Source: Antrihabitans stalactiti (GTDB lineage Bacteria; Actinomycetota; Actinomycetes; Mycobacteriales; Mycobacteriaceae). From it: a DNA stretch of 64,000 nucleotides. The position numbers were made by a program, and so were the translations under genes. Shown here in pieces: positions 1 to 64,000 of this stretch. The first letter of the stretch is position 1, and every line of letters starts with the position of its first letter. The stretch is from assembly GCF_012932915.1 (NCBI RefSeq), contig NZ_VCQU01000011.1, forward strand, positions 1 to 64,000. Reading direction: 5' to 3'. The notes below the pieces were generated by a model. That model ran no database searches. It had not been told where the DNA came from and was given only the letters and a program-made list of their open reading frames with translations.

Positions 1-71
1 GGCCACCTGATGCTCGATCCGACCAAGCGATACCAAGGCCAACTCCACCTCGCGGCCTAGAATGTGTCCCG

Positions 72-110
72 CATGTATGTAGACATATCTGTGCCACATG
101 TATGTAGACA
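72..110. repeat. 14-bp direct repeat in left-edge intergenic region
   Basis: The 14-mer CATGTATGTAGACA occurs exactly at 72-85 and 97-110, 25 bp apart. Each copy carries ATGT..ACA partial dyad symmetry, as regulator sites often do. Bases 1-60 could be the end of a plus-strand gene (open frame ending in TAG at 58-60) or the start of a minus-strand gene running off the window; the sequence does not decide. The repeat would suit an operator for whichever gene starts here. Confidence 0.4.
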
Positions 111-115
111 GCACA

Positions 116-142
116 GAGTCCAGAGACTCCTAAAAGACTCAC
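116..142. repeat. Truncated copy of the 40-bp palindromic repeat
   Basis: This stretch matches only the right-hand 27 bases of the dispersed palindrome described at 5970-6009. The left arm has been replaced by unrelated sequence, so the copy can no longer form the long hairpin. It overlaps the stop codon of the LysR gene (139-141), placing it at a gene 3' end like most other copies. Confidence 0.7.
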
Positions 143-1032
143 GACCCGTAGGGGGCCGCAGCTTGTTCGAACGCATCGAGGACCGCTGCAACGGACGGTC
201 GCTGCTCGACATTCGGCCGCGTCGCTAGCTCGTAGACGCGAGCGGCCCGCACGCCGGCAAGCGGGATGACGACCAACCCCGCATGCCGGACCGCGTGGCG
301 CGGCATCAGCGCAACGCCGTGCCCAGCGGCGACGAGATGCTCGATCACGTTGAAGTCGTTGAGCCGCTGAACCACTCGGGGATAGACACCGGTGACCGTC
401 GCGACCGACTGGAGGACGTCGTCGACCGGAAATCCACCTCGGACACTGATCCATGACTCGTCGGCGAGGTCGTCGGGTTCGACCGTCGCTCGTTGTGCCA
501 ATCGATGATCGGGCGCCATGACGACGTCGATCGGCTCCCGCATCAGCACTCGCGCAGCGACACGCGGGGAGGCGACCGACGGCGAACGCTCGTCACGATG
601 GGTGAGCACGACGTCGTAGTCGGCAAGCAACGCTGGGACCTGCGACGGCGGCAAGTCTTCGTCGCTGGCTTCGACGGCAACGCCGGAGCCAACCATCGTG
701 GTCAGGACATGCGGGAGCAGCAGGGCAGCGCCAGAAGGGAACGACGCCACCCGGACCGTTCCGTGTGGGGAGCCCCGGTAGCGGCCCATTTCGGCGGCCG
801 CACGGTCCAGGGCGGCGATGACATCTTCGGCGCGGATGACCAGCGCCCTGCCCGCGTCGGTCAGGCGCAACCTCCGCCCGTCCGGCTCGACCAACGCGAC
901 CCCGGCCTCCCTGGCCAGGATCTTCAATTGCTGCGATACCGCCGAGGGCGTCATGGACATCGATTGCGCCACCGCAGCGACGGTTGTGCGGTCCGCGAGT
1001 TCGCGAAGCACGCGCAACCGGTGGACATCCAT
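139..1032 (-). CDS. LysR-family transcriptional regulator
   Basis: A 297-residue LysR-type regulator. Residues about 3-60 form the winged helix-turn-helix (VAAVAQSMSMTPSAVSQQLK followed by a wing rich in Arg), and the rest is the periplasmic-binding-protein-like effector domain. Length is typical of the family. It is divergent from an EamA-type exporter beginning at 1105, the usual arrangement for a LysR regulator and the transporter it controls. The ATG at 1032 sits inside a perfect dyad (1031-1047), which suggests autoregulation. The effector molecule cannot be read from the sequence. Confidence 0.9.
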   Translation of the reverse strand: MDVHRLRVLRELADRTTVAAVAQSMSMTPSAVSQQLKILAREAGVALVEPDGRRLRLTDAGRALVIRAEDVIAALDRAAAEMGRYRGSPHGTVRVASFPSGAALLLPHVLTTMVGSGVAVEASDEDLPPSQVPALLADYDVVLTHRDERSPSVASPRVAARVLMREPIDVVMAPDHRLAQRATVEPDDLADESWISVRGGFPVDDVLQSVATVTGVYPRVVQRLNDFNVIEHLVAAGHGVALMPRHAVRHAGLVVIPLAGVRAARVYELATRPNVEQRPSVAAVLDAFEQAAAPYGS

Positions 1033-1047
1033 GTAGGAAAACTACAT
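1031..1047. promoter_or_regulatory. Probable LysR operator overlapping its own start codon
   Basis: ATGTAG-N5-CTACAT is a perfect interrupted dyad in the 72-bp divergent space between the LysR gene and the exporter. It overlaps the LysR start codon. LysR proteins usually bind interrupted dyads near their own promoter, so this is the best candidate box for regulating both genes. This is inference from position and symmetry. Confidence 0.5.
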
Positions 1048-1104
1048 TATTGCTCCAGATTTATTCGATTGTGCTGATGGTTCTGGCTGCCACACGATGG
1101 GTCC

Positions 1105-2079
1105 ATGACCACTCGCGACCGACTCCTTGGCTTGACCGTGGTTGTGCTGTGGGGGCTGAACTTTCTGGCAATCCGCGCAGGCCTCGACCGCTATCCTCCG
1201 TTCTTCTTCGCCGCGTTGCGGTTCCTTGTGATCGCGGTCCCGGTCATTGCGTTCGTTCCGCGTCCGAACGTGCCCGTGCGGTGGTTGCTGCTCTACGGGA
1301 CCGGGTTCGGCGTCCTGCAGTTCGGATTCCTGTTCACCGCCATGAAGGTGGGCATGCCGACCGGACTCGCGTCGTTGGTGCTGCAATCGTCGGCGCCGTT
1401 CACGGTTGTGCTTGGCGTGCTGTTCCTGCGCGAGCGGGTCCATCCCCGGCAGGTGCTCGGAATTGCGGTCGCGATCTGCGGAATGGTGGCCATCGGCTGG
1501 GACCGAGCCCAGCACGCCACACTCCTGCCGGTACTGCTGACGCTGCTCGCAGGCCTGGGTTGGGCGTTCGGCAACATCGGCTCACGGTTGGCGAAGCCAC
1601 CGAATCCGCTGCACCTGACGTTGTGGATGACCGTCGTGTCGCCCATCCCGATGTTGGCGCTTTCTGCCGCGGTCGAGGGTCCGACGACGGGTTGGAAGGC
1701 GCTCGCGGGGTCGTTCAACTCGGCAGGCGCGCCGGGACTGGTTGGGCTCGCGTACATCGCGCTGCTGGGAACCATTGTGGGATCGGGCATTTGGACGCTG
1801 TTGCTGACCCGCTACCCCGCGGGCGTCGTCGCGCCGCTGTCGTTGCTGGTGCCGGTCGTCGGGATCGCTGCGGCATGGCTGGTGCTGGGCGAACAGCCGA
1901 GCGCGCTGTCGTTGGCGGGCGGCGTGGTCGTGATCGCGGGCGCGATGGCCGCCACAGCTGTTCCCTCGCCGTCAACGTTTTCCCCGTCTGAAGCGAGCGA
2001 CGCCAGTATTCTGAATGAGCTCACCGAGCTCACGGAAGGATCGCCGTGGATTGGTTCACGGAGCCCGGGTACTGGTTGA
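1105..2079 (+). CDS. EamA/DMT-superfamily transporter
   Basis: A 324-residue membrane protein with about ten hydrophobic segments and two EamA repeats (about residues 8-140 and 150-290). The first helix begins GLTVVVLWGLNFLAIRAGL, typical of RhaT/YdcZ/EamA permeases that export small metabolites or amino acids. The last 30 residues are hydrophilic, and their coding region overlaps the start of the next gene by 34 bp. It is divergent from the LysR regulator, its likely controller. The substrate is unknown. Confidence 0.88.
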   Translation: MTTRDRLLGLTVVVLWGLNFLAIRAGLDRYPPFFFAALRFLVIAVPVIAFVPRPNVPVRWLLLYGTGFGVLQFGFLFTAMKVGMPTGLASLVLQSSAPFTVVLGVLFLRERVHPRQVLGIAVAICGMVAIGWDRAQHATLLPVLLTLLAGLGWAFGNIGSRLAKPPNPLHLTLWMTVVSPIPMLALSAAVEGPTTGWKALAGSFNSAGAPGLVGLAYIALLGTIVGSGIWTLLLTRYPAGVVAPLSLLVPVVGIAAAWLVLGEQPSALSLAGGVVVIAGAMAATAVPSPSTFSPSEASDASILNELTELTEGSPWIGSRSPGTG

Positions 2080-3488
2080 GCCGCTTGGTCTTTCAGCGAG
2101 CGCTTGCCTGTGTGTACCTCGTCGCGTTCATCTCCGCCGCCCTTCAATTCAAGGCGCTGATGGGCGAGAACGGCCTCACCCCCATTCCGCGATTCCTCGC
2201 GCGCAATACGTTTCGTGAGGCGCCGAGCATCTTTCACATCCGCTATTCGGACCGCTTGTTCGGCTCGGCGGTATGGTTCGGCGTCGCAGTGTCGGGTGCG
2301 GTGATCGTAGGCATGACCGACTGGGTGCCCGCCTGGGCAGGCGCAGCGATCTGGACGCTGCTGTGGGTGCTGTATCTGTCGATCGTCAACGTCGGCCAGA
2401 TCTGGTACGGGTTCGGCTGGGAGTCACTGCTGCTCGAGGTCGGTTTTCTGGCTATCTTCCTCGGCAACGCGGATTCGGCGCCGCCGGTCCTCGTGTTGTT
2501 CCTGCTGCGCTGGGTCCTGTTCCGGCTGGAGTTCGGCGCCGGACTGATCAAGATTCGCGGCGACGCCTGCTGGCGCGACCTGACCTGCCTGTACTACCAC
2601 CACGAAACTCAGCCCATGCCCGGACCGTTCAGCTGGTTCTTCCACAACCTCCCGAAACCGTTGCACCGCATCGAGGTTGCGGCGAACCACTGCACGCAGT
2701 TGATCATTCCCTTCGGCCTCTTCGCACCACAGCCGATCGCGAGTGCCGCCGCGGCGATCATCATCGTCACGCAGCTGTGGCTCGTGCTCAGCGGCAACTT
2801 CTCCTGGCTCAACGTGCTGACCATCGTGTTGGCGCTGTCGGTCGTCGACGGGACCTGGTGGTCGGCGGTGTTGCCTGTCGAGCCGCAGACCGCGCTGGAC
2901 CCGCTGCCCGACACCCAGGTGATTGCAGTGGCGAGCTTGACCGCCGGCGTCGCCATCCTGAGCTATTGGCCTGTGCGGAACATGGTTTCGCGCAACCAGC
3001 TGATGAACTACAGCTTCGACCCGTTCCATCTGGTGAACAGCTACGGCGCTTTCGGCACGGTGACCAAGGTCCGATTCGAGGTCGTGCTCGAAGGAACGTC
3101 GGCCCGCGACCGGCTCGACGAGGCCGAGTGGCTCGAGTACGAATTCAAAGGCAAGCCAGGCGATCCGAGCCGCCGACCCCGGCAATTCGCGCCGTACCAC
3201 CTGCGCCTGGACTGGCTGATGTGGTTCGCCGCGATCTCACCGATCTACGCGCGACCCTGGTTGTTCCCGCTGTTGCGCAAGCTGCTCGACGGCGATCCCG
3301 CGACCTTGAAGCTCTTGCGCACCAACCCCTTCCCCACCGAGCCGCCGATGTTCGTGCGTGCCCTGCTCTACGAGTATCGGTTCACGACTCCGCAAGAGCG
3401 CCGTGAGACGGGGAACTGGTGGAGCCGAACCTATATCGAGGATTACCTCCCCTCCCCCTGTGCGCGCGTCTCACCCCCACAGGGGTGA
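2046..3488 (+). CDS. Lipase maturation factor family protein
   Basis: A 480-residue polytopic membrane protein matching the lipase maturation factor (LMF1-like) family. Recognisable features are the conserved loop with Gly-Phe-Gly-Trp-Glu-Ser (about residue 125), the LRWVLFRLEFGAGLIKIRGD segment, and TCLYYHHETQPMPGPFSW. The animal homologue helps lipases fold in the ER; the bacterial role is not established. The start is GTG at 2046 with AAGGA upstream. The final codons, including the stop, lie inside the left 45-bp inverted repeat (3460-3504), so the repeat has been recruited into the C-terminus. Confidence 0.85.
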   Translation: MDWFTEPGYWLSRLVFQRALACVYLVAFISAALQFKALMGENGLTPIPRFLARNTFREAPSIFHIRYSDRLFGSAVWFGVAVSGAVIVGMTDWVPAWAGAAIWTLLWVLYLSIVNVGQIWYGFGWESLLLEVGFLAIFLGNADSAPPVLVLFLLRWVLFRLEFGAGLIKIRGDACWRDLTCLYYHHETQPMPGPFSWFFHNLPKPLHRIEVAANHCTQLIIPFGLFAPQPIASAAAAIIIVTQLWLVLSGNFSWLNVLTIVLALSVVDGTWWSAVLPVEPQTALDPLPDTQVIAVASLTAGVAILSYWPVRNMVSRNQLMNYSFDPFHLVNSYGAFGTVTKVRFEVVLEGTSARDRLDEAEWLEYEFKGKPGDPSRRPRQFAPYHLRLDWLMWFAAISPIYARPWLFPLLRKLLDGDPATLKLLRTNPFPTEPPMFVRALLYEYRFTTPQERRETGNWWSRTYIEDYLPSPCARVSPPQG

Positions 3489-3504
3489 AATTCACTCACA
3501 GTTG
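3460..3504. repeat. 45-bp inverted repeat, left copy
   Basis: This copy matches the reverse complement of 3927-3971 at 39 of 45 positions by hand alignment. Both share the blocks GTGCGCGCGTCT and GAAATTCACTCACAGTTG. The pair encloses exactly one gene, the DUF2568 protein. The left copy supplies the C-terminal codons and stop of the lipase-maturation-factor gene. Confidence 0.85.
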
Positions 3505-3861
3505 TGGGGCCGCCACGACTCCCTGCAAGTCGCCGGCCTTGATCGCCGCCAGGTTCGCGATCACCAGAATCACGAACACGACTGCGCCTGCTCGCCAATC
3601 CACGAACCACAACGCCGCTGCCGCTGCACCGAAGACCAGAACCTTCGTCGCGATCGCCATCCATGGATCGTCGAATGTCGACTTCGGCGCCGCGTACACG
3701 CCCCACAGGATTGCCGCCACGATCGGCAGGCCGATCGCCAGGACCAGTCGGAGCAGGGTGGAATTTCCCGCGTTCCAGCCCCACAGTCCGATCGCGGCCA
3801 GTGCGCCCAGTTCCAACGCGAATGCCAGTGTCAGGTTCGCCCAACGCCAAGCTTCGAACAT
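3496..3861 (-). CDS. YrdB/DUF2568 family membrane protein
   Basis: A 121-residue protein with four hydrophobic helices (about residues 10-28, 38-58, 68-88 and 92-110). It contains the family pattern LRLVLAIGLPIVAAILWGVYAAP. DUF2568/YrdB proteins are small membrane proteins of unknown function. ATG at 3861 is preceded by GAGGAG. The gene lies alone between two 45-bp inverted repeats and points opposite to both neighbours, which suggests it arrived or moved as a small cassette. Confidence 0.85.
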   Translation of the reverse strand: MFEAWRWANLTLAFALELGALAAIGLWGWNAGNSTLLRLVLAIGLPIVAAILWGVYAAPKSTFDDPWMAIATKVLVFGAAAAALWFVDWRAGAVVFVILVIANLAAIKAGDLQGVVAAPQL

Positions 3862-3926
3862 TCCAACTCCTCATTGTGAGCAGTGCTCTCTGTTGTGAAC
3901 AGTGTGCTCCTTTCCGAGGCAGCGCG

Positions 3927-3971
3927 CAACTGTGAGTGAATTTCGCCGCTATAGGGGCTAGACGCGCGCAC
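3927..3971. repeat. 45-bp inverted repeat, right copy
   Basis: Reverse-complement partner of 3460-3504. It lies between the divergent starts of the DUF2568 gene (3861) and murT (4002). Any promoter for murT must therefore overlap or adjoin this repeat. Confidence 0.85.
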
Positions 3972-4001
3972 GGGCAGTAGGCGCCCCACTAGCCTTTGGG
4001 G

Positions 4002-5243
4002 ATGCGTGACAAGCGAATCACCCGCCGCGGAAAAGCTGCCCTGCGCGCGGCGAAGGCCGCCTCGTGGGCGTCGCAGAAGGCCGGGCGTGGCAAAGGATCG
4101 ATGATCGGCGGCTTGATCGCGCTCAAGATCGACAAAACGATCATGACGCAGCTGGGCCGCGGCCGACGGACCGTCGTCATCACCGGAACCAACGGCAAAT
4201 CGACGACCACCCGCATGACGGCAGCCGCGCTGGCCACGATCGGCGACGTTGCCACTCAGGCCGACGGCGCGAACATGGACGCGGGAATCGTCGCCGCCCT
4301 GACCGTCAATCAGACTGCACAACTGGCCGCCATCGAGGTCGACGAGCTGCATGTCCCGCATGTCAGCGACGCCCTCGAACCGGCCGCGATCGTCCTGCTC
4401 AACCTCAGCCGTGACCAGCTCGACCGGGTCGGCGAAATCAACATGATCGAGCGCCGTCTGCGCGAAGGGCTCGCGCGCCACCCCGAAGCGACGGTCATCG
4501 CCAACTGCGACGACGTCCTCATGGCATCCGCCGCCTACGACCACAAGAAGGTCGTGTGGGTTGCCGCAGGCAGCGGGTGGGCGGTCGACGCGACCAGCTG
4601 TCCGCGAAGTGGCGAGCCGATCGTGTGGGACGGCGTCCACTGGAAGAGCACCGGGACCGACTTCGAACGCCCGACGCCAGATTGGTGGCTGGACGACGAA
4701 AACCTCTACGGACCTGAGGGCGTCAAAATCCCGATGCGCCTCACGCTGCCCGGGAAAGCGAACCGCGGGAACGCAGCGCAAGCGGTCGCAGCCGCCGTCA
4801 CTCTCGGCGCGGACCCTGCAAAAGCTGTCGCCGCCGCGGCCGCGGTGAAGGACGTCGCGGGCCGGTACAGCACGGTCCAGGTCGGATCGCACAACGTGCG
4901 CATGCTTCTCGCGAAGAACCCCGCAGGCTGGCAGGAAGCCTTGTCGATGATCGACCCCACCGTCGACGGACTGGTCATTGCCGTGAACGGTCAGGTTCCC
5001 GACGGCGAGGACCTCTCTTGGCTCTGGGACGTGCGGTTCGAGCACTTCGAAGGCGTCCAGGTCGTCGCAGCGGGTGAACGCGCGACCGACCTCGGCGTCC
5101 GGCTCACCTACGCCGGCGTCGACCACACGACCGTCCCGGACCCGGTCCGTGCGATCGCCTCATGCCCGCCCGGCCGCGTGGAAGTGCTCGCCAACTACAC
5201 GGCGTTCCGCGACCTCAATCGCGCATTGGAGGATCTGGCATGA
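4002..5243 (+). CDS. murT: MurT, Mur-ligase subunit of lipid II isoglutaminyl synthase
   Basis: MurT activates the alpha-carboxyl of D-Glu in lipid II, and GatD supplies ammonia to form D-isoglutamine in peptidoglycan. The protein has the Mur-ligase ATP site VVITGTNGKSTTTRM (about residue 55), the central ligase domain, and the C-terminal MurT domain (DUF1727). It overlaps gatD by ATGA, so the two are translationally coupled. The zinc-ribbon region of Firmicutes MurT is reduced here to SCPRSGEP with a single Cys. I chose ATG at 4002; TTG at 3996 is possible. There is no clear ribosome site, so a leaderless start is plausible. It corresponds to M. tuberculosis Rv3712 by position. Confidence 0.93.
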   Translation: MRDKRITRRGKAALRAAKAASWASQKAGRGKGSMIGGLIALKIDKTIMTQLGRGRRTVVITGTNGKSTTTRMTAAALATIGDVATQADGANMDAGIVAALTVNQTAQLAAIEVDELHVPHVSDALEPAAIVLLNLSRDQLDRVGEINMIERRLREGLARHPEATVIANCDDVLMASAAYDHKKVVWVAAGSGWAVDATSCPRSGEPIVWDGVHWKSTGTDFERPTPDWWLDDENLYGPEGVKIPMRLTLPGKANRGNAAQAVAAAVTLGADPAKAVAAAAAVKDVAGRYSTVQVGSHNVRMLLAKNPAGWQEALSMIDPTVDGLVIAVNGQVPDGEDLSWLWDVRFEHFEGVQVVAAGERATDLGVRLTYAGVDHTTVPDPVRAIASCPPGRVEVLANYTAFRDLNRALEDLA

Positions 5244-5959
5244 GCGACTCCACAGTCCGAATCGGCTTGGTCCTGCCCGATGTAATGGGCACCTACGGCG
5301 ACGGCGGAAACGCGCTGATCCTGCGGCAACGCCTGCGCCTGCGAGGCTACGACGCCGAGATCGTCGAAATCACGCTCAGCGATCCAGTCCCCAATTCCCT
5401 CGACGTCTACACCCTCGGCGGCGCCGAGGACTACGCACAACGCCTCGCGACCAGGCACCTCCAGCGCTACCCAGGTCTCCAAGAAGCGGCGGACCGCGGT
5501 GCTCCGGTCCTCGCGATCTGCGCTGCAATCCAGGTGCTCGGTCACTGGTACGAGACGTCGAACGGCGAGAAGGTCGACGGCGTCGCCATGCTGGATTGCA
5601 CCACGTCGCCGCAGGAGAAGCGGTCCATCGGCGAGGTGCTGACCATCCCGACCATCGACGGCTTGACCGCTCCCCTGACCGGGTTCGAAAACCACCGCGG
5701 CGGGACGTCCGTGGGGTCGTCGGCGCAGGGCCTCGCCCGCGTGACGCACGGTGTCGGCAACGGCGTCGGCGATGGTCGCGAAGGCGTCGTCCAGGGCTCC
5801 GTGATCGGGACGTACATGCACGGTCCGGCGTTGGCCCGCAATCCCGAACTCGCGGATCTGCTGCTGAAACGCGCCCTCGGCGTCGACGAGCTTCCACCGC
5901 TCGACCTGCCCGACGTCGATCAATTACGCAAGGAACGGCTGGCTGCCGGCCGCCGTTAA
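5240..5959 (+). CDS. gatD: GatD, glutamine amidotransferase subunit of lipid II isoglutaminyl synthase
   Basis: A 239-residue class I-like glutaminase partner of MurT. The catalytic Cys is residue 94 in VLAICAAIQVLG, and the catalytic His is near residue 194 in IGTYMHGPAL. The opening LPDVMGTYGDGGNALIL is typical of GatD and CobB/CobQ-like amidotransferases. ATG at 5240 overlaps the murT stop as ATGA. An in-frame ATG further upstream would lie inside murT and is less likely. It corresponds to Rv3713. Confidence 0.94.
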   Translation: MSDSTVRIGLVLPDVMGTYGDGGNALILRQRLRLRGYDAEIVEITLSDPVPNSLDVYTLGGAEDYAQRLATRHLQRYPGLQEAADRGAPVLAICAAIQVLGHWYETSNGEKVDGVAMLDCTTSPQEKRSIGEVLTIPTIDGLTAPLTGFENHRGGTSVGSSAQGLARVTHGVGNGVGDGREGVVQGSVIGTYMHGPALARNPELADLLLKRALGVDELPPLDLPDVDQLRKERLAAGRR

Positions 5960-5969
5960 CGTCCTGCTT

Positions 5970-6009
5970 GTGAGTCTTTTTGGAGTCCCTGGACTCCGAA
6001 AAGACTCAC
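5970..6009. repeat. 40-bp palindromic intergenic repeat
   Basis: One of six copies of a dispersed palindrome with arms GTGAGTCTTTT-N-GGAGTCC and GGACTCC-N-AAAAGACTCAC around a 2-nt centre. This copy lies 10 bp after the gatD stop. The arms pair over 19 positions with compensating changes between copies, so RNA or cruciform structure is probably conserved. It may act as a terminator or processing signal, or be a non-autonomous repeat family. Confidence 0.9.
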
Positions 6010-6105
6010 GAGGGTATGGGCGACACGCCTGGTCGAGGTCCCACAGAATCGCTATGCGCGGTGGTAGTACGGAACCACGGATCGGCAACTGAGAAGAAGT
6101 CAGCC

Positions 6106-6267
6106 ATGGATTGCACCGGCACACTGATCACCCATTTGAGCAAGCACGTCGAATGCACGGACCCCGATTGCGTCGACTTCGATACGGACCGCCACGGCTT
6201 CGTCATCGACTGCTACGACGTCGCGGGCGGGTGCAGCTGCCTCGGAGCGCAGGCGATCGCCGTCTGA
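6106..6267 (+). CDS. Small Cys-rich hypothetical protein
   Basis: A possible 53-residue protein starting MDCTGTLITHLSKHVECTD, with GAGAAGAAG about 8 bases upstream. It has six cysteines in about 45 residues, including CTDPDC and CSC, which could bind metal. It ends one base before the convergent methyltransferase gene. I do not recognise a family. Coding status rests on the ribosome site and cysteine pattern. Confidence 0.45.
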   Translation: MDCTGTLITHLSKHVECTDPDCVDFDTDRHGFVIDCYDVAGGCSCLGAQAIAV

Positions 6268-7095
6268 TCAGTCCCGCGTGGCTTCGGTGAATCCGCCCGG
6301 ACGCTCGCGCGAGATCGGCCGACCGTAGTCAGCGGCAAGGCGACTCTGCTGATGGAATTGCGTCGACCAGCCGTGCTCCGATAGCCACTGCCCTTCGTTG
6401 TCGTCGAGCCCACCAGCCCACAACGAGGTCACCGCACTGAACGACGAACCCGCGGTTGCGGCACGGTCTGCCTGGACGGCCTCGATGAACCCCGACTCGA
6501 AGGCAAACCGGCTGCCTGGCGCGGACGCGCTCGTAATGGCACTGAGCAATGCCTCGGATTCGGCGGCTGAGAGGTAGACGAGCAGCCCTTCGGCGAGCCA
6601 CGCGGTCGGGGCTGTGGTGTCGTGGCCTGCGGACCGCAATCTGGACAGCCAGTCGGTCCGCAGATCGACGGCGACGACGCGACGATCGCACGCAGGAACC
6701 GCGCCGACCCGTTCCAGCACTGCTTCCTTGAAGGCAAAGACCTCGGGCAGGTCGACCTCGAAGACCGTGACGTCGGACGGCCACTGCAGACGGAACGCCC
6801 GCGTATCCAAGCCGGCCGCGACGACGACGATTTGCCGACAGCCGTCGGCTACCGCGCGGGCGAAATAGTCGTCGAAGAACTTGGTCCGGATCGCGATGTG
6901 GAACACGATCTTCGCCACGACCTTCTGATCCCGGACCGTCTCCAACGGGTTGAGCGCACCTGGCGCGGCGTCGACGAATGCCTGCGCGTAAGGGTCGTCG
7001 AAAAGCTTGTCGGGACGGCGGCTTTCGTCGGCGCGGACGATCGCAACACCGACAGCGGTTTTGCTGACGGGCGGTAGAGCCTCGGCACCTGACAT
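6268..7095 (-). CDS. Class I SAM-dependent methyltransferase (TIGR00027 / leucine carboxyl methyltransferase-like)
   Basis: A 275-residue member of the large mycobacterial/nocardial putative methyltransferase family. The N-terminal pattern TAVGVAIVRADESRRPDKLFDDPYA and the SAM-binding stretch IVVVAAGLDTRAFRLQWP are diagnostic. The acidic end of strand 2 is VFEVDLPEVFAFK. The gene starts 2 bp after recR and is probably the third gene of ybaB-recR-methyltransferase. The substrate is unknown; family members mostly act on small molecules or carboxyl groups. Confidence 0.88.
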   Translation of the reverse strand: MSGAEALPPVSKTAVGVAIVRADESRRPDKLFDDPYAQAFVDAAPGALNPLETVRDQKVVAKIVFHIAIRTKFFDDYFARAVADGCRQIVVVAAGLDTRAFRLQWPSDVTVFEVDLPEVFAFKEAVLERVGAVPACDRRVVAVDLRTDWLSRLRSAGHDTTAPTAWLAEGLLVYLSAAESEALLSAITSASAPGSRFAFESGFIEAVQADRAATAGSSFSAVTSLWAGGLDDNEGQWLSEHGWSTQFHQQSRLAADYGRPISRERPGGFTEATRD

Positions 7096-7097
7096 CG

Positions 7098-7706
7098 CTA
7101 CATTGCGCGACGGCCGGACATCGCGCGGCCGAGAGTCAGTTCGTCGGCGAACTCGAGGTCGCCACCCATCGGAAGTCCAGAGGCCAGCCGGGTGACCGAA
7201 AGTCCGTGGAAGTCGCGCAACATCCGGACCAGATACGTGGCGGTTGCCTCCCCCTCGGTGTTCGGGTCGGTCGCGATGATGACTTCGGTGACGTCGATGC
7301 CGTCGTCCTGATTCGCGATGCGCGTGAGCAATTGGCGGATCCGCAGCTGATCTGGACCGACGCCGCTGAGCGGATCCAGCGCGCCGCCCAACACGTGGTA
7401 GCGGCCGCGGAACTCCCGCGTGCGCTCGACGGCCTGCACATCTTTCGGCTCTTCGACAACGCAGATCATGGTGCGGTCACGTCGTGGGTCGGCGCAGATC
7501 CTGCACATCTCCTTGTCCGACACGGTCCCGCAGACAATGCAGAATTGGACGCCGTCGCGAACCCGCTGCAACGCCGCCTGTAGCCGATCGATCTCGGGCG
7601 GCTCGACCGACAGCAGGTGGAAGGCGATGCGCTGTGCGCTCTTCGGACCGATTCCGGGGAGCTTGCCGAGTTCGTCGATCAGATCCTGAACTGGACCTTC
7701 GTACAC
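7098..7706 (-). CDS. recR: Recombination protein RecR
   Basis: RecR loads RecA at gaps with RecO and RecF. The 202-residue protein has the N-terminal helix-hairpin-helix ([21 protein letters not shown]), a four-Cys zinc finger ([16 protein letters not shown], then a Cys at ICVVEE), and a Toprim domain with the acidic motif [18 protein letters not shown] at 7706 follows AAGGGG and lies 8 bp after ybaB, the standard pair. It corresponds to Rv3715c. Confidence 0.97.
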
Positions 7707-7714
7707 ACAGCCCC

Positions 7715-8056
7715 TTAGAAGTCGGGAAGACCTGGCAGCGAACCGCCGCCGAGAGCTCCAGCGAATGGACCGAGTGTGCTGGCCGTGACTTCGTGAACCT
7801 GGCGCGATGCGTCCGCAATAGCCCCGATGACGAGGTCCTGCAGGGTCTCGATGTCGTCGGGATCGACGACCTTCGGATCGATCACAAGTGAGACGATCTC
7901 GCCGCTGCCGCGGATGGTCGCTGTTACCAAGCCACCGCCAGCCTGACCGACTACCTCGGTCTCGGCGATCTTCGCCTGCGCTGCCATCAACTGCTGCTGC
8001 ATCGCCTGCGCTTGCGCCAAGATCTGTTGCATATCGGGCTGTCCACCAGGTTGCAC
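7715..8056 (-). CDS. ybaB: YbaB/EbfC family nucleoid-associated protein
   Basis: A 113-residue DNA-binding protein. It has the N-terminal coiled helix ([24 protein letters not shown]), then the beta core [41 protein letters not shown], a near-perfect YbaB signature. GTG start at 8056 follows GAGAGGAT. It lies directly upstream of recR. In many bacteria dnaX is also adjacent, but here dnaX is 10 kb away as in M. tuberculosis. Confidence 0.96.
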
Positions 8057-8186
8057 GAGCTATCCTCTCGGTCGCGGGATCTACCCGTCAGCCTAGACTC
8101 ACGCACAACAGTTGGACCGTCGCCCGCGCTGGACTAAGATCGACCAGACCACGTCGGGCGCGCACCGCACTAACCCGAAGGCCGAT

Positions 8187-8753
8187 ATGAACTCCCGAGC
8201 TGCACAGATTCTCCGCCGCTTCCTCGTTGTATTCGGCGCGTCCGTGATGCTTACGGCCCTCTTGGGCACAACGAGTGCGTCAGCCGACCCCGTTCCGTAC
8301 GGCGGCGGCTGCATTCTCTATCCGGACAACAAGGCCATGACCGTCGATTCGCTGCGCTTGCGATGCTCCCCCGAGCAACTGACCGCGATCTACGCGGCAG
8401 CTCCGCAAGGTGCGACACCCCAGGGGTCGAAGAACGGCTGGGTCGTGCTACCCAACTATGCAGCGGGTATGGCGCCGGGCATCTGGACCGGAAAGAACTT
8501 CTACACCGATACCAACGGCGGCATGTTGCAGAACAGGCTGACCGCAGCCGCACTCGAAGGGTGGCTGGCCAACATTTCCCGCGGGACGTCGATTTCCGAC
8601 GGCAAACCTGCGTGGGTGCTCGACTATCGGATGTCGCCGACTCCGCCGCTGTTCGATGAGATCCGTGAGGTCACACCAGGCGTCTGGTACGGCTTGTCGT
8701 GGTGGAACTTCGGCTTCACCAACATGACGCTGCTGACTTTCGTCCTCGCCTGA
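8187..8753 (+). CDS. Secreted hypothetical protein
   Basis: A 188-residue protein with a clear signal peptide: Arg-rich n-region, hydrophobic LVVFGASVMLTALLG, and a cleavage site after TSASA near residue 34. The mature part begins DPVPYGGGCILY and has two early cysteines that could form a disulfide. I do not recognise a domain. I chose the ATG at 8187 because the signal peptide starts there; the frame is open further upstream. A strong hairpin terminator follows at 8764. Confidence 0.75.
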   Translation: MNSRAAQILRRFLVVFGASVMLTALLGTTSASADPVPYGGGCILYPDNKAMTVDSLRLRCSPEQLTAIYAAAPQGATPQGSKNGWVVLPNYAAGMAPGIWTGKNFYTDTNGGMLQNRLTAAALEGWLANISRGTSISDGKPAWVLDYRMSPTPPLFDEIREVTPGVWYGLSWWNFGFTNMTLLTFVLA

Positions 8754-8763
8754 GCCAGGCTTG

Positions 8764-8793
8764 ACCCTCCAGTTACTGGAGGGTGTTTGCTCT
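8764..8793 (+). terminator. Rho-independent terminator
   Basis: Perfect 9-bp stem ACCCTCCAG / CTGGAGGGT with a TTA loop at 8764-8784, followed by GTTTGCTCT. It lies between the secreted-protein gene and the MerR regulator and insulates the two units. Confidence 0.8.
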
Positions 8794-8798
8794 AACGC

Positions 8799-9599
8799 AT
8801 GACGGCAGACGTAGGAATCGGCGAGTTCGCGCGACTCAGCCATCTAAGTGTGAAGACCCTTCGCTACTACCACGACATCGGGCTGCTGACTCCAGCCGCG
8901 ATCGATGATGTGTCCGGCTACCGGCGCTACGCGACGACTCAGGTCGACAGCGCTCAGCTGATCCGGCGCTTACGTGATCTCGATATGCCGCTGCCCGAGG
9001 TGCGCGAAGTATTGGGTGCCGCGGACATCGAGAAGCGCAACGCGATTCTTCGCGCACACCTCGACCGCATGGAGGCCGAGCTGGTCCGCACCCAGGAGGT
9101 CGTGGCGTCGCTACGGTCGCTGCTCGGTCCGGGGGTGGCGGCATTGTCGGTCGAGTACCGGACCTTCGATCATGTGCAGGTCCTCGCATTTCGCGACCAC
9201 GTCGCACGACCCGCAGTTGGACAATGGTGCGGCGAGGTCTTTCCCCGTTTGTACGAGGCAGCCGGACCGACCGTGGTCGGACCCGGCGGTGCCACGTACT
9301 CGATGGAGTTCTTCGAGGAGGACGCTGGAGAGGTCGTCGCGTATGTACCGGTCGCGGGCTTGCCGCGCGTGCCGCAGGACCTCGAACTGATCGAACTTCC
9401 GCGGGGCCGTTTCGCTGTCGCCGCGCACACAGGCCCTTTCGAAAGCATCGACCGGACCTACGGCGCGCTCGGCTCCTATGTCGCGGAACACGATGTCGCA
9501 GAACAAGATCCGATTCGCGAGATCTACCTGGTCGGGCCGAACCACACAGCCGACCCCGACAGTTTCCGAACCGAAGTTTGTTGGCCGATCCGGCCATGA
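8799..9599 (+). CDS. MerR-family regulator with GyrI-like effector domain
   Basis: A 266-residue protein. Residues 1-75 are a MerR winged helix (IGEFARLSHLSVKTLRYYHDIGLLTPAAIDDVSGYRRY), then a coiled dimerisation helix. Residues about 115-266 form a GyrI/SOUL-like ligand-binding domain (FAVAAHTGPFESIDRTYGALGSYVAEH). Such BmrR/TipA-like proteins respond to small hydrophobic or drug-like ligands. A VOC-family gene follows after 30 bp and may be co-transcribed, which suggests a resistance or sensing role. Confidence 0.9.
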   Translation: MTADVGIGEFARLSHLSVKTLRYYHDIGLLTPAAIDDVSGYRRYATTQVDSAQLIRRLRDLDMPLPEVREVLGAADIEKRNAILRAHLDRMEAELVRTQEVVASLRSLLGPGVAALSVEYRTFDHVQVLAFRDHVARPAVGQWCGEVFPRLYEAAGPTVVGPGGATYSMEFFEEDAGEVVAYVPVAGLPRVPQDLELIELPRGRFAVAAHTGPFESIDRTYGALGSYVAEHDVAEQDPIREIYLVGPNHTADPDSFRTEVCWPIRP

Positions 9600-9629
9600 C
9601 CACACCCCCTCGATAAGGAGAGCACAGCC

Positions 9630-9983
9630 ATGCCACTATCACTTGAACACATCACGTTCGACTGCCACGACGCCGCCGCCCTCGCAGCCTTCTGGGCATC
9701 GCTGCTCGACCGACCGGTCGACCCCGAGGCAAACCCGTTCTTCGCCACCGTCGGCCGATCCGCCGGAGCATCACCAGTCCTGATGTTCATCCAGGTCCCG
9801 GACAAGACGCCCGGCAAGAACACGATCCACATCGATTTCGTCGCGAAGGACTGGACCGAACAGATCGACCGCGCCGTCAGCCTCGGGGCGAAACACGTCG
9901 CCGACTACGACGAATATGGCACCAAGTGGGCGACCCTCGCAGACCCCGAGGGCAACCTGTTCGATATCGGCTGCGGGATGTAG
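9630..9983 (+). CDS. VOC-family (glyoxalase-like) protein
   Basis: A 117-residue single-domain vicinal-oxygen-chelate protein with LEHITFDCHDAAALAAFWASLL at the start and WATLADPEGNLFDIG at the end. The metal positions of true glyoxalases are only partly kept (H7 and the final acidic region), so it may bind or detoxify a ligand rather than catalyse. AAGGAG precedes the ATG. It is probably an operon with the MerR regulator. Confidence 0.88.
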   Translation: MPLSLEHITFDCHDAAALAAFWASLLDRPVDPEANPFFATVGRSAGASPVLMFIQVPDKTPGKNTIHIDFVAKDWTEQIDRAVSLGAKHVADYDEYGTKWATLADPEGNLFDIGCGM

Positions 9984-9994
9984 GTCCACCGCTT

Positions 9995-10034
9995 GTGAGT
10001 CTTTTAGGAGTCTCTGGACTCCAAAAAGACTCAC
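9995..10034. repeat. 40-bp palindromic intergenic repeat
   Basis: Second full copy of the dispersed palindrome. It fills the gap between two convergent genes (VOC ending 9983 and SRPBCC ending 10040), the position expected of a bidirectional terminator. Confidence 0.9.
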
Positions 10035-10039
10035 GAGGG

Positions 10040-10474
10040 CTAGCCGAGTTCTTTGACCAAGTTCGCGAGCACCTGCGCCTGGATCTTCTCCAGACCGCGG
10101 GGCGCGAACGTCCGCTCGAAGAAGCCGCCGATGCCGCCTGCGCCGACCCATTCGGTCTTCGTGGTGACCTCGGAGCCTGTGCCGCTCGGCACAACGGTCC
10201 AACGGGTGACCATCGACGAGTTGCCGTCGCGTTCGGTGATGGTGTTGCCGGAAACCGAGACGGTCGCCTTGACGTTGCGCGACCGCTTCGACGTCGCCTG
10301 CAGGGTCCACTCGGCGACTGTCCCGTCGCCCTGCCCACCGGAGACTACGCGGTAGTCGCGGTACTGCTCGGGGAGGATTCGTGGCCGAACCGTCTCGTAG
10401 TCCGACAATGCTGTGACTACCGCCTCCGGCGCCGCGCTGACCGCAATCGAACTGCTCGCGCTGACCTGACCCAC
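10040..10474 (-). CDS. SRPBCC-family protein (polyketide cyclase/START-like)
   Basis: A 144-residue START/Bet v 1-like ligand-binding protein. The N-terminal strand is ASSSIAVSAAPEAVVTALSDYETVRPRILPE, and the C-terminal helix is GLEKIQAQVLANLVKEL. I chose GTG at 10474 because AGGAG lies 8 bases upstream. It is divergent from the FAD oxidoreductase gene, and position matches M. tuberculosis Rv3718c. The ligand is unknown but is probably lipid-like given its neighbours. Confidence 0.87.
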   Translation of the reverse strand: MGQVSASSSIAVSAAPEAVVTALSDYETVRPRILPEQYRDYRVVSGGQGDGTVAEWTLQATSKRSRNVKATVSVSGNTITERDGNSSMVTRWTVVPSGTGSEVTTKTEWVGAGGIGGFFERTFAPRGLEKIQAQVLANLVKELG

Positions 10475-10617
10475 GTGAAAGCTCCTCTCGATACCGTTTG
10501 CACACATATCCTGCCTTGCGCAACGAATTGACGCCGATCGGGTGTCAGATCGACGCGCTGGATACATCTACGTGAAGTTCGACCGCAATCGAGCACCCAT
10601 CGGTAGCAGCGCGAACG

Positions 10618-12051
10618 ATGTCGCGATACCGTCGAAGGGTGGTGGTTTCTTTGAACGAAGATTCCTCGACGACCGGCATGGTGGGGTTTGCCGCTCACCG
10701 CTCGGCCGTCGACCGACTGCTGGCCAGTTATCACGCCATTCCCGCCGATGCGACAGTACGACTGGCAAAGAAGACATCCAATCTCTTTCGCGCACGCGCA
10801 AAGTCGACCGCACCGGGCCTCGACGTCTCCGGACTGGGCGGGGTCATCGCAATCGACGCCGAGGCGCAGACCGCCGACGTCGGCGGCGTATGTACCTACG
10901 AACGACTGGTCGAGGCCACGCTCCCGTATGGCTTGGTGCCCTACGTCGTTCCACAGTTGAAAACGATCACCCTCGGTGGTGCGGTGACCGGCCTGGGAAT
11001 CGAGTCGACCTCGTTTCGCAACGGACTGCCGCACGAATCGCTCTTGGAGATCGACGTGCTCACCGGCAGCGGTGAGGTCATCACCGCGTCACCGACCGAG
11101 AACGCAGATCTGTTCTACGGATTCCCCAACTCGTATGGCACGCTTGGCTATTCGACACGGCTCAAGATCTCGCTCGAGCGTGTGCCGCCGTTCGTCGCGC
11201 TCCGCCATCTGCGCTTCGGAGACTTGCGCGAACTCGAAACCACGATGGATCGGATCATCAACGAGCGCAGTTGGGAAGGTGTGCGCGTCGACTACCTCGA
11301 CGGTGTCGTATTTGCAGCCGACGAAAGCTACCTGACGCTGGGCACACAAACCGACGAGCCCGGTCCGGTCAGTGATTACACCGGAATGGACATCTACTAC
11401 CGCTCGATTCAGCAGCGAACGACTGACCGGCTCACCATTGACGACTACCTGTGGCGGTGGGATACGGACTGGTTCTGGTGCTCGCGAGCTTTCGGCACGC
11501 AGAACCCGCGGATCAGGCGCCTGTGGCCGAAGCGCTACCGGCGCAGCAGCTTCTACTGGAAACTCATTGCACTCGATCATCGCTACGACATCGCGGACCG
11601 ACTCGAAAAACGGAAAGGCAATCCGCCGCGTGAGCGAGTCGTCCAGGACATCGAGGTACCGATCGAACACACCGCCGACTTCATGGAGTGGTTCCTCCGC
11701 GAAGTCCCTATCGAGCCGGTGTGGTTGTGCCCGTTGCGGTTACGCGAGTCCTCTCGAGGCGATCGGCCATGGCCGCTGTATCCCATCGAGCCGAACCGCA
11801 CCTACGTCAACATCGGCTTCTGGTCGTCCGTTCCGACTCGGTCCGGCGAGGAAGAAGGTGCAACAAATCGGTTGATCGAAAAGCAGGTGTCGGCGTTGGA
11901 TGGCCATAAATCCCTGTACTCCGACGCGTATTACGATCCGGCGGAATTCGCCAGCCTGTACGGGGGCGAGCGCTACACGGAGCTCAAGAAACGCTACGAC
12001 CCCAAGTCCCGGTTGTTGGATCTGTATTCGAAGGCGGTGCAACGCAAGTGA
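10618..12051 (+). CDS. FAD-binding oxidoreductase (Rv3719-like)
   Basis: A 477-residue protein with a PCMH-type FAD-binding domain (about residues 30-210). Key segments are VSGLGGVIAIDAEAQTADVG, PQLKTITLGGAVTGLGIES and NSYGTLGYSTRLKISLE. The C-terminal part resembles the Dwarf1/DIMINUTO branch. It overlaps the following Cfa-type methyltransferase (GTGA), so the two probably work together. A flavoprotein paired with a Cfa-type methyltransferase is also how 10-methyl fatty acids are made (methylate a double bond, then reduce), so lipid methyl-branching is a reasonable hypothesis. The start may be later than 10618. Confidence 0.85.
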   Translation: MSRYRRRVVVSLNEDSSTTGMVGFAAHRSAVDRLLASYHAIPADATVRLAKKTSNLFRARAKSTAPGLDVSGLGGVIAIDAEAQTADVGGVCTYERLVEATLPYGLVPYVVPQLKTITLGGAVTGLGIESTSFRNGLPHESLLEIDVLTGSGEVITASPTENADLFYGFPNSYGTLGYSTRLKISLERVPPFVALRHLRFGDLRELETTMDRIINERSWEGVRVDYLDGVVFAADESYLTLGTQTDEPGPVSDYTGMDIYYRSIQQRTTDRLTIDDYLWRWDTDWFWCSRAFGTQNPRIRRLWPKRYRRSSFYWKLIALDHRYDIADRLEKRKGNPPRERVVQDIEVPIEHTADFMEWFLREVPIEPVWLCPLRLRESSRGDRPWPLYPIEPNRTYVNIGFWSSVPTRSGEEEGATNRLIEKQVSALDGHKSLYSDAYYDPAEFASLYGGERYTELKKRYDPKSRLLDLYSKAVQRK

Positions 12052-13364
12052 CGACGTTCAAAGATTTCATCGATACCCGCGCAGACAGCGCTCCCAAACT
12101 GACGATCGCAGAGATTTTCGAGATTCTCGCTGACGGCGACGTCCCATTTCGTTTCACCGCGTACGACGGCAGCGAGGCCGGGCGCGCCGATGCTCCCCTC
12201 GGCCTGCACCTGAAGACGCCGCGTGGCACCACCTACCTCGCGACCGCGCCAGGCGATCTCGGCATGGCACGCGCCTACGTATCGGGCGATCTCGAGCCCA
12301 TCGGCGTCCACCCCGGCGACCCCTACGAGGTGTTGAAGGTGATGGAAGATCACCTTCAGTTTCGGCGGCCGTCGGCGATGACGCTGGCGAACATCACCCG
12401 GTCGCTCGGCTGGGATATCCTGCGCCCCATCGCCCCACCGCCGCAGGAGACACTCCCCCGCTGGCGCCGTATCGCGGAAGGACTGCGGCACTCCAAAGGT
12501 CGTGACGCTGAGGTTATTTCGCATCATTACGACGTGTCGAACGTCTTCTACGAACACGTCCTCGGTCCGTCGATGACGTACACGTGTGCCACCTACGAAG
12601 CGCCCGATTGGACGCTGGAGGAAGCCCAGGAGAACAAGTACCGGCTGGTGTTCGACAAGCTGCGCCTCAAGGAAGGCGATCGGCTGCTCGACATCGGCTG
12701 CGGCTGGGGCTCGATGGTCCGGTATGCCGCACGTCGCGGCGTCCACGTAATCGGCGCGACGTTGTCGCAGCAGCAAGCCGAGTGGGCGCAGAAGGCTATC
12801 GCAGAGGAAGGGTTGAGTGACCTCGCGGAAGTCCGGCATTCCGACTACCGCGACATCGCCGAAACCGGCTTCGACGCGGTCTCGTCCATCGGGCTCACCG
12901 AACACATCGGCGTGCAGAACTACCCGTCGTACTTCAAGTTCGTGCAAAGCAAACTGCGCGACGGCGGCCTGCTGCTCAATCACTGCATTACTCGCAAAGA
13001 CAACGTGCGCTCGTCCAAGGCCGGCGACTTCATCGACCGATACGTCTTCCCCGATGGCGAACTTATCGGGTCCGGGCGCATCATCACCGAAATGCAGAAC
13101 ATCGGCCTGGAGGTCCGGCACGAGGAGAACCTCCGCGAGCACTACGCCCTCACCTTGAAGGAGTGGTGCCAGAACTTGGTCGACAACTGGGACGCGTGCG
13201 TCGCGGAGGTCGGCGAAGGAACTGCGCGCGTCTGGGGCCTGTACATGGCTGGTTCACGCCTCGGTTTCGAGCGCAATGTGGTCCAGCTGCATCAGGTCCT
13301 TGCGGTCAAGCTCGGACCGAAGGGCGAGGCGGACCTGCCCCTTCGTCCGTGGTGGGTGGCCTGA
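12048..13364 (+). CDS. Cyclopropane-fatty-acid synthase family methyltransferase (Rv3720-like)
   Basis: A 438-residue SAM-dependent lipid methyltransferase. The Cfa signature begins at VISHHYDVSNVFYEHVLGPSM, followed by motif I LLDIGCGWGSMVRYAA, then GVQNYPSYFKF. The N-terminal 130 residues are the substrate-binding extension of long Cfa proteins. GTG at 12048 overlaps the FAD oxidoreductase stop. It probably modifies unsaturated acyl chains, by cyclopropanation or methyl addition with the flavoprotein. The 3' end overlaps the convergent AbiEi-like gene by 59 bp. Confidence 0.92.
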   Translation: MTTFKDFIDTRADSAPKLTIAEIFEILADGDVPFRFTAYDGSEAGRADAPLGLHLKTPRGTTYLATAPGDLGMARAYVSGDLEPIGVHPGDPYEVLKVMEDHLQFRRPSAMTLANITRSLGWDILRPIAPPPQETLPRWRRIAEGLRHSKGRDAEVISHHYDVSNVFYEHVLGPSMTYTCATYEAPDWTLEEAQENKYRLVFDKLRLKEGDRLLDIGCGWGSMVRYAARRGVHVIGATLSQQQAEWAQKAIAEEGLSDLAEVRHSDYRDIAETGFDAVSSIGLTEHIGVQNYPSYFKFVQSKLRDGGLLLNHCITRKDNVRSSKAGDFIDRYVFPDGELIGSGRIITEMQNIGLEVRHEENLREHYALTLKEWCQNLVDNWDACVAEVGEGTARVWGLYMAGSRLGFERNVVQLHQVLAVKLGPKGEADLPLRPWWVA

Positions 13365-14394
13365 CAGACTCACAACCAGCGCAGAGGTTCAGCCGTTCCC
13401 TGCGCCAACCCTCCCGCACCAGAACAGTTTCCACCTCCCGCGCGACACCGCACGGGTCGTCGCCGACTTCCTCGAAGCCATAGACGAGCCGCGGACGGTC
13501 CGCCAGTTCAGCGGCATTGTCGCGCCGCCGATCGCGGAACGCTACCTCACGCATCGAGTGGGTCGCGCGACCGTCAAGGCGCACGATGAGGGGCACGCCG
13601 GTGTCCGAGTAGTCGACATCCTCGAAAAGGGTGCGCCCGTCGACCTTCACCGGTCCCTGCCGGCGGGCGGTTGGTAAACCGTGTGCTTGTTCGACGTCGA
13701 TCGCGTAGTGGTACTCGAGCACCGACTGCACACCGTCGGCGAGTACTGCCACCGCGTCGTCGAGCGCCTTGCGGTAGCGCCGCGGCTCGCGCACGTCGAG
13801 GCACTGCCTGATATCGATCAGCCGGATGCCGGCATTCGTCACCGACGACACCAGCGAGAGTCGTGCAGCGCGAGCCGACGACGCGCCGACAGCGAGATCG
13901 ATTGCTGTGACCGCCTTGCTCGTTCGCGGGAACAACCCATCGACCGCAAGGTGGGCGTGCGCTCGAGATCGGTGCACGACAACACCCGGATGCCGGACCG
14001 CACCGACCAACGGCACCGGTTTGTCGCCACCGGCTGGCGGGCGAATCCGAGTCGGCGCTTGGGATTTGGCTGACTCGCCGTAGGGAACCGTGATGTGAAC
14101 CGGCTGGCTTTCGTCGAGTCGAACCATCCGCCATTCCTCACCGGCGGTCCAGTGGCTGAGTAGCGCGGAGCCGCCACCGTAGAGCAGCGCGGCCATGAGG
14201 ATCATCGGGCGGGTGAGCGGTCCGGAGGTGAGCGAATAGACGCCTCGAAGGACGACCGTCCATTGACCGGCGTCGACGAAGTGGCGCACTCGTGATCGCG
14301 GGTAGCCGTAGCCCTCGAGCTGCGATTGCGTGGCAAGTCCGTATTGGGCGTCGAGCAGGACCTGAAGGTCGTCTGTGCGCGCGGGTGAGGTCAT
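13306..14394 (-). CDS. AbiEi-like antitoxin-family protein
   Basis: A 362-residue protein of the type IV toxin-antitoxin AbiEi-like family common in actinobacteria. The N-terminal winged-helix domain (LDAQYGLATQSQLEGYGYPRSRVRHFVDAGQW) is followed by VVLRGVYSLTSGP and a C-terminal domain with IVRLDGRATHSMREVAFRDRRRDNAAEL, similar to DUF559/Vsr-like folds. No AbiEii nucleotidyltransferase toxin lies beside it, so it is an orphan or has another role. The start is ATG at 14394, or ATG at 14409, which lies inside a perfect palindrome. Confidence 0.75.
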   Translation of the reverse strand: MTSPARTDDLQVLLDAQYGLATQSQLEGYGYPRSRVRHFVDAGQWTVVLRGVYSLTSGPLTRPMILMAALLYGGGSALLSHWTAGEEWRMVRLDESQPVHITVPYGESAKSQAPTRIRPPAGGDKPVPLVGAVRHPGVVVHRSRAHAHLAVDGLFPRTSKAVTAIDLAVGASSARAARLSLVSSVTNAGIRLIDIRQCLDVREPRRYRKALDDAVAVLADGVQSVLEYHYAIDVEQAHGLPTARRQGPVKVDGRTLFEDVDYSDTGVPLIVRLDGRATHSMREVAFRDRRRDNAAELADRPRLVYGFEEVGDDPCGVAREVETVLVREGWRRERLNLCAGCESVRPPTTDEGAGPPRPSVRA

Positions 14395-14397
14395 AAC

Positions 14398-14433
14398 ACA
14401 AATGGTCACCCACGGGCGTGGGTGACCATTTGT
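14398..14433. promoter_or_regulatory. Perfect 36-bp palindrome over the AbiEi-like start
   Basis: Arms ACAAATGGTCACCCACG and its exact complement flank a GG centre. The palindrome lies 3 bp upstream of the 14394 start and contains the alternative ATG at 14409. AbiEi proteins are known to bind inverted repeats in their own promoter, so this is a good autoregulatory operator. As RNA it would also fold tightly over the translation start. Confidence 0.7.
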
Positions 14434-14458
14434 CGCGACCTGGGCTTTTAGCTCGCCC

Positions 14459-14485
14459 TGTGGATAACTATCGCATTGTGGATAA
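14459..14485. other. Two perfect DnaA-box sequences
   Basis: TGTGGATAA, the complement of the consensus DnaA box TTATCCACA, occurs at 14459-14467 and 14477-14485 as a direct repeat 18 bp apart. Two exact 9-mers so close together are unlikely by chance in GC-rich DNA. This is not an origin (no AT-rich unwinding region or dnaA/dnaN genes), but it could titrate DnaA or be a DnaA-controlled promoter. Confidence 0.5.
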
Positions 14486-14493
14486 ACCAGGTC

Positions 14494-14533
14494 GTGAGTC
14501 TTTTCGGAGTCCAGGGACTCCGAAAAGACTCAC
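14494..14533. repeat. 40-bp palindromic intergenic repeat
   Basis: Full copy of the dispersed palindrome, 6 bp after the fadB stop on the minus strand. Arms are GTGAGTCTTTTCGGAGTCC and its exact complement. Confidence 0.9.
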
Positions 14534-14538
14534 GAGGG

Positions 14539-16698
14539 TCAGCGGAGGCTGTCGGGCGCCTTGAAACGATCGCCGTACTTCGCCGCAAGCTCGTCGGCGC
14601 GAGCAACGAAGGCCGCCTGGCCACCGTTGGGGTACCCGACGATGAACTGGTGAACGCCACCGGTCCAGGCCGGGTAGCCGATGCCGAAGATCGAGCCGAT
14701 GTTCGCGTCGGCGGTGGTGGTCAGAACACCCTCGTCGAAGCACTTCTGCGTCTCGATCGCTTCGGCGAACAGCATCCGGTCGATCAGATCCTGGAACGGC
14801 ACCGAGAGCTCGGTCGAGGTCTTGAAGTGCTCACGCAGACCGGGCCAGATGCCGGTGCGCTTGCCGTCCTCGTCGTACTCGTAGAAGCCGGCCTTTTCGA
14901 GACGGCCCGGACGACCTTCGGACACCATGTAATCGATGACGTCCTGGGCCGCGTGCCGCTCGCGACCCATGGTGGTGTCGCCCTTTTCGGCGGCTTCCTG
15001 GGTCTCCTTGGCGATCTTCTGCATGAGCTTCATGTTCAGCTCGTCGGCAAGCTGCAGCGGCGCGGCCGGGTAACCGGCCTGCATGCCCGCCTGCTCGATC
15101 GTCTGCGGGTCGACGCCTTCGGTCAGGAACGCGATGGCCTCGTTGATGAAGGTGCCGATGACGCGGCTGGTGAAGAAGCCACGGCTGTCGTTGACGACGA
15201 TCGGCGTCTTGCGGATGGCGAGCGTGTAGTCGAACACGCGGGCCAGCGCCTCGTCCGAGGTCTTCTCACCACGGATGATCTCGACCAGTGGCATCTTGTC
15301 GACCGGCGAGAAGAAGTGGATACCGATGAAGTCTTCCTGACGCTTCACACCGTTCGCGAGACCGGTGATCGGCAAGGTCGAGGTGTTCGAGCCGAGCAGC
15401 GCGTCGGCGTCGACGATGTCCTCGATCTCCTGGAACACCTTGTGCTTGAGCTCGGTGTTCTCGAAGACGGCCTCGATCACGAAGTCGACGCCCGCGAAAT
15501 CGGCAGCATCGGCAGACGGCGTGATCTTGTCGAGCAGAGCCTTCGACTTCTCCTCGGTGGTCTTGCCACGCGAAAGCGCCTTGGCCTCGATCTTCTCGGA
15601 GTAGTTCTTGCCGCGCTCGGCAGCTTCGATCGTGACGTCCTTGAGGACGACGTCGTAACCGGCCTTGGCCGAGACGTAGGCGATGCCCGCGCCCATCATG
15701 CCTGCGCCGAGAACACCGATCTTCTTGATCGGCTTCTTCTCGATGCCGTCGGGGCGTGAGCCACCGTTGTTGATCGACTGCAGGTCGAAGAAGAACGCCT
15801 GGATCATGTTCTTCGCGACCGGACCGGTCAGCAGCGAGATGAAGTAGCGCGACTCGATCAACGACGCGTTGTCGATGTCGACCTGCGAGCCCTCCACGGC
15901 GGCGGCCATGATGGCACGCGGTGCCGGCATGTTCGTGCCCTTGAGCTGCTTACGCAGGTTGGCCGGGAACGCAGGCAGGTTGGCTGCGAACGCAGGCGAG
16001 GACGGGGTGCCGCCGGGAATCCGGAAGCCCTTCTTGTCCCACGGCTGAACTCCGCCTTCGGGATTGGCCTTGATCCATGCCTTCGCAGCCGGGACCAGCT
16101 CCTCGACCGAGCCGACGAGCTCGTTCACGAGGCCGATTTCCTTGGCCTTGGTCGGGTTGTTGCGCTGGCCCTGCAGCAGCACGCCCATGAGGGCGCCCTG
16201 GATACCGAGCATCCGGACCGTACGGGTAACGCCGCCACCTGCGGGGAGCAGGCCGAGCGAGACCTCGGGCAGACCGATCTGCACACCCTTGACGTCGGCG
16301 ACGATGCGGTAGTGAGTCGCGAGTGCGATTTCCAGGCCACCGCCGAGGGCCGCACCGTTGATCGCTGCAACGACCGGCTTGCCGAGGGTTTCCAGGCGGC
16401 GCAGCGGGCCCTTGATTGCGTTCAGCTCGTCCATCAGGGCCTGGCCGTCTTCCGGCCCGACCTTCATCATGTTCTTCAGATCGCCGCCGGCGAAGAAGGT
16501 CTTCTTGCCCGAGGTGATGACGACACCGGTGATGTCGTCCTTCTCGGCTTCGAGGCGGTCGACGGTCTCGGCCATCGAGGTCTTGTAGGCCTCGTTCATG
16601 GTGTTGGCACCCTGTGCCGGATCGTCGATGGTGAGGACGACGATGCCGTCGGCATCCTTGTCCCAACCGATGATGTTCTTGGTTTCAGTCGTGGTCAC
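14539..16698 (-). CDS. fadB: FadB, enoyl-CoA hydratase/3-hydroxyacyl-CoA dehydrogenase
   Basis: The alpha subunit of the fatty-acid beta-oxidation trifunctional complex, catalysing the hydratase and NAD-dependent dehydrogenase steps. The crotonase domain contains KKTFFAGGDLKNMM and AAINGAALGGGLEIALATHYR (residues about 60-125). The NAD site is IGVLGAGMMGAGIAYVSAKAG near residue 330. The catalytic His lies in FIGIHFFSPVDKMPLVEII. Its 719 residues match M. tuberculosis FadB (Rv0860, 720). GTG at 16698 is preceded by AGGAG. It lies 32 bp downstream of fadA. Confidence 0.95.
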   Translation of the reverse strand: MTTTETKNIIGWDKDADGIVVLTIDDPAQGANTMNEAYKTSMAETVDRLEAEKDDITGVVITSGKKTFFAGGDLKNMMKVGPEDGQALMDELNAIKGPLRRLETLGKPVVAAINGAALGGGLEIALATHYRIVADVKGVQIGLPEVSLGLLPAGGGVTRTVRMLGIQGALMGVLLQGQRNNPTKAKEIGLVNELVGSVEELVPAAKAWIKANPEGGVQPWDKKGFRIPGGTPSSPAFAANLPAFPANLRKQLKGTNMPAPRAIMAAAVEGSQVDIDNASLIESRYFISLLTGPVAKNMIQAFFFDLQSINNGGSRPDGIEKKPIKKIGVLGAGMMGAGIAYVSAKAGYDVVLKDVTIEAAERGKNYSEKIEAKALSRGKTTEEKSKALLDKITPSADAADFAGVDFVIEAVFENTELKHKVFQEIEDIVDADALLGSNTSTLPITGLANGVKRQEDFIGIHFFSPVDKMPLVEIIRGEKTSDEALARVFDYTLAIRKTPIVVNDSRGFFTSRVIGTFINEAIAFLTEGVDPQTIEQAGMQAGYPAAPLQLADELNMKLMQKIAKETQEAAEKGDTTMGRERHAAQDVIDYMVSEGRPGRLEKAGFYEYDEDGKRTGIWPGLREHFKTSTELSVPFQDLIDRMLFAEAIETQKCFDEGVLTTTADANIGSIFGIGYPAWTGGVHQFIVGYPNGGQAAFVARADELAAKYGDRFKAPDSLR

Positions 16699-16730
16699 AG
16701 CTCTGTGTCTCCTGTTGGTCTTCGCCGGTA

Positions 16731-17941
<1,211 letters not shown>

Positions 17942-17945
<4 letters not shown>

Positions 17946-18124
17946 GATGACGATTTCCTTCCTATGTACACAGCTGCGTTCGCAGGTGTGCGTTCATGAA
18001 CCTGTTCGACCGCTCTGTCGAAGCAAGCCGTGTAAGAGGCTGGCAGGCGGTCCCGCATTTTGTCGTGCAAACCGCGCACTACCTCGAGAGTTTCCTGACG
18101 CTGTATAAACATCGCCACAGCCAA
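17942..18124 (-). CDS. Small hypothetical protein overlapping fadA start
   Basis: A 60-residue open frame whose stop overlaps the fadA GTG (GTGA). It reads [20 protein letters not shown] and continues with mixed charged and hydrophobic residues compatible with helices. The overlap could couple its translation to fadA. I see no family match, and the frame could be chance in GC-rich DNA. Confidence 0.3.
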
Positions 18125-18219
18125 AGGGTGCGCGTTAGCACTATCTACGATAGATGCAGCCGGGATTTAGGCGAAATCGGGGTGCCGAAAAACACAAAAT
18201 GATGCGAACCCCGGTTAAC

Positions 18220-18387
18220 TTACTGGATCCCACCCATGCACAGCGGGGACTCGGCACCATGCTGCGCGATGCATCCCGCCCAGCCACCGAGATCGCCGAA
18301 GAGCTGCGGAACGAAACCGATGAGCGTCTCGGGAAGTAGCAGTAGGACCGGGAGGATCAACCCGACCACGTCGATGCCGAAAATCAT
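18220..18387 (-). CDS. Small single-helix membrane protein
   Basis: A 55-residue protein beginning MIFGIDVVGLILPVLLLLP with AAGGAAAG about 7 bases before the ATG at 18387. It has one long hydrophobic helix (about residues 4-30) and two cysteines in the C-terminal tail. Small proteins of this type are common in Mycobacteriales and their role is unknown. The ribosome site supports a real gene. Confidence 0.55.
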   Translation of the reverse strand: MIFGIDVVGLILPVLLLLPETLIGFVPQLFGDLGGWAGCIAQHGAESPLCMGGIQ

Positions 18388-18448
18388 GTCGCTTTCCTTG
18401 CCTGTCGATTGGGAACAAGTATGGAGGCCGCTGGGCCGCCGCACTGGC

Positions 18449-20464
18449 TTATCCGTCGATCGGCTTGGCACCCAACTCGGCCTGCAGCAGCGCTAGGGCG
18501 ACGTCGTCGGGATCACGGCGATCCGCGTTCTCGACCGGTTGGACCGCGGCGGCGAGCATCTCTTCTTCTTCCGCTGCCGTGGTGACAGCCGGATCCGGCG
18601 GCGGACCGGGATCGTCCGGGTAATCGGGTCCGTCGGGCAGCGGCACCTCGTCCTCGGGCGGCGGCGGAGCTGCCTGCGCCGGACCCTTCCGCTCCTGGCT
18701 CGGCCGCGAGTAACGCGGACCGCCCCCTTCACGCGCCGCAGACCGCTGCGGCTGGCTACGGGCAGGCTTCGCCGCCGGAGCGGCCGGACCTGCTCCGGCA
18801 GCACTGAGCACCTCGAAGTCGACGCCGAACACTGCACGCAGTGCATCCCTGATGACTTCGGCGTTGCGTGGCTCGACCAATCGCGCTGCAAGCGGACGTG
18901 ATTCGTGCGCGAGCACGATCGACTCGCCACGCACCTCGGCGACAGTCGCGCCGGACAGCATCACTTCGACGATCTTGCTGCGCTCACGAACCTTGGCGCG
19001 GACCTGCGCCCACGCCGCGCGGACCGCGTCGGCATCGGGGCGACCCGGCGCGGGAGGCGCCGCGGGAGGGGGCGGCACCTGTTGCGCGGGCGGCGCAGCC
19101 GCGACCGGCTCGGCGGGTGGCGGCTCGACGCGGGGACGGGCAACAACTCGCGGCGGCACGGGCTTTTCCTGCACAGGCTGAACCTGCTGAGCCGGCGGTT
19201 GTACTGGCGTCGATGCAGGCTTGGGCGGTTCTTCACGTTCGACACTGCGTCGACGAATCACCGGCGCATCGGTTGCGGGAGCGGGAGCCGAGGCTGCGGG
19301 CGCCGACCTCGCGACGGGGTTCTGCTCCAACCGCTCGATGCGTTGCAGCACGGCCGATTCCGCGTCCGACGCCGATGGCAGCAACATGCGCGCGCAGATG
19401 ACTTCGAGCAGCAAGCGAGGAGCAGTAGCACCGCGCATCTCGGTTAGACCGGCATGGAGCAACTCGGCGTACCTGGTCAGTGTGGCCGGCCCGATCCGCG
19501 ATGCTTCGTCTTTCATCCGTTCGAGCACGTCGACCGGGGCGTCCACGAGACCGCGTTCACCTGCGTCGGGAACGGCGCGCAGAAGTATCAGGTCGCGGAT
19601 GCGTTCGAGCAGGTCGACAGCGAAGCGTCGCGGATCGTGACCCGCTTCCATCACTTTGTCGACAGCACCGAACAGTGCGCCGCCATCACTCACGGCGAGC
19701 GCGTCGACCGCTTCGTCGATGAGCGCAATCTCGGTGACACCGAGCAGCGCGAGCGCCCGCGCATACGTGACGCCCTCCTCGCCCGCACCGGCGAGGAGTT
19801 GGTCGAGGATGCTGAGCGAATCGCGTGGTGAACCACCGCCGGCGCGAATGACCAGCGGATACACCGGATCCGCGACCGGCACATTCTCTTGGGCGCAGAT
19901 GCGTTGCAGCAGACCCTTCATCGTCAACGGCGGAAGCAGCCGGAACGGGTAGTGATGGGTGCGTGACCGAATGGTCGGCAGCACCTTGTCCGGCTCTGTC
20001 GTCGCGAAGATGAAGATGAGGTGCTCTGGCGGCTCTTCGACGATCTTCAGCAGCGCGTTGAAACCCTGCGTCGTGACCATGTGCGCCTCGTCGACGATGA
20101 ACACTCGGTACCGCGATTCGGCCGGCGAGAAGAACGCGCGGTCGCGAAGTTCACGAGTGTCGTCGACGCCGCCGTGGCTCGCCGCGTCGAGTTCGATCAC
20201 GTCCAGATTGCCCGGACCGCCGGGTGCGAGCGCCACGCACGACCCACAGACGCCGCAGGGCGTCGACGTCGGCCCTTCGGCACAGTTCAGAGACCGAGCG
20301 AGAATGCGTGCCGACGACGTTTTACCGCAGCCGCGAGGCCCGGAAAACAGGTACGCGTGGTTGACGCGACCAGCATCCAAGGCAGTGCTCAGCGGCTCGG
20401 TGACGTGCTCCTGCCCGACAACTTCAGCGAAAGTCGCGGGTCGATATTTCCGGTACAGGGCCAC
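18449..20464 (-). CDS. dnaX: DNA polymerase III subunit gamma/tau
   Basis: The clamp-loader ATPase subunit. It has Walker A GPRGCGKTSSARILARSLNC (about residues 43-62), the four-Cys zinc module, DELDAASHGGVDDTREL, the Walker B region VDEAHM, and the sensor ATTEPDKVLPTI. Domain III follows, then a Pro/Ala-rich linker (residues about 385-490) and the actinobacterial tau tail. It has 671 residues. GTG at 20464 starts the protein. The position matches Rv3721c, but the aminotransferase and ffs RNA that usually sit just upstream are 14 kb away here. Confidence 0.96.
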   Translation of the reverse strand: MALYRKYRPATFAEVVGQEHVTEPLSTALDAGRVNHAYLFSGPRGCGKTSSARILARSLNCAEGPTSTPCGVCGSCVALAPGGPGNLDVIELDAASHGGVDDTRELRDRAFFSPAESRYRVFIVDEAHMVTTQGFNALLKIVEEPPEHLIFIFATTEPDKVLPTIRSRTHHYPFRLLPPLTMKGLLQRICAQENVPVADPVYPLVIRAGGGSPRDSLSILDQLLAGAGEEGVTYARALALLGVTEIALIDEAVDALAVSDGGALFGAVDKVMEAGHDPRRFAVDLLERIRDLILLRAVPDAGERGLVDAPVDVLERMKDEASRIGPATLTRYAELLHAGLTEMRGATAPRLLLEVICARMLLPSASDAESAVLQRIERLEQNPVARSAPAASAPAPATDAPVIRRRSVEREEPPKPASTPVQPPAQQVQPVQEKPVPPRVVARPRVEPPPAEPVAAAPPAQQVPPPPAAPPAPGRPDADAVRAAWAQVRAKVRERSKIVEVMLSGATVAEVRGESIVLAHESRPLAARLVEPRNAEVIRDALRAVFGVDFEVLSAAGAGPAAPAAKPARSQPQRSAAREGGGPRYSRPSQERKGPAQAAPPPPEDEVPLPDGPDYPDDPGPPPDPAVTTAAEEEEMLAAAVQPVENADRRDPDDVALALLQAELGAKPIDG

Positions 20465-20522
20465 GCGCCGAGGGTACCGGCGCCGTCGGACATCGGTACC
20501 CCTGGCTGGTGATCGCGACCGA

Positions 20523-22511
20523 CTACTTCGTCTTGGTCAGGTCGTACACAGTCGCACTACCGACCTTGCTCGTTGGGAAGTTCGCAGCCACCCAGTCCGC
20601 AATGTCAGCATGGCCACCTGTTCGTTGCCGCGCAGCGCTCTCGTCCGGGTCCTCCGCCTGCGGCCCGCGTTCGTCGTCACCCTGGCCGCGGCTCTGCACG
20701 ATGTAGTAGGTCACTTGGCGGTTGCTGACGTAGGCCTTGAACTGGTCGAGGGTCGGTGTCGGGTCGTTCGAGAACCCACCGATGGCCATGACGGCGGTGT
20801 TGCTCGACAACTCCAGTCCCGCAGCAGGAGAAGATCGGTCGATCGCCGCTGACCACGTCGTATGCGTGGCAGAGAGCAACGCATCGAGTTCTGGATTGGC
20901 AGGTCCCCCACCGAACATCGCGGCCATCGCCGTGTTTCCCCGATTGTCGTCATCTTTGCGAACTGGCCCAACGCTCGGGCTGCCGCCGGTATGTGGCTGG
21001 CCCAGCGTCGCGACCGCGTAGGCCGACGAGCCGCCGAATCCCGCGATGACGCCGACGATCACGAGAGTCGAAGTGAACCTACGCAGTGCTTTCAGCGAGC
21101 TGAGTGCCACGCCGAGCGCAGCAACGACCGCCACAGCAAGAATGACCCAGCGCAGCCACGGGAACCAGTCCGCATTGCGGTGCAGCAGGACGAATCCCCA
21201 GACACCGGCCGCGAGAATGATTGCAGCCGAACCGAACCGGCCAAGCGCGCGGTCGCGAATCGTCCACATCTCGTGCACGCCGATGCCGATCAAACCCGCG
21301 ATGGCTGGCCCGATCGCGAGCGTGTAGTAGGCATGGATGTTGCCGTTCATGTAACTGAACACCAGTCCGTCGACGATCAGCCACAGGCCGAAAACGAGTG
21401 CCGCGCCACGAACCAGGTCGGTGCGTGGCCGCCGTCCGCGCGCGACAAGCACGAGCACGAACGCGAGCAGTGCCGCAGGAAGAAGCCAGCTGATCTCGAA
21501 GCCGATCTCACCGCCGAACAACCGGGTCAGGCCGTGTGATTCCGCACCGAATCCGCCGTGTCCACCGCGTGGCAACTCGAAGCCGGCCGGCATCTCGAAG
21601 GGCTGTTGAGGATTGCCCGGCCCGCGACCGCCCCCGTGGTTACGACCGAGTATTCGGGCAAAGCCGTTATATCCCAGGACCAGGTTCATGAAGGTGTTGT
21701 CCGTCGACCCAGCCATGAATGGGCGCGACGACTCAGGCCACATGATGGTCAGCAGGACGTACCAGCCGGACGACACGAGCAGCGCGCCGAGTGCACCGAC
21801 CAGATGCAGCAGCCGCTTCGGCAACGACGTCGGCGCGACGATGAGGTACGCCAACCCGAGCGCGGGCAACACCATCAAACCCTCGAGCATCTTCGCCAGG
21901 AACGCAAAGCCGAGTGCGACACCGGCAAGTGCGATCCACATCGCGCTCGCGCGTTGCAATGATCGGATGGTGCAATACGCGCCTGCCATCATCAGCAACA
22001 CCATGACTGCGTCTGGGTTGTTGAAGCGGAACATCATGGCTGCTACCGGTAACAGGGCCAACGCCGAGCCTGCGAGCAAGCCTGCACCCCGGCCACTGAC
22101 CCGCGCGACCGCTCCATAGAGCAAAGCGACGGCAGCGACGGCCATCAGAGCCTGCGGAACGAGCATGCTCGCGCTACTGAAACCGAAGAGCTGACCGGAC
22201 AGACCCATCACCCACTGCGAGACCGGCGGTTTGTCGACGGTGATGAAGTTTCCGGTGTCGAGCGAACCGAAGAGCAGGGCTTTCCAGTCCTTCGCACCGG
22301 CTTGGGTGGCCCCCGCGTAGAACTGGTTACCCATTCCGTTGATCGTGATGTTCCACAAATAGGCGACCGCGGTACCCACCAGGAGGACGATCAGTCCCAC
22401 GCGCTCCCACCTGGACTTGGACAGACCCCAATGTCGGTCGTCCGCCTTGTGGACGGGGCCGTCGGTCGGCGCGGAGCTCTCGGTAGGTTCAATAGCAATC
22501 GTCGATGTCAC
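20523..22511 (-). CDS. Glycosyltransferase family 39 membrane protein
   Basis: A polytopic membrane glycosyltransferase of the PMT/ArnT type, which uses polyprenyl-phosphate sugars on the outer face of the membrane. The diagnostic first loop is GNFITVDKPPVSQWVMGLSGQLFG, with the catalytic acidic residue. About twelve helices follow, with a Gly-rich loop near residue 320 (NHGGGRGPGNPQQ). The C-terminal soluble domain ends with FKAYVSNRQVTYYIVQ. I chose GTG at 22511 (GAGG upstream), giving 662 residues. The acceptor is unknown. Confidence 0.88.
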   Translation of the reverse strand: MTSTIAIEPTESSAPTDGPVHKADDRHWGLSKSRWERVGLIVLLVGTAVAYLWNITINGMGNQFYAGATQAGAKDWKALLFGSLDTGNFITVDKPPVSQWVMGLSGQLFGFSSASMLVPQALMAVAAVALLYGAVARVSGRGAGLLAGSALALLPVAAMMFRFNNPDAVMVLLMMAGAYCTIRSLQRASAMWIALAGVALGFAFLAKMLEGLMVLPALGLAYLIVAPTSLPKRLLHLVGALGALLVSSGWYVLLTIMWPESSRPFMAGSTDNTFMNLVLGYNGFARILGRNHGGGRGPGNPQQPFEMPAGFELPRGGHGGFGAESHGLTRLFGGEIGFEISWLLPAALLAFVLVLVARGRRPRTDLVRGAALVFGLWLIVDGLVFSYMNGNIHAYYTLAIGPAIAGLIGIGVHEMWTIRDRALGRFGSAAIILAAGVWGFVLLHRNADWFPWLRWVILAVAVVAALGVALSSLKALRRFTSTLVIVGVIAGFGGSSAYAVATLGQPHTGGSPSVGPVRKDDDNRGNTAMAAMFGGGPANPELDALLSATHTTWSAAIDRSSPAAGLELSSNTAVMAIGGFSNDPTPTLDQFKAYVSNRQVTYYIVQSRGQGDDERGPQAEDPDESAARQRTGGHADIADWVAANFPTSKVGSATVYDLTKTK

Positions 22512-22679
22512 CGGAACAGCCTCTATCGGCGAGCGCACCTGGACCTGTGCGCGAGCTGGCAGTTTCCTGCGAGTGGCAAACGGGTATTCACGGGAAGTTC
22601 TCAAGTCCCGTCCAGCGTTGCATCAGGACGAAGGATGAGTCTTGGCCTCCAATGGGTCTCGACCGGACAGGAGGCAGAC

Positions 22680-23369
22680 ATGGTTACCTCGCTACTGCAG
22701 CGCTCGGCCGTCGTACTTCTGCACGGCCAACCTGGCGATGTGTCGGATTGGGCTGCTGTCGCGTCGGCATTGCCCGACGAGGTAGACGTCGTCGTCCTCG
22801 ATCGGCCGGGATACGGAGCGAACCCGCTGCCACCAGCCACTATCGACGGCAACGCCCGTTGGTTGATCAGCGAACTCGACAAAGCCGGCATCCGCGATGC
22901 AATTGTCGTGGGGCATTCCTACGGCGGCGGAGTTGCGCTCGCCGCAGCGGCGCTGGCTCCTGACCGGGTCCGCGGCTTGGTTCTGATCTCCAGCATCGGC
23001 CCGAGCTGCTTGAAATGGTGGGACTACCTGTTGGCGGCGCCGATCGTCGGGCCGGTCGCGTCGATCGCCATGTGCGCGATGTTGCCGGGTGCACCGTGGC
23101 GTTCGTTCCTTTTCGAGCAGCGCGAATTGGTCCGGTCGCTCGGTCGGTTGCTCGGCCGACTCGATGCGATCGACATGCCGACCCTGATCATCGCCGACCC
23201 AGCCGACAGCGTGGTCCCCGTGGCGACCGCACAGCTGCTGAACGAACAATTGCTGGACTCGAAGCTCGAACTCGTCGCCGAGGGCGGCCACAGCCTGCCG
23301 AAGACCATCCCGGACACGATTGCGGCGGCGATCGCTGCACACGTCGCCGCTGTGGGAGCACGCCTTTGA
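22680..23369 (+). CDS. Alpha/beta hydrolase
   Basis: A 229-residue alpha/beta-hydrolase-fold enzyme. The oxyanion motif is LLHGQPGDVSDW, the nucleophile Ser lies in VVGHSYGGGVAL, the likely Asp in LIIADPADSVVP, and the His in AEGGHSLPK. ATG at 22680 is chosen because AGGAGG lies 7 bases upstream; the open frame extends further but without a better start. It is divergent from the GT39 gene. The substrate cannot be assigned. Confidence 0.88.
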   Translation: MVTSLLQRSAVVLLHGQPGDVSDWAAVASALPDEVDVVVLDRPGYGANPLPPATIDGNARWLISELDKAGIRDAIVVGHSYGGGVALAAAALAPDRVRGLVLISSIGPSCLKWWDYLLAAPIVGPVASIAMCAMLPGAPWRSFLFEQRELVRSLGRLLGRLDAIDMPTLIIADPADSVVPVATAQLLNEQLLDSKLELVAEGGHSLPKTIPDTIAAAIAAHVAAVGARL

Positions 23370-23385
23370 CCGCACCCCACCCCTC

Positions 23386-23425
23386 GTGAGTCTTTTAGGA
23401 GTCCCTGGACTCCTAAAAGACTCAC
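23386..23425. repeat. 40-bp palindromic intergenic repeat
   Basis: Full copy of the dispersed palindrome with TAGGAGTCC/GGACTCCTA inner arms, 16 bp after the hydrolase stop. The T/A variant at the N position is matched on both arms, a compensating change. Confidence 0.9.
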
Positions 23426-23479
23426 GACAGTTCGGTTGGGAATACCTGGGTGTCATGGTCGATCGGTAGCGTGCCGAGT

Positions 23480-24568
23480 ATGACGATCAACGGTGTCGAT
23501 CTACTCGTCCGCCGCGACGATCCGCGGGTGTGCGAAGTGCGTGAGGTCACTGTCGATGAACCGCGAGACGGGCAGGCAGTACTGCGGATTCAGCGGTTTG
23601 CCGTTACCGCCAACAACGTCACGTATGCGACTGCGGGCGATGTGCTCGGCTATTGGAAGTTCTTCCCGGTGGACTCCACCTGGGGGCGCGTCCCGGCGTG
23701 GGGGTTCGCGGAGGTGGTGGCGTCACGGTCCGAGCTGCTCGACGAAGGCGACCGGCTGTACGGCTTCTGGCCGATGTCTTCGCACGCAACGATCGAACCG
23801 ACCGGACGCAAGGGCTCCCGGTTGATCGACGCCACCGCCCATCGCGTGCCGTTACCGCCGTTGTACAACGCGTACTTGCCCGCCGGTGCCGAAGATTCGC
23901 GGCGCGAAGAGCTCGAATCCTTGCTGCGCCCGCTGTTCGGGACGGCGTGGTTGATCGCAGATTCGTTGGCGCAGGAAGGGTTTCACAACGCAGCGAGCGT
24001 GCTGCTGTCGAGCGCATCCAGCAAGACTGCCGCCGCGACGGCGTGGTGCTTGGCTCAGTACGAGCACCGCCCCCAGATCGTCGGCCTGACGTCGGTGCGT
24101 AATCGCGAGTTCGTCGAGCGGCTCCCGGGCTACGACGAGACCGTGACCTACGACGACTTGACCACCGCGTCCATCGCCACGCCCGTCGTATTCGTCGACG
24201 TTGCCGGAAGTGCAGCGGTCCGGGAGTCGGTGCATCGGCATTGCGAGTCCGACCTCGCCTTCTCCCTCATCGTGGGCAGCACCCACTGGGAAAACCCCGG
24301 CGGGTGGAGCGGTAGCGCGGACCTTCCCGGACCGACTCCACAGATGTTCTTCGCCCCTTCACAGGGTGTGAAGCGGGCGGAAGAACTCGGGCGAGGTGAG
24401 TTCGTCCGCCTCGTCAGCACAGCGCAGACGGAGTACACCGAGGTCTACGGGAAATCGACCGAAGTACGGCTGGCAACGACACCCGACATGGTCGTGCAGG
24501 CGTGGATCGACCAAGTAAACGGCAATACGGACGCCTCGACAGGCATCGTCGCAACGCTGAGTGGATAA
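23480..24568 (+). CDS. DUF2855 family protein
   Basis: A 362-residue protein of the DUF2855 family. Typical stretches are RFAVTANNVTYATAGDVLGYWKFFP, WGFAEVV and LLSSASSKTAAATAWCLAQ. The layout resembles a zinc-free medium-chain dehydrogenase/quinone oxidoreductase, with a nucleotide-binding-like segment in the second half. No enzymatic activity is established. I chose ATG at 23480; an earlier ATG at 23450 has no better support. Confidence 0.85.
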   Translation: MTINGVDLLVRRDDPRVCEVREVTVDEPRDGQAVLRIQRFAVTANNVTYATAGDVLGYWKFFPVDSTWGRVPAWGFAEVVASRSELLDEGDRLYGFWPMSSHATIEPTGRKGSRLIDATAHRVPLPPLYNAYLPAGAEDSRREELESLLRPLFGTAWLIADSLAQEGFHNAASVLLSSASSKTAAATAWCLAQYEHRPQIVGLTSVRNREFVERLPGYDETVTYDDLTTASIATPVVFVDVAGSAAVRESVHRHCESDLAFSLIVGSTHWENPGGWSGSADLPGPTPQMFFAPSQGVKRAEELGRGEFVRLVSTAQTEYTEVYGKSTEVRLATTPDMVVQAWIDQVNGNTDASTGIVATLSG

Positions 24569-24628
24569 GTCTCCGTTGACCTTCCCAACTCCAACCGCGA
24601 ATGGCTAACCTCCCGCTACGCTCGGCGG

Positions 24629-26440
24629 ATGACGCGCCAGACTATGCCGAAGTCCCGCACTCGATCGGATGAGCACATCGCGTCGCAGGTCGCCGAGTGT
24701 CCCGAATTTGCGGGCCTCGACCTCGAAACCATCGAGAAACTCGTCGAACTCGGCACAGTCATCGAGCTAACGAGTGGCGCCACGCTCTACAGCGCTGGAC
24801 AGCCTTCGGACCGAATCTATGTCGTCACGCACGGTCGCCTTCGCGTCACCTCCAACGAGGTTCTCGTCGGCTACATCGGCAGGCTCCAAACCGTCGGTGA
24901 GATGGGCGTTCTCACCGAAGAGCCGCGCACGTCGACGGTGCGCGCGGTCCGCGACAGCGTGATCCTGAGCATCGATGCCGACATCTACCGAGACTTCATG
25001 GACAAGCACCCGACGGGATACCGGGCGCTGATGAAGGTGGCGCTGACGCGGCTTCGGCAGGGTCCGCGAGCGAAATCGACAGCGTCGGGCGTCAAGGGAA
25101 CCTTCGCCGTCATTCCGAGTACTGCCGACGTGCCGGTGCGGGTGTTGGCAGAGACCATGGTCAATCGGCTGTCGGGCTGGCCATCGGCGCGGCTGATCAC
25201 TGCACAGCACGTCGACGCTGCGCTCGGTGAGGGAACGGCACGCGCACCACTCGACGACGGTGAAGCATCCGCCCGCATCGCCGACTGGCTCGACGACCTC
25301 GAACGCACCCATCACTACCTGGTCTTTGCGGCGGACTCCGGCCGCGATCCCTGGGCGGCGCGCTGCCTACACAACGCGGACCGTGTTCTCGTACTCGCCG
25401 AGGCGCTCGCGACCCCGGCAGCCGTCCCGGTGCTGGAGGAGTTGCGCAGCCACGGCATGGTCGCCCCAGTCGAGCTCGTCTTGCTTCGCCCAGAAGGCGA
25501 TTCGTCGCCGCACACGATGGCCTGGCGAGAAGTCACCGGCGCCCGCGCGCATTACTTCGTCCACCCGTGGGAGCGGGCCGAACTCGATTCCCTCGCGCGC
25601 CAGGTCACCAACCGCGGCATCACCCTCGTCCTCGGCGGCGGTGGCGCCCGCGGGTTCGCGCACATCGGTCTGGTCCGTGCGCTCGAAGACATGGGCATCC
25701 GCGTCGATGTCACCGGCGGGACGAGCATGGGCGCGTTCATGGCGGCATTGGTGGCCTGCGGATACAACAGCATGGACATGACCGAGATCGCGCGCGAGAC
25801 CTTCGTTCGCGTGAACTACCTCAACGACTGGGCGGTCCCCCGCGCTTCGTTGATCCGCGGTCAAAGGTTCGCGGGCCGGCTGCACGACATCTTCGGCGAT
25901 CGGACCATCGAGGACCTTCGTCGGACCTTCTTCTGCGTCGGCACGAACATCACGACCGGCCAGGCGAAAATCGCCGATCGCGGTGAGCTGTACCGCTGGC
26001 TCGCGGTGAGCATGGCAATCCCAGGTGTTGCGCCGCCGGTCGCGTTCGACGGCGAGTTGCTGTGCGACGGTGGCGTTGTCGACAACCTGCCGATCGACGT
26101 GATGCGCGGACTGGAACGTGGCGCCGTCATCGCCTGCAACGTCAGTACCGACGGCGCGCTGCTCGCGCCGGGTGCCGGTCTCGGCGAACCCGACCTGCAG
26201 GCGATGCTGAACTGGAAGGGCGCGACGAAAGCACCGTCGCTACCTGAAATCCTGGTCCGGACGGCGATGTTGTCGAGTGCGGTCGCGGTCGAGGCATCGG
26301 CGCGCAACGCCGACGTCTACGTCAAGATGCCGGTGCAAGACTTCCGCATTTTCGATTGGAAGGGTCTCGACGCGCTGGTCGAACTCGGTTACGAGCACGG
26401 GCGCGCACAGTTGGAGCTACTGCGCGACCGGCTCGTGTGA
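24629..26440 (+). CDS. Patatin-like phospholipase with cyclic-nucleotide-binding domain
   Basis: A 603-residue NTE-like protein. Residues about 20-145 form a cNMP-binding beta-roll (TLYSAGQPSDRIYVVTHGRLRV, then VGEMGVLTEEPRTSTVRA). Residues about 325-500 form the patatin domain: oxyanion loop VLGGGGARGFAHIGLVRAL, nucleophile GTSMG, and catalytic Asp in CDGGVVDNLP. It probably hydrolyses lysophospholipids or acyl esters at the membrane, possibly modulated by a nucleotide. It overlaps the convergent MgtE_N-like gene by 24 bp. Confidence 0.92.
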   Translation: MTRQTMPKSRTRSDEHIASQVAECPEFAGLDLETIEKLVELGTVIELTSGATLYSAGQPSDRIYVVTHGRLRVTSNEVLVGYIGRLQTVGEMGVLTEEPRTSTVRAVRDSVILSIDADIYRDFMDKHPTGYRALMKVALTRLRQGPRAKSTASGVKGTFAVIPSTADVPVRVLAETMVNRLSGWPSARLITAQHVDAALGEGTARAPLDDGEASARIADWLDDLERTHHYLVFAADSGRDPWAARCLHNADRVLVLAEALATPAAVPVLEELRSHGMVAPVELVLLRPEGDSSPHTMAWREVTGARAHYFVHPWERAELDSLARQVTNRGITLVLGGGGARGFAHIGLVRALEDMGIRVDVTGGTSMGAFMAALVACGYNSMDMTEIARETFVRVNYLNDWAVPRASLIRGQRFAGRLHDIFGDRTIEDLRRTFFCVGTNITTGQAKIADRGELYRWLAVSMAIPGVAPPVAFDGELLCDGGVVDNLPIDVMRGLERGAVIACNVSTDGALLAPGAGLGEPDLQAMLNWKGATKAPSLPEILVRTAMLSSAVAVEASARNADVYVKMPVQDFRIFDWKGLDALVELGYEHGRAQLELLRDRLV

Positions 26441-27607
26441 GGTCGCTGCGTTCGTGATCGAAATGCCGTGCACCTCGGCGCGAGCGACTATTCGCTCGTA
26501 GAGGTGATGGTCGACGTCACCGATCGCGCGGATGATTCCGGCGAACTCGCGGTGCTTGTCGTCGGGCATGCGCGCGACGAGGTCGAGCAGCACTTCCCAA
26601 TATTCGCCGATGAGCGCAGCATCGGTGACCGCGTCGAGCGTCACCGTGTTCGCCATGATCCGCGCAACGGCGGCGCGGTTGTCCTCGCCCATCATGGTGA
26701 TCAGAAGCAGGACCTGGCCCCACAGATCGCTTTCCTCTGCGGTGCGCAGGATGTTCGCTTGCAGGTGCTTTTCGCGCAGCGCAGGCAAATTCACGACGCG
26801 GGCGCGCGAGGAATCCGACATCGCGGCGACGACCGGCAGCACATCCGACCACAGTCCGCGCTGGTCGACAGCACGGATGTAGCCGTCGATGAGTTCCTCG
26901 TCCTGGGCAGCGAGAATGTCGCCGAGTTCGCGCTTGAAGCCGTAGCTGACATGGATCAGCAAGGAGAGGAATCCCGACAGCAATCCCTCGGGGTCTTCCT
27001 GGACGCGGACGAGCAGGCGTTGCACTCGTTCGGGCGGAAGCATTCTGAAGATGTGGTCTACGCGGTTCTTCGACTCCATCAGGAACGCAACGCGCAGCAG
27101 ACGACTTTCGTCGTGCAGCGCCTCTTCCACCGCGAGCATCGTGTCGTCGGAGACATAGTCGACGAATCGGCTCATCGTGACCAGGTCGTCTCGCGAATCC
27201 AGTTCCAAGGCAACGTCGACGACGAGATCGACCGGGAACAGCCGAATCGCATCGCGAGCACGCCGTGGATCCAGGTGCATACAGACGTCCGCAAGAAACG
27301 GCGTTGCCAGTCGTTGCCCGAGAGTGACCACGCGCCGAGCCTGGATCTCCACCGCGACGCCTGCGACCACCATCGGGTCGATGCCTCGGGCAATCTTCGC
27401 GGCGAGCACGGTCGGAACGTGTTCGAACACCTGGGCCAGCCGACGAAAGAACGGGCGATCTTCCTCCAGCAAATGTTCGGTCACGGACTCTCGAAGCATT
27501 CGCAGCGACTCTGCCGAAGCACCCCCGAGGAACTCGAGTTCGTCTGGCTCGACGCCGAGCACGCGACCGAGCTTGATGACCTCGGCCTGACTTGCCAGCA
27601 GACTCAT
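26417..27607 (-). CDS. MgtE_N-like helical-repeat protein, copy 1
   Basis: A 396-residue all-helical protein made of repeated units resembling the intracellular N-terminal domain of MgtE, without any transport domain (VVTLGQRLATPFLADVCMHLDP, then ARDAIRLFPVDLVVDVALEL). It is a clear paralogue of the 60795-62801 product: both start with EIIKL/VIKLGRVLG and share the P-Y/H-L-DPR motif and the LVDFV/FVDYVSDD segment. It overlaps the small gene upstream by ATGA. The function is unknown; a scaffold or binding role is likely. Confidence 0.7.
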   Translation of the reverse strand: MSLLASQAEVIKLGRVLGVEPDELEFLGGASAESLRMLRESVTEHLLEEDRPFFRRLAQVFEHVPTVLAAKIARGIDPMVVAGVAVEIQARRVVTLGQRLATPFLADVCMHLDPRRARDAIRLFPVDLVVDVALELDSRDDLVTMSRFVDYVSDDTMLAVEEALHDESRLLRVAFLMESKNRVDHIFRMLPPERVQRLLVRVQEDPEGLLSGFLSLLIHVSYGFKRELGDILAAQDEELIDGYIRAVDQRGLWSDVLPVVAAMSDSSRARVVNLPALREKHLQANILRTAEESDLWGQVLLLITMMGEDNRAAVARIMANTVTLDAVTDAALIGEYWEVLLDLVARMPDDKHREFAGIIRAIGDVDHHLYERIVARAEVHGISITNAATSHEPVAQ

Positions 27608-27828
27608 CGTCGTCCTCGCGTCGCAAACTTGTAGATCCGGCCGACCGGCAGGAAGCCCATCGCCTTGTCCATCGCCTGCTGCATCTGCGATCGATGAGTT
27701 TCCTTGGCCTGATCGATCAGTCCGGTGAGCCTTGCAACATCGTCGAGGCTCAGGTCACGCAATTCGGCAAGGCTCGATGGTGGCAGCCGCAAAGTGACCG
27801 CCAACTGGTTGATGGACGTGACTCGCAT
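27604..27828 (-). CDS. Small partner of MgtE_N-like protein, copy 1
   Basis: A 74-residue protein starting MRVTSINQLAVTLRLPPSS and ending with a basic tail (PVGRIYKFATRGRR). Its stop overlaps the MgtE_N-like gene as ATGA. A similarly sized protein with a comparable Leu-Pro...Gly-Arg/Lys basic end precedes the second MgtE_N-like gene at 62798. The pairing is therefore conserved, and the two probably form a complex. I chose ATG at 27828. Confidence 0.65.
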   Translation of the reverse strand: MRVTSINQLAVTLRLPPSSLAELRDLSLDDVARLTGLIDQAKETHRSQMQQAMDKAMGFLPVGRIYKFATRGRR

Positions 27829-27860
27829 CCGCGAAAGCCTAGTCAGCGCCCCACCTGGTC

Positions 27861-27900
27861 GTGAGTCTTTTCGGAGTCCCTGGACTCCGAAAAGACTCAC
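27861..27900. repeat. 40-bp palindromic intergenic repeat
   Basis: Full copy with perfect 19-bp arms and a CT centre. Unlike the other copies it lies between two divergent genes, upstream of both the small minus-strand gene and amtB. A pure terminator role is therefore hard to hold for this copy. Confidence 0.9.
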
Positions 27901-27956
27901 GAGGAGAGCAGCCTCTATTCTCGTTCGAGCATTTCCGCCGTGCGAAGGAGACCTAC

Positions 27957-29237
27957 GTGCCCGAGGCAATCGATCCCGCCGCGACAGCTTGGCTGCTCGC
28001 GAGCACGGCGTTGGTGCTGTTGATGACGCCGGGCCTGGCGATCTTCTACGGCGGCATGGTCCGCACGACCGGCGTTCTCAACATGATCATGATGAGCTTC
28101 ATCTCGATCCCGCTCGTGACCGTGGCCTGGCTGCTCGCCGGCTACAGCATGGCGTTCTCCGATGACGCGGGTGGCGGGTTCGTCGGCAACCTCGCGCACT
28201 TCGGCATGGCTGGGATCGACCCGAACACCGTGCACGGCACCGTTCCTGAATTCTTGTTCGCCACCTTCCAGCTGACGTTCGCGATTATCACCGCGGCGCT
28301 GGTGAGCGGTGCGATCGCCGATCGCGCGAAGTTCTCGGCGTGGATGATCTTCGTTCCCGTGTGGGCGATCGTGGTCTACTCCCCTGTCGCGCATTGGGTG
28401 TGGGGTACGGGTGGCTGGCTCGCAAAGTTCGGCGCGCTCGACTACGCGGGTGGCCTGGTCGTCGAAATCGTCTCCGGCTCTTCGGCGCTCGCGCTTGCAC
28501 TCGTCCTCGGACCGCGCATCGGTTTCAAGACCGAAGCGATGCGACCCCACAACCTGCCGTTCGTTCTGCTCGGTGTCGGGCTGCTCTGGTTCGGCTGGTT
28601 CGGTTTCAACGCCGGTTCCGCTCTCGCCGCCAACGGCACGGCAGCGGCGATCTTCCTCAACACGCTGATCGCGGGCTGCCTGGGAATGCTCGGCTGGCTC
28701 GCGGTCGAGCAGATCCGCGACGGTCGGCCGACGACGTTCGGTGCCGCATCGGGTGTCGTGGCTGGACTCGTTGCCATCACTCCGTCGTGTGGCTACATCA
28801 CAGTGCTCGGCTCGCTCATCGTCGGCCTGGCCGCCGGTGTCGTGTGTTCGTTCGCCGTCGGCTGGAAGTTCAAGGCCGGCTACGACGATTCGCTCGACGT
28901 GGTCGGAGTCCACTTCGTCGGCGGTGTCGTGGGCGTCTTCCTCATCGGACTGCTCGCCGCGAACGTTATGACCGGCGGTCCGGAAGGCCTGCTGTTCGGT
29001 GGCGGACTGGCGCAGCTCGGCAAGCAGTTGGTCGCCATCCCAGTTGTGGCGATTTACGCCTTCGCTGTGTCGTACGGGATCGGCAAACTCATCGACGCGA
29101 CCATCGGCTTCCGTGTGTCTGCCGAGGACGAGAACGCCGGCATCGACTTCGCGCAGCATGCCGAGACCGCCTACTCCGAAGGCGTGCACGGGCACCAGGC
29201 GAAGCGTCCGAACCCCGGTGGCTTCGGCGCCCATTAG
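27957..29237 (+). CDS. amtB: Ammonium transporter with Glu/His twin-site
   Basis: A 426-residue Amt/MEP family channel with eleven helices that conducts ammonium. The family pattern FYGGMVRTTGVLNMIMMSF is at the first helix, and D-Y-A-G-G occurs at 162-166. The pore normally has two histidines. Here the first is Glu170 (AGGLVVEIVSGSSALAL) while the second, His319 (DVVGVHFVGG), is kept. That Glu/His pair is known from yeast Mep1/Mep3. GTG at 27957 follows AAGGAG. No glnK or glnD gene is adjacent, so it is not in the usual nitrogen operon. Confidence 0.94.
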   Translation: MPEAIDPAATAWLLASTALVLLMTPGLAIFYGGMVRTTGVLNMIMMSFISIPLVTVAWLLAGYSMAFSDDAGGGFVGNLAHFGMAGIDPNTVHGTVPEFLFATFQLTFAIITAALVSGAIADRAKFSAWMIFVPVWAIVVYSPVAHWVWGTGGWLAKFGALDYAGGLVVEIVSGSSALALALVLGPRIGFKTEAMRPHNLPFVLLGVGLLWFGWFGFNAGSALAANGTAAAIFLNTLIAGCLGMLGWLAVEQIRDGRPTTFGAASGVVAGLVAITPSCGYITVLGSLIVGLAAGVVCSFAVGWKFKAGYDDSLDVVGVHFVGGVVGVFLIGLLAANVMTGGPEGLLFGGGLAQLGKQLVAIPVVAIYAFAVSYGIGKLIDATIGFRVSAEDENAGIDFAQHAETAYSEGVHGHQAKRPNPGGFGAH

Positions 29238-29252
29238 GGTTGGCCATTGTTG

Positions 29253-29281
29253 GTTAACAGCGTTACGCTAGCGCCGTTAAC
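29253..29281. promoter_or_regulatory. Operator-like dyad upstream of MMPL-TetR operon
   Basis: GTTAAC at 29253-29258 and 29276-29281 flank the perfect 11-bp palindrome AGCGTTACGCT (29259-29269). The site lies 33 bp before the MMPL start. The TetR regulator encoded downstream is the natural binder. This is inferred from symmetry and position. Confidence 0.5.
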
Positions 29282-29313
29282 TTCGCGCAGCAGCGCCGAC
29301 AACGGGGGTCACC

Positions 29314-31554
29314 TTGCTCAACCGAATCGCCTCGCTCGCCATTCACCGACCAAAATGGGTTCTCGCCGCTGCGCTTCTCATCGCGGTGTTGTCGATCGTG
29401 TTCGGGTCGTCGGTCGCAGCTCATCTGAAAGCAGGCGGGTTCGTCGCGCCCGATGCCGAATCGACCCAGGCGACCGACCTTCTTGCTGAGAAATTCCATG
29501 GTGGCGAGCCGAATCTCATCTTGATGGTGACCGCTCCGGACGGCGTGGACAGCCAAGCTGCGCGCGACGTCGGCAACCGAATCGCAGCCGAACTCGCCAC
29601 CGAGTCCGACGTCTCAGCGATCCAGTCCTATTGGGCGTTGCCGGACAATGTGAAGTCAGCGCTGCGCAGCGAGGACGGCAAAAGCGCAGTTGTTGCGGCA
29701 CGGGTTGCAGGCGACGACACCGTCGCACCGCAGCGCGGCGGTGAGATCGCCGAGAAACTCAGCGGGACCACCGACGGTGTGGAAGTGCGCGCGGGCGGCT
29801 TCACCGTGGTGTTCAACCAGATCAACAGCCAGATCACCAAAGACCTCGCGATCGCCGAAGCGATCGCCATACCGCTGACGCTCCTGCTGCTCATCTGGGT
29901 GTTCGGCAGCGTGGTCGCTGCCGCATTACCGCTGATGATCGGCCTTTTCGCGATCGTGACAACCTTGGCGAGCCTTCGGATCATTGCCGAGTTGACCGAC
30001 GTGTCGGTATTCGCCCTCAACATGGTGACCGCCATGGGGCTGGCGCTGGCCATCGACTACAGCCTGTTCATCGTGAGCAGGTATCGGGAAGAACTCGCCC
30101 GCGGTCTCGAACCTGAGCAAGCCGTTCGCCGCGCGGTCCAGACAGCCGGTCGAACCGTCGTGTTCTCGGCTTTGACGGTCGCGCTGTCGCTCGCCGCACT
30201 CGCTGTGTTCCCGCTCTACTTCCTCAAATCGTTCGCCTATGCCGGTCTGGCCGTCGTCGGCACGGCAGCCGTGGCGTCGATCCTGATCTTGCCTGCGGCA
30301 TTGATTCTGCTCGGCCAGCGGGTGAATTCACTCGACGTCCGTGTCCCGGTCAAGCGCCTGTTCGGCCGCGCGCAGAAAGAGTCGGTCGTTCCAGAGGAAA
30401 GCTTCTGGTACCGGTTCGTGACCGGTGTGACGCACCGCGCGGCAATCGTCGGCGTCGCGGTCATCGTCGTGCTCCTGCTCCTCGGTGCGCCGTTTCTCTC
30501 GGTCAAGTTCGGTCTGCCGGACGACCGCGTGAACCAGCCTTCTGCATCGAGCCGACAGGTCGGCGACGAGCTGAGAGCCGATTTCCCCGCGAACATCGGC
30601 GCCACCATCGCCGCGATCCTGCCGGACTTCCACGGCGACAAAGCCGAATTGGGCGACTACGCGAAGCAGTTGTCGAAGGTGGACGGTGTCACGAATGTGG
30701 TGTCGGCCGCAGGCGTGTACGTCAACGGGAATCTCGTTCCGACACCACCCATTCCGGGGTTCGCAGTCGACGACGCAGCCCAGTTCACCATCAGCACCAA
30801 GGTGGCGCCGTTCTCGAGCGCTGGAGAGGCGCAGATCGACGCCCTCCGCGCCACACCTGCCCCGGGAGGTACGGCGCTGTTCACGGGTGCAGCCGCCATC
30901 AACCAGGACGGACTCGACGCCATCGGCGAGAAGCTGCTGCTGGCGTTCGGCTTGATCGCGCTGACAACTTTCATCCTGCTGTTCTTGTTCACCGGGAGCG
31001 TCGTCCTGCCCCTCAAGGCGCTTGTGCTCAACACGTTGTCATTGACGGCGGCGTTCGGCGCGATGGTCTGGATCTTCCAGGAAGGGCATTTGTCCGGCCT
31101 GCTGGGTTTCACTGCGACGGGATACCTCGTCGCCACGATGCCCATCCTGATGTTCTGCGTCGCGTTCGGAATGTCGATGGACTACGAGGTCTTCCTGCTA
31201 TCCCGAGTACGAGAAGAATGGCTCGCCTCGGGTAAAACTGCAGCGGACAACACCCATGCCGTCGCCATCGGCGTAGCCCGGACCGGTCGAATCATCACGG
31301 CCGCAGCCGCATTGATGGCCATCGTGTTCTTCGCGATGGTGTCGTCGAAGATCTCGTTCATCCAGATGTTCGGGCTCGGACTCACGTTGACGGTCCTTGC
31401 CGACGCCACCTTGATTCGCATGGTTTTGGTGCCTGCATTGATGCAGTTGATGGGCCGGGCCAACTGGTGGGCTCCCAAACCGCTCGTCGCATTGCACTCG
31501 CGGATCGGTCTTCACGAAGAGCCTGCCCACGTCGAAGAGAAGCTCCAGACATGA
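29314..31554 (+). CDS. MMPL/RND-family transporter
   Basis: A 746-residue MMPL-family exporter with two six-helix halves and two large external loops (about residues 35-180 and 390-530). Recognisable motifs are LALAIDYSLFIVSRYREEL near residue 245 and FGMSMDYEVFLLSRVREEW near residue 620, with the buried Asp-Tyr pairs of the proton relay. Substrates in this group are often lipids or drugs. The start is TTG at 29314. It is coupled to a TetR gene by ATGA, so it is probably under local repression. Confidence 0.93.
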   Translation: MLNRIASLAIHRPKWVLAAALLIAVLSIVFGSSVAAHLKAGGFVAPDAESTQATDLLAEKFHGGEPNLILMVTAPDGVDSQAARDVGNRIAAELATESDVSAIQSYWALPDNVKSALRSEDGKSAVVAARVAGDDTVAPQRGGEIAEKLSGTTDGVEVRAGGFTVVFNQINSQITKDLAIAEAIAIPLTLLLLIWVFGSVVAAALPLMIGLFAIVTTLASLRIIAELTDVSVFALNMVTAMGLALAIDYSLFIVSRYREELARGLEPEQAVRRAVQTAGRTVVFSALTVALSLAALAVFPLYFLKSFAYAGLAVVGTAAVASILILPAALILLGQRVNSLDVRVPVKRLFGRAQKESVVPEESFWYRFVTGVTHRAAIVGVAVIVVLLLLGAPFLSVKFGLPDDRVNQPSASSRQVGDELRADFPANIGATIAAILPDFHGDKAELGDYAKQLSKVDGVTNVVSAAGVYVNGNLVPTPPIPGFAVDDAAQFTISTKVAPFSSAGEAQIDALRATPAPGGTALFTGAAAINQDGLDAIGEKLLLAFGLIALTTFILLFLFTGSVVLPLKALVLNTLSLTAAFGAMVWIFQEGHLSGLLGFTATGYLVATMPILMFCVAFGMSMDYEVFLLSRVREEWLASGKTAADNTHAVAIGVARTGRIITAAAALMAIVFFAMVSSKISFIQMFGLGLTLTVLADATLIRMVLVPALMQLMGRANWWAPKPLVALHSRIGLHEEPAHVEEKLQT

Positions 31555-32165
31555 CGGTGCGCATCCGCAGGCAACGGGCCGCGCGGGGTTCGGGCGATCA
31601 GCTCCGTGCCGAAATTCTCGCGACCACTCGCGACCTTCTCGCCCGCACCGGCAGCGCGGAGGACGTATCGATCCGTGCGGTCGCCGAAGTGGTCGGTGTG
31701 AGTCCGCCTTCGATCTACCGGCACTTCGCCGACAAGGACGAGCTGATCGCTGCCGTGGTGGCTGAGCTGTTCGAGGAGCTCAGCGACGTGCTGGTCAAGG
31801 CCGGTGCGGCCGCCGCAGACGCTGCCGGTCGCCTCGAACGGCAGGGCCTGGCGTATGTGCAGTTCGCTCGCGCGCACCCCGAGGAGTACCGACTCGCGAC
31901 GATGCAACCAGCGTGCGCAGGAGGCGCGGTAGACGAGGTGCTTGGCTCCAGCGCGTTCAACCACTTCGTCGCGAGCGTGCAGGACTGCATCGACGACGGT
32001 TTCTTCGCCGCCGGTGACACCACCCAGATCGCTCTGGAGATGTGGGCGGTGGCCCACGGCATCGCGTCGCTGCAGATAGCGAAGCCATACCTGCCATGGG
32101 GTGATCTCGACGAGTCCGCGAGTCGCGTCCTCGAAACTGCCTGCCTCGGAAGGGCGAATCGATGA
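31551..32165 (+). CDS. TetR-family transcriptional regulator
   Basis: A 204-residue regulator. The HTH is at about residues 22-66 (AEILATTRDLLARTGSAEDVSIRAVAEVVGVSPPSIYRHFADKDEL), and the C-terminal domain is of the TetR_C_13/WHG type. ATG at 31551 overlaps the MMPL stop, and its own stop overlaps the thioesterase start, making a three-gene operon. It probably represses the operon through the dyad at 29253-29281. Confidence 0.92.
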   Translation: MTVRIRRQRAARGSGDQLRAEILATTRDLLARTGSAEDVSIRAVAEVVGVSPPSIYRHFADKDELIAAVVAELFEELSDVLVKAGAAAADAAGRLERQGLAYVQFARAHPEEYRLATMQPACAGGAVDEVLGSSAFNHFVASVQDCIDDGFFAAGDTTQIALEMWAVAHGIASLQIAKPYLPWGDLDESASRVLETACLGRANR

Positions 32166-32950
32166 GCGCGTTCTACATTCCCGATCCCGACAATCCTGCG
32201 CGGTTCGAATCGACGGACCTCACGATAGGTCCGTGGTCACCGAATGCACAGCACGGGGGTCCGCCGTCAGCGCTGCTAGGGCATGCGATCGAGCGCTGCG
32301 AGCCCCGCGAGGGCTTCCAGGTCGGGCGAGTGGCCGTGGAGATTCTCGGTCCGGTGCCGGTCGCGTCGCTGGAGGTCCGTGCACGGGTGACACGGCCGGG
32401 TCGCAGCGTCGAGCTGATCGAAGCCGAGCTGGTCAGCGACCGCGGTCCGGTGATGAAGGCGAATGCATGGCGGTTCAAGACGGCCGAACCGCCACTCGAC
32501 ATCGACGAGTCGCTCCTGCCGGTCGGCAACAGACCAGGTCCCGAGCAGGCGCGAGCGCACCCATTCCCGTCGGACTTGCCGGTCGGATTCCACACCGCGA
32601 TCGACTACCGCTTCGTCTCCGGCTCGTTCGACGATCCAGGTCCGGCGGTCTGCTGGATTCGGCTCCGCCATCCCATCGTCGAAGGCTTCGAACCGAGCCC
32701 GCTCGAACGCACCCTTGCCGCTGCAGATTCCGGCAACGGAGTCAGCGCCGTTCTCGACTGGTCGAAGTATCTGTTCATCAACACGGACCTGACGGTCACG
32801 CTGCATCGCATGCCAGTCGGCGAGTGGATTTGCCTCGATGCAGCGACGTACCCGCAACCGCACGGGATCGGTCTCGCGGAGTCGTCGTTGTTCGACGAGA
32901 CCGGTCCGATCGGGCGATCGACGCAGGCCCTGCTGCTCGGTCGTCGCTAA
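32162..32950 (+). CDS. Thioesterase-family (double hotdog) protein
   Basis: A 262-residue acyl-CoA thioesterase-like protein with two hotdog domains. The first contains WSPNAQHGGPPSALLGHAIE, with the helix that holds the CoA. The second ends SSLFDETGPIGRSTQALLL, the conserved C-terminal pattern. It may release acyl chains linked to the MMPL substrate. ATGA overlap with the TetR gene shows co-transcription. Confidence 0.85.
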   Translation: MSAFYIPDPDNPARFESTDLTIGPWSPNAQHGGPPSALLGHAIERCEPREGFQVGRVAVEILGPVPVASLEVRARVTRPGRSVELIEAELVSDRGPVMKANAWRFKTAEPPLDIDESLLPVGNRPGPEQARAHPFPSDLPVGFHTAIDYRFVSGSFDDPGPAVCWIRLRHPIVEGFEPSPLERTLAAADSGNGVSAVLDWSKYLFINTDLTVTLHRMPVGEWICLDAATYPQPHGIGLAESSLFDETGPIGRSTQALLLGRR

Positions 32951-33570
32951 AGCTCGCTGCGTTTGACCGTTCCGCTCAGCATCGCGCGTTCGACCAGGCC
33001 GGCGCGTTTCTGGTTCTGCGGGAGATCGTCGACCCCGAACTTGGCGAACAGCGAACGCAAATGGGTTTTGACGGTTTCAATCCCGACCCCCAGTTCGTCG
33101 GCGATCTGCTGATTCGATGCGGGATTGCCGAAGCCCGCTTTGTTCTTGTAGGGCCGGCACATCGCGATCAATACTCGCGTCTCCGCACTTGTCAGCGGCT
33201 GCAGTGCACCAAGTTTCGATCCGTCGTTCGTGACGCCTTCATCGATGCCCAGGGTGCCGACGAAGGCGATCGTCGTCGTCCCCACCCGGATCATGTCGCC
33301 CTGATGCAACCGGCGGCTGCCGGTCAATCGCTCGTCGTTGACGAAGGTGCCGTTGCGAGACATGTTGTCGTCGTTGACAACCCAGTAGTGCCCGATCCAT
33401 TCGAGAATCGCGTGCAATTGCGAGACTTCCGGGTCCCATGACAACGAGACGTCCGCGCGCGGCGACCGACCGACTACGAGCCGGGGCTTGTTCGGCGACA
33501 GCAGAACCTCCTGCCGCGAACCTTGTTCGTCGGCGTACAGCAGGCGGGTCATCCCCGGTTGCGTGCTCAC
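32947..33570 (-). CDS. FHA domain protein with LuxR-like DNA-binding region
   Basis: A 207-residue protein. Residues about 18-95 are an FHA domain, which binds phosphothreonine (LVVGRSPRADVSLSWDPEVSQLHAILEW, then NMSRNGTFVNDERLTGSRRLHQGDMIRVG). Residues about 120-185 resemble a LuxR/GerE helix-turn-helix (NQQIADELGVGIETVKTHLRSLFAKFGV). It may link Ser/Thr kinase signalling to transcription. GTG at 33570 overlaps the HhH gene stop (GTGA). Confidence 0.82.
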   Translation of the reverse strand: MSTQPGMTRLLYADEQGSRQEVLLSPNKPRLVVGRSPRADVSLSWDPEVSQLHAILEWIGHYWVVNDDNMSRNGTFVNDERLTGSRRLHQGDMIRVGTTTIAFVGTLGIDEGVTNDGSKLGALQPLTSAETRVLIAMCRPYKNKAGFGNPASNQQIADELGVGIETVKTHLRSLFAKFGVDDLPQNQKRAGLVERAMLSGTVKRSEL

Positions 33571-34142
33571 GCCTTTTTCGCCGCCGCTTTCGCTTCCTTT
33601 TTGAATGCCCGGACCTGCAGCAGCGATTCGGCATCGACGACGTCGGCTATCGAACGACTCGATCCCTCGTCGCCATACGCGCCCGCAGCCGCACGCCATC
33701 CCGTCGGCTGCACGCCGATCTGCTTGCCCAGCAAGGCGAGGAAGATCCGCGCCTTCTGATCCCCGTAGCCGGGCAGCGCCTTGAGCCGGCGCAGAACCTC
33801 TCGCCCATCGGGATCCCCTTCGGTCCAGATGGCCGCGGTATTGCCGTCGTAGTGCTCGACGATGTACTGGCTGAGCGCGTGGATCCGCTTGCCCATCGAC
33901 CCAGGAAAGCGGTGCACCGCAGGGGGTGTGGTGCACAGCGCGACGAATTTGTCTTCATCCGTCTCGGCAATGCGGTGCACGTCGAGGCCACCCATGCGGT
34001 CCGCGATCTTCTTCGGGCCGAGAAACGCGACCTCCATCGGAATCTGCTGGTCCAGCAGCATGCCGATGAGCAGCGCCAGCGGATCAGCTGCGAGCAGCTC
34101 GTCCGCTTCCTTGTCGCCGACCAGATTCAGCGTCACAGTCAC
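33567..34142 (-). CDS. HhH-GPD-type DNA repair-like protein
   Basis: A 191-residue protein annotated in relatives as an HhH-GPD base-excision repair protein. It has LLIGMLLDQQIPMEVAFLGPKKIADRMG and the hairpin ALPGYGDQKARIFLALLGKQIG. The usual catalytic Asp after the hairpin is not evident (VQPTGWR), so glycosylase activity is doubtful. It lies between the aminotransferase and FHA genes, in one transcription unit. Confidence 0.8.
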   Translation of the reverse strand: MTVTLNLVGDKEADELLAADPLALLIGMLLDQQIPMEVAFLGPKKIADRMGGLDVHRIAETDEDKFVALCTTPPAVHRFPGSMGKRIHALSQYIVEHYDGNTAAIWTEGDPDGREVLRRLKALPGYGDQKARIFLALLGKQIGVQPTGWRAAAGAYGDEGSSRSIADVVDAESLLQVRAFKKEAKAAAKKA

Positions 34143-34157
34143 ATTGTCTCCCCAAAA

Positions 34158-35616
<1,459 letters not shown>

Positions 35617-35777
35617 TTTGAAAGTGTAGCGGGGCCCGGTCCGGCCCTGTGCAGGGGTGGTTGGTGCCTACGCCGCATGGCAATTTGTAACCCGCAGACG
35701 CAATTGCATCTGCGGCGAACAAAACGGGGTGCGGGGTGACGATTGTCGGTTCGGGCGGTCGAGCCGGTAGACCTCGA

Positions 35778-35826
35778 CGGAGGATTCGCCCATTCAACAC
35801 AGAGCCGCAGGCCACTAGGCGGATCC
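35778..35826. repeat. Partial direct and inverted copies of the tRNA-Ser 5' end
   Basis: CGGAGGATTCGCC at 35778-35790 exactly repeats the base before the tRNA plus its first twelve bases (35870-35882). A 17-bp segment at 35810-35826 (GGCCACTAGGCGGATCC) is the inverted complement of tRNA bases 35874-35890 with one G-U-compatible mismatch. Both lie in the tRNA leader. They may be scars of earlier recombination, or let the precursor form an alternative fold. Confidence 0.65.
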
Positions 35827-35870
35827 GGAGCCGGAAAGTACCGCAGCGTAGCTGCTGTAGACTCACCGGC

Positions 35871-35958
35871 GGAGGATTCGCCTAGTGGCCTATGGCGCTC
35901 GCCTGGAACGCGGGTTGGGTTAACGCCCTCAGGGGTTCAAATCCCCTATCCTCCGCCA
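35871..35958 (+). tRNA. tRNA-Ser(GGA)
   Basis: An 88-nt class II tRNA. The acceptor stem pairs GGAGGAT with ATCCTCC, the discriminator is G, and CCA is encoded. The anticodon loop is CTGGAAC with anticodon GGA (codons UCC/UCU). The long variable arm and the T arm (AGGGGTTCAAATCCCCT) are intact. Its 3' end is the attachment site of the mobile element that follows, and the recombinase reading frame runs antisense through it. Confidence 0.96.
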
Positions 35959-37903
35959 AAAGTAGTTCATTCGAACCCGACCTAAACGAAAGTTTGGGTC
36001 GGGTTTGTTTGTGCCGGTGGAAGCTGAGCAGAACGCCACTCGGCGACCGTCTGCGCTGGTCAGATACGGAATCTTCTTCCGGCTCATCACTCGGCGTCGC
36101 TGCGGTCGTCTCCTCGACGTCAACGACACCCTCACCGAAAATTCGGCGTACCCGCGCCTTGCGCTCCTCAATTGTGGTCTGTTCGTCCCGAGCCAACAGC
36201 TGCACGAACGGTTCCTGCAGCTCAGCATCCTCAACACTGCCGTCCTCAGCTATGTACAGCCGAGAGAAGAAGCCTTGGTTCATCATGCGCCGGGTGGGTG
36301 GTTTGGCCACTTCGTACAGCCGGGCACAGTGCTGAGCAATGTCCAGCGCTCGTTCGAGTTGTTGGTCAAGATCGGTCAGCGACAGCCTGGCGGCTGCCTC
36401 TGCCGTCTCAGCATTGTTCAGTTCGCGGGTCAGGCGATCCATTTCGCGCTTGAGCATGTCGAGCGGGATGGCACCGATGTAGTGGGCTTCAAGCAGCTTG
36501 GCCCGTTCCCGCTCAACCTTTTGCTTCTGCTGCTTGGCACCAGCAATGTCGCGAGCCGCCGTATCCCGGCTGCTGGCCAGTTCTTCTCGGACCACAGCCC
36601 TGATCTTGTCGGCTCGTTCTTGGCTGAGCTGTAGACAGCCGTAGAAATCGATGACTCCGGCTTCGACCGCTGCCAGCTTGACGTAGCGCCGCGGACAGGG
36701 GTTCTTCCTATCCTTCTTCCCCATGCAGAAGAAGTATTCGTATGTGCCACCGCTTTTGCCGGTGTTGCGCGAGTACACCAGTCGGGTGCCGCAGCCACCG
36801 CACCAGATCGAGCCCTTGAGGTAGTGCGGGTGGCGCCGGTCTTTTTCGCCAGCAAAGTTGTGCGCGGCCAGAACATCTTGCACACGTAGCCAGGTATCCA
36901 TCGTGACCAGCGGTTCCTGGCTGCCCTGGTGGTAGACGCCCTTGTACGCGATGATCCCGACGAAATACGGATTCGTCAGCAGCTTATGCAGGCTGCCGAT
37001 GCCGAGGGTTTTGCTCGGCCGCTTGGGGCCGGCACGGGTCGTCAGGCCCTTGGCTTCGAGAATGTCGGCGAGCGATGACAGCGTCCAGTCGCCAGTGGCG
37101 TACTCCTCGAACGCCCAGCGCATCAGCGGCCCGCGTTCCGGATCGACCTCAACCCAGCGCACGTCAGCCGATCCACGGATTTCGCGCTTGTTCAGATACC
37201 CGAGCGGTGCCTGACCTGGCGTACCGCCCTGGTCGAGCTTGGTGGTCAGGCCCTTGACGACCTCGGTAGCGAGATTATTTGAGTAGTAGTGAGCCATGCC
37301 GCGATACATCTGCAGGTTGAGCTTGCCAGCGGGAGTGTCATCGACATGCTCGGCGACCGACACGATATGCGCTCCAGCATTCTCGATGGCCATGTCGATG
37401 GCGTAGTCAGCCTTTTTCGATCTGGACAGCCGGTCGAGCTTGTGAACGATGACATGGCTGATCTTGCCGCTCTCAAGATCGCGCAGCAGCCGTTGGAATT
37501 CTGGACGCCGGGTGGTTGTGCCGGTATAGCCAAGTTCGGGATATTCCTCTAGAACCGGCAAGCCCAATTCGGCGGCCTTGCGCCGGGTTGCCTCGCGTTG
37601 GTACGGAATCGAGTACCCCTCCGCTCCGCCACCGACCCGCGCCTGCTCTTCGGTGCTGACGCGGAGGTAAATACCGGCCCGCCCCACCGTGGCTCGCCGC
37701 CGCAACATCTCCGGCGTGACCAGTTCCACCCCGCTGTCGAACCTGCCGCTGCGCAGTCCCTCGACCAAGCTGGTGCGCGATCCGGCGTAGATGGCAGCCG
37801 ATTGCGCTGATCGCTGACCAGCTTCGGACGGCACCCGCAGGTCATCGGCGACGCCTTGCTCAGCCTCGGTGTAAATGGGCAGTCCATCATCGCGGTGGGT
37901 CAT
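35882..37903 (-). CDS. Large serine recombinase (integrase)
   Basis: A 673-residue large serine recombinase. The resolvase domain begins about residue 75 (GIYLRVSTEEQ, catalytic Ser), followed by VIVHKLDRLSRSKKADYAIDM. The recombinase domain has the LLTNPYFVGIIAYKG segment, and a zinc ribbon CGGCG...C..(9)..C precedes a coiled-coil (about residues 420-480). It catalyses integration and excision of the element. Its last 24 codons are encoded antisense by tRNA-Ser, so the protein tail depends on integration. It overlaps the ImmA-like gene by ATGA. Confidence 0.93.
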   Translation of the reverse strand: MTHRDDGLPIYTEAEQGVADDLRVPSEAGQRSAQSAAIYAGSRTSLVEGLRSGRFDSGVELVTPEMLRRRATVGRAGIYLRVSTEEQARVGGGAEGYSIPYQREATRRKAAELGLPVLEEYPELGYTGTTTRRPEFQRLLRDLESGKISHVIVHKLDRLSRSKKADYAIDMAIENAGAHIVSVAEHVDDTPAGKLNLQMYRGMAHYYSNNLATEVVKGLTTKLDQGGTPGQAPLGYLNKREIRGSADVRWVEVDPERGPLMRWAFEEYATGDWTLSSLADILEAKGLTTRAGPKRPSKTLGIGSLHKLLTNPYFVGIIAYKGVYHQGSQEPLVTMDTWLRVQDVLAAHNFAGEKDRRHPHYLKGSIWCGGCGTRLVYSRNTGKSGGTYEYFFCMGKKDRKNPCPRRYVKLAAVEAGVIDFYGCLQLSQERADKIRAVVREELASSRDTAARDIAGAKQQKQKVERERAKLLEAHYIGAIPLDMLKREMDRLTRELNNAETAEAAARLSLTDLDQQLERALDIAQHCARLYEVAKPPTRRMMNQGFFSRLYIAEDGSVEDAELQEPFVQLLARDEQTTIEERKARVRRIFGEGVVDVEETTAATPSDEPEEDSVSDQRRRSPSGVLLSFHRHKQTRPKLSFRSGSNELLLAEDRGFEPLRALTQPAFQASAIGH
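35950..35958. other. Putative attL core
   Basis: CCTCCGCCA, the 3' end of tRNA-Ser, is repeated exactly at 57308-57316 next to a second hairpin terminator. With three more upstream matches (12 of 16 aligned). The recombinase gene adjoins this copy. Serine integrases need only a 2-bp crossover, so short identity is expected. Confidence 0.6.
35974..36010 (+). terminator. tRNA-Ser terminator supplied by the element
   Basis: A 14-bp stem AACCCGACCTAAAC / GTTTGGGTCGGGTT (one T-G pair) closes a GAAA tetraloop and is followed by TGTTTG. It lies just inside the element, 15 bp after the tRNA, so the element replaces the terminator displaced to 57321. The recombinase frame also runs through it. Confidence 0.85.
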
Positions 37904-38556
37904 GCGGGAACTCCTTGCGCTATCTCACCATGTACGGCGGATTCGGAGGTACGCAGGCTATCTGATAAGGCGCCCGTTCGGTAGGCCCTCCGACACGAAA
38001 ACCGTTGCCGTGGCCCACTGTTGATCGGTAGCCCCATGATCGTCAGCCGAACTTTCATGGCGGTAAGCGACACTCGGCAGGCACTGGCAAGGGCTTCCGG
38101 TGTCCGCAGCCCATCGCCCCAGAGGCGGTATACGGCACGCTTGCTCATCAGGAGACACCCAGCGAAATGGTCGCAGACGCGCTCAATCTGCTGATCGGTC
38201 AGCTGCCGGTAAGCACGCCCACTGCCAGCATCGATGATGTGTTTCAGTTCGTGTGCCAGCGTAAAACGTTGCCGAGCAGCGGATTCAGAGGCGTCGAGTT
38301 GAACGATCCACCGACCAGCTTGGTAGCTGCTACTGCCGGAGTGGTGGTCGTCTGACTCGAAACTGGAACGCACGATTTCCATGCGGGTCAGGCTGGTCAG
38401 CGCTGCCTCTTGAATCGAGCGCTGGTCGGCGCCAAGCGCCTGCGCAAGTCGGTTGGCTTGGTGTTCGGCAACGGTGATGGCTTCGTCGTAGGTGAGCGCG
38501 CGGCGTGGCAGGATGCGACGTACCTCGGTAAGTGTGAGTTGTTTTTGTGGTGTCAT
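37900..38556 (-). CDS. ImmA/IrrE-family metallopeptidase
   Basis: A 218-residue protein with zinc motif FTLAHELKHIIDA near residue 100, followed by CDHFAGCLLM, where a second acidic/His ligand would lie. Such peptidases cleave the cognate XRE repressor of mobile elements to trigger excision. It lies between the recombinase (ATGA overlap) and the XRE gene, the arrangement of the ImmR/ImmA pair in ICEBs1. Its C-terminal 40 residues are poorly conserved-looking. Confidence 0.88.
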   Translation of the reverse strand: MTPQKQLTLTEVRRILPRRALTYDEAITVAEHQANRLAQALGADQRSIQEAALTSLTRMEIVRSSFESDDHHSGSSSYQAGRWIVQLDASESAARQRFTLAHELKHIIDAGSGRAYRQLTDQQIERVCDHFAGCLLMSKRAVYRLWGDGLRTPEALASACRVSLTAMKVRLTIMGLPINSGPRQRFSCRRAYRTGALSDSLRTSESAVHGEIAQGVPA

Positions 38557-38646
38557 GACGACCTCCTTTCCGGTGGTTGGTTGAAATTGTTTTAAGATGT
38601 GTAATGAGTTAATTGTTTGCGCGTCGCGCTGTTTCCGCCGCTCTCG

Positions 38647-39033
38647 CTATTCGTCTTCACCGTTCCTCGGCCCCAGATTTCCTGACATACGATGCGATTC
38701 CTCGATACGTCGGACGTAGGCATCAATTTCGGCTATTTGCTCGTCGCTCAGGGATTGATGTTTGGTGCGGAAGTAGACCGGCAAGCTCGGCAGCGGTTGG
38801 CCCGTCGTCTCGAAGTGGGCGGCGTAAAAATCCTCGACATCGACCTCCAAAGCGTCGGCGAGTTTCTGCATCGTCGCAGGTGTGAGGTTGGAAATGGCAC
38901 CCGTCTCGATCCGTCGTAGGTTGCCGCGGTCGATGCCGCTAACCTGCGCGAGCGCGTACAGCGATAGGCCACGCTCATCGCGCAGACGCTTCAGTAGCTC
39001 GGATAGTGGTGTGGGTGCCAGATTCTGTTCCAT
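38647..39033 (-). CDS. XRE-family transcriptional regulator
   Basis: A 128-residue repressor-like protein. The HTH is at residues 9-65 (LKRLRDERGLSLYALAQVSGIDRGNLRRIETG, then TMQKLADALEVDVEDF). The C-terminal half contains PVYFRTKHQSLSDEQIAEIDAYVRRI. I chose ATG at 39033 with AAAGGAA upstream. It is probably the ImmR-type repressor of element genes and the target of the adjacent peptidase. The neighbouring GGAATTG half-sites are likely its operators. Confidence 0.88.
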   Translation of the reverse strand: MEQNLAPTPLSELLKRLRDERGLSLYALAQVSGIDRGNLRRIETGAISNLTPATMQKLADALEVDVEDFYAAHFETTGQPLPSLPVYFRTKHQSLSDEQIAEIDAYVRRIEESHRMSGNLGPRNGEDE

Positions 39034-39038
39034 ATTCT

Positions 39039-39104
39039 CAATTCCTTTGTCTCTATTTTCGCAGGAATTGCGAGTCGGGGCAATATCTACCACGTGTGGA
39101 ATTG
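39039..39104. promoter_or_regulatory. Three half-site operator region upstream of XRE gene
   Basis: CAATTCC at 39039-39045 and GGAATTG at 39064-39070 and 39098-39104 make one inverted and one direct pair in the 94-bp gap before the XRE gene. This is a typical autorepressor layout. Confidence 0.45.
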
Positions 39105-39127
39105 ACAACGGCATTTGTTTCAGGGGG

Positions 39128-39736
39128 TCACGAGGTGAACAAATGAACGCCGCTGCTCGTTTCCGCCACATACCACTCTGTCCGGAACACGTCTTCCAGC
39201 AGCGCGTAGTCGATCTTCAGAAACGGGGCGATGCCAAGTTTGTCGCCAAGCCTGGTGACCTCGTCTGTCCATCCCATGCTGTCGGCCCATTCTTCAACCA
39301 GCTCACGCATAGACTGGTACGTGCCGTAGTAGCAGTCTTCGAAGCCGTCGGTGGTCGCCTGATCGGTACCGACCCATTCGGCATAGGTGGCGAAGGCATC
39401 GCCATGTTGCTCGATACCAACAGCGAGTCGGTGGATAGTCTCGATGGTGTCGTACTCCTGGAGCCGCAACGATTCGAAGCCGACATAGTCGTGGACTGCG
39501 AACTCTTCGGCTCCTTCGTCCGTCGAGACACGCAGCATGCGTTCGATCTGGTCGTTGATCTCGTCAACCTCAAGCGTCGGATCGATCCAGACGCCATGCA
39601 GCCGCCCGTCGTTGTAATCGCTCAGCGACGCCACATAGATGTGTGGCCTCGTCGCAGGCGAAGCCTCCTGCTCCGTACTGGCTTCGGTCGTGTCAGTGTT
39701 GTTTTGAACGTTGTCGTGTGATTGTTTCCTCTCCAT
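39128..39736 (-). CDS. ardA: ArdA-like antirestriction protein
   Basis: A 202-residue acidic protein. After a 30-residue Thr/Glu-rich leader it begins PHIYVASLSDYNDGRLHGVWID, the ArdA opening motif. The remainder is rich in Asp/Glu, as expected of a DNA mimic that blocks type I restriction during transfer. It lies 14 bp downstream of the methyltransferase start, so both would act early after entry into a new host. Confidence 0.9.
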   Translation of the reverse strand: MERKQSHDNVQNNTDTTEASTEQEASPATRPHIYVASLSDYNDGRLHGVWIDPTLEVDEINDQIERMLRVSTDEGAEEFAVHDYVGFESLRLQEYDTIETIHRLAVGIEQHGDAFATYAEWVGTDQATTDGFEDCYYGTYQSMRELVEEWADSMGWTDEVTRLGDKLGIAPFLKIDYALLEDVFRTEWYVAETSSGVHLFTS

Positions 39737-39750
39737 CGTCGTGGTCTCCT

Positions 39751-40761
39751 TTACCGTTGTTGTTCAGTTGTATTGCGTGACTGAGTAATTCGTTCATCGG
39801 CTTGCCTGGCATAGTCCGCGTTCAATTCGATGCCGAGCCATTCGCGCCGGTGTTTCTCGGCGGCGATGGCGGTCGTGCCAGACCCCACAAATGGATCGAG
39901 CACCAGCCCCGGCCGCCACGGTTCTGCTCGGCATCGACACTGCGGGCGCAGCACGCCGGTACGGAGCAACCGGTCATCGTGCCGTCGGTTGGCTCGCCGC
40001 CACGAAGCGCCACAGGCGGTGCAGACCCGTTCGGGGCACCCAGCCAATACGCAGCGCTCAGCCAGCCCGAGTGGATAGACGGCATAATGTGCCCCGCGAT
40101 ACGCAGCGGTCGGAATCGTCCAGACATCACCGGGTGACTTGCCGAGCGGATGCGAATTGGCGCCGTGTCGTTTCATTCGATCGAGCCCGCGATTGCGATC
40201 GACGCTGCCACCAGCTGGTGTCACGCTGTTCGGCGGATAGCCAGCAATCTTCTTGCGCGGTTGGGCACCGCGCATGCTGGCCGCCGGAACCCGAATGGTG
40301 TCAAGATCGAAGTAGTAGCGGGGGCCGCGCGTCAGGAGCAACAGGATCTCGTGGCTGTTACTCAGCCGGTCGGTGACGCTTGACGGCATGGCGTTGGGTT
40401 TGGCCCAGATGGCGTGGTTACGAATCAGCCAGCCGTCGTCGGCCAGCGCGACAGCTAGTTTCTGCGGGCCGAGCAGCAGCCCCTTCTTCGGTGCTCCCTG
40501 CGAGAGGTGCGACGAATAGCTGTCGCCAACGTTCAACCAAAATGTGCCTGTGGGCGTCAAGATGCGCGCCAATTCGGCAGCGACGAGCCGCAGATGCTTC
40601 ACCCAGTCGTCAACACTGGTCTCACTTCCGAGCTGGCCATCGCGGCCGTAGTCACGCAACCCGAAGTAGGGCGGGCTGGTGACGATGCAGTCGACTGAAT
40701 CGTCGGGCAGCTCAGCGAGCCGATCAAGGGCATCGCCCACGAGAATCGTGTTGGTTTTCAT
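39751..40761 (-). CDS. Site-specific DNA methyltransferase (beta class, SPPY type)
   Basis: A 336-residue amino-methyltransferase. Catalytic motif IV TSPPYFGLRDYG is at about residue 30, and the SAM motif LDPFVGSGTTAIAAEK is at about residue 295, the beta-class order. A Cys-rich insert CPERVCTACGASWRR...CRC may bind zinc and help target recognition. SPPY enzymes are mostly m4C or m6A formers. No endonuclease is adjacent, so it is probably a protective orphan methylase of the element. It overlaps the replication-relaxation gene (ATGA). Confidence 0.9.
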   Translation of the reverse strand: MKTNTILVGDALDRLAELPDDSVDCIVTSPPYFGLRDYGRDGQLGSETSVDDWVKHLRLVAAELARILTPTGTFWLNVGDSYSSHLSQGAPKKGLLLGPQKLAVALADDGWLIRNHAIWAKPNAMPSSVTDRLSNSHEILLLLTRGPRYYFDLDTIRVPAASMRGAQPRKKIAGYPPNSVTPAGGSVDRNRGLDRMKRHGANSHPLGKSPGDVWTIPTAAYRGAHYAVYPLGLAERCVLAGCPERVCTACGASWRRANRRHDDRLLRTGVLRPQCRCRAEPWRPGLVLDPFVGSGTTAIAAEKHRREWLGIELNADYARQADERITQSRNTTEQQR

Positions 40762-41585
40762 GATTCACCTCCTTTCAGTGTTGGTGCTTCGTTTGATTGC
40801 CCGAGCAGTAAGCCGATGGAATTTTCAGCGGTCGTGACGGCGAACAGCGGCCGAACTTCCACGGGCAGGTGCCGGATCACTCCTGCGATCCGTTCGGCCC
40901 GAGCCGTATTCGGCACGACCCACAACACGCGCGGGAAGGTGCCGATTCGTCGCTGCTCGCTACCCGAGCGCCAGTAACTGACGTAGCTACGGCATTTGGC
41001 GCGGATCGTGGTCAGGCTTTCGGTTGCCATGTCGCACTCGATGAAGTGGACATAGCCGCGCTCACCGTCACCCGTCTGGACGAAAGCGTCTGGCCGAATC
41101 GTGGATGTGCCGCCGTGCGCCGCTGGATAGCGTCGCCAGCAAGCCGGTTCGGCGTCGAAGCTGACCAGGCGGAGTGACGTTTCATTCGCGTCACGGGTGG
41201 TTTCGACCAATCCGACGTACAACTCGCTGACCGCCAGCACGTGCGCGACGAAGCGCTCGCCAGGTTCACTGGCTACCCGACGACGTGGTGAACCGTCGAT
41301 CTGGGCCAACGCAGTGAAGCCACGGCTCGTCAGGCGGTAGACGAAACCATCGGAACCGGCACGGATTCCGCCTACTCGGCGATCGAGTCGCCCGACGAGT
41401 CCTCTGATATACAAGCGCTGCAGCACCGAGCGGGCCCGGCGCGCTCTGGTAGCGGGTGACCCATCCGAAACGAGCAGGCGTTGCAGCTGCCCGCCATTCA
41501 GTAGCCGCAGCACAGACAGCAACCGAAGCAGTTCGACATCCCGTTCGCTGAGCCCGCCGACCCCCGTGCGGCTCCGGGCGCTCAT
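40758..41585 (-). CDS. Replication-relaxation family protein
   Basis: A 275-residue protein of the actinobacterial/Firmicute replication-relaxation family found on conjugative elements. The N-terminal winged helix is LSERDVELLRLLSVLRLLNGGQLQRLL, and a C-terminal region resembles PD-(D/E)XK folds (DAFVQTGDGERGYVHFIECDMATES, with Asp and Glu-x-Asp). It probably helps initiate element replication or transfer. It lies upstream of and overlaps the methyltransferase. Confidence 0.85.
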   Translation of the reverse strand: MSARSRTGVGGLSERDVELLRLLSVLRLLNGGQLQRLLVSDGSPATRARRARSVLQRLYIRGLVGRLDRRVGGIRAGSDGFVYRLTSRGFTALAQIDGSPRRRVASEPGERFVAHVLAVSELYVGLVETTRDANETSLRLVSFDAEPACWRRYPAAHGGTSTIRPDAFVQTGDGERGYVHFIECDMATESLTTIRAKCRSYVSYWRSGSEQRRIGTFPRVLWVVPNTARAERIAGVIRHLPVEVRPLFAVTTAENSIGLLLGQSNEAPTLKGGES

Positions 41586-41706
41586 GGCAAACCTCCATGA
41601 GAAGCGCAGAGATTCGTCAGCACTTTCCGGTCATCCACGCACGTGGCCAGGCCTTTTGACTCGACATGATCGGTAGGCCGACCGGTAGGGCTAGTTGGCC
41701 GGCGGT

Positions 41707-43827
41707 TCATGGCCTGCCTCCACCTGGCAGCCGGCCTATGACTCCTGTATCCGGCGGTTGCTCCCAGCGGCGCAGTAGTTCGGCATCGATGGCAGCGCCA
41801 CTTCGGCCAAACCGTGCTTGGCTGGCTCGCCGAACATCACTGGCCTTGTTGATTGCTGCGGGCAGTGGTTGCGTTACCAGATGAAACGCGCCGTCATGGT
41901 CGTGCATCGCGGTCACGGCCTCGTATTGCTGCAGTCTCAACAGGTCGTCGGCAGTGACCGCGAGGCTGCCGAGCTGCGCTGCGAGCGAAGTCGCGTCATC
42001 CCCACTTGGTTTGAACACCACCCGCGAGCGCATGTTGGCGCTGACTGCCGCCCTCATAGCCGGAGTCAGTTGCGGCAGATGTTGATGGGCAGCCGTAACC
42101 CCAATTCCCATGCCGCGAGAGGTTGCGAGTACGTCGGCAAAATCCAAGCTGCCCGCGAACAACTGCCACTCGTCTACGATCACCGATGCCAATCGCCGCT
42201 GAGATTCCGGAATCCGCGTCCGCCGCTGGATGGCTGCCCACAGCTGCCCGAGGAGCAGTGCCCCGAGCACACCCGATGCCTCTGGCCCGATGACGCCACG
42301 GTTCAAACTGACAAGCACGATGCCTCGGTTGTTCAGAACGTCGTCCCAGCTCCAGCCGGGATCGCTTTGGCCGAGTAGGCGGCGGATGCTGGCCCGAGAC
42401 GTGAAGCCGCGCAGCTTGTTCATGATTGGTGCGACCACCTGGGCGCGTTCGCCGTCAGACAGGTTGTCGAACCACGCCAGCCAGGGTCCGAGCACGAGCG
42501 GGTCGTCAATCCTCGCAGCCACCCGCCTACGGAAGACCGGATTGGCGAGTATCGCTGGCACGTCGACGAGGGTGCCGTCGGGGATGCGGCTGGCAATGAG
42601 CAGTGCGTGGAGCAGCACGTCAGTCGACCGTGGACCGAGTGCCGCGCCGTGCAGATCACGAAACAGCCCAACAATTTCGTCAGCTCGCCGCTCGATGGTG
42701 TCCAGATCACCGGCCAAGGGGTTGGTGCCGATCGGCCGGTTGGTTTCACCTGCCTCGACAACCACGACGCGCCCTCGAGCATCATCCTCGAGTCGCTCGA
42801 GGACCGCGTCGCAGAGATCGCCCTTCGGCTCGATCAGCACCAGTGCCCGACCAGCTCGAATGTCGTCTAATGCCATATGCGCCAAGAGATTCGATTTGCC
42901 AGAGCCAGTCGGCCCGATGGTGTGGGTATGACGGCTGATCGCTGATGCTGGCAGCACGACCGTTTGGCCGAGCGTGGCCGGATGCTTGCTGACACCGAGC
43001 ACACGACCGCTCGCAGACGGAAGCGGCGGCACGTTGCCGATCGGGACGATGCGGCCGGTGGCGTCATCAAGCGGTAGTGCGAGCAGGACCGCCAGCTCTT
43101 TGGCGCTGACAATCCCCGTCCAGCGCTTCCTTGCCACAAGATTGAGCGCCTGGGCACTTCGTATCGATGGTCGGTCGATCCGGAGGTGCCCGTGGGCACT
43201 GTCGGCCAGCTGCAGCGCACCTCGCAATCCGCTTAGTGAAGCAGCATTACTCGTGGTGCCGATACGTCCCCGAACGGCGAACAACGGTTCACTGGCCTTC
43301 TGACGCCAGACGCTGTGGTCGGTGGCCGACGGTTCATGAATCGGTCGGAAGCCAAGCTGTTCGCTGAGGGTGAATTCGGTTGGCGCTGTTCGTCTTCCCT
43401 GCGATGGGCCGAGTAGCCACTGCAATACCAGGGCGTCGTCTTCGGGGCAGCTGGCGAGTGCCGCGCCCACGGCGGTGCTGACCTGACCGGCAACATCGGT
43501 GCGCAGGCTGGCGGCCAGGCTAGTCAGGCGAATGTCGGCAGCCGTACTGACGGTTGGTCGACCAGCGGGGTTGAACGGCCGAAACAACAGGCCAGGTAGT
43601 GCTGCGGCTAGTTGCCGCACAAATGGTTCACCGAGCGGTGACTCCACCGCCAGCAGATACCGCGTGGTGCCGGTGATTTGCCACTGTTCGATCACGACCA
43701 ACGGCGTTCGTCGCATCATCCCGATCACCGGCCGCGAGGCCATCGGACGGACGAATGCCGTGACGCTTTCCAGCGTCAAACCGCGCGGGATGAACAGCTC
43801 CCACCATTGAAGAGCGCGGTCAGGCAT
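41707..43827 (-). CDS. VirD4/TraM-recognition-type conjugative ATPase
   Basis: A 706-residue type IV coupling-like ATPase. Walker A is TIGPTGSGKSNLLAHM near residue 310, and the Walker B region is SVIVDEWQLFAG near residue 560, followed by the MGIGVTAAHQHL motif typical of TraD/VirD4. There is no obvious transmembrane start, so it resembles soluble coupling ATPases of actinobacterial mobilizable elements. ATG at 43827 lies inside the end of the upstream small gene. It should bring DNA to a host-borne transfer channel. Confidence 0.88.
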   Translation of the reverse strand: MPDRALQWWELFIPRGLTLESVTAFVRPMASRPVIGMMRRTPLVVIEQWQITGTTRYLLAVESPLGEPFVRQLAAALPGLLFRPFNPAGRPTVSTAADIRLTSLAASLRTDVAGQVSTAVGAALASCPEDDALVLQWLLGPSQGRRTAPTEFTLSEQLGFRPIHEPSATDHSVWRQKASEPLFAVRGRIGTTSNAASLSGLRGALQLADSAHGHLRIDRPSIRSAQALNLVARKRWTGIVSAKELAVLLALPLDDATGRIVPIGNVPPLPSASGRVLGVSKHPATLGQTVVLPASAISRHTHTIGPTGSGKSNLLAHMALDDIRAGRALVLIEPKGDLCDAVLERLEDDARGRVVVVEAGETNRPIGTNPLAGDLDTIERRADEIVGLFRDLHGAALGPRSTDVLLHALLIASRIPDGTLVDVPAILANPVFRRRVAARIDDPLVLGPWLAWFDNLSDGERAQVVAPIMNKLRGFTSRASIRRLLGQSDPGWSWDDVLNNRGIVLVSLNRGVIGPEASGVLGALLLGQLWAAIQRRTRIPESQRRLASVIVDEWQLFAGSLDFADVLATSRGMGIGVTAAHQHLPQLTPAMRAAVSANMRSRVVFKPSGDDATSLAAQLGSLAVTADDLLRLQQYEAVTAMHDHDGAFHLVTQPLPAAINKASDVRRASQARFGRSGAAIDAELLRRWEQPPDTGVIGRLPGGGRP

Positions 43828-44029
43828 GTTCTGCCTCGCGTGACGACATCTGTTCGTTCGATTTTGCTGGCTGCCGTTCCTGATCGAGCTGTTGCCGGGC
43901 GAGCGCAATACAGGCCCGAGCGATCTTGCGCAGGGCTGGGTGATCGTTTTCGTCACGGGTGACGCCGACGATTCGCACTGCCTCGTCTGCTCGCTTCTTG
44001 GTTAGCTCTGCTCGTTGCTTGTGGGTCAT
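43820..44029 (-). CDS. Small hypothetical element protein
   Basis: A 69-residue basic, helical protein, MTHKQRAELTKKRADEAVRI at the start, with an excellent ribosome site (AGGAGGGAG). It overlaps the start of the coupling ATPase by 8 bp and is probably its accessory. No family is recognised. Confidence 0.65.
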   Translation of the reverse strand: MTHKQRAELTKKRADEAVRIVGVTRDENDHPALRKIARACIALARQQLDQERQPAKSNEQMSSREAEHA

Positions 44030-44150
44030 GGCTCCCTCCTCTCGTTGAAATAGGTTGGTACTGCTCGTGATCCGCTCCAGTACGCCCGATTTTCGGGTGC
44101 ACGAAAGACACCGTCGGAACACGTGCGTGTCCGAGGGAGAGTCCCCTCGA

Positions 44151-44288
44151 ATGACCCAGACACCGATGACGGTGCGGGCGGACTGGATTTGGATCGCTCT
44201 GGACGATGCTGGGCTGGCCCGGATTCATTCACGACACTGCGAGATGATCGCGAACCACGCGCCTCTGGCTCAGTCGACCGTGGCTTGA
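44151..44288 (+). CDS. Possible small ORF in otherwise empty region
   Basis: The gap 44030-44415 holds no clear gene. A 45-codon frame begins MTQTPMTVRADWIWIALDD, with GGGAGAG nine bases before the ATG. Two exact ATTACCACGTC repeats (44289-44299, 44327-44337) follow and could be part of a promoter or transfer/replication site. Coding status is weak. Confidence 0.28.
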   Translation: MTQTPMTVRADWIWIALDDAGLARIHSRHCEMIANHAPLAQSTVA

Positions 44289-44415
44289 ATTACCACGTCG
44301 TCCACCAATTACTATGCGGGGCAACGATTACCACGTCAATACAGTGTGACGATTCCACAACAGCGATCGGTACACCTACACCGGGAGACGCAAGGCCACC
44401 CTTTGTTCCAAATTT

Positions 44416-44598
44416 CTAGTGCCCGATCCTGCCTACCATGACGCGGTAGACCACGGAAAGTCCGACGACCATGGCCAGCAGCGGCACCAACGGGTGCAGC
44501 AACTCCCATGCCACTCGGCCCGCGACCGCCACGGCCAGCACACCGACCGCCAGACCGAGGATCCGGCCTGGCAGCGGCGGTTTGATGCTGTCTGTCAC
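44416..44598 (-). CDS. Small membrane protein
   Basis: A 60-residue protein with two hydrophobic helices (about residues 11-30 and 35-54), MTDSIKPPLPGRILGLAVGV at the start. The GTG at 44598 lies 2 bp after the preceding stop, so it is the last gene of a four-gene small-protein operon (45558-44416) likely tied to conjugative transfer. No family is recognised. Confidence 0.6.
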   Translation of the reverse strand: MTDSIKPPLPGRILGLAVGVLAVAVAGRVAWELLHPLVPLLAMVVGLSVVYRVMVGRIGH

Positions 44599-44600
44599 GG

Positions 44601-44954
44601 TTACTCGCCCAGACTTTTGCGGAATGCGTCGATCCCACGTTGGCGCAGTTCACCAGTGAAGACGCAGCGGCCAGGGCAGCGGTGCGTTGCCCGCAGTTGC
44701 TGACAGCGAGCCAGCAGTTCGGCGGAATCCGTGCCCTTCTGCCGACGTGCGGACTCGTTTGCCGCCCGGCGCCGTGTGGCAATGTCGGCTATTCCGGCGC
44801 GATCCAATCGAGTTTGGGATTGCAGCGAATTGCGGGCTTTCGGTTCGCCGACCTGTATGGACAGCTCACCACCAGACCGCGGACCGACCATTTCTCGCCA
44901 GCTGTCTCTGTGGACTTCGGGATCGCGAGCCCTCGGATTTTGGCGATCAGACAT
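44601..44954 (-). CDS. Hypothetical element protein
   Basis: A 117-residue basic protein with two C-terminal cysteines close together (LLARCQQLRATHRCPGRC). ATG at 44954 overlaps the previous stop as TGATG. It lies in the small-gene operon and has no recognised domain. Confidence 0.65.
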   Translation of the reverse strand: MSDRQNPRARDPEVHRDSWREMVGPRSGGELSIQVGEPKARNSLQSQTRLDRAGIADIATRRRAANESARRQKGTDSAELLARCQQLRATHRCPGRCVFTGELRQRGIDAFRKSLGE

Positions 44955-45217
44955 CACCGATCACCAGCCCTCGGTGAGTTTGGCCGAGCAGCGTGGGCCC
45001 GATCTTCGTCCTGCATCATCCGGCGAGCACCGAGGAACACCTCTCGAATACGACGGGTGTTGTCGAGGGCCGTCCACTCGGCATCAAGACTGCGGCGTTG
45101 GCGCTCAAGCTGACTGCGGTCAGTCGAGAGCCTGTTTTCCGAGAGCTTGAAGCCGATGGCTACCAGCCCGAGACAGACAATCGCCAGCAGGAGCAGGACC
45201 AAGATTGTCTCGATCAT
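44954..45217 (-). CDS. Membrane-anchored coiled-coil hypothetical protein
   Basis: An 87-residue protein with an N-terminal helix (MIETILVLLLLAIVCLGLVA) followed by a charged coiled-coil-like stretch (ENRLSTDRSQLERQRRSLDAE). The ATG at 45217 has GGGAG upstream. It is the second gene of the operon and probably a membrane accessory of the transfer machinery. Confidence 0.65.
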   Translation of the reverse strand: MIETILVLLLLAIVCLGLVAIGFKLSENRLSTDRSQLERQRRSLDAEWTALDNTRRIREVFLGARRMMQDEDRAHAARPNSPRAGDR

Positions 45218-45222
45218 GGCTA

Positions 45223-45558
45223 CTACTCCCGTCCCGTATCGGCCACGATGTTGGCCATCATGACGGCTGCGGTGTCAGCAATAGCTCGGTACCGGCCTTC
45301 GCCGAGGGGGCACCGGCTGATGTACAACGCTTCGAGCTCAGTGAGTCCGGCGACAGATTGCATCGCCTCGTTGGCGACGTATTCGAGCGCTCTGACACGC
45401 GCGGCTTGCACCATGCCTCGGCCGTGCTCGATGGCGACGCCTTCGTTTACCGCCCGATGTATCCGAGCAGGCACAGTTTGGCGGCCAACGGCCAGCGTTC
45501 GGCCGATCGGGCGGACGCCGACCGCATCACGCAGGCGGTTTGGAAGGTTGGTTGGCAT
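45223..45558 (-). CDS. Hypothetical element protein
   Basis: A 111-residue Ala/Arg-rich protein containing RALEYVANEAMQSVAGLTELEALYISRCPLGEGRY. It is first in the small-gene operon, with GGAGGAACC before the ATG. I have no functional assignment; proteins of this kind recur near coupling ATPases on actinobacterial islands. Confidence 0.65.
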   Translation of the reverse strand: MPTNLPNRLRDAVGVRPIGRTLAVGRQTVPARIHRAVNEGVAIEHGRGMVQAARVRALEYVANEAMQSVAGLTELEALYISRCPLGEGRYRAIADTAAVMMANIVADTGRE

Positions 45559-45579
45559 TTTGGTTCCTCCTTTGCCGAA

Positions 45580-45685
45580 CCCGCCCGGACGATCCGGGCG
45601 GGCACGGCGAGCAGAGAGCCAGCGCGAGGAGGAGCCTCCACGGCGGGTTGTACGAGTCAGGGTCCGATCAGAATCCCTGACTCGT
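45580..45685 (-). terminator. Two strong hairpins between minus-strand genes
   Basis: Hairpin one pairs CCCGCCCGGA (45580-45589) with TCCGGGCGGG (45593-45602). Hairpin two pairs ACGAGTCAGGG (45652-45662) with CCCTGACTCGT (45675-45685). Hairpin two is 5 bp after the stop of the 45690-46016 gene and is its probable terminator. Neither has a long U run. Confidence 0.55.
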
Positions 45686-45689
45686 CAGA

Positions 45690-46016
45690 TCAACGTGTGC
45701 GAAAGGCCTCGTCCAGTTCATCTACTCGATCCTGTTCAGCATTGAGCGCTGCACCAAGGCCGTACTTCCAGCAGTTGAATGCGAATTGCTCCGGATCAAC
45801 TAGCGACCTCCCGAGCGTCCGCTCTGCAGCACTCCGCTCACGAGCTAGGAACAATTCGATCGCGGACGCGATCAGGTGGGGGTTGTCAGGAGTGAGACGA
45901 AGGACGTCAAGGTGGTCATTGGCCGTTGTCCTGCAACCTTTCGTGTCCTCGTCCGGGTAAGATGTCAACATGTCGCGCTCTGCAAACGTGTTCAACTCGA
46001 TCGGCGAAATATCCAT
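45690..46016 (-). CDS. Hypothetical protein beside the ATP-grasp cluster
   Basis: A 108-residue acidic protein (MDISPIELNTFAERDMLTS at the start; PEQFAFNCWKYGLGAALNAEQDRVDELDEAF near the end). AAGGAG lies 6 bases before the ATG. It is divergent from the cargo operon at 46052, so it could be its regulator or immunity factor, but no DNA-binding motif is visible. Confidence 0.6.
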   Translation of the reverse strand: MDISPIELNTFAERDMLTSYPDEDTKGCRTTANDHLDVLRLTPDNPHLIASAIELFLARERSAAERTLGRSLVDPEQFAFNCWKYGLGAALNAEQDRVDELDEAFRTR

Positions 46017-46051
46017 TGGGAGCTCCTTCTGGGGCGGTGGCAGTGAACTAC

Positions 46052-47233
46052 ATGTCGAATTTGACGAAATTCTCGGAAATGCAATACGCCCACCCGTGGA
46101 AGCTTCCTTCCGACAGATTTCCCAAAAATTTCCCTGGTAGATCGCGATCCGTGAGCACCTCCTCCAGTTCGGATTCGGCGCTGCTGAGCCTGTTGCGTGA
46201 GGGCTGTTCAGACTGGAAAGTACTAGAGTCGGAACCGATCAAGTCATGGGCGCGAGAGCGATTTGCACACTTGCGAGATATCCCCGAGAGTGCACTACCT
46301 GGATCCATTCGACTTGCGATCCTAAATGCTTGCGAGAAGCACCTCGTTTCGAACAAGTACGTGGACGACGAAGTAGTCTCGATTCTTGTCGGCAAGAAGG
46401 AACGTGCTTTAGCGCGGAGATACGTGACGGCGGAGGCTATTCGGGAAACATTGATGGAGCTAAAAGCCATCGGCGAACGCCGAGTGAATCAAATCCTGGC
46501 AACGGAAATCGCGCCGAAGATACTTCGCGCAATCGAATTGCAAGGCGCAGGTTCTCCAAACTTGAAGTCGGAATGGCTTGACTGTGAAGTAAGTCTTTCT
46601 GCAAGGCCACATCCGTCACACGCGGAACGCTATTATCTACGCGTCGAACTCGAATTCTATTGTTGTTCGTGTGACATAGTTCTTGGCGTCACCGACAATG
46701 AAGGTATTGCCGATATGTTATGCGCGAAGTATCCAACCATCACCGAGGTTCTTGTACCTTCCCGAGGCATGACAAGCCGCGCCCATATTCAGTGCTACGA
46801 CCCAACCGACAACGCTCGCCTCACCGATCTAGTTCCGATTGCTCTTTCCGACACTGATGTACTCAAAATTATCGGGCCAAGTGCCCCGACGAGCGGGGTT
46901 CGCTATACAAAGTTCGAGTCACCCGACTACACGGGAAATCTTCAATATCGTTTAGTATTTGATCATGAATTGTCGATAACGACTCATTGCTTTTGGAGCG
47001 CGCCACGTCGACTTCATCTGCGCTCAGTAGAGCTTGATTTCGCCGGTTTTCCCAACGCTGATCGCTATGAGTTCGATATTATCCCGAGGATGGGAGTGTT
47101 GTCAGTCTTCGGTAGCCATGCGTTGAAGCGCTGGTCGATCATCGGACCGTGCTGGATTGAGTCTGGCCAGGGCGTCTACGTGAATTGGTCAAAGATTGGA
47201 GATCGGATTGAATCGGCCGATAATGTTGATTAG
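46052..47233 (+). CDS. Unknown protein, first gene of ATP-grasp/C39 cluster
   Basis: A 393-residue protein with no family I recognise. The N-terminal half is helical and charged (TAEAIRETLMELKAIGERRVNQILATEI). The C-terminal half is strand-rich with a cysteine cluster EFYCCSCD and many aromatic residues. Codon use is visibly more AT-rich than in flanking element genes, which points to separate acquisition. It overlaps the ATP-grasp gene by 11 bp, so the two are coupled. GTG at 46043 is an alternative start. Confidence 0.65.
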   Translation: MSNLTKFSEMQYAHPWKLPSDRFPKNFPGRSRSVSTSSSSDSALLSLLREGCSDWKVLESEPIKSWARERFAHLRDIPESALPGSIRLAILNACEKHLVSNKYVDDEVVSILVGKKERALARRYVTAEAIRETLMELKAIGERRVNQILATEIAPKILRAIELQGAGSPNLKSEWLDCEVSLSARPHPSHAERYYLRVELEFYCCSCDIVLGVTDNEGIADMLCAKYPTITEVLVPSRGMTSRAHIQCYDPTDNARLTDLVPIALSDTDVLKIIGPSAPTSGVRYTKFESPDYTGNLQYRLVFDHELSITTHCFWSAPRRLHLRSVELDFAGFPNADRYEFDIIPRMGVLSVFGSHALKRWSIIGPCWIESGQGVYVNWSKIGDRIESADNVD

Positions 47234-48167
47234 TAGACATAACGATCCTCACGCTCAGTTGATCACAAAACGCGCAGCGTCGTTGGGCATTGAGATTCGT
47301 CACCTGCGCCTCGGATTAATCGATAAGTATTACACGGTGAGGAGTGCCAACTATGGTCTAACGATTGACTTTGATAACTTTGAATATTCCGCACAATCCG
47401 CCGAACAATCAGAAGTTCTGTTTCTTCCGTTTGATGTTAGCAATCCTCCGTGGGTCAACCCACAGGGCAGCGATTTCACAACGAGAGAGTGGAATACGAC
47501 GATTGAATGCGCCTTATTACAATGGTGGGATGCATGCGACAGGAATTGGCTTATTGCGCCTGGTGCACAAGTCCTCCAGGACAGGAAGATCTATTTATTA
47601 AACCTTGCCGGACAAATAGAACCAGAACTGACGATACCTGCGACACACCTTGGCACCAGGTTTCCTGGTCTGGATATTGACAATCGATTCGTCGGAAAAG
47701 CTTTGAATGCCTGGCAACAGGTTCATAAGGGACGCTTCTTCAATACAACCGAATTGAGTGCTGGCCAAATTCTTGCGTTAAGCCAAGGCGGAAACAACAC
47801 TCCTATCATGATCCAGAGATACGTTCCGCACAAATGCGAACTGCGCATCTATTTCGCCCGAGGAAAGTTCGCGTGCGTGAAGGTGGACAGCGGAACTTCT
47901 GAATTATCTGACTTCAGGCTACTAACTACAGATACGGGGAGTGCCGAATTTTACCAAGAATGCCTGCCACGTGATATTATGAAAGGGTTGATAGAACTTT
48001 GCCGCAGGATCAATGTCTTCTATTGCTGTTTCGATTTCATCGTCGATGAATCCAGTCAGCTTTGGCTAACGGATATTAACCCAACAGGTAGCTGGCGTTA
48101 CCTATCGAGAGACTTCGACATTGATGTAACTTCGTTTATTCTGGACAACTTAACAGGGGATAGGTAA
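47223..48167 (+). CDS. MvdD/RimK-like ATP-grasp ligase
   Basis: A 314-residue ATP-grasp enzyme of the peptide-modifying/peptide-ligase type. It has a pre-ATP-grasp N-terminal domain, a KAL segment (FVGKALNAWQQVHKG), IMIQRYVPHKCELRIYFARGKFACVKV, and the metal/ATP motif LWLTDINPTGSWRYL near the C-terminus, with D-x-N-P-x-G as in MvdC/MvdD. In graspetide pathways such enzymes form ester or amide links between side chains. I chose ATG at 47223; TTG at 47196 is the alternative. Confidence 0.82.
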   Translation: MLISRHNDPHAQLITKRAASLGIEIRHLRLGLIDKYYTVRSANYGLTIDFDNFEYSAQSAEQSEVLFLPFDVSNPPWVNPQGSDFTTREWNTTIECALLQWWDACDRNWLIAPGAQVLQDRKIYLLNLAGQIEPELTIPATHLGTRFPGLDIDNRFVGKALNAWQQVHKGRFFNTTELSAGQILALSQGGNNTPIMIQRYVPHKCELRIYFARGKFACVKVDSGTSELSDFRLLTTDTGSAEFYQECLPRDIMKGLIELCRRINVFYCCFDFIVDESSQLWLTDINPTGSWRYLSRDFDIDVTSFILDNLTGDR

Positions 48168-48174
48168 TCAGGCC

Positions 48175-48927
48175 ATGGAAATAATATTCACAGTTCCACG
48201 ACGCATTCAAAATAGCGACGACGCGCTCCACTGTGTCCAGGCCGCGTTTTCGATGACTGTGGAGTCGCTTACCAACGCACGGGTCGATAATGACCTAGCG
48301 GAGAAACTGACTGGTTTCACCGCCGGCGTAGAGACCTGGCCCTATCGCATGCTTGCATGGTTCGCAGAGAACGGGTTTGAGGTCGAACATATTGATGCCC
48401 TCGATCCCGTCGCGTTCATCGAGAGTCCACGTACGGAGTTGGAACGGTGCAACCTCGACTCCGAAACGATTGATTACTACTTTCAGATCACTGATTTCGA
48501 AGCGGAGGGTGTTGCGATTCGTCGCTGCATTAAGGCGGGAGTTAAGTTCTCAATACGGATTCCAGAGAAGCTGGACTTGACCCGGGGGTTAAAGAGCGGG
48601 TGGTTGCCCGTAGTGGCGCTTGACGCTGCTGCCCTAACGCAAGAGGTACGCGACGGATTTCAGGGCCACACCGTTCTGATAACAGGGTTTGATGCTGAAA
48701 ACGATCGATTTCTAGTTCAGGATTCAGGCCCGCCTGCTCGATGGGACTGGGAAGTAACCGGTGATCAAATTGTGAAATCCATGCGCTCGATCGCAGAGAC
48801 GTCAGGTACGATCACGCTCGTAAGACGCCCGGCCGCAAGGCTGAAGGGAGGTGCAACCGTGGAGCTAAGTGAACAGCTCGCCTCTGAAGCGAGCGGTCAG
48901 GGACTTGACCCACAGCCGTCCGGCTAA
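48175..48927 (+). CDS. C39-like/papain-fold cysteine protein
   Basis: A 250-residue protein with the layout of C39/BtrH-type cysteine enzymes. The nucleophile candidate is Cys20 (DALHCVQAAFSM), His165 lies in FQGHTVLITGFD, and Asp183 in FLVQDSGPP. C39 domains remove leader peptides, while BtrH-type members transfer acyl groups. It starts 7 bp after the ATP-grasp gene. Its last 22 codons follow GGGAGG and an in-frame GTG at 48859, so a short peptide could also be made from there. Confidence 0.72.
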   Translation: MEIIFTVPRRIQNSDDALHCVQAAFSMTVESLTNARVDNDLAEKLTGFTAGVETWPYRMLAWFAENGFEVEHIDALDPVAFIESPRTELERCNLDSETIDYYFQITDFEAEGVAIRRCIKAGVKFSIRIPEKLDLTRGLKSGWLPVVALDAAALTQEVRDGFQGHTVLITGFDAENDRFLVQDSGPPARWDWEVTGDQIVKSMRSIAETSGTITLVRRPAARLKGGATVELSEQLASEASGQGLDPQPSG

Positions 48928-48947
48928 CGAAGGCTTTGATGGATGGT

Positions 48948-48992
48948 TGTAGGTACCCGAGTTCAGTCGAGCGACAGACTTGTGTACCTACA
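48948..48992. terminator. Convergent inverted repeat, possible shared terminator
   Basis: TGTAGGTAC (48948-48956) and GTACCTACA (48984-48992) are exact complements with a 27-nt loop. They lie between the C39-like gene (ends 48927) and the convergent small-peptide gene, whose TAG stop is inside the right arm. It may terminate both or act as a protein site. Confidence 0.45.
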
Positions 48993-49161
48993 CCCTCTTG
49001 CTTGACTCCTTGGAGACTTGGTCTGGATAGAACTCACCCGACAGCGGAATCGGACCACCTGAGTTCGGCTCGGTGTACATGCCAGAGTAGTCCGACGTTT
49101 CATTCTCCGTCGTTTTCTCGCCCTCGAAATGTGCGCTGCTATCTTGCTCAGCTCCGGACAC
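48988..49161 (-). CDS. 57-residue acidic Ser/Thr-rich peptide, candidate RiPP precursor
   Basis: A small minus-strand gene convergent with the ATP-grasp/C39 operon. GTG at 49161 is preceded by AGGAG at 7 bases. The product begins MSGAEQDSSAHFEGEK and its second half contains SDYSGMYTEPNSGGPIPLSG followed by EFYPDQVSKESSKRV. It is rich in Glu/Asp, Ser/Thr and Lys, the residues joined by graspetide ligases, and has no Cys or long hydrophobic stretch. I infer a substrate for the adjacent ligase; opposite orientation is unusual, so this is a hypothesis. The 57 codons are uninterrupted. Confidence 0.55.
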   Translation of the reverse strand: MSGAEQDSSAHFEGEKTTENETSDYSGMYTEPNSGGPIPLSGEFYPDQVSKESSKRV

Positions 49162-49352
49162 GACTTCTCCTAACCCTTGCTTGCGCTAACGGACAACGTC
49201 ATCCTACATTCGATCGGAGTTCGTCCCCATTTAGCAATCGTGAGGCACCGTCGACGTCGGCGCTAGACGACCTCGCAAATCCTCGATAGGCGCTCTCGCG
49301 CAATATAGGTGCTTTCAATTTTGCTTTATTTCATGGATAATAGTGACACTGC

Positions 49353-50498
49353 ATGAAGAACACGTCACTCCTAACTCGATTTTACCGACTAAAGCTGATA
49401 CTTAGTGGCGTTATTCTCATCGTTCTGGGAATGCTCTCCTCCGTAACAGCCGATTGGCTCGAATCAACGCAAATAGCGCACGCTATCGTCGCGCTCGCCC
49501 GAGGTCTTTCTGACGTCTTACTCGTGACCGGCGCAATAGGTATCGCGATAGATTTCTTCACCGGCCGGGATAAGGACGCCGCCGACACCGAGCGAACTAG
49601 AACGGTGCTGAAGGAGCTGACGCCAGATTTCGCTAATGCGGTCATCAAGGGATTCCGGGTGAACAAGGAAGACTTGCAGCGAGTTGCCTCGCCGGAGTTG
49701 CTCGATGACATCGCCACGAACGTGCTGTCACTTCGCCTCGGCGATGATCAGTTTGCGCAAGAGATCTATTCCGACATACGCGACCAAGCCATCCATACGC
49801 CAGAGCGTTGGCATGACGTGAAGGTCAGCGTTCGGCTCTCTACTGCAGTAGAGAGGAGCACCGTAGGTGCTCCTCGGTTCGATGTCTTAGTTGAATGGGA
49901 ATACACGACCACGCTCAGTCATCCGACGGCTCGCTTCACGTGCGTCTCAGACTGGGATGAATTTCACGAACTGCTCTCCGATGTTCCCGCCACCTCGGTG
50001 TGGCTGATGCCGCAACGTCCAGGTTTTGACGCATCTGACCGCGCGGCCTACGAATTAGTGACATTCAGCATCGACGGCGAACAGCGCAAGATTCGACGAA
50101 CTGAACGGCAAGGCGCGCAGACGTACAGCGTCGACATCGGTGAAGAGGTCGTCCGCGCTGGCCGACCCGTTCGCGTGCGCTACGCCTTTCGCACGATCAC
50201 TGATCCCGCCAACCACCGCCTGTTCCTGACCGCCGCGCAACCTGCTCGTGACGTCTCCCTTGCTATTGACTACTCGGCAACGGACATATCGCGGCTGAGT
50301 GTGATCGACCTCGTCCCCAGCGCACGTCGCCCGTACGTGAGTCAGCTCCCCGCCGGCACAACCGGCAGGGAGCTGACGATGGAGCTTTCCGGCTGGATTC
50401 AAGCCGGTACTGGTTTCACCTTTGTGTGGACCCTCGACTCCGAAGAGACGACAGCGCATCCAGGCACACGCCCAACATCCGCCAGCCCCGCTGCGTAA
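49353..50498 (+). CDS. 2TM protein with beta-rich cytoplasmic domain
   Basis: A 381-residue protein with two N-terminal helices (about residues 12-32 and 45-68), a short charged helical linker, and a long predicted strand-rich domain (DVKVSVRLSTAVERSTVGAPRFDVLVEWEY; RAGRPVRVRYAFRTITDP). This 2TM-plus-beta layout resembles effector or sensor proteins in CBASS-like defence, but I see no diagnostic motif. It lies between the two cargo blocks and could belong to either. There is no clear ribosome site. Confidence 0.6.
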   Translation: MKNTSLLTRFYRLKLILSGVILIVLGMLSSVTADWLESTQIAHAIVALARGLSDVLLVTGAIGIAIDFFTGRDKDAADTERTRTVLKELTPDFANAVIKGFRVNKEDLQRVASPELLDDIATNVLSLRLGDDQFAQEIYSDIRDQAIHTPERWHDVKVSVRLSTAVERSTVGAPRFDVLVEWEYTTTLSHPTARFTCVSDWDEFHELLSDVPATSVWLMPQRPGFDASDRAAYELVTFSIDGEQRKIRRTERQGAQTYSVDIGEEVVRAGRPVRVRYAFRTITDPANHRLFLTAAQPARDVSLAIDYSATDISRLSVIDLVPSARRPYVSQLPAGTTGRELTMELSGWIQAGTGFTFVWTLDSEETTAHPGTRPTSASPAA

Positions 50499-50587
50499 CA
50501 CCACTCCGCTGTTGCTCAGAAAATAACGATCCGCCGCCAGACATTGTTTTCCTTTCGTCACCTGCCGAAGAGCCCTTCAGCCAGTCG

Positions 50588-50623
50588 ATGCTACTTATAA
50601 GTCTGTAGACCTACAAGTAGCAT
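50588..50623. promoter_or_regulatory. C-box: operator of the controller gene
   Basis: A 36-bp imperfect palindrome: ATGCTACTTATAAGTCT, GT, then AGACCTACAAGTAGCAT. The arms agree at 15 of 17 positions. It lies 22 bp before the controller ATG. Controller proteins of restriction-modification systems bind such paired dyads (ACTTATAGTC-like) at their own leaderless promoter, so this is a strong functional match. Confidence 0.75.
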
Positions 50624-50645
50624 TTCGGCAGCGTCATGTCCCAAC

Positions 50646-50858
50646 ATGGAAGGTGACCTGCAACGCGCTGTTGGCCGAAATCTGCGCCGGTACCGGCTGG
50701 AACGTGGCCTGAGCCAGGAAGCTTTCGCCGACCTGGTTGGTGTCCATCGGACGTACATGGGCGGCGTCGAGCGTGGCGAGCGAAACTTGACGCTGCGCAG
50801 CCTTGAGAAAATCGCCGACATCATCGGCATCGATCCGCTGGCACTACTTTCCGAGTAG
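50646..50858 (+). CDS. Controller (C) protein of restriction-modification system, XRE family
   Basis: A 70-residue single-HTH protein (GRNLRRYRLERGLSQEAFADLVGVHRTYMGGVERGERNLTLRSLEKIADIIG). Size and sequence match C proteins that time expression of restriction genes after entry into a new cell. A 36-bp palindrome sits directly upstream and a DNA methyltransferase follows after 61 bp. A general XRE regulator is the alternative. Confidence 0.85.
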   Translation: MEGDLQRAVGRNLRRYRLERGLSQEAFADLVGVHRTYMGGVERGERNLTLRSLEKIADIIGIDPLALLSE

Positions 50859-50919
50859 TGATCGAGTCAACGGCGCACCGCATCGGTGCTCGACGACCGT
50901 GCAAATTCCCGCTATACAT

Positions 50920-52176
50920 ATGCATGACATCGGGATCACCGAACCTGTCGGTACCCGCACATACGCTCGAATCGAACAAGCATTCGCCCGCGGGGTCGAG
51001 CTTGAAATCGAAGGGACAACGACGACGATGAGTCGCAATACCCAACGCGCAGCCGCGAAACCGCGGCAAGCAGATGCGGAGCCTGACGCACCCAGGCCTA
51101 TTCTCGGCACGGCATCGGTTGGTCAACTATCCGACTGGGAAACGAACCTGGTCGACCCGACACTCAACTTTGTGAGCGGTGATGCACGCCAGACCGGACT
51201 GCCAGACAACTCGGTCGACTTGATCGTTACATCCCCGCCGTATTGGAACAAGCGTGACTACGGGCATGCAGATCAGATCGGCCTAGAGCCGACCTCCGGC
51301 GCCTACATTGACGCAATTCTTGAGTGCCTCAATGAGTGGAGGCGCGTCCTCCGTCCTCATGGATCTGTATTCCTGAACGTCGGTGACACCTACTACAACA
51401 AGTCTTTGCTTGGCATCCCGGGCCGCATCGAGTGGCGGGCTGTCGAGGAGGGGTGGCTCGTGCGTAATCGCATCATTTGGGCGAAAGACTCCGGCATGCC
51501 CGAGCCCGCGAAGAACCGTCTCGCCAACCGTCACGAGTACGTCATCCACCTCACGTACAAGCCGGACTACTACTACGACCTGGTTGGCTACTCAGAGGCG
51601 ATCGGCAACGGGGCCAACCCGGGCGATGTGTGGACGATCAACCCGGAGCGGAACATGGGGCAGCATCTCGCGCCGTTCCCTCGCGAACTGGTGCGCCGCG
51701 CGATCATGCTGGCCGCGCCGACACAGATTTGCGCCACGTGCAATGTGCCCCGTCGCCGTGTAGTGGAGCGCACCGCTGAACTGAACGCATCGCGCCCGCA
51801 GGCGAAACGGGCGATGGAGCTTGCCAAGCTGCACAGGTTAACCCCCGAGCACATCCGAGCGATCCAAGCGTTCGGCGTGTCAGACGTTGGCAAGGCCACT
51901 AAGTTCCAGAATGGCACTGGCCGCAACAGCGCTGAGGTCCAGCGCCTCGCGAAGGAAGCCAAGGATGCACTCGGCGGCTACTTCCGTGAGTTCACCTTTG
52001 CCAACAAGCGCACGGTGGGCTGGACCGACTGCGGACACGGGACGCCCGCCCGCGGAGTTGTGCTCGACCCATTCGCAGGAACCGGCACGACCCTCAAAGT
52101 TGCGATCGAGGAAGGGCGCGACGCGATCGGCGTTGACCTTGTCCCACTAATGAATCAGCCCGAAGTCGGTATCTGA
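50920..52176 (+). CDS. DNA methyltransferase, beta class, probable m4C type
   Basis: A 418-residue amino-methyltransferase. Motif IV VTSPPYWNKRDYG is at about residue 100, and the SAM motif LDPFAGTGTTLKVAIEEGRDAIGVDL is at the C-terminus. SPPYW is most often found in N4-cytosine enzymes. The middle has CATCNVPRRR and an inserted helical region that may read the target. ATG at 50920 is chosen because the reading continues with protein-like sequence; ATG at 51028 is possible. The 3' end overlaps the McrC-like gene by 22 bp. Confidence 0.87.
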   Translation: MHDIGITEPVGTRTYARIEQAFARGVELEIEGTTTTMSRNTQRAAAKPRQADAEPDAPRPILGTASVGQLSDWETNLVDPTLNFVSGDARQTGLPDNSVDLIVTSPPYWNKRDYGHADQIGLEPTSGAYIDAILECLNEWRRVLRPHGSVFLNVGDTYYNKSLLGIPGRIEWRAVEEGWLVRNRIIWAKDSGMPEPAKNRLANRHEYVIHLTYKPDYYYDLVGYSEAIGNGANPGDVWTINPERNMGQHLAPFPRELVRRAIMLAAPTQICATCNVPRRRVVERTAELNASRPQAKRAMELAKLHRLTPEHIRAIQAFGVSDVGKATKFQNGTGRNSAEVQRLAKEAKDALGGYFREFTFANKRTVGWTDCGHGTPARGVVLDPFAGTGTTLKVAIEEGRDAIGVDLVPLMNQPEVGI

Positions 52177-53555
52177 ATCGGGAGCCCGGCCAGGCTATAG
52201 ATCGTGTTTGCCATTACAGCCAGTGACTCGTCAATGTGTTCTTCAGAGGAGAGGTCGAGCCGATAGTCGTACACGTCGACTGATCGAACACGGCCAACGT
52301 AGACGAGGCCCTTTGTGCCCTTGATCCAAGGGTGGATGAGCAGGGTCAGTGGCCGCCCGTACCGAAGAGCGTAGGTGACGGCCTGCTCGACCTCGCCGCG
52401 CTCGGGCAACACGTCATCGGCATCAGCGTGTTTGCCATGGGCAGTGTTCTTCACCTCTGCGATCAATAGGAAGGTGCCGTCGGCCGCGCGGAGAACTATG
52501 TCGGGCTGTGCCTTGCCCGGGTCTCGTGTGGCAAGAGCCTGTAGCGGTGTCCCGAGCGGCGCAGGCAAGGGATCAGGCACGTCGTACAGGTTTACCTTCC
52601 CGTCGGTGTTGCCATCCAGCACGTCGACAGGCCAGCCGTGTCTCGCCGCGTGTTTCGAGAGGGTGACGCGTACGAAGTTCTCGAACAACTTGTTCGTGTC
52701 GATCAACAGCGAGCCCAGCTTCACGTCGGCGCCACCGAGGTCGAGCGCAATGCCGACGCCGCGCAAGATCAAGACAGAGAGGTCGAGTATGGGTCGGTAG
52801 TAGGCGCGAGGGTCGGGCAATGGCGTCAGGCCGAGAACCTGCGGATCATCGAGGAAACGGTAATCGGGGTCATGCGCCACCTCTTCGAATGCCAAGAGCT
52901 GGCCAGCCAGACGCGCGATCCTCCCTCGGTCGCCCTTGCGCGGCTTGTCCTTCGCCTTCACCAAGTGGGCGTGAACAGCCTCCATCGCGGCCTTGACACA
53001 CCGGTTGAGCGACGTGTCGACCGTACGCTCGAACCATGAGTAGGCGGCCTTGTTCGGTATGCCGCGCGCGCCGAAGCGCTGCATTGTCCGCTTGAAATCA
53101 ATACGGCCATGCGGGAAGTGGCCTTCGCTCGCTCGTCGCTCGTACTCGCGTTGCAAGCCCGAATCGACCAATTCGTCCGCGTAGTCGAGGAGTGCGTCGG
53201 TGTAAAGATCCATCGCCCAGTCGTCGGCGGTACCACGGCCTGAATACTCCCGAAACGCCGAAAGTGCCAGCACCGTATGGCCAGTCTCGATCACCATGCG
53301 GGTGAGGTTGGCGATGGGAACCCGTGGCTTCACCCGCACGACGACGTGCTCGTTGAGCGGGATTACGCCCACGTACGAGGTGGCCTGCAGACGAAGCACG
53401 CCTTTACGGAAGTTGGCGCGCAGAATGTCACGCCCATCGATCTCCGAGTTGAGGACGATCTGATGGGCGTCGTTCAGCCACAGTGCCGTGTCGATCTCGA
53501 TGTGATCGTACTCGGCGCACTCCACCACTTCGATGTCGTTCGGCAGGTGAGTCAC
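52155..53555 (-). CDS. McrC-like restriction nuclease subunit
   Basis: A 466-residue McrC-family protein. The N-terminal part is the McrB-binding/stimulating region. The C-terminal PD-(D/E)XK nuclease motif is QPDIVLRAADGTFLLIAEVKNTAHGKHA (Asp, then Glu-x-Lys), with KLFENFVRVTLSKHA before it, typical of McrC/LlaJI R subunits. GTG at 53555 overlaps the McrB-like stop (GTGA). It should cut DNA when activated by the ATPase. Confidence 0.9.
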   Translation of the reverse strand: MTHLPNDIEVVECAEYDHIEIDTALWLNDAHQIVLNSEIDGRDILRANFRKGVLRLQATSYVGVIPLNEHVVVRVKPRVPIANLTRMVIETGHTVLALSAFREYSGRGTADDWAMDLYTDALLDYADELVDSGLQREYERRASEGHFPHGRIDFKRTMQRFGARGIPNKAAYSWFERTVDTSLNRCVKAAMEAVHAHLVKAKDKPRKGDRGRIARLAGQLLAFEEVAHDPDYRFLDDPQVLGLTPLPDPRAYYRPILDLSVLILRGVGIALDLGGADVKLGSLLIDTNKLFENFVRVTLSKHAARHGWPVDVLDGNTDGKVNLYDVPDPLPAPLGTPLQALATRDPGKAQPDIVLRAADGTFLLIAEVKNTAHGKHADADDVLPERGEVEQAVTYALRYGRPLTLLIHPWIKGTKGLVYVGRVRSVDVYDYRLDLSSEEHIDESLAVMANTIYSLAGLPIQIPTSG

Positions 53556-54532
53556 TGGCCCGCCTCGGGGTCCGGCGGCGGCTCGCGACCACTTGCGCCC
53601 ATAGGCGTCCCTTCGGGGGCCGGAACCACAAAGGTCCGCTTCCATGCGGCTTCGACGTCCGCCAGTGTGTTCACATCGCGCCGGAATGCCCGCTGGACCA
53701 GATACTTGAGTTGATACTCCCAAATGTCCATCAGTGAGGCCGTGTCAGAAGCATCGGCAAAGTACGCATGTCCAACGGCAGCGGCCGGGTTCTTGCGGGC
53801 GTGCTCGTTGACCCGGCGGAACCAGCGAAGCACGCCAGCCGCAAGGGCTTCGTCCATCTCGTTGTCGACAAGGATGCCTTCCAGCAGTTCCGCGCTCGGG
53901 TCCATCGATATTTTGGCGAAGCGGCGCTCGAACGCGGCGTCGACCTCGTCGACACCCCTGTCGAAGGGGTTCATAGTTGCGAGGATGATCAAGTTGGTCG
54001 GGACCACGAGTTCGTCGCCATTGGCGATTCTGAACGGAAGCTCTCGCTTGCTCCGTTCGACATAGGTAAGAGCCTCGCCGAATACGCGCCCCACGTCGGC
54101 GCGGGATAGTTCGTCTATGACAAGCACGTACGCGTTGCCGGGGTCATCCTTGGCGTCATGTGCCAGACTAAGGAACGGGCCCTTCTTGATGCCGAAGCCA
54201 TCGTTCTCAGGGGAGAAGCCCAGCATAAAGTCCTCATACTGGTAACTGGCGTGGAATTGGACGAATCGGCAGCGAGCGTTGTCACCACCTGTCAAATGTT
54301 GCGCGGCGGCCGCTGCGTAGAACGACTTCGATGTTCCTGGTGGGCCGGACAGAAGGACACCGCCGAACTGATTCGCCAGTCTGATGATCTCCTGAACGCG
54401 CGGGTCGTTGGCTGCGATTTCAGGTGCATCGGGAGCCGACGAGGCATGGCCAGTAGCGGCCTTTGCTTTGATCCCGATACCGAGGTCGTCGGCTGTCAAA
54501 GTCCGGACCTCGGGGATGAGTTCCTCAAACAT
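53552..54532 (-). CDS. McrB-like AAA+ NTPase
   Basis: A 326-residue AAA+ protein. Walker A is LLSGPPGTSKSFYAAAAAQHL (about residue 60), Walker B YVLVIDELSRADVGRVFGE, and the sensor region ILATMNPFDRGVDEVDAAFERRFAKI. McrB proteins form hexamers that translocate DNA and activate McrC. There is no N-terminal modified-base reader domain here, so recognition must come from the partner encoded just upstream. It overlaps that gene by 8 bp. Confidence 0.9.
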   Translation of the reverse strand: MFEELIPEVRTLTADDLGIGIKAKAATGHASSAPDAPEIAANDPRVQEIIRLANQFGGVLLSGPPGTSKSFYAAAAAQHLTGGDNARCRFVQFHASYQYEDFMLGFSPENDGFGIKKGPFLSLAHDAKDDPGNAYVLVIDELSRADVGRVFGEALTYVERSKRELPFRIANGDELVVPTNLIILATMNPFDRGVDEVDAAFERRFAKISMDPSAELLEGILVDNEMDEALAAGVLRWFRRVNEHARKNPAAAVGHAYFADASDTASLMDIWEYQLKYLVQRAFRRDVNTLADVEAAWKRTFVVPAPEGTPMGASGREPPPDPEAGQ

Positions 54533-55148
54533 TGGCAGTCCAAGAGCCGGATGTCGGACCGGCGGCCACACTTGGCTCGGCGAACCAGACGAAGTCGATG
54601 TCAGTAGGCACTTCAGTCGTGAACAGCGTCACGAACTCGTTCTCGGTGCCACCCGGATAGGCGAACTTTGTTCTGAACGCCGCAATCAGGTCATTGGGAT
54701 CAGGATTACCGGACAACACGAAACCATCGTTTCGGAGAAAGTAGGCCCCCATCGCGAGTGCGGACACGGGCTTGTCGTAGAGCATCTGCGTGCGTGCGAG
54801 TTCTACGTGATTATCCGGCCATGCGTAGGCGCTCTCGTCCGCCCCTAGCCACCCGCCCCCTTGCTGGCGACGAATGGAGCCGGGCGACCAGCTGCCGGAG
54901 ATGTTCTCAGCTCTCCAGAAGGTGGGTAGCGGCCTACCCGTGCGCTTGCCGCGGTCGATCATTGGAAAGTAGTACGGCTTTGTCGGGTTGCCCGGCATCT
55001 GAATCAGCTTCATCAACTCGGCCGACTTTGCCGACGCATCATGCAGCTTGCCAGCCCGCTGTTGCATCCGGAGATACAGGTACATCACGAAAGTGGGATG
55101 GATACGTTCCGCGCCAAGTGTGTCGATTCCCCAGCGCACAGCATTCAT
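54525..55148 (-). CDS. Unknown partner of McrB/McrC-like genes
   Basis: A 207-residue protein, first of the trio. I recognise no domain: it starts MNAVRWGIDTLGAERIHPTF, has several Trp/Tyr residues (GSWSPGSIRRQQGGGWLGADE), and ends near AEPSVAAGPTSGSWTANV. Since the McrB-like protein has no target-reading domain, this protein is a good candidate for specificity. BsuMI restriction also needs three genes of this kind. ATG at 55148 is chosen; an ATG at 55196 is the alternative. Confidence 0.72.
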   Translation of the reverse strand: MNAVRWGIDTLGAERIHPTFVMYLYLRMQQRAGKLHDASAKSAELMKLIQMPGNPTKPYYFPMIDRGKRTGRPLPTFWRAENISGSWSPGSIRRQQGGGWLGADESAYAWPDNHVELARTQMLYDKPVSALAMGAYFLRNDGFVLSGNPDPNDLIAAFRTKFAYPGGTENEFVTLFTTEVPTDIDFVWFAEPSVAAGPTSGSWTANV

Positions 55149-55455
55149 CGTTAAGACGTGCGTAACAACGCGATCATGGTCAGCCACATGAGCCAATCTA
55201 GTCGCGACGGCGGAGAACTAAGGTCCATATATCCAGCGAGCCGTCTCCAAGAAGCTCGCGCCGAGCCCGATATCTGTTCGGCGCGGTGAGCTTGCCTGAA
55301 GGGCTGAACAGATGTGGCGGCTGTCGGGTGCTTGTAGCCGCGTATTAGCCAGCTGAGAGAATAATTCACATGTCGAATCTTTTGAGGGCAGGTTCTCTGG
55401 CGCTGACTTCTAGGCAGCACATCGGAAGTCCGGCTGGCTAGCGGAGGAGTCTGCC

Positions 55456-55578
55456 ATGTCACGAACCGTCCACCATGATGGCTGGCGTCATCGGCGTCAG
55501 GCTTGGCCCGATCCGCCGTTGTCATGTTGGTCTGAGCAAATCCTCAATAAGTCCCGAGTCCACGGAATCGGCCTGTAA
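55456..55578 (+). CDS. Possible small ORF with strong ribosome site
   Basis: The gap 55197-55610 holds no conserved gene. A 40-codon frame begins MSRTVHHDGWRHRRQAWPDP, preceded by GGAGGAG at 6 bases. The good ribosome site argues for translation, but the product is unfamiliar. Confidence 0.3.
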   Translation: MSRTVHHDGWRHRRQAWPDPPLSCWSEQILNKSRVHGIGL

Positions 55579-55610
55579 GGAATCTGACGAAATCGCAGAA
55601 CAACTAATCC

Positions 55611-55853
55611 TCACACTAGCTGTGTTTCATTCTCGGACGCCGCGATGTCTTCTTCGGAAAAGAGCGGTTGCCGGGGGAACCCTATGCTGTGAAGCTCATT
55701 GCCGCTCTCGTCAAGGAAGGTGTGCACGGCCCAGTCGCCGACGATTCTCACCACCTTTTCTGATGTCCTTGCAACTTCAATTCGCCGAACTTCCGAGGAT
55801 GAGTCCGCTGCTGCAGCCTCTCTAGATGACGGGTCAATTTCATGATTTACCAT
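55611..55853 (-). CDS. Small hypothetical partner of 2TM-GAF-like protein
   Basis: An 80-residue acidic protein with SEKVVRIVGDWAVHTFLDESGNELHSIGFPRQPL in the middle. Its ATG overlaps the stop of the upstream gene (TAATG), so the two are co-translated. No family is recognised. The base composition is AT-richer than that of the chromosome. Confidence 0.6.
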   Translation of the reverse strand: MVNHEIDPSSREAAAADSSSEVRRIEVARTSEKVVRIVGDWAVHTFLDESGNELHSIGFPRQPLFSEEDIAASENETQLV

Positions 55854-56782
55854 TAGGTCTCCTTACTTTTGTCTGATGATCTAATATTAACATTTTTATT
55901 TCGCGCTGGTGGAGAATTATTTGCGGCATGTTCAGAATCACTTTCGAATGCACGCGCTATTGCGTCGGCGACCGACCAGCCAAGGGGTACATGGATTTCC
56001 GCTGTGAATGTGTCGGGCGGGTCGCTATCGATACACAGAAATGCCGCGATCGGCGCGAAGTTATCGTCCCCGTTATTCTCGACTGTACGAGTTAGGATCG
56101 GCCAAACGACCGTGGATTTATACGTGCGATTCGGGCTCGAATTCCGGTAACCAGGAAACAGATCGACATTATTGCTGAACCAAAATTTCTTACCCTCGCG
56201 GTACAATTCGTTGAAGTCGGTATTCTGATCGATGTAATGCAGCTCTGACTCGGCTCCGCCTACATGCCTATTGCTTCGGACCACAGCCCTGACACGTGGT
56301 CGCGCGGTCTCCGCGTCCACAATCTCCTTTACGCAAACGCGACAGTCAACACCCAGGGCGTCCGTAAATGAACGCGCCATGTCGTTACATGCCGTTCGCA
56401 TGAACCTCAGCGTTTCCCGCTTGCTCAAAGGTGTACGTAGTTCAGCAATTTCGTCATTCAACGTGTGAGCAACCTCAAGCACTAGCATTCCGGCTCGTTG
56501 AGCGTTTCTAAGTGATTCAAAATCTTTTCGAATATTGTCGACTGACTCTACGAGCGCTTGGTTACTACGCGAGAAGACCCGAACCATATAGGCAGTCAAT
56601 GCGACGTATGTCAAAACGATGAAGGCGGTAAGAAAGGCGGACTCAAGGGGCGTGACGCGCCCTTTGACAGTCGCGATCGTGGCGAAAATTGTCACGCACG
56701 TACCGACGATGCCGAAAACCACACCTGTCCAGTTAGCAATCGGTCCGGGACTCACGGCGCGAGCTTTGAAGGACGGTTTCAT
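55853..56782 (-). CDS. 2TM protein with GAF-like sensor domain
   Basis: A 309-residue protein with two helices (about residues 18-38 and 48-68), then a coiled coil (VESVDNIRKDFESLRNAQRAG). The C-terminal region resembles a GAF domain (TYKSTVVWPILTR... IAAFLCIDSDPPDTFTAEIH). Many integrated elements carry such membrane sensors as defence or stress genes. ATG at 56782 is the only good start. The gene pair is among the most AT-rich in the window. Confidence 0.65.
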   Translation of the reverse strand: MKPSFKARAVSPGPIANWTGVVFGIVGTCVTIFATIATVKGRVTPLESAFLTAFIVLTYVALTAYMVRVFSRSNQALVESVDNIRKDFESLRNAQRAGMLVLEVAHTLNDEIAELRTPLSKRETLRFMRTACNDMARSFTDALGVDCRVCVKEIVDAETARPRVRAVVRSNRHVGGAESELHYIDQNTDFNELYREGKKFWFSNNVDLFPGYRNSSPNRTYKSTVVWPILTRTVENNGDDNFAPIAAFLCIDSDPPDTFTAEIHVPLGWSVADAIARAFESDSEHAANNSPPARNKNVNIRSSDKSKET

Positions 56783-57020
56783 AGGGTCACGATTTCGCCT
56801 GTCGGGTCAGCAAATCACACGGGTGTGATTCTGCCCCAAAGGCCACGACAACATCGGATGTGCCCCACGACACGCCACCAAGCATTCTGCAGTCCCCCAG
56901 GAAAACGAAGCTGCCATTCCCGCCGATGCTGGGTGTATCGGCTTTAGAACGCCACCGTACCGCAGCCGCCTCAGCGCAACCATTCCCTTCGTTAAGATCA
57001 CATACCTCTGATCCGATCTA

Positions 57021-57240
57021 CCGTTTGTCGTCATCGACGCCGGACGCCTCGTCTACCGGATTGCAGAATCAGCCGATCAAGATCCGCTGCCATACCACCT
57101 CGACTTTTTCCTCATGGGCGACAAGTCGACAACTGGCGTGTGCTTGCCGTTGGCGAGCCCGCAGACTGGCTCCCGTACGCCCGTCGGGCTGTCGAGCTAG
57201 TCCGGGCCGAACAAGCCGCATCAGGCATGCTCAGCCAACG
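57021..57240 (+). pseudogene. Possible frameshifted coding remnant
   Basis: Between the sensor gene and attR, one frame reads FVVIDAGRLVYRIAESADQD and continues to LDFFLMGDKS. A different frame then reads WRVLAVGEPADWLPYARRAV and onward. Both look protein-like and join after a shift near 57120, with no start codon upstream. It may be a decayed gene at the element edge. I cannot assign a family, and no other gene is seen in 56783-57371. Confidence 0.3.
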
Positions 57241-57307
57241 ACCGAGTCGTCCAACGTGTCTAGCAGGCGTTTCGTTTCCGGCGATGGTTTCGAAAGCCAT
57301 GCACTTC

Positions 57308-57316
57308 CCTCCGCCA
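57308..57316. other. Putative attR core
   Basis: CCTCCGCCA repeats the tRNA-Ser 3' end at 35950-35958. The sequence to its right, starting with a hairpin terminator, would be the tRNA's original downstream region. Confidence 0.6.
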
Positions 57317-57320
57317 CAAG

Positions 57321-57352
57321 CAAGCCCCGACCGGATAATCGGTCGGGGCTTG
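57321..57352 (+). terminator. Terminator right of attR, probably the original tRNA-Ser terminator
   Basis: AAGCCCCGACCG and CGGTCGGGGCTT pair over 12 bp around GATAAT, followed by GTTTGCTTG. No gene runs into it now from the left, which fits a terminator stranded by the insertion. Confidence 0.8.
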
Positions 57353-57371
57353 TTTGCTTGTGAGTCAGTCG

Positions 57372-57614
57372 CTATTTCCTCGGATCGACTTCGCAACCGA
57401 TGCCGTCGTTGTCACGGTCCAAGTGCGGGCCGTATCTTTCGTCACCCTTAAGCACCGGCGCCCCACCGTCATTCCATGCTTCGGTGCAGTTCTTGTACGG
57501 CGAGCTTTGCAACTGCACGTCGAGGGGATGCGCATTTGCCGCCACCAACGGCGTCAGCAGCACTCCGGCAGACGCGAAAACGGTGATGCCAACGGTACGA
57601 ATGGCCTTGATCAT
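57372..57614 (-). CDS. Secreted Excalibur calcium-binding domain protein
   Basis: An 80-residue secreted protein. After the signal peptide (VGITVFASAGVLLTPLVAANA) comes an Excalibur domain (PYKNCTEAWNDGGAPVLKGDERYGPHLDRDNDGIGCE) with the DxDxDG-like calcium loop and a Cys pair. The ATG at 57614 has GGGAGGGC upstream, which decides the start. The role is extracellular and unknown. Confidence 0.88.
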   Translation of the reverse strand: MIKAIRTVGITVFASAGVLLTPLVAANAHPLDVQLQSSPYKNCTEAWNDGGAPVLKGDERYGPHLDRDNDGIGCEVDPRK

Positions 57615-57719
57615 GATTTGCCCTCCCAAGCAAACGGATCCCGGCCCTCGGCAAGTAGGACATACCGCGCGCGTCTTCGCAGCCGAACGGCAAATAAATG
57701 TCCCTATTGGGGGACTTCG

Positions 57720-58160
57720 CTACTTCTCCTCCGTCATGTCGTCACACGGCTTCCATTTGCCGTCCTCTTTCTTGAGGAGGCTGTTCTCGGTGGACGGTTT
57801 CTGCGCCTCGCCTTTGTACGTGGCTTTCGTCGTGACATCGACGTGTGCGCTGTCGCCCACGACCTTGATGTTCTCCATCTTGACGAGCTCGATCTCGACG
57901 TCGTCGAGAACGGCGAGCTCGTCTTTGGAAGCTTGGTCGAATTCGGTGCGACTCGCCTCGCAGGACAATGCCAACGCTGCCTTTGCGCCACCGGACGACC
58001 AGGCCTCGTAGAAGGACTTCACAGCCGCTTCGATCTGCTGCTCTTCGGTCAGTGCTGACTTGTCGTTCGTCGACGAACACGCGGGCGCGAACAGACCTAC
58101 GATGACCAACGCACCGGCAGCGATCGCGCGTCTCTTGAGTGGTCGCTGAGATTTCGTCAT
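57720..58160 (-). CDS. Lipoprotein (DUF4878-like)
   Basis: A 146-residue lipoprotein. The signal peptide is basic then hydrophobic and ends in the lipobox APAC (about residue 28). The mature part begins SSTNDKSALTEEQQIEAAVKSFYEAWSSG, an NTF2/DUF4878-like fold. It is probably anchored to the outer face of the membrane, with no known activity. Confidence 0.85.
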   Translation of the reverse strand: MTKSQRPLKRRAIAAGALVIVGLFAPACSSTNDKSALTEEQQIEAAVKSFYEAWSSGGAKAALALSCEASRTEFDQASKDELAVLDDVEIELVKMENIKVVGDSAHVDVTTKATYKGEAQKPSTENSLLKKEDGKWKPCDDMTEEK

Positions 58161-58225
58161 TGAGCAGTCCTGTCGGTGAGGCCTGGGGTTGGCATGTAGA
58201 ACGTAAGCGACAAAACACCCAACGA

Positions 58226-58257
58226 AAAGCGGCGCCCCCAGCTGGGGACGCCGCTTC
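58226..58257 (-). terminator. Rho-independent terminator of the desaturase operon
   Basis: AAGCGGCG-C-CCCCAG pairs with CTGGGG-A-CGCCGCTT, one mismatch, and on the minus strand the stem is followed by TTTT. It lies 20 bp after the desaturase stop. Confidence 0.88.
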
Positions 58258-58276
58258 TTCGGTCTAATTGTGCGGG

Positions 58277-59410
58277 TCAGGCGCTGATCAGTTCCTTCGC
58301 CTTATCGGCAACGCGCGTCGGAACGAGCGAGAGCTTTGCCGACTTACGGTCCGGCAGAGCCAGCTTGAAGATCTTCTTCCATACGCTGGCGAGCTGCTTG
58401 TGCATCGCCTGGTTGTGGTACGGCACGCCGTAGCGTTCGCAGATCTCCTTGACCTCGACCGACATTTCTTCGTACCGGCTCGCCGGCAGGTCGGGGAAGA
58501 GGTGGTGCTCGATCTGGAAGCTCAGGTTGCCCGAGAGGATCTGCAACCAGCGGCCGCCGGTGAAGTTGGCCGAGCCACAGACCTGGCGGTAGTACCAACC
58601 GGCCTTGCTTTCGTCTTCGGTCTCTTCGATCGAGAACGTCTGCACGCCTTCGGGGAAGTGACCGCAGAAGATGACCGACGAGGCCCACCAGTTGCGAATG
58701 AAGTTCGCCGTCGCGTTACCGGCGAAGGTCAGCGGAGCAAAGGGACCGGACAGGACCGGGAAGATCACGTAGTCCTTGAGCGCCTGCGGACCGGACTTCC
58801 GAAGGAAGCGACCGAACGCGTCCTGAGCTTCGGCCCAGGTCTTCTCGCCGCGAATCATCTTCTCCGACTCGAGCTCCTGGAGGGCGGTGCCCCACTGGAA
58901 GAAGCTCTGCAGCAGGAACGCATAGATCGGGTTACCGAGCCAGACCGGGTGCCACGGCGTTTCCTCGGTCAGGCGCATGACGCCGTAACCGGTGGCGTCG
59001 TGATCCTTGCCGACAATGTTGGTGAACGTGTGGTGGATGTAGTTGTGGGTGTAGCGCCAGCTGTCGCTCGCGATCGTGTTGTCCCACTCGAAGGTGCCCG
59101 AGGTCAGCGCCGGGTCCTGCATCCAGTCGTATTGACCGTGCATGACGTTGTGGCCGATCTCCATGTTGTCGATGATTTTCGACAGCGACAGCGCGGTCAC
59201 TCCGGCGATCCACGCAGGCGGCAGGAAGCCGACGAAGAGCAACCCGCGTCCGGCGATTTCGAGCTTCTTCTGGATCGACACGATGTTGCGGATGTAGTCG
59301 GCGTCGCGCTCACCGAGATCGGCGACTACGCGCTGACGAATACCGTCGATTTCCTTGCCGAAGGCTTCGATTTCTTCGGGCGAGAGCCTTTTGTGGGCTG
59401 TGGTGGTCAT
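58277..59410 (-). CDS. desA3: Fatty-acyl desaturase (DesA3-like)
   Basis: A 377-residue membrane di-iron desaturase. It has three His boxes: HNVMHGQYDW near residue 88, HNYIHHTF near residue 121, and FQIEHHLFPDLP near residue 308. M. tuberculosis DesA3 (Rv3229c) makes oleoyl-CoA from stearoyl-CoA using the reductase Rv3230c. The reductase gene lies 26 bp upstream here, the same order. A terminator follows. Confidence 0.93.
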   Translation of the reverse strand: MTTTAHKRLSPEEIEAFGKEIDGIRQRVVADLGERDADYIRNIVSIQKKLEIAGRGLLFVGFLPPAWIAGVTALSLSKIIDNMEIGHNVMHGQYDWMQDPALTSGTFEWDNTIASDSWRYTHNYIHHTFTNIVGKDHDATGYGVMRLTEETPWHPVWLGNPIYAFLLQSFFQWGTALQELESEKMIRGEKTWAEAQDAFGRFLRKSGPQALKDYVIFPVLSGPFAPLTFAGNATANFIRNWWASSVIFCGHFPEGVQTFSIEETEDESKAGWYYRQVCGSANFTGGRWLQILSGNLSFQIEHHLFPDLPASRYEEMSVEVKEICERYGVPYHNQAMHKQLASVWKKIFKLALPDRKSAKLSLVPTRVADKAKELISA

Positions 59411-59436
59411 GGCTGTCCTCCAGGTTGAATAGATGA

Positions 59437-60555
59437 TTAGAGGTCGACGGAAACGTTGCCGACTGGCACGGATACGCAGAGCTTGATGCTGGTTTCGGTT
59501 TCGCTGCACAGGTCACCGGTCATGACGTTGCGAGTGGTGCCCTCGTCCTTGCGACGTACGCAGGAGAAGCAGATACCCATGCGGCAGCCGTATTCCGGCG
59601 TGAGCCCGGCATCCTCGGCCTGCTCCAGCAATGTGCGGCCGCTGTTCGGCGCCGACATTCCGGACTTGGAGAAGCTGATTTCGCCTTCGGCGTCGTCGGT
59701 GCTGACGGTCCGGACCGGTGCGGCGAACTGCTCGAGGTGCAGTTGGTCTTCGATGCCTTCCTCGGCCCACAATCCGCGGACTGCGTCCATCAACGGCAGC
59801 GGACCGCAGACGAAGGTTTCGGCTTCGGCGTAGTGCTTGTCAGCGGCGATCAAATGCTCGCGGCTGAAGAAGCCGGACAGGTCGCCGCCAAGAGGCTGGT
59901 TCGTGTAGGCGCGGACGATCTTGACCGACTCGTACTTCGCCTTGATCGCGTCGAGTTCTTCGCGATAGATGACGTCGTCTTGGGTGAACGCGTAATGCAA
60001 GAAGGTGATCTTGCCGTTGTAGGCCTTGTCGCACAGGGTGCGCAGGATCGACATCACCGGGGTGATTCCCGAGCCGCCACTGATGAGCAGGATGCGTCGC
60101 GGATGCGGCAACGGCATGACGAACTCGCCTTGCGCCTGCGATAAGTGAACAACTGTTCCGGAAACAGCGTTGTCTCGGAGGTGCCTCGACACGAGCCCGT
60201 TCGGGTCGACCTTGACCGTCAACTCGATGAGACCGTCGCGGCGGAACTGCGAGTTCGCCGGCGAGTAGCACCGGGTTCGACGCACTCCGTCGATGTCGAC
60301 CGACAGGCGGACGAACTGCCCTGCCCGGAAGCCCTGCCAGTTGGAATTCGGCCGCAGGACCAGCGTGACACTGTCCGCGGTCTTGCGGGTGACCTGCTTG
60401 ATTTCGGCCCGAACTTCGGTAGGAGACCACAGCGGATCGATCATCTCGACGTAGCGGTCTACGCCGTGGGGCGTGAAGGCTGCCTTCACCAGGGACGAAC
60501 GCAGCACGCGCCGGCCCAGCTTCGACGATGTCAGAACTTGGGTACCTGCGGACAT
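59437..60555 (-). CDS. Ferredoxin-reductase partner of DesA3 (Rv3230c-like)
   Basis: A 372-residue electron-transfer protein with an FAD/NAD(P)H reductase domain (RCYSPANSQFRR, flavin; LLISGGSGITPVMSIL, nucleotide) and a C-terminal 2Fe-2S domain with Cys ligands in YGCRMGICFSCVRRK and a fourth Cys in TGDLCSE. It transfers electrons from NADPH to the desaturase. I chose ATG at 60555, preceded by GGAG. The operator dyad lies just upstream. Confidence 0.92.
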   Translation of the reverse strand: MSAGTQVLTSSKLGRRVLRSSLVKAAFTPHGVDRYVEMIDPLWSPTEVRAEIKQVTRKTADSVTLVLRPNSNWQGFRAGQFVRLSVDIDGVRRTRCYSPANSQFRRDGLIELTVKVDPNGLVSRHLRDNAVSGTVVHLSQAQGEFVMPLPHPRRILLISGGSGITPVMSILRTLCDKAYNGKITFLHYAFTQDDVIYREELDAIKAKYESVKIVRAYTNQPLGGDLSGFFSREHLIAADKHYAEAETFVCGPLPLMDAVRGLWAEEGIEDQLHLEQFAAPVRTVSTDDAEGEISFSKSGMSAPNSGRTLLEQAEDAGLTPEYGCRMGICFSCVRRKDEGTTRNVMTGDLCSETETSIKLCVSVPVGNVSVDL

Positions 60556-60565
60556 GATCTGCTCC

Positions 60566-60591
60566 ATTCGGTGAACGTTTGTACACCGAAT
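60566..60591. promoter_or_regulatory. Operator-like dyad upstream of desaturase operon
   Basis: ATTCGGTG (60566-60573) and CACCGAAT (60584-60591) are exact complements with a 10-bp spacer, immediately upstream of the reductase start. Acyl-responsive TetR repressors such as DesT use dyads at this position, so fatty-acid control is likely. Confidence 0.55.
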
Positions 60592-60694
60592 ACGTTAGGG
60601 GTGATTGCTGGTAACAGCAAGACGTGGGGCAGCGACTTCCGCCACACAGCGCGGTCTTTATGACCCAGCTCACAGAAAGCTGAAGGATGGCGCT

Positions 60695-60793
60695 GTGTCG
60701 GGGCGCCGAATAGAATTACGGTTCACCCTCGCAAGTGAGCACACTTTTCTCGCCTGGATGCGGACCTCACTCGGCTTGGTAACCCTCTTCTGA
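60695..60793 (+). pseudogene. Truncated DUF202 family gene
   Basis: GTG at 60695 with AAGGA upstream opens a frame reading RRIELRFTLASEHTFLAWMR and on to TSLGLVTLF before a stop. The first 32 residues match the start of DUF202/YidH membrane proteins (about 110 residues), and the stop cuts it in the first helix. It ends 1 bp before the stop codon of the large MgtE_N-like gene. It is probably a deletion remnant with an intact start region. Confidence 0.65.
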
Positions 60794-60794
60794 A

Positions 60795-62801
60795 CTACTC
60801 CCCTTCGTGGGTGGCCTTGTCCTGAGTGACTGCATGCGTGGCTGCCTTCGCGCGCTCGAACAGACTCGACGCGAGCCCACTGGCTTTCCCAGCTGCCTCG
60901 CTCACTGCGCCGGCAACCGACTTTCCGCCGGGCACCTGATCTGCCAAGGCCCGGATCGGGCTCACGCCGTCTTCGATCGCACCGAACGACATCTGCACCA
61001 CCTGCGTCGCGGCGCCCCTGGCGGCCCCTGATGCGAGCAGAACGGTTTCGTCGAATTCTTTCGCGATCCCTTGCTCTTTCGCGTACTGCTCCAACAAGTC
61101 CTTGCCGAGCCCGGCCTTGTCGAGTAGTCCCGCTTCCAGCGCCTTTTCGGCGGCCTTCTGCACGAGACGACCCTGGACCGTCACCTGCACGGGGACGCCG
61201 TCCTTACGCGCGCGGTCGTGAATGCCACCCAGAATCGCCAGCCCGGTATTCCACTCGTTCGTGAATTCCGCAGCCTGCATGACGCTTGGTAGCACGTTCT
61301 CGAGATTGAGGAAGGCAGCCTGGTCGGACAGTCGTTGCAGCGCAGGCAGCGGAACGTTGCTCGACAGCTTCAGTACTTGATTCCAGACGTTCTGCTGCTG
61401 ATCCGGCTCGAGAGTGGTGCCCAGCAGGTCGTCGTCTTCGTTGTCGGTGATGATGCCGATGGCTTGCTCCCGCTTGTCGAGCGGCATCCCCGCCGCGACT
61501 TCGAGCATTTCGGGGAGCACGCCGTTGTCACTCGCGGCGACGAGGGCGCTGTGCATTTCGGTCGGATCGAAGTTCGCTGCGATCGTGGACACCGCGTCTT
61601 GCTTCGGCTTCGGCAGCAGCGAGACCAGCGGCAACAAGTCCGACAGCTTGCCTGCAGCGACGACGCCCTTCACTTCACGCTCGAAGGTCGCTGGGTCGAG
61701 CTTGCCGATCTCGTCGGCGAATACCCGTTTGACCTGCTCAGAAACTCGGGAAATCAATGGCAATGCAGACGCGAACAGTGCGGCCGACCCTTGTGCGGTG
61801 CCTACTGCTTCGTTGACGACCTTGGCGACGACCGCTCGATCCTGGAATGCCGAGACACTTGCGAGGCCGCTCAACCCCGCATCGCTCAGGTGCGGAACCA
61901 TCGGTAACAGCGCGTCCCATACATCGTTGCGGACCGCAGATTCGACCAACGTACTCATCACCTCGGCGCCGTCGAGCGCCTTGGCCTTCGCAAACCGTGC
62001 GAGATTCTGCGGGGTCATCTGCCGGGTGGTCGGCAGCAGCATGTCCCACTCACCTGCCGAATCCACCGCCTCGACCAGCGCGTTCAGCACCTTGTCACTC
62101 TGCTGGGCGGCGATGTTCGCCATGCGCCCCCGCGTGTGAACGTTGACCTCGTTGAGGAGCTCGATGGCGACGTCGAGCAGATTCTCTTCTCTCGCGGTCT
62201 GGATCACCCGCGCGATCCGAGCGTCGTCGATGAGCGGAATGATGATGTCGAACTGATCCTTGTTCTCGGTGACCTCGGCGATTCTGAGCAGCGAGACGTC
62301 ATCGAGGATCGGCAGCACGCCTGCCAATTGCTCAGGGGTGACGAAATCGACGAGCTGACCCATCGAGATGTATTCACCGGAGGCGATCATCACGGGAAGC
62401 AGTTTGCGGGCCACGTCGACGGGAACTTTCGACACCAGCTGGCCGATCTTGCGGGGGTCGACGTATGGCAGCGTCTCCGCCATCAAGCTCACCGGCAACT
62501 TCGGGACGAGCTTCAGCGCCTTCTCCTCGTCGACCAGGCCCGCGACGCCGGCAGCCAGGCGAGGCTCGAAGTAGATCGGGGCGAGCTTGACGATTATCGG
62601 ATTCGGTACCAACTTGGCGGCGGCGGCGAGGTTCTTCAATCGCGACTCTGCGCCTTCGAAGAACTGATCGGCTACGAGGTAGCGAAATTCGCGAAGCTGG
62701 CGCCAACCGATCGTTTCGAGGAATTCGAGCGCGGCAACGTCTTCCCCGAGTACCCGGGACAGCTTGATGATCTCTGCTTTTGTGTCGACAGCGTCGCTCA
62801 T
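60795..62801 (-). CDS. MgtE_N-like helical-repeat protein, copy 2
   Basis: A 668-residue paralogue of the 26417-27607 protein, with more helical repeats. It starts MSDAVDTKAEIIKLSRVLGE and carries the YVDPRKIGQLVSKVPVDVARKLLPVM unit. The C-terminal 150 residues are Ala/Gly-rich and may be amphipathic (GKSVAGAVSEAAGKASGLASSLFERAK). It has no transport domain. ATGA overlap with the small partner repeats the layout at 27.6 kb. A scaffold role is plausible but unproven. Confidence 0.7.
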   Translation of the reverse strand: MSDAVDTKAEIIKLSRVLGEDVAALEFLETIGWRQLREFRYLVADQFFEGAESRLKNLAAAAKLVPNPIIVKLAPIYFEPRLAAGVAGLVDEEKALKLVPKLPVSLMAETLPYVDPRKIGQLVSKVPVDVARKLLPVMIASGEYISMGQLVDFVTPEQLAGVLPILDDVSLLRIAEVTENKDQFDIIIPLIDDARIARVIQTAREENLLDVAIELLNEVNVHTRGRMANIAAQQSDKVLNALVEAVDSAGEWDMLLPTTRQMTPQNLARFAKAKALDGAEVMSTLVESAVRNDVWDALLPMVPHLSDAGLSGLASVSAFQDRAVVAKVVNEAVGTAQGSAALFASALPLISRVSEQVKRVFADEIGKLDPATFEREVKGVVAAGKLSDLLPLVSLLPKPKQDAVSTIAANFDPTEMHSALVAASDNGVLPEMLEVAAGMPLDKREQAIGIITDNEDDDLLGTTLEPDQQQNVWNQVLKLSSNVPLPALQRLSDQAAFLNLENVLPSVMQAAEFTNEWNTGLAILGGIHDRARKDGVPVQVTVQGRLVQKAAEKALEAGLLDKAGLGKDLLEQYAKEQGIAKEFDETVLLASGAARGAATQVVQMSFGAIEDGVSPIRALADQVPGGKSVAGAVSEAAGKASGLASSLFERAKAATHAVTQDKATHEGE

Positions 62802-63019
62802 TTCTTGCCCCCGATGATCGCCCGGACCGGTCCGCGAAGCATCATCGGCAAGCCGTTGATCGTCGCTTCGGTGCTCTTGTCCAGCTCGGCCAACTGATGG
62901 ACTTTTGCGTGTTTGAGCGTGTCGACGAGCCAGGTGAGCCGCTCCTCGGGCAAAGCCCTGAACTTGTCGGGCAGCGAACCGCCCAGCTCGTCCGCCAGTG
63001 TTTGCGCGCGTTCACTCAT
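62798..63019 (-). CDS. Small partner of MgtE_N-like protein, copy 2
   Basis: A 73-residue protein, MSERAQTLADELGGSLPDKF at the start and a basic end (MMLRGPVRAIIGGKK). GGGAG precedes the ATG at 63019. It overlaps the next gene by ATGA and matches the other small partner in size, place and basic C-terminus, though little exact sequence is shared. Confidence 0.65.
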   Translation of the reverse strand: MSERAQTLADELGGSLPDKFRALPEERLTWLVDTLKHAKVHQLAELDKSTEATINGLPMMLRGPVRAIIGGKK

Positions 63020-63114
63020 TGCACTCTCCCGCTCGAAGTCCCACGACCCTGCTGTCGTGATTTCGACCCTAAGCTCGCGCTGCTGGCGAGACAGGAGAAC
63101 CGACGTTTTCCCCG

Positions 63115-63918
63115 TTATTGCTCGTTGAGCGGTTCGCGACCCGCGCCGGGGGAGCCTTGGTAGGCCTGCACGATTTCGAGCCAACGGTCGGCTTCATGCC
63201 CGACGGCCTGCAATGCCGTGTCTTCGCGATGCCTACGACGGGTGGCGACCAAGGCGAAGTCGAGGGCGCTGCCGAGAACGCGCTGCGAGGTGTGCGCGTG
63301 CCCGCCGGTCCACGTCTTTCCGCTGGGTAGCGACAACTCGACCCTGATTTCTTCGTCGGGAAGCGGCTGGTTGTGCGCGTCGAACGATGCTTTCTGGTTG
63401 TGGACGGCGAGTTCGGCGATGTACTTCAGGCGGTCAGTGCCGACGACCTCGACGCCGATCGTGTCCGCGATATCGAGGGTGTGCGCCCATGCCTCCATCA
63501 ACCTGGCCTTGGCCATCCACTCAGGCGTGACCAACCCGCTGAACCACGGAATGCGGCTGTCAGGCGGCAGATTCTTCAATGCCGTGGCCAACGACTTGCG
63601 GGTACTTCGCCACAGACCGAGCATGACCGGTCGCGGGGCAAAACCGGTCAGGCGTGCGGTGCCGTCCCCCAACAGCGCGGGGTCGATCGCACGTCCGGCC
63701 GAGCCGACCGCCGCGGCAGGAGTGGCAACCCGAACGAATTTGCATGCGGTCAGCGTTGCGGCGTCGCTGGTTGCGAGATGGGCGATCTGATCCTTGATCT
63801 TCCAGCCCGGACTCGGTGTCTGCGTCTTCCACAATTGATCGTTCAGCTTCTCCAGGAGGCGGTCGGTCGCCGCCCATTCCTCCTGCAAATCATCGACGAT
63901 CTCCGCAATATCGCTCAC
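63115..63918 (-). CDS. TIGR03084-type metal-binding protein (DinB/MDMPI-like)
   Basis: A 267-residue protein of the mycothiol-dependent isomerase-like family. The N-terminal DinB bundle has GWKIKDQIAHLATSDAA, and a later WAHTLDIADTIG; the His and acidic residues there are the metal ligands. The C-terminal domain is the Wyosine-like region of the family. The role is unknown but probably involves metal-bound thiol chemistry. Bases 63919-64000 hold no gene I can support. Confidence 0.88.
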   Translation of the reverse strand: MSDIAEIVDDLQEEWAATDRLLEKLNDQLWKTQTPSPGWKIKDQIAHLATSDAATLTACKFVRVATPAAAVGSAGRAIDPALLGDGTARLTGFAPRPVMLGLWRSTRKSLATALKNLPPDSRIPWFSGLVTPEWMAKARLMEAWAHTLDIADTIGVEVVGTDRLKYIAELAVHNQKASFDAHNQPLPDEEIRVELSLPSGKTWTGGHAHTSQRVLGSALDFALVATRRRHREDTALQAVGHEADRWLEIVQAYQGSPGAGREPLNEQ

Positions 63919-64000
63919 GTCCGCGACGTTAGTACAGGCGCCAAGCCGTCACATCGGTTCGGCGGGATCGGCCGAGCCTAAGGTCTAGGAGTGGACCGAG

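Follow-up and report, generated by a model that had tools for sequence, protein, structure and literature searches.

The window, by which we mean the whole stretch of 64,000 nucleotides that was analysed, holds a compact cassette of three genes, encoding a 393-residue protein (A393), an ATP-grasp ligase and a C39-like cysteine protein, and behind it the gene for a further protein, TM381 (Table 1). The tight packing of the three genes on the plus strand is just as the original prediction had described it. It had also described an AT-rich block carried by a mobile element, and this agrees with the composition, since the GC content is 51, 46 and 55% for the A393, ligase and C39-like genes, respectively, compared to 61-63% for the integrase, TraG-like, methyltransferase and McrC genes, and with the recombinase, ArdA and TrwB/TraG-like genes nearby. 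The cassette is cargo of that element and lies beside methyltransferase and McrBC-like genes, and the host of the element is probably an actinobacterium. Synteny with the same genus resumes near position 58,350. In one genome of that genus, G042, the match to positions 1-146 of the window lies close to the match at 58351, so the island may start further to the left than the tRNA. An attachment-site repeat of at least 14 bases was not found for the tRNA within the window.

Table 1. Features of the cassette and its surroundings (positions in the window).
Feature	Position	Strand	Remarks
tRNA-Ser	35871-35958		adjoins serine recombinase
Mobile-element backbone	35882-43956	-	serine recombinase, IrrE-like, HTH, ArdA, MTase, Replic_Relax, TrwB/TraG-like
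108-aa ORF	45690-46016	-	inside the region of the original prediction; own strong SD; directed away from A393
A393, 393-aa protein	46052-47233	+	ORF
ATP-grasp ligase, 314 aa	47223-48167	+	graspetide-ligase family; 11-nt overlap with A393
C39-like papain-superfamily cysteine protein, 250 aa	48175-48927	+	7-nt gap after ligase; Cys20/His165/Asp183
Candidate 22-aa acidic peptide ending QPSG	48859-48927	+	in-frame 3' end of C39-like gene
57-aa acidic Ser/Thr-rich ORF	48988-49161	-	GTG start; good SD; convergent with cassette
TM381	49353-50498	+	two N-terminal hydrophobic stretches, then soluble region
HTH regulator	50646-50858	+	restriction-modification cargo
Type II DNA methyltransferase	50803-52176	+	restriction-modification cargo
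McrC-like	52155-53723	-	
AAA protein, taken for McrB-like	53552-54571	-	

An ATP-grasp enzyme with a motif of the MvdC/MvdD type had been claimed, and residues 284-289 of the ligase do read DINPTG. Pfam assigns it no family, a match to R2K being absent too, and the NCBIfam profiles MvdC (1.5e-17) and SAV_5884 (3.3e-14) both match under their curated cut-offs. A profile built from the ligase and its homologue in G961, a genome of another family in the same class, matches the solved graspetide ligase structures 5ig8 (3.6e-14) and 7m4s (6.8e-13). Judged from motif and profiles, the enzyme belongs to the graspetide-ligase (MvdC/MvdD-like) family. In a tree of 23 ligases it forms a clade with that of G961 (support 99/98), and a ligase from Hymenobacter is found on a very long branch. 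None of the usual graspetide accessories (an ABC transporter with a C39 domain, an O-methyltransferase, SPASM) was seen in the 18 neighbouring ORFs of the window that were scanned; such genes are common, not obligatory, according to the sections of PMC8939145 used here.

The residues Cys20, His165 and Asp183, put forward earlier for the C39-like protein, are borne out by an alignment of five such sequences, the window's included: H19, C20 and H165 are invariant, and the position of Asp183 is D in four of them and N in Hymenobacter. The protein matches Peptidase_C39_2 of Pfam at E 1e-4 (23.3 bits, cut-off 24) and BtrH_N at E 0.015 (15.9 bits, cut-off 29.7), and has no match in phages. Relatives without a detected ATP-grasp gene were found at four loci (L142-L144 and L156).

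The cassette is very rare among the sampled genomes. One of them, G961, has all three genes with their order kept and with overlaps, at 36% identity for the ligase (E 3e-60), 49% for the C39-like protein (E 6e-74) and 31% over 86 residues between A393 and the L141 C-terminal fragment (E 1e-12; all blastp). The C-terminal part of A393 is conserved there 5' of the ligase gene, and A393 itself is short or broken, so that the cassette of G961 may be decaying. A Hymenobacter plasmid carries the gene of a divergent ligase, which overlaps a C39-like gene by 1 nt, together with the gene of a protein with two transmembrane stretches (hymTM); towards the window proteins the ligase gives a blastp E of 0.022 and the C39-like protein 24% identity (E 9e-8). 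This co-occurrence makes the pairing of ligase and C39-like gene look real, but as the Hymenobacter ligase is very divergent the pairings could also be convergent. The linkage implied by the original prediction holds in the only close relative of the ligase that was found and fails for the distant homologues, where 0 of 16 other matched loci have a C39-like gene within flanks of only about 1.5 kb.

Further searches were made in plasmids and viruses. With tblastn against plasmids, A393, TM381 and the query P0010 gave no match, and the Hymenobacter ligase and hymTM matched themselves only. Viral contigs gave no confirmed relative for the queries P0002, A1, P0006 and A3, and three matches to a DNA pattern in them were all judged to be chance. 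A single scan of genome contigs with a Cys...His DNA pattern gave 107 stretches, none of which match the two-sequence C39 profile at E 1, including one (L098) with an ORF carrying a C39-type motif. The pattern was a poor choice, because the G961 homologue has Cys-Ala and His-Met where Cys-Val and His-Thr were required.

That the 393-residue partner is without a known family can be upheld, with nothing above cut-off in Pfam (where it has no match), NCBIfam, PADLOC or PHROGs, and hydropathy predicts no transmembrane stretch in it. At E 0.1 none of A393, the ligase, the C39-like protein and TM381 matched a PADLOC family, and the cassette is without a match in PHROGs. From the rank in profile searches, A393, TM381 and hymTM may have a C-terminal domain in common, an idea that arose by eye inspection ahead of the profile test. 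Two profiles, p1 from the C-termini of A393 and its G961 counterpart, and p2 with hymTM added, were searched against 1556 sequences, with the 121 ORFs of the window and the ORFs of 121 selected loci as decoys. With p1, A393 itself is followed by hymTM (E 0.038) and then by TM381 (E 0.96), the best decoy standing at 2.1; with p2, TM381 comes directly behind the members of the profile (E 0.73, against 1.8 for the best decoy). The profiles p3 to p7 disagree (TM381 rank 14 with p3, A393 rank 6 with p4, hymTM rank 14 with p5, A393 rank 7 and TM381 rank 8 with p6, hymTM rank 5 with p7), and an earlier, smaller test with 546 sequences had hymTM first and TM381 behind two decoys. Several direct comparisons do not support a common domain. 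The score is reached by 193 of 400 shuffles for A393 and TM381, by 7 of 400 for A393 and hymTM and by 4 of 400 for TM381 and hymTM, and hhalign gives a probability below 3% for the A393 profile with hymTM (E 0.025) or TM381 (E 0.23, over 20 residues) as well as for hymTM with A393 and TM381 together (E 0.016).

The small acidic Ser/Thr-rich ORF said to converge on the cassette is present; its peptide contains GG, and TTAGGAGAAGTC precedes its GTG. As a precursor for the ligase it is not supported, having no convincing homologue: 90 other genomes of the family gave 15 matches at E up to 1, the best 0.055 and at chance level (four loci inspected), and blastp found none within the G961 locus. The 22-residue acidic stretch, with an internal GTG after AAGGGAGG, appears to be a better candidate. 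At the corresponding place G961 has a possible counterpart, a separate, out-of-frame ORF of 25 residues ending in QPVG, and the two peptides, two sequences only, have 7 of 20 positions identical when anchored at the C-terminus. The stretch may also be no more than the tail end of the C39-like protein itself, in which case G961 would have a frameshift, and short in-frame tails are found in L142-L144 too. A strong-SD scan of the Hymenobacter locus gave no small ORF, such SDs perhaps being uncommon there, and a conserved precursor across all three loci was not found. Of the graspetide-like cluster first proposed, the ligase family, the C39-like neighbour and the mobile location are supported, and the 57-residue precursor is not.

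We hypothesize that this is a horizontally carried peptide-modification cassette, made up of a graspetide-type ligase, a stand-alone C39-like enzyme and A393 as their partner, a tentative reading that we give somewhat less than an even chance; more broadly, the making or attachment of a modified peptide is its probable function. The ligase would be driven by ATP and act on the carboxylates of a short acidic peptide with Ser/Thr, for which we prefer the 22-residue stretch to the 57-residue peptide, making an ester or amide bond there, and the C39-like enzyme would then cleave or transfer the modified product. A393 would be a dedicated partner, be it substrate, carrier or binder, and TM381 possibly acts at the membrane via a related C-terminal part. 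Any role in defence or between bacteria is conjectural as well, defence being suggested by the neighbouring genes only.

An ordinary graspetide cluster would have the 57-residue peptide as precursor, with a leader, GG and the core PIPLSGEFYPDQVSKESSKRV, cross-linked by the ligase and cut after GG by the C39-like enzyme, and TM381 would export or protect. The ligase family and the composition, GG and good SD of the peptide fit, but we find this unlikely, given the homology searches above, a gene that is convergent and outside the operon, and no exporter among the 18 ORFs scanned. Rather unlikely, too, is a reversible tagging of proteins, where proteins of the A393/TM381 type would receive a short peptide or amino acids from the ligase, a tag that the C39-like enzyme would then shorten or take off. 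Peptide tagging has been proposed for another ATP-grasp clade in the part of PMC4431377 consulted, and the solitary cysteine enzyme, the possibly common C-terminal part of the partners and the QPxG end of the candidate peptide in both same-class loci agree with it; on the other hand there are just two peptide sequences and none seen in Hymenobacter, and the common domain is read from rank and fails in several direct comparisons. An improbable ubiquitin-like variant would have the ligase activate the C-terminal Gly of the acidic 22-25-residue QPxG peptide, which would have arisen in overlap or fusion with the C39-like gene, and attach it to A393/TM381-type proteins that share a C-terminal domain, with the C39-like enzyme releasing or editing the tag and the membrane form serving as defence effector.

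The genes could also be unlinked, chance neighbours on mobile cargo, as the C39-like family occurs without the ligase and distant ligases without a nearby C39-like gene. The overlap and short gap in the window, the identical order with overlaps in G961 and the overlapping genes in Hymenobacter make this very improbable. BtrJ and BtrH form an acyl-transfer pathway, and by analogy the ligase would charge a carrier, from which the C39-like enzyme passes an acyl group to a small molecule. The weak BtrH_N match points that way, but it lies well under its cut-off, the ligase is of graspetide type and no carrier protein is among the 18 neighbouring ORFs scanned, and we regard this as the most improbable of the readings.

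In this cassette a ligase of graspetide type is tied to a C39-like enzyme that stands alone, and also to a protein with no database match. The gene order is common to two families belonging to one class, and a looser arrangement is found on a Bacteroidota plasmid. In the parts of PMC8939145 (2022) that we draw on, the leader-cleaving enzyme of graspetides is called unknown and precursor-less ligase loci with peptidases are described. PMC13039773 (2026) reportedly describes a leader-cleaving protease for class I microviridins, so part of this gap has been filled. With just three genes and a defined candidate peptide, the cassette is small enough to put loci of the precursor-less kind to the test.

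Among known systems, the R2K clade of ATP-grasps, proposed in the same part of PMC4431377 to be protein-peptide ligases in conflicts, is matched weakly by the Hymenobacter ligase (R2K_2, 0.0012, under cut-off) and not by that of the window. With Peptidase_C39_2, C39-like and BtrH_N proteins of the papain superfamily the window protein has matching Cys, His and Asp (or Asn) residues; it differs in falling just under the Pfam cut-off, in standing alone without fusion to an ABC transporter, and in a conserved G-(P/L)-P after the Asp. Graspetide-family ligases with peptidases and no recognisable precursor make up branches 7 and 8 in the sections of PMC8939145 cited, where the peptidases are named just as several unrelated families; the window ligase is likewise linked to a peptidase-like gene with no evident precursor, a likeness in gene context. 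It differs from known graspetide ligases and their clusters in NCBIfam matches far under cut-off, in that no conserved precursor was found and in having no transporter or methyltransferase partner among the scanned neighbours. The ExR and DxNPxG motifs it has in common with the microviridin-type ligases MvdC/MvdD, AMdnB, CdnC and the SAV_5884 family, and its profile match to the structures 5ig8, 7m4s and 7mgv is significant.

The three genes of the cassette, coding for A393 (a protein of 393 residues), the ATP-grasp ligase P0002 and a C39-like protein, are real, rare and linked, and in them a graspetide-type ligase has a C39-like partner that stands alone; the reaction, the substrate and any role in defence we infer. 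They lie with their neighbours within a block at 45.7-50.5 kb of the window, where the four plus-strand genes (A393, ligase, C39-like and TM381, the protein downstream) have a GC content of 46-58%, against 61-63% in the integrase, TraG-like, MTase and McrC genes. The host is probably an actinobacterium: for a desaturase next to the element, on its chromosomal side, the eight best matches listed from the plasmid collection are in Tsukamurella, Streptomyces and Nocardia.

Features in and around the cassette block (window positions)
Feature	Position	Strand	Remark
Serine recombinase	35882-37903		beside tRNA-Ser
108-aa ORF	45690-46016	-	own SD; directed away from A393
A393	46052-47233	+	first gene of the tight run
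ATP-grasp ligase (P0002)	47223-48167	+	same tight run
C39-like protein	48175-48927	+	same tight run
57-aa ORF	48988-49161	-	good SD
TM381	49353-50498	+	right of the 57-aa ORF
Protein with hydrophobic N-terminal stretches (by eye)	55853-56782	-	no family above curated cut-off

The genome itself has a single ligase match. The C39-like gene was found in 1 of 301 genomes of the family and A393 in 1 of 298 of the order, in both cases the own genome. A C39-like profile matched 5 of 394 genomes of the class (own, G961, G1057, G1186 and, weakly, G084); the phylum gave 5 of 396 (own, G743 at 3.7e-22 and three weak) and the genus of G961, a genome of another family of the class, 3 of 13. The ligase family is present in 17 of 396 phylum genomes, own counted, and none of the 16 other loci has a C39-like ORF (flanks of about 1.5 kb, blastp E 0.05); in the order of G961 it is matched in 6 of 35 genomes, closely in G961 only. 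The samples overlap.

The G961 ligase (36% identity to the window ligase, E 3e-60) overlaps a C39-like gene (49%, E 6e-74). Upstream of the ligase lies the C-terminal end of a homologue of A393 (31% identity across 86 residues, E 1e-12), and there is a separate upstream piece that on its own shows no significant resemblance to A393 (E 0.99). This copy is short or broken, since the pieces do not share a frame and nothing corresponds to the middle region. On a plasmid of Hymenobacter volaticus the ligase has diverged very strongly (blastp E 0.022); the genes that come after it code for a C39-like protein (24%; E 9e-8 by blastp, 5e-3 by plasmid-wide tblastn) and for a protein with two TM stretches.

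P0002 matches the graspetide ligase families MvdC (1.5e-17), SAV_5884 (3.3e-14), MvdD (4.2e-8) and grasp-with-spasm (2.8e-7), all under the curated cut-offs, and no Pfam family. A profile of the window and G961 ligases matched the solved ligases 5ig8, 7m4s, 7mgv and 5ig9, and 9bou weakly; 7m4s aligns with the motifs ELR and DINPTG of P0002. In a ligase tree of 23 rows the window and G961 form a clade (support 99/98) and the Hymenobacter ligase is a very long branch. A Rhodococcus plasmid ligase (L161) is sister to the window clade (89/89) on a long branch; its locus (3150-7481) is one run of a 283-aa protein, ATP-grasp, radical SAM and a hypothetical protein. On a Sinorhizobium plasmid (L163, 3398-3766) an ORF directly upstream of an ATP-grasp ligase has, by eye, three similar TKT...(E/G)(S/G)DD units and looks like a multi-core graspetide precursor, and on a Pedobacter plasmid (L004, 4662-9090) the annotation groups small ORFs and an ATP-grasp with genes for a lasso-peptide B2 protein and for a relative of asparagine synthase.

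The C39-like protein matches Pfam Peptidase_C39_2 at 1e-4 (23.3 bits, cut-off 24) and BtrH_N at 0.015. His19, Cys20, His165, Gly185 and Pro187 are among the invariant columns of five aligned sequences, the window one included, and at position 183 four of the sequences have Asp, whereas the Hymenobacter one has Asn. C39-like genes without a detected ATP-grasp occur in a second locus of G961 and in G1057, G1186 and G743, in the first three near Crp-like regulators and a PfkB-like kinase (named by eye). The locus L142 (6739-10936) combines a stand-alone C39-like gene with Crp-like regulators and a PfkB-like kinase (both by eye); the kinase carries a fused C39-like domain in which the catalytic His seems to be missing.

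TM381 (381 residues) and the Hymenobacter TM protein (373) are of similar length, and both show a pair of hydrophobic stretches within residues 1-71; A393 has none. Run against 1556 sequences, a profile built from the C-termini of A393 and its G961 counterpart placed the Hymenobacter protein directly after A393 itself (E 0.038), with TM381 next (E 0.96) and the best decoy at E 2.1. Other profiles and pairwise tests were weak or negative, so a C-terminal domain common to the three is no more than possible.

In 90 other genomes of the family the 57-aa ORF has matches at chance level only, the best of them at E 0.055. A small-ORF scan around the three cassettes, with a strong SD required, yielded in the G961 cassette locus a 25-aa ORF (L141, 9054-9131, MSVHDLVAQETSAQQTDSEDGQPVG) overlapping the C39-like stop; at the same place in the window the C39-like ORF ends in VELSEQLASEASGQGLDPQPSG, preceded by AAGGGAGGTGCAACC. 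Anchored at the C-terminus, MSVHDLVAQETSAQQTDSEDGQPVG and VELSEQLASEASGQGLDPQPSG are identical at 7 of 20 residues (P 0.0024 by composition shuffles, 0.08 without the last four residues), a number reached by 6 of 22,267 scanned ORF ends, the G961 one counted; gapped local alignment gave P 0.06. Either a small peptide gene lies at this place, or an ordinary C-terminal tail has been frameshifted in G961; short in-frame tails are present in three loci with C39-like genes and no detected ATP-grasp (L142-L144).

The mobile backbone consists of the serine recombinase, IrrE-like, HTH, ArdA, MTase, Replic_Relax and TrwB/TraG-like genes, and same-genus synteny is back near 58,350 (two genomes). Restriction-type cargo adjoins the cassette on its right (50646-54571: HTH regulator, Type II methyltransferase and McrC/AAA, McrB-like, genes), and the cassette matched no PADLOC model.

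Titles and abstract openings among the literature matches listed contained no description of the cassette. PMC2922099 mentions BtrH-type papain folds as possible transacylases, and PMC4431377 proposes for another ATP-grasp clade that it adds peptide tags in conflicts. Branches 7 and 8 of the graspetide family, for which PMC8939145 reports that the precursor was not found, are linked there to peptidases.
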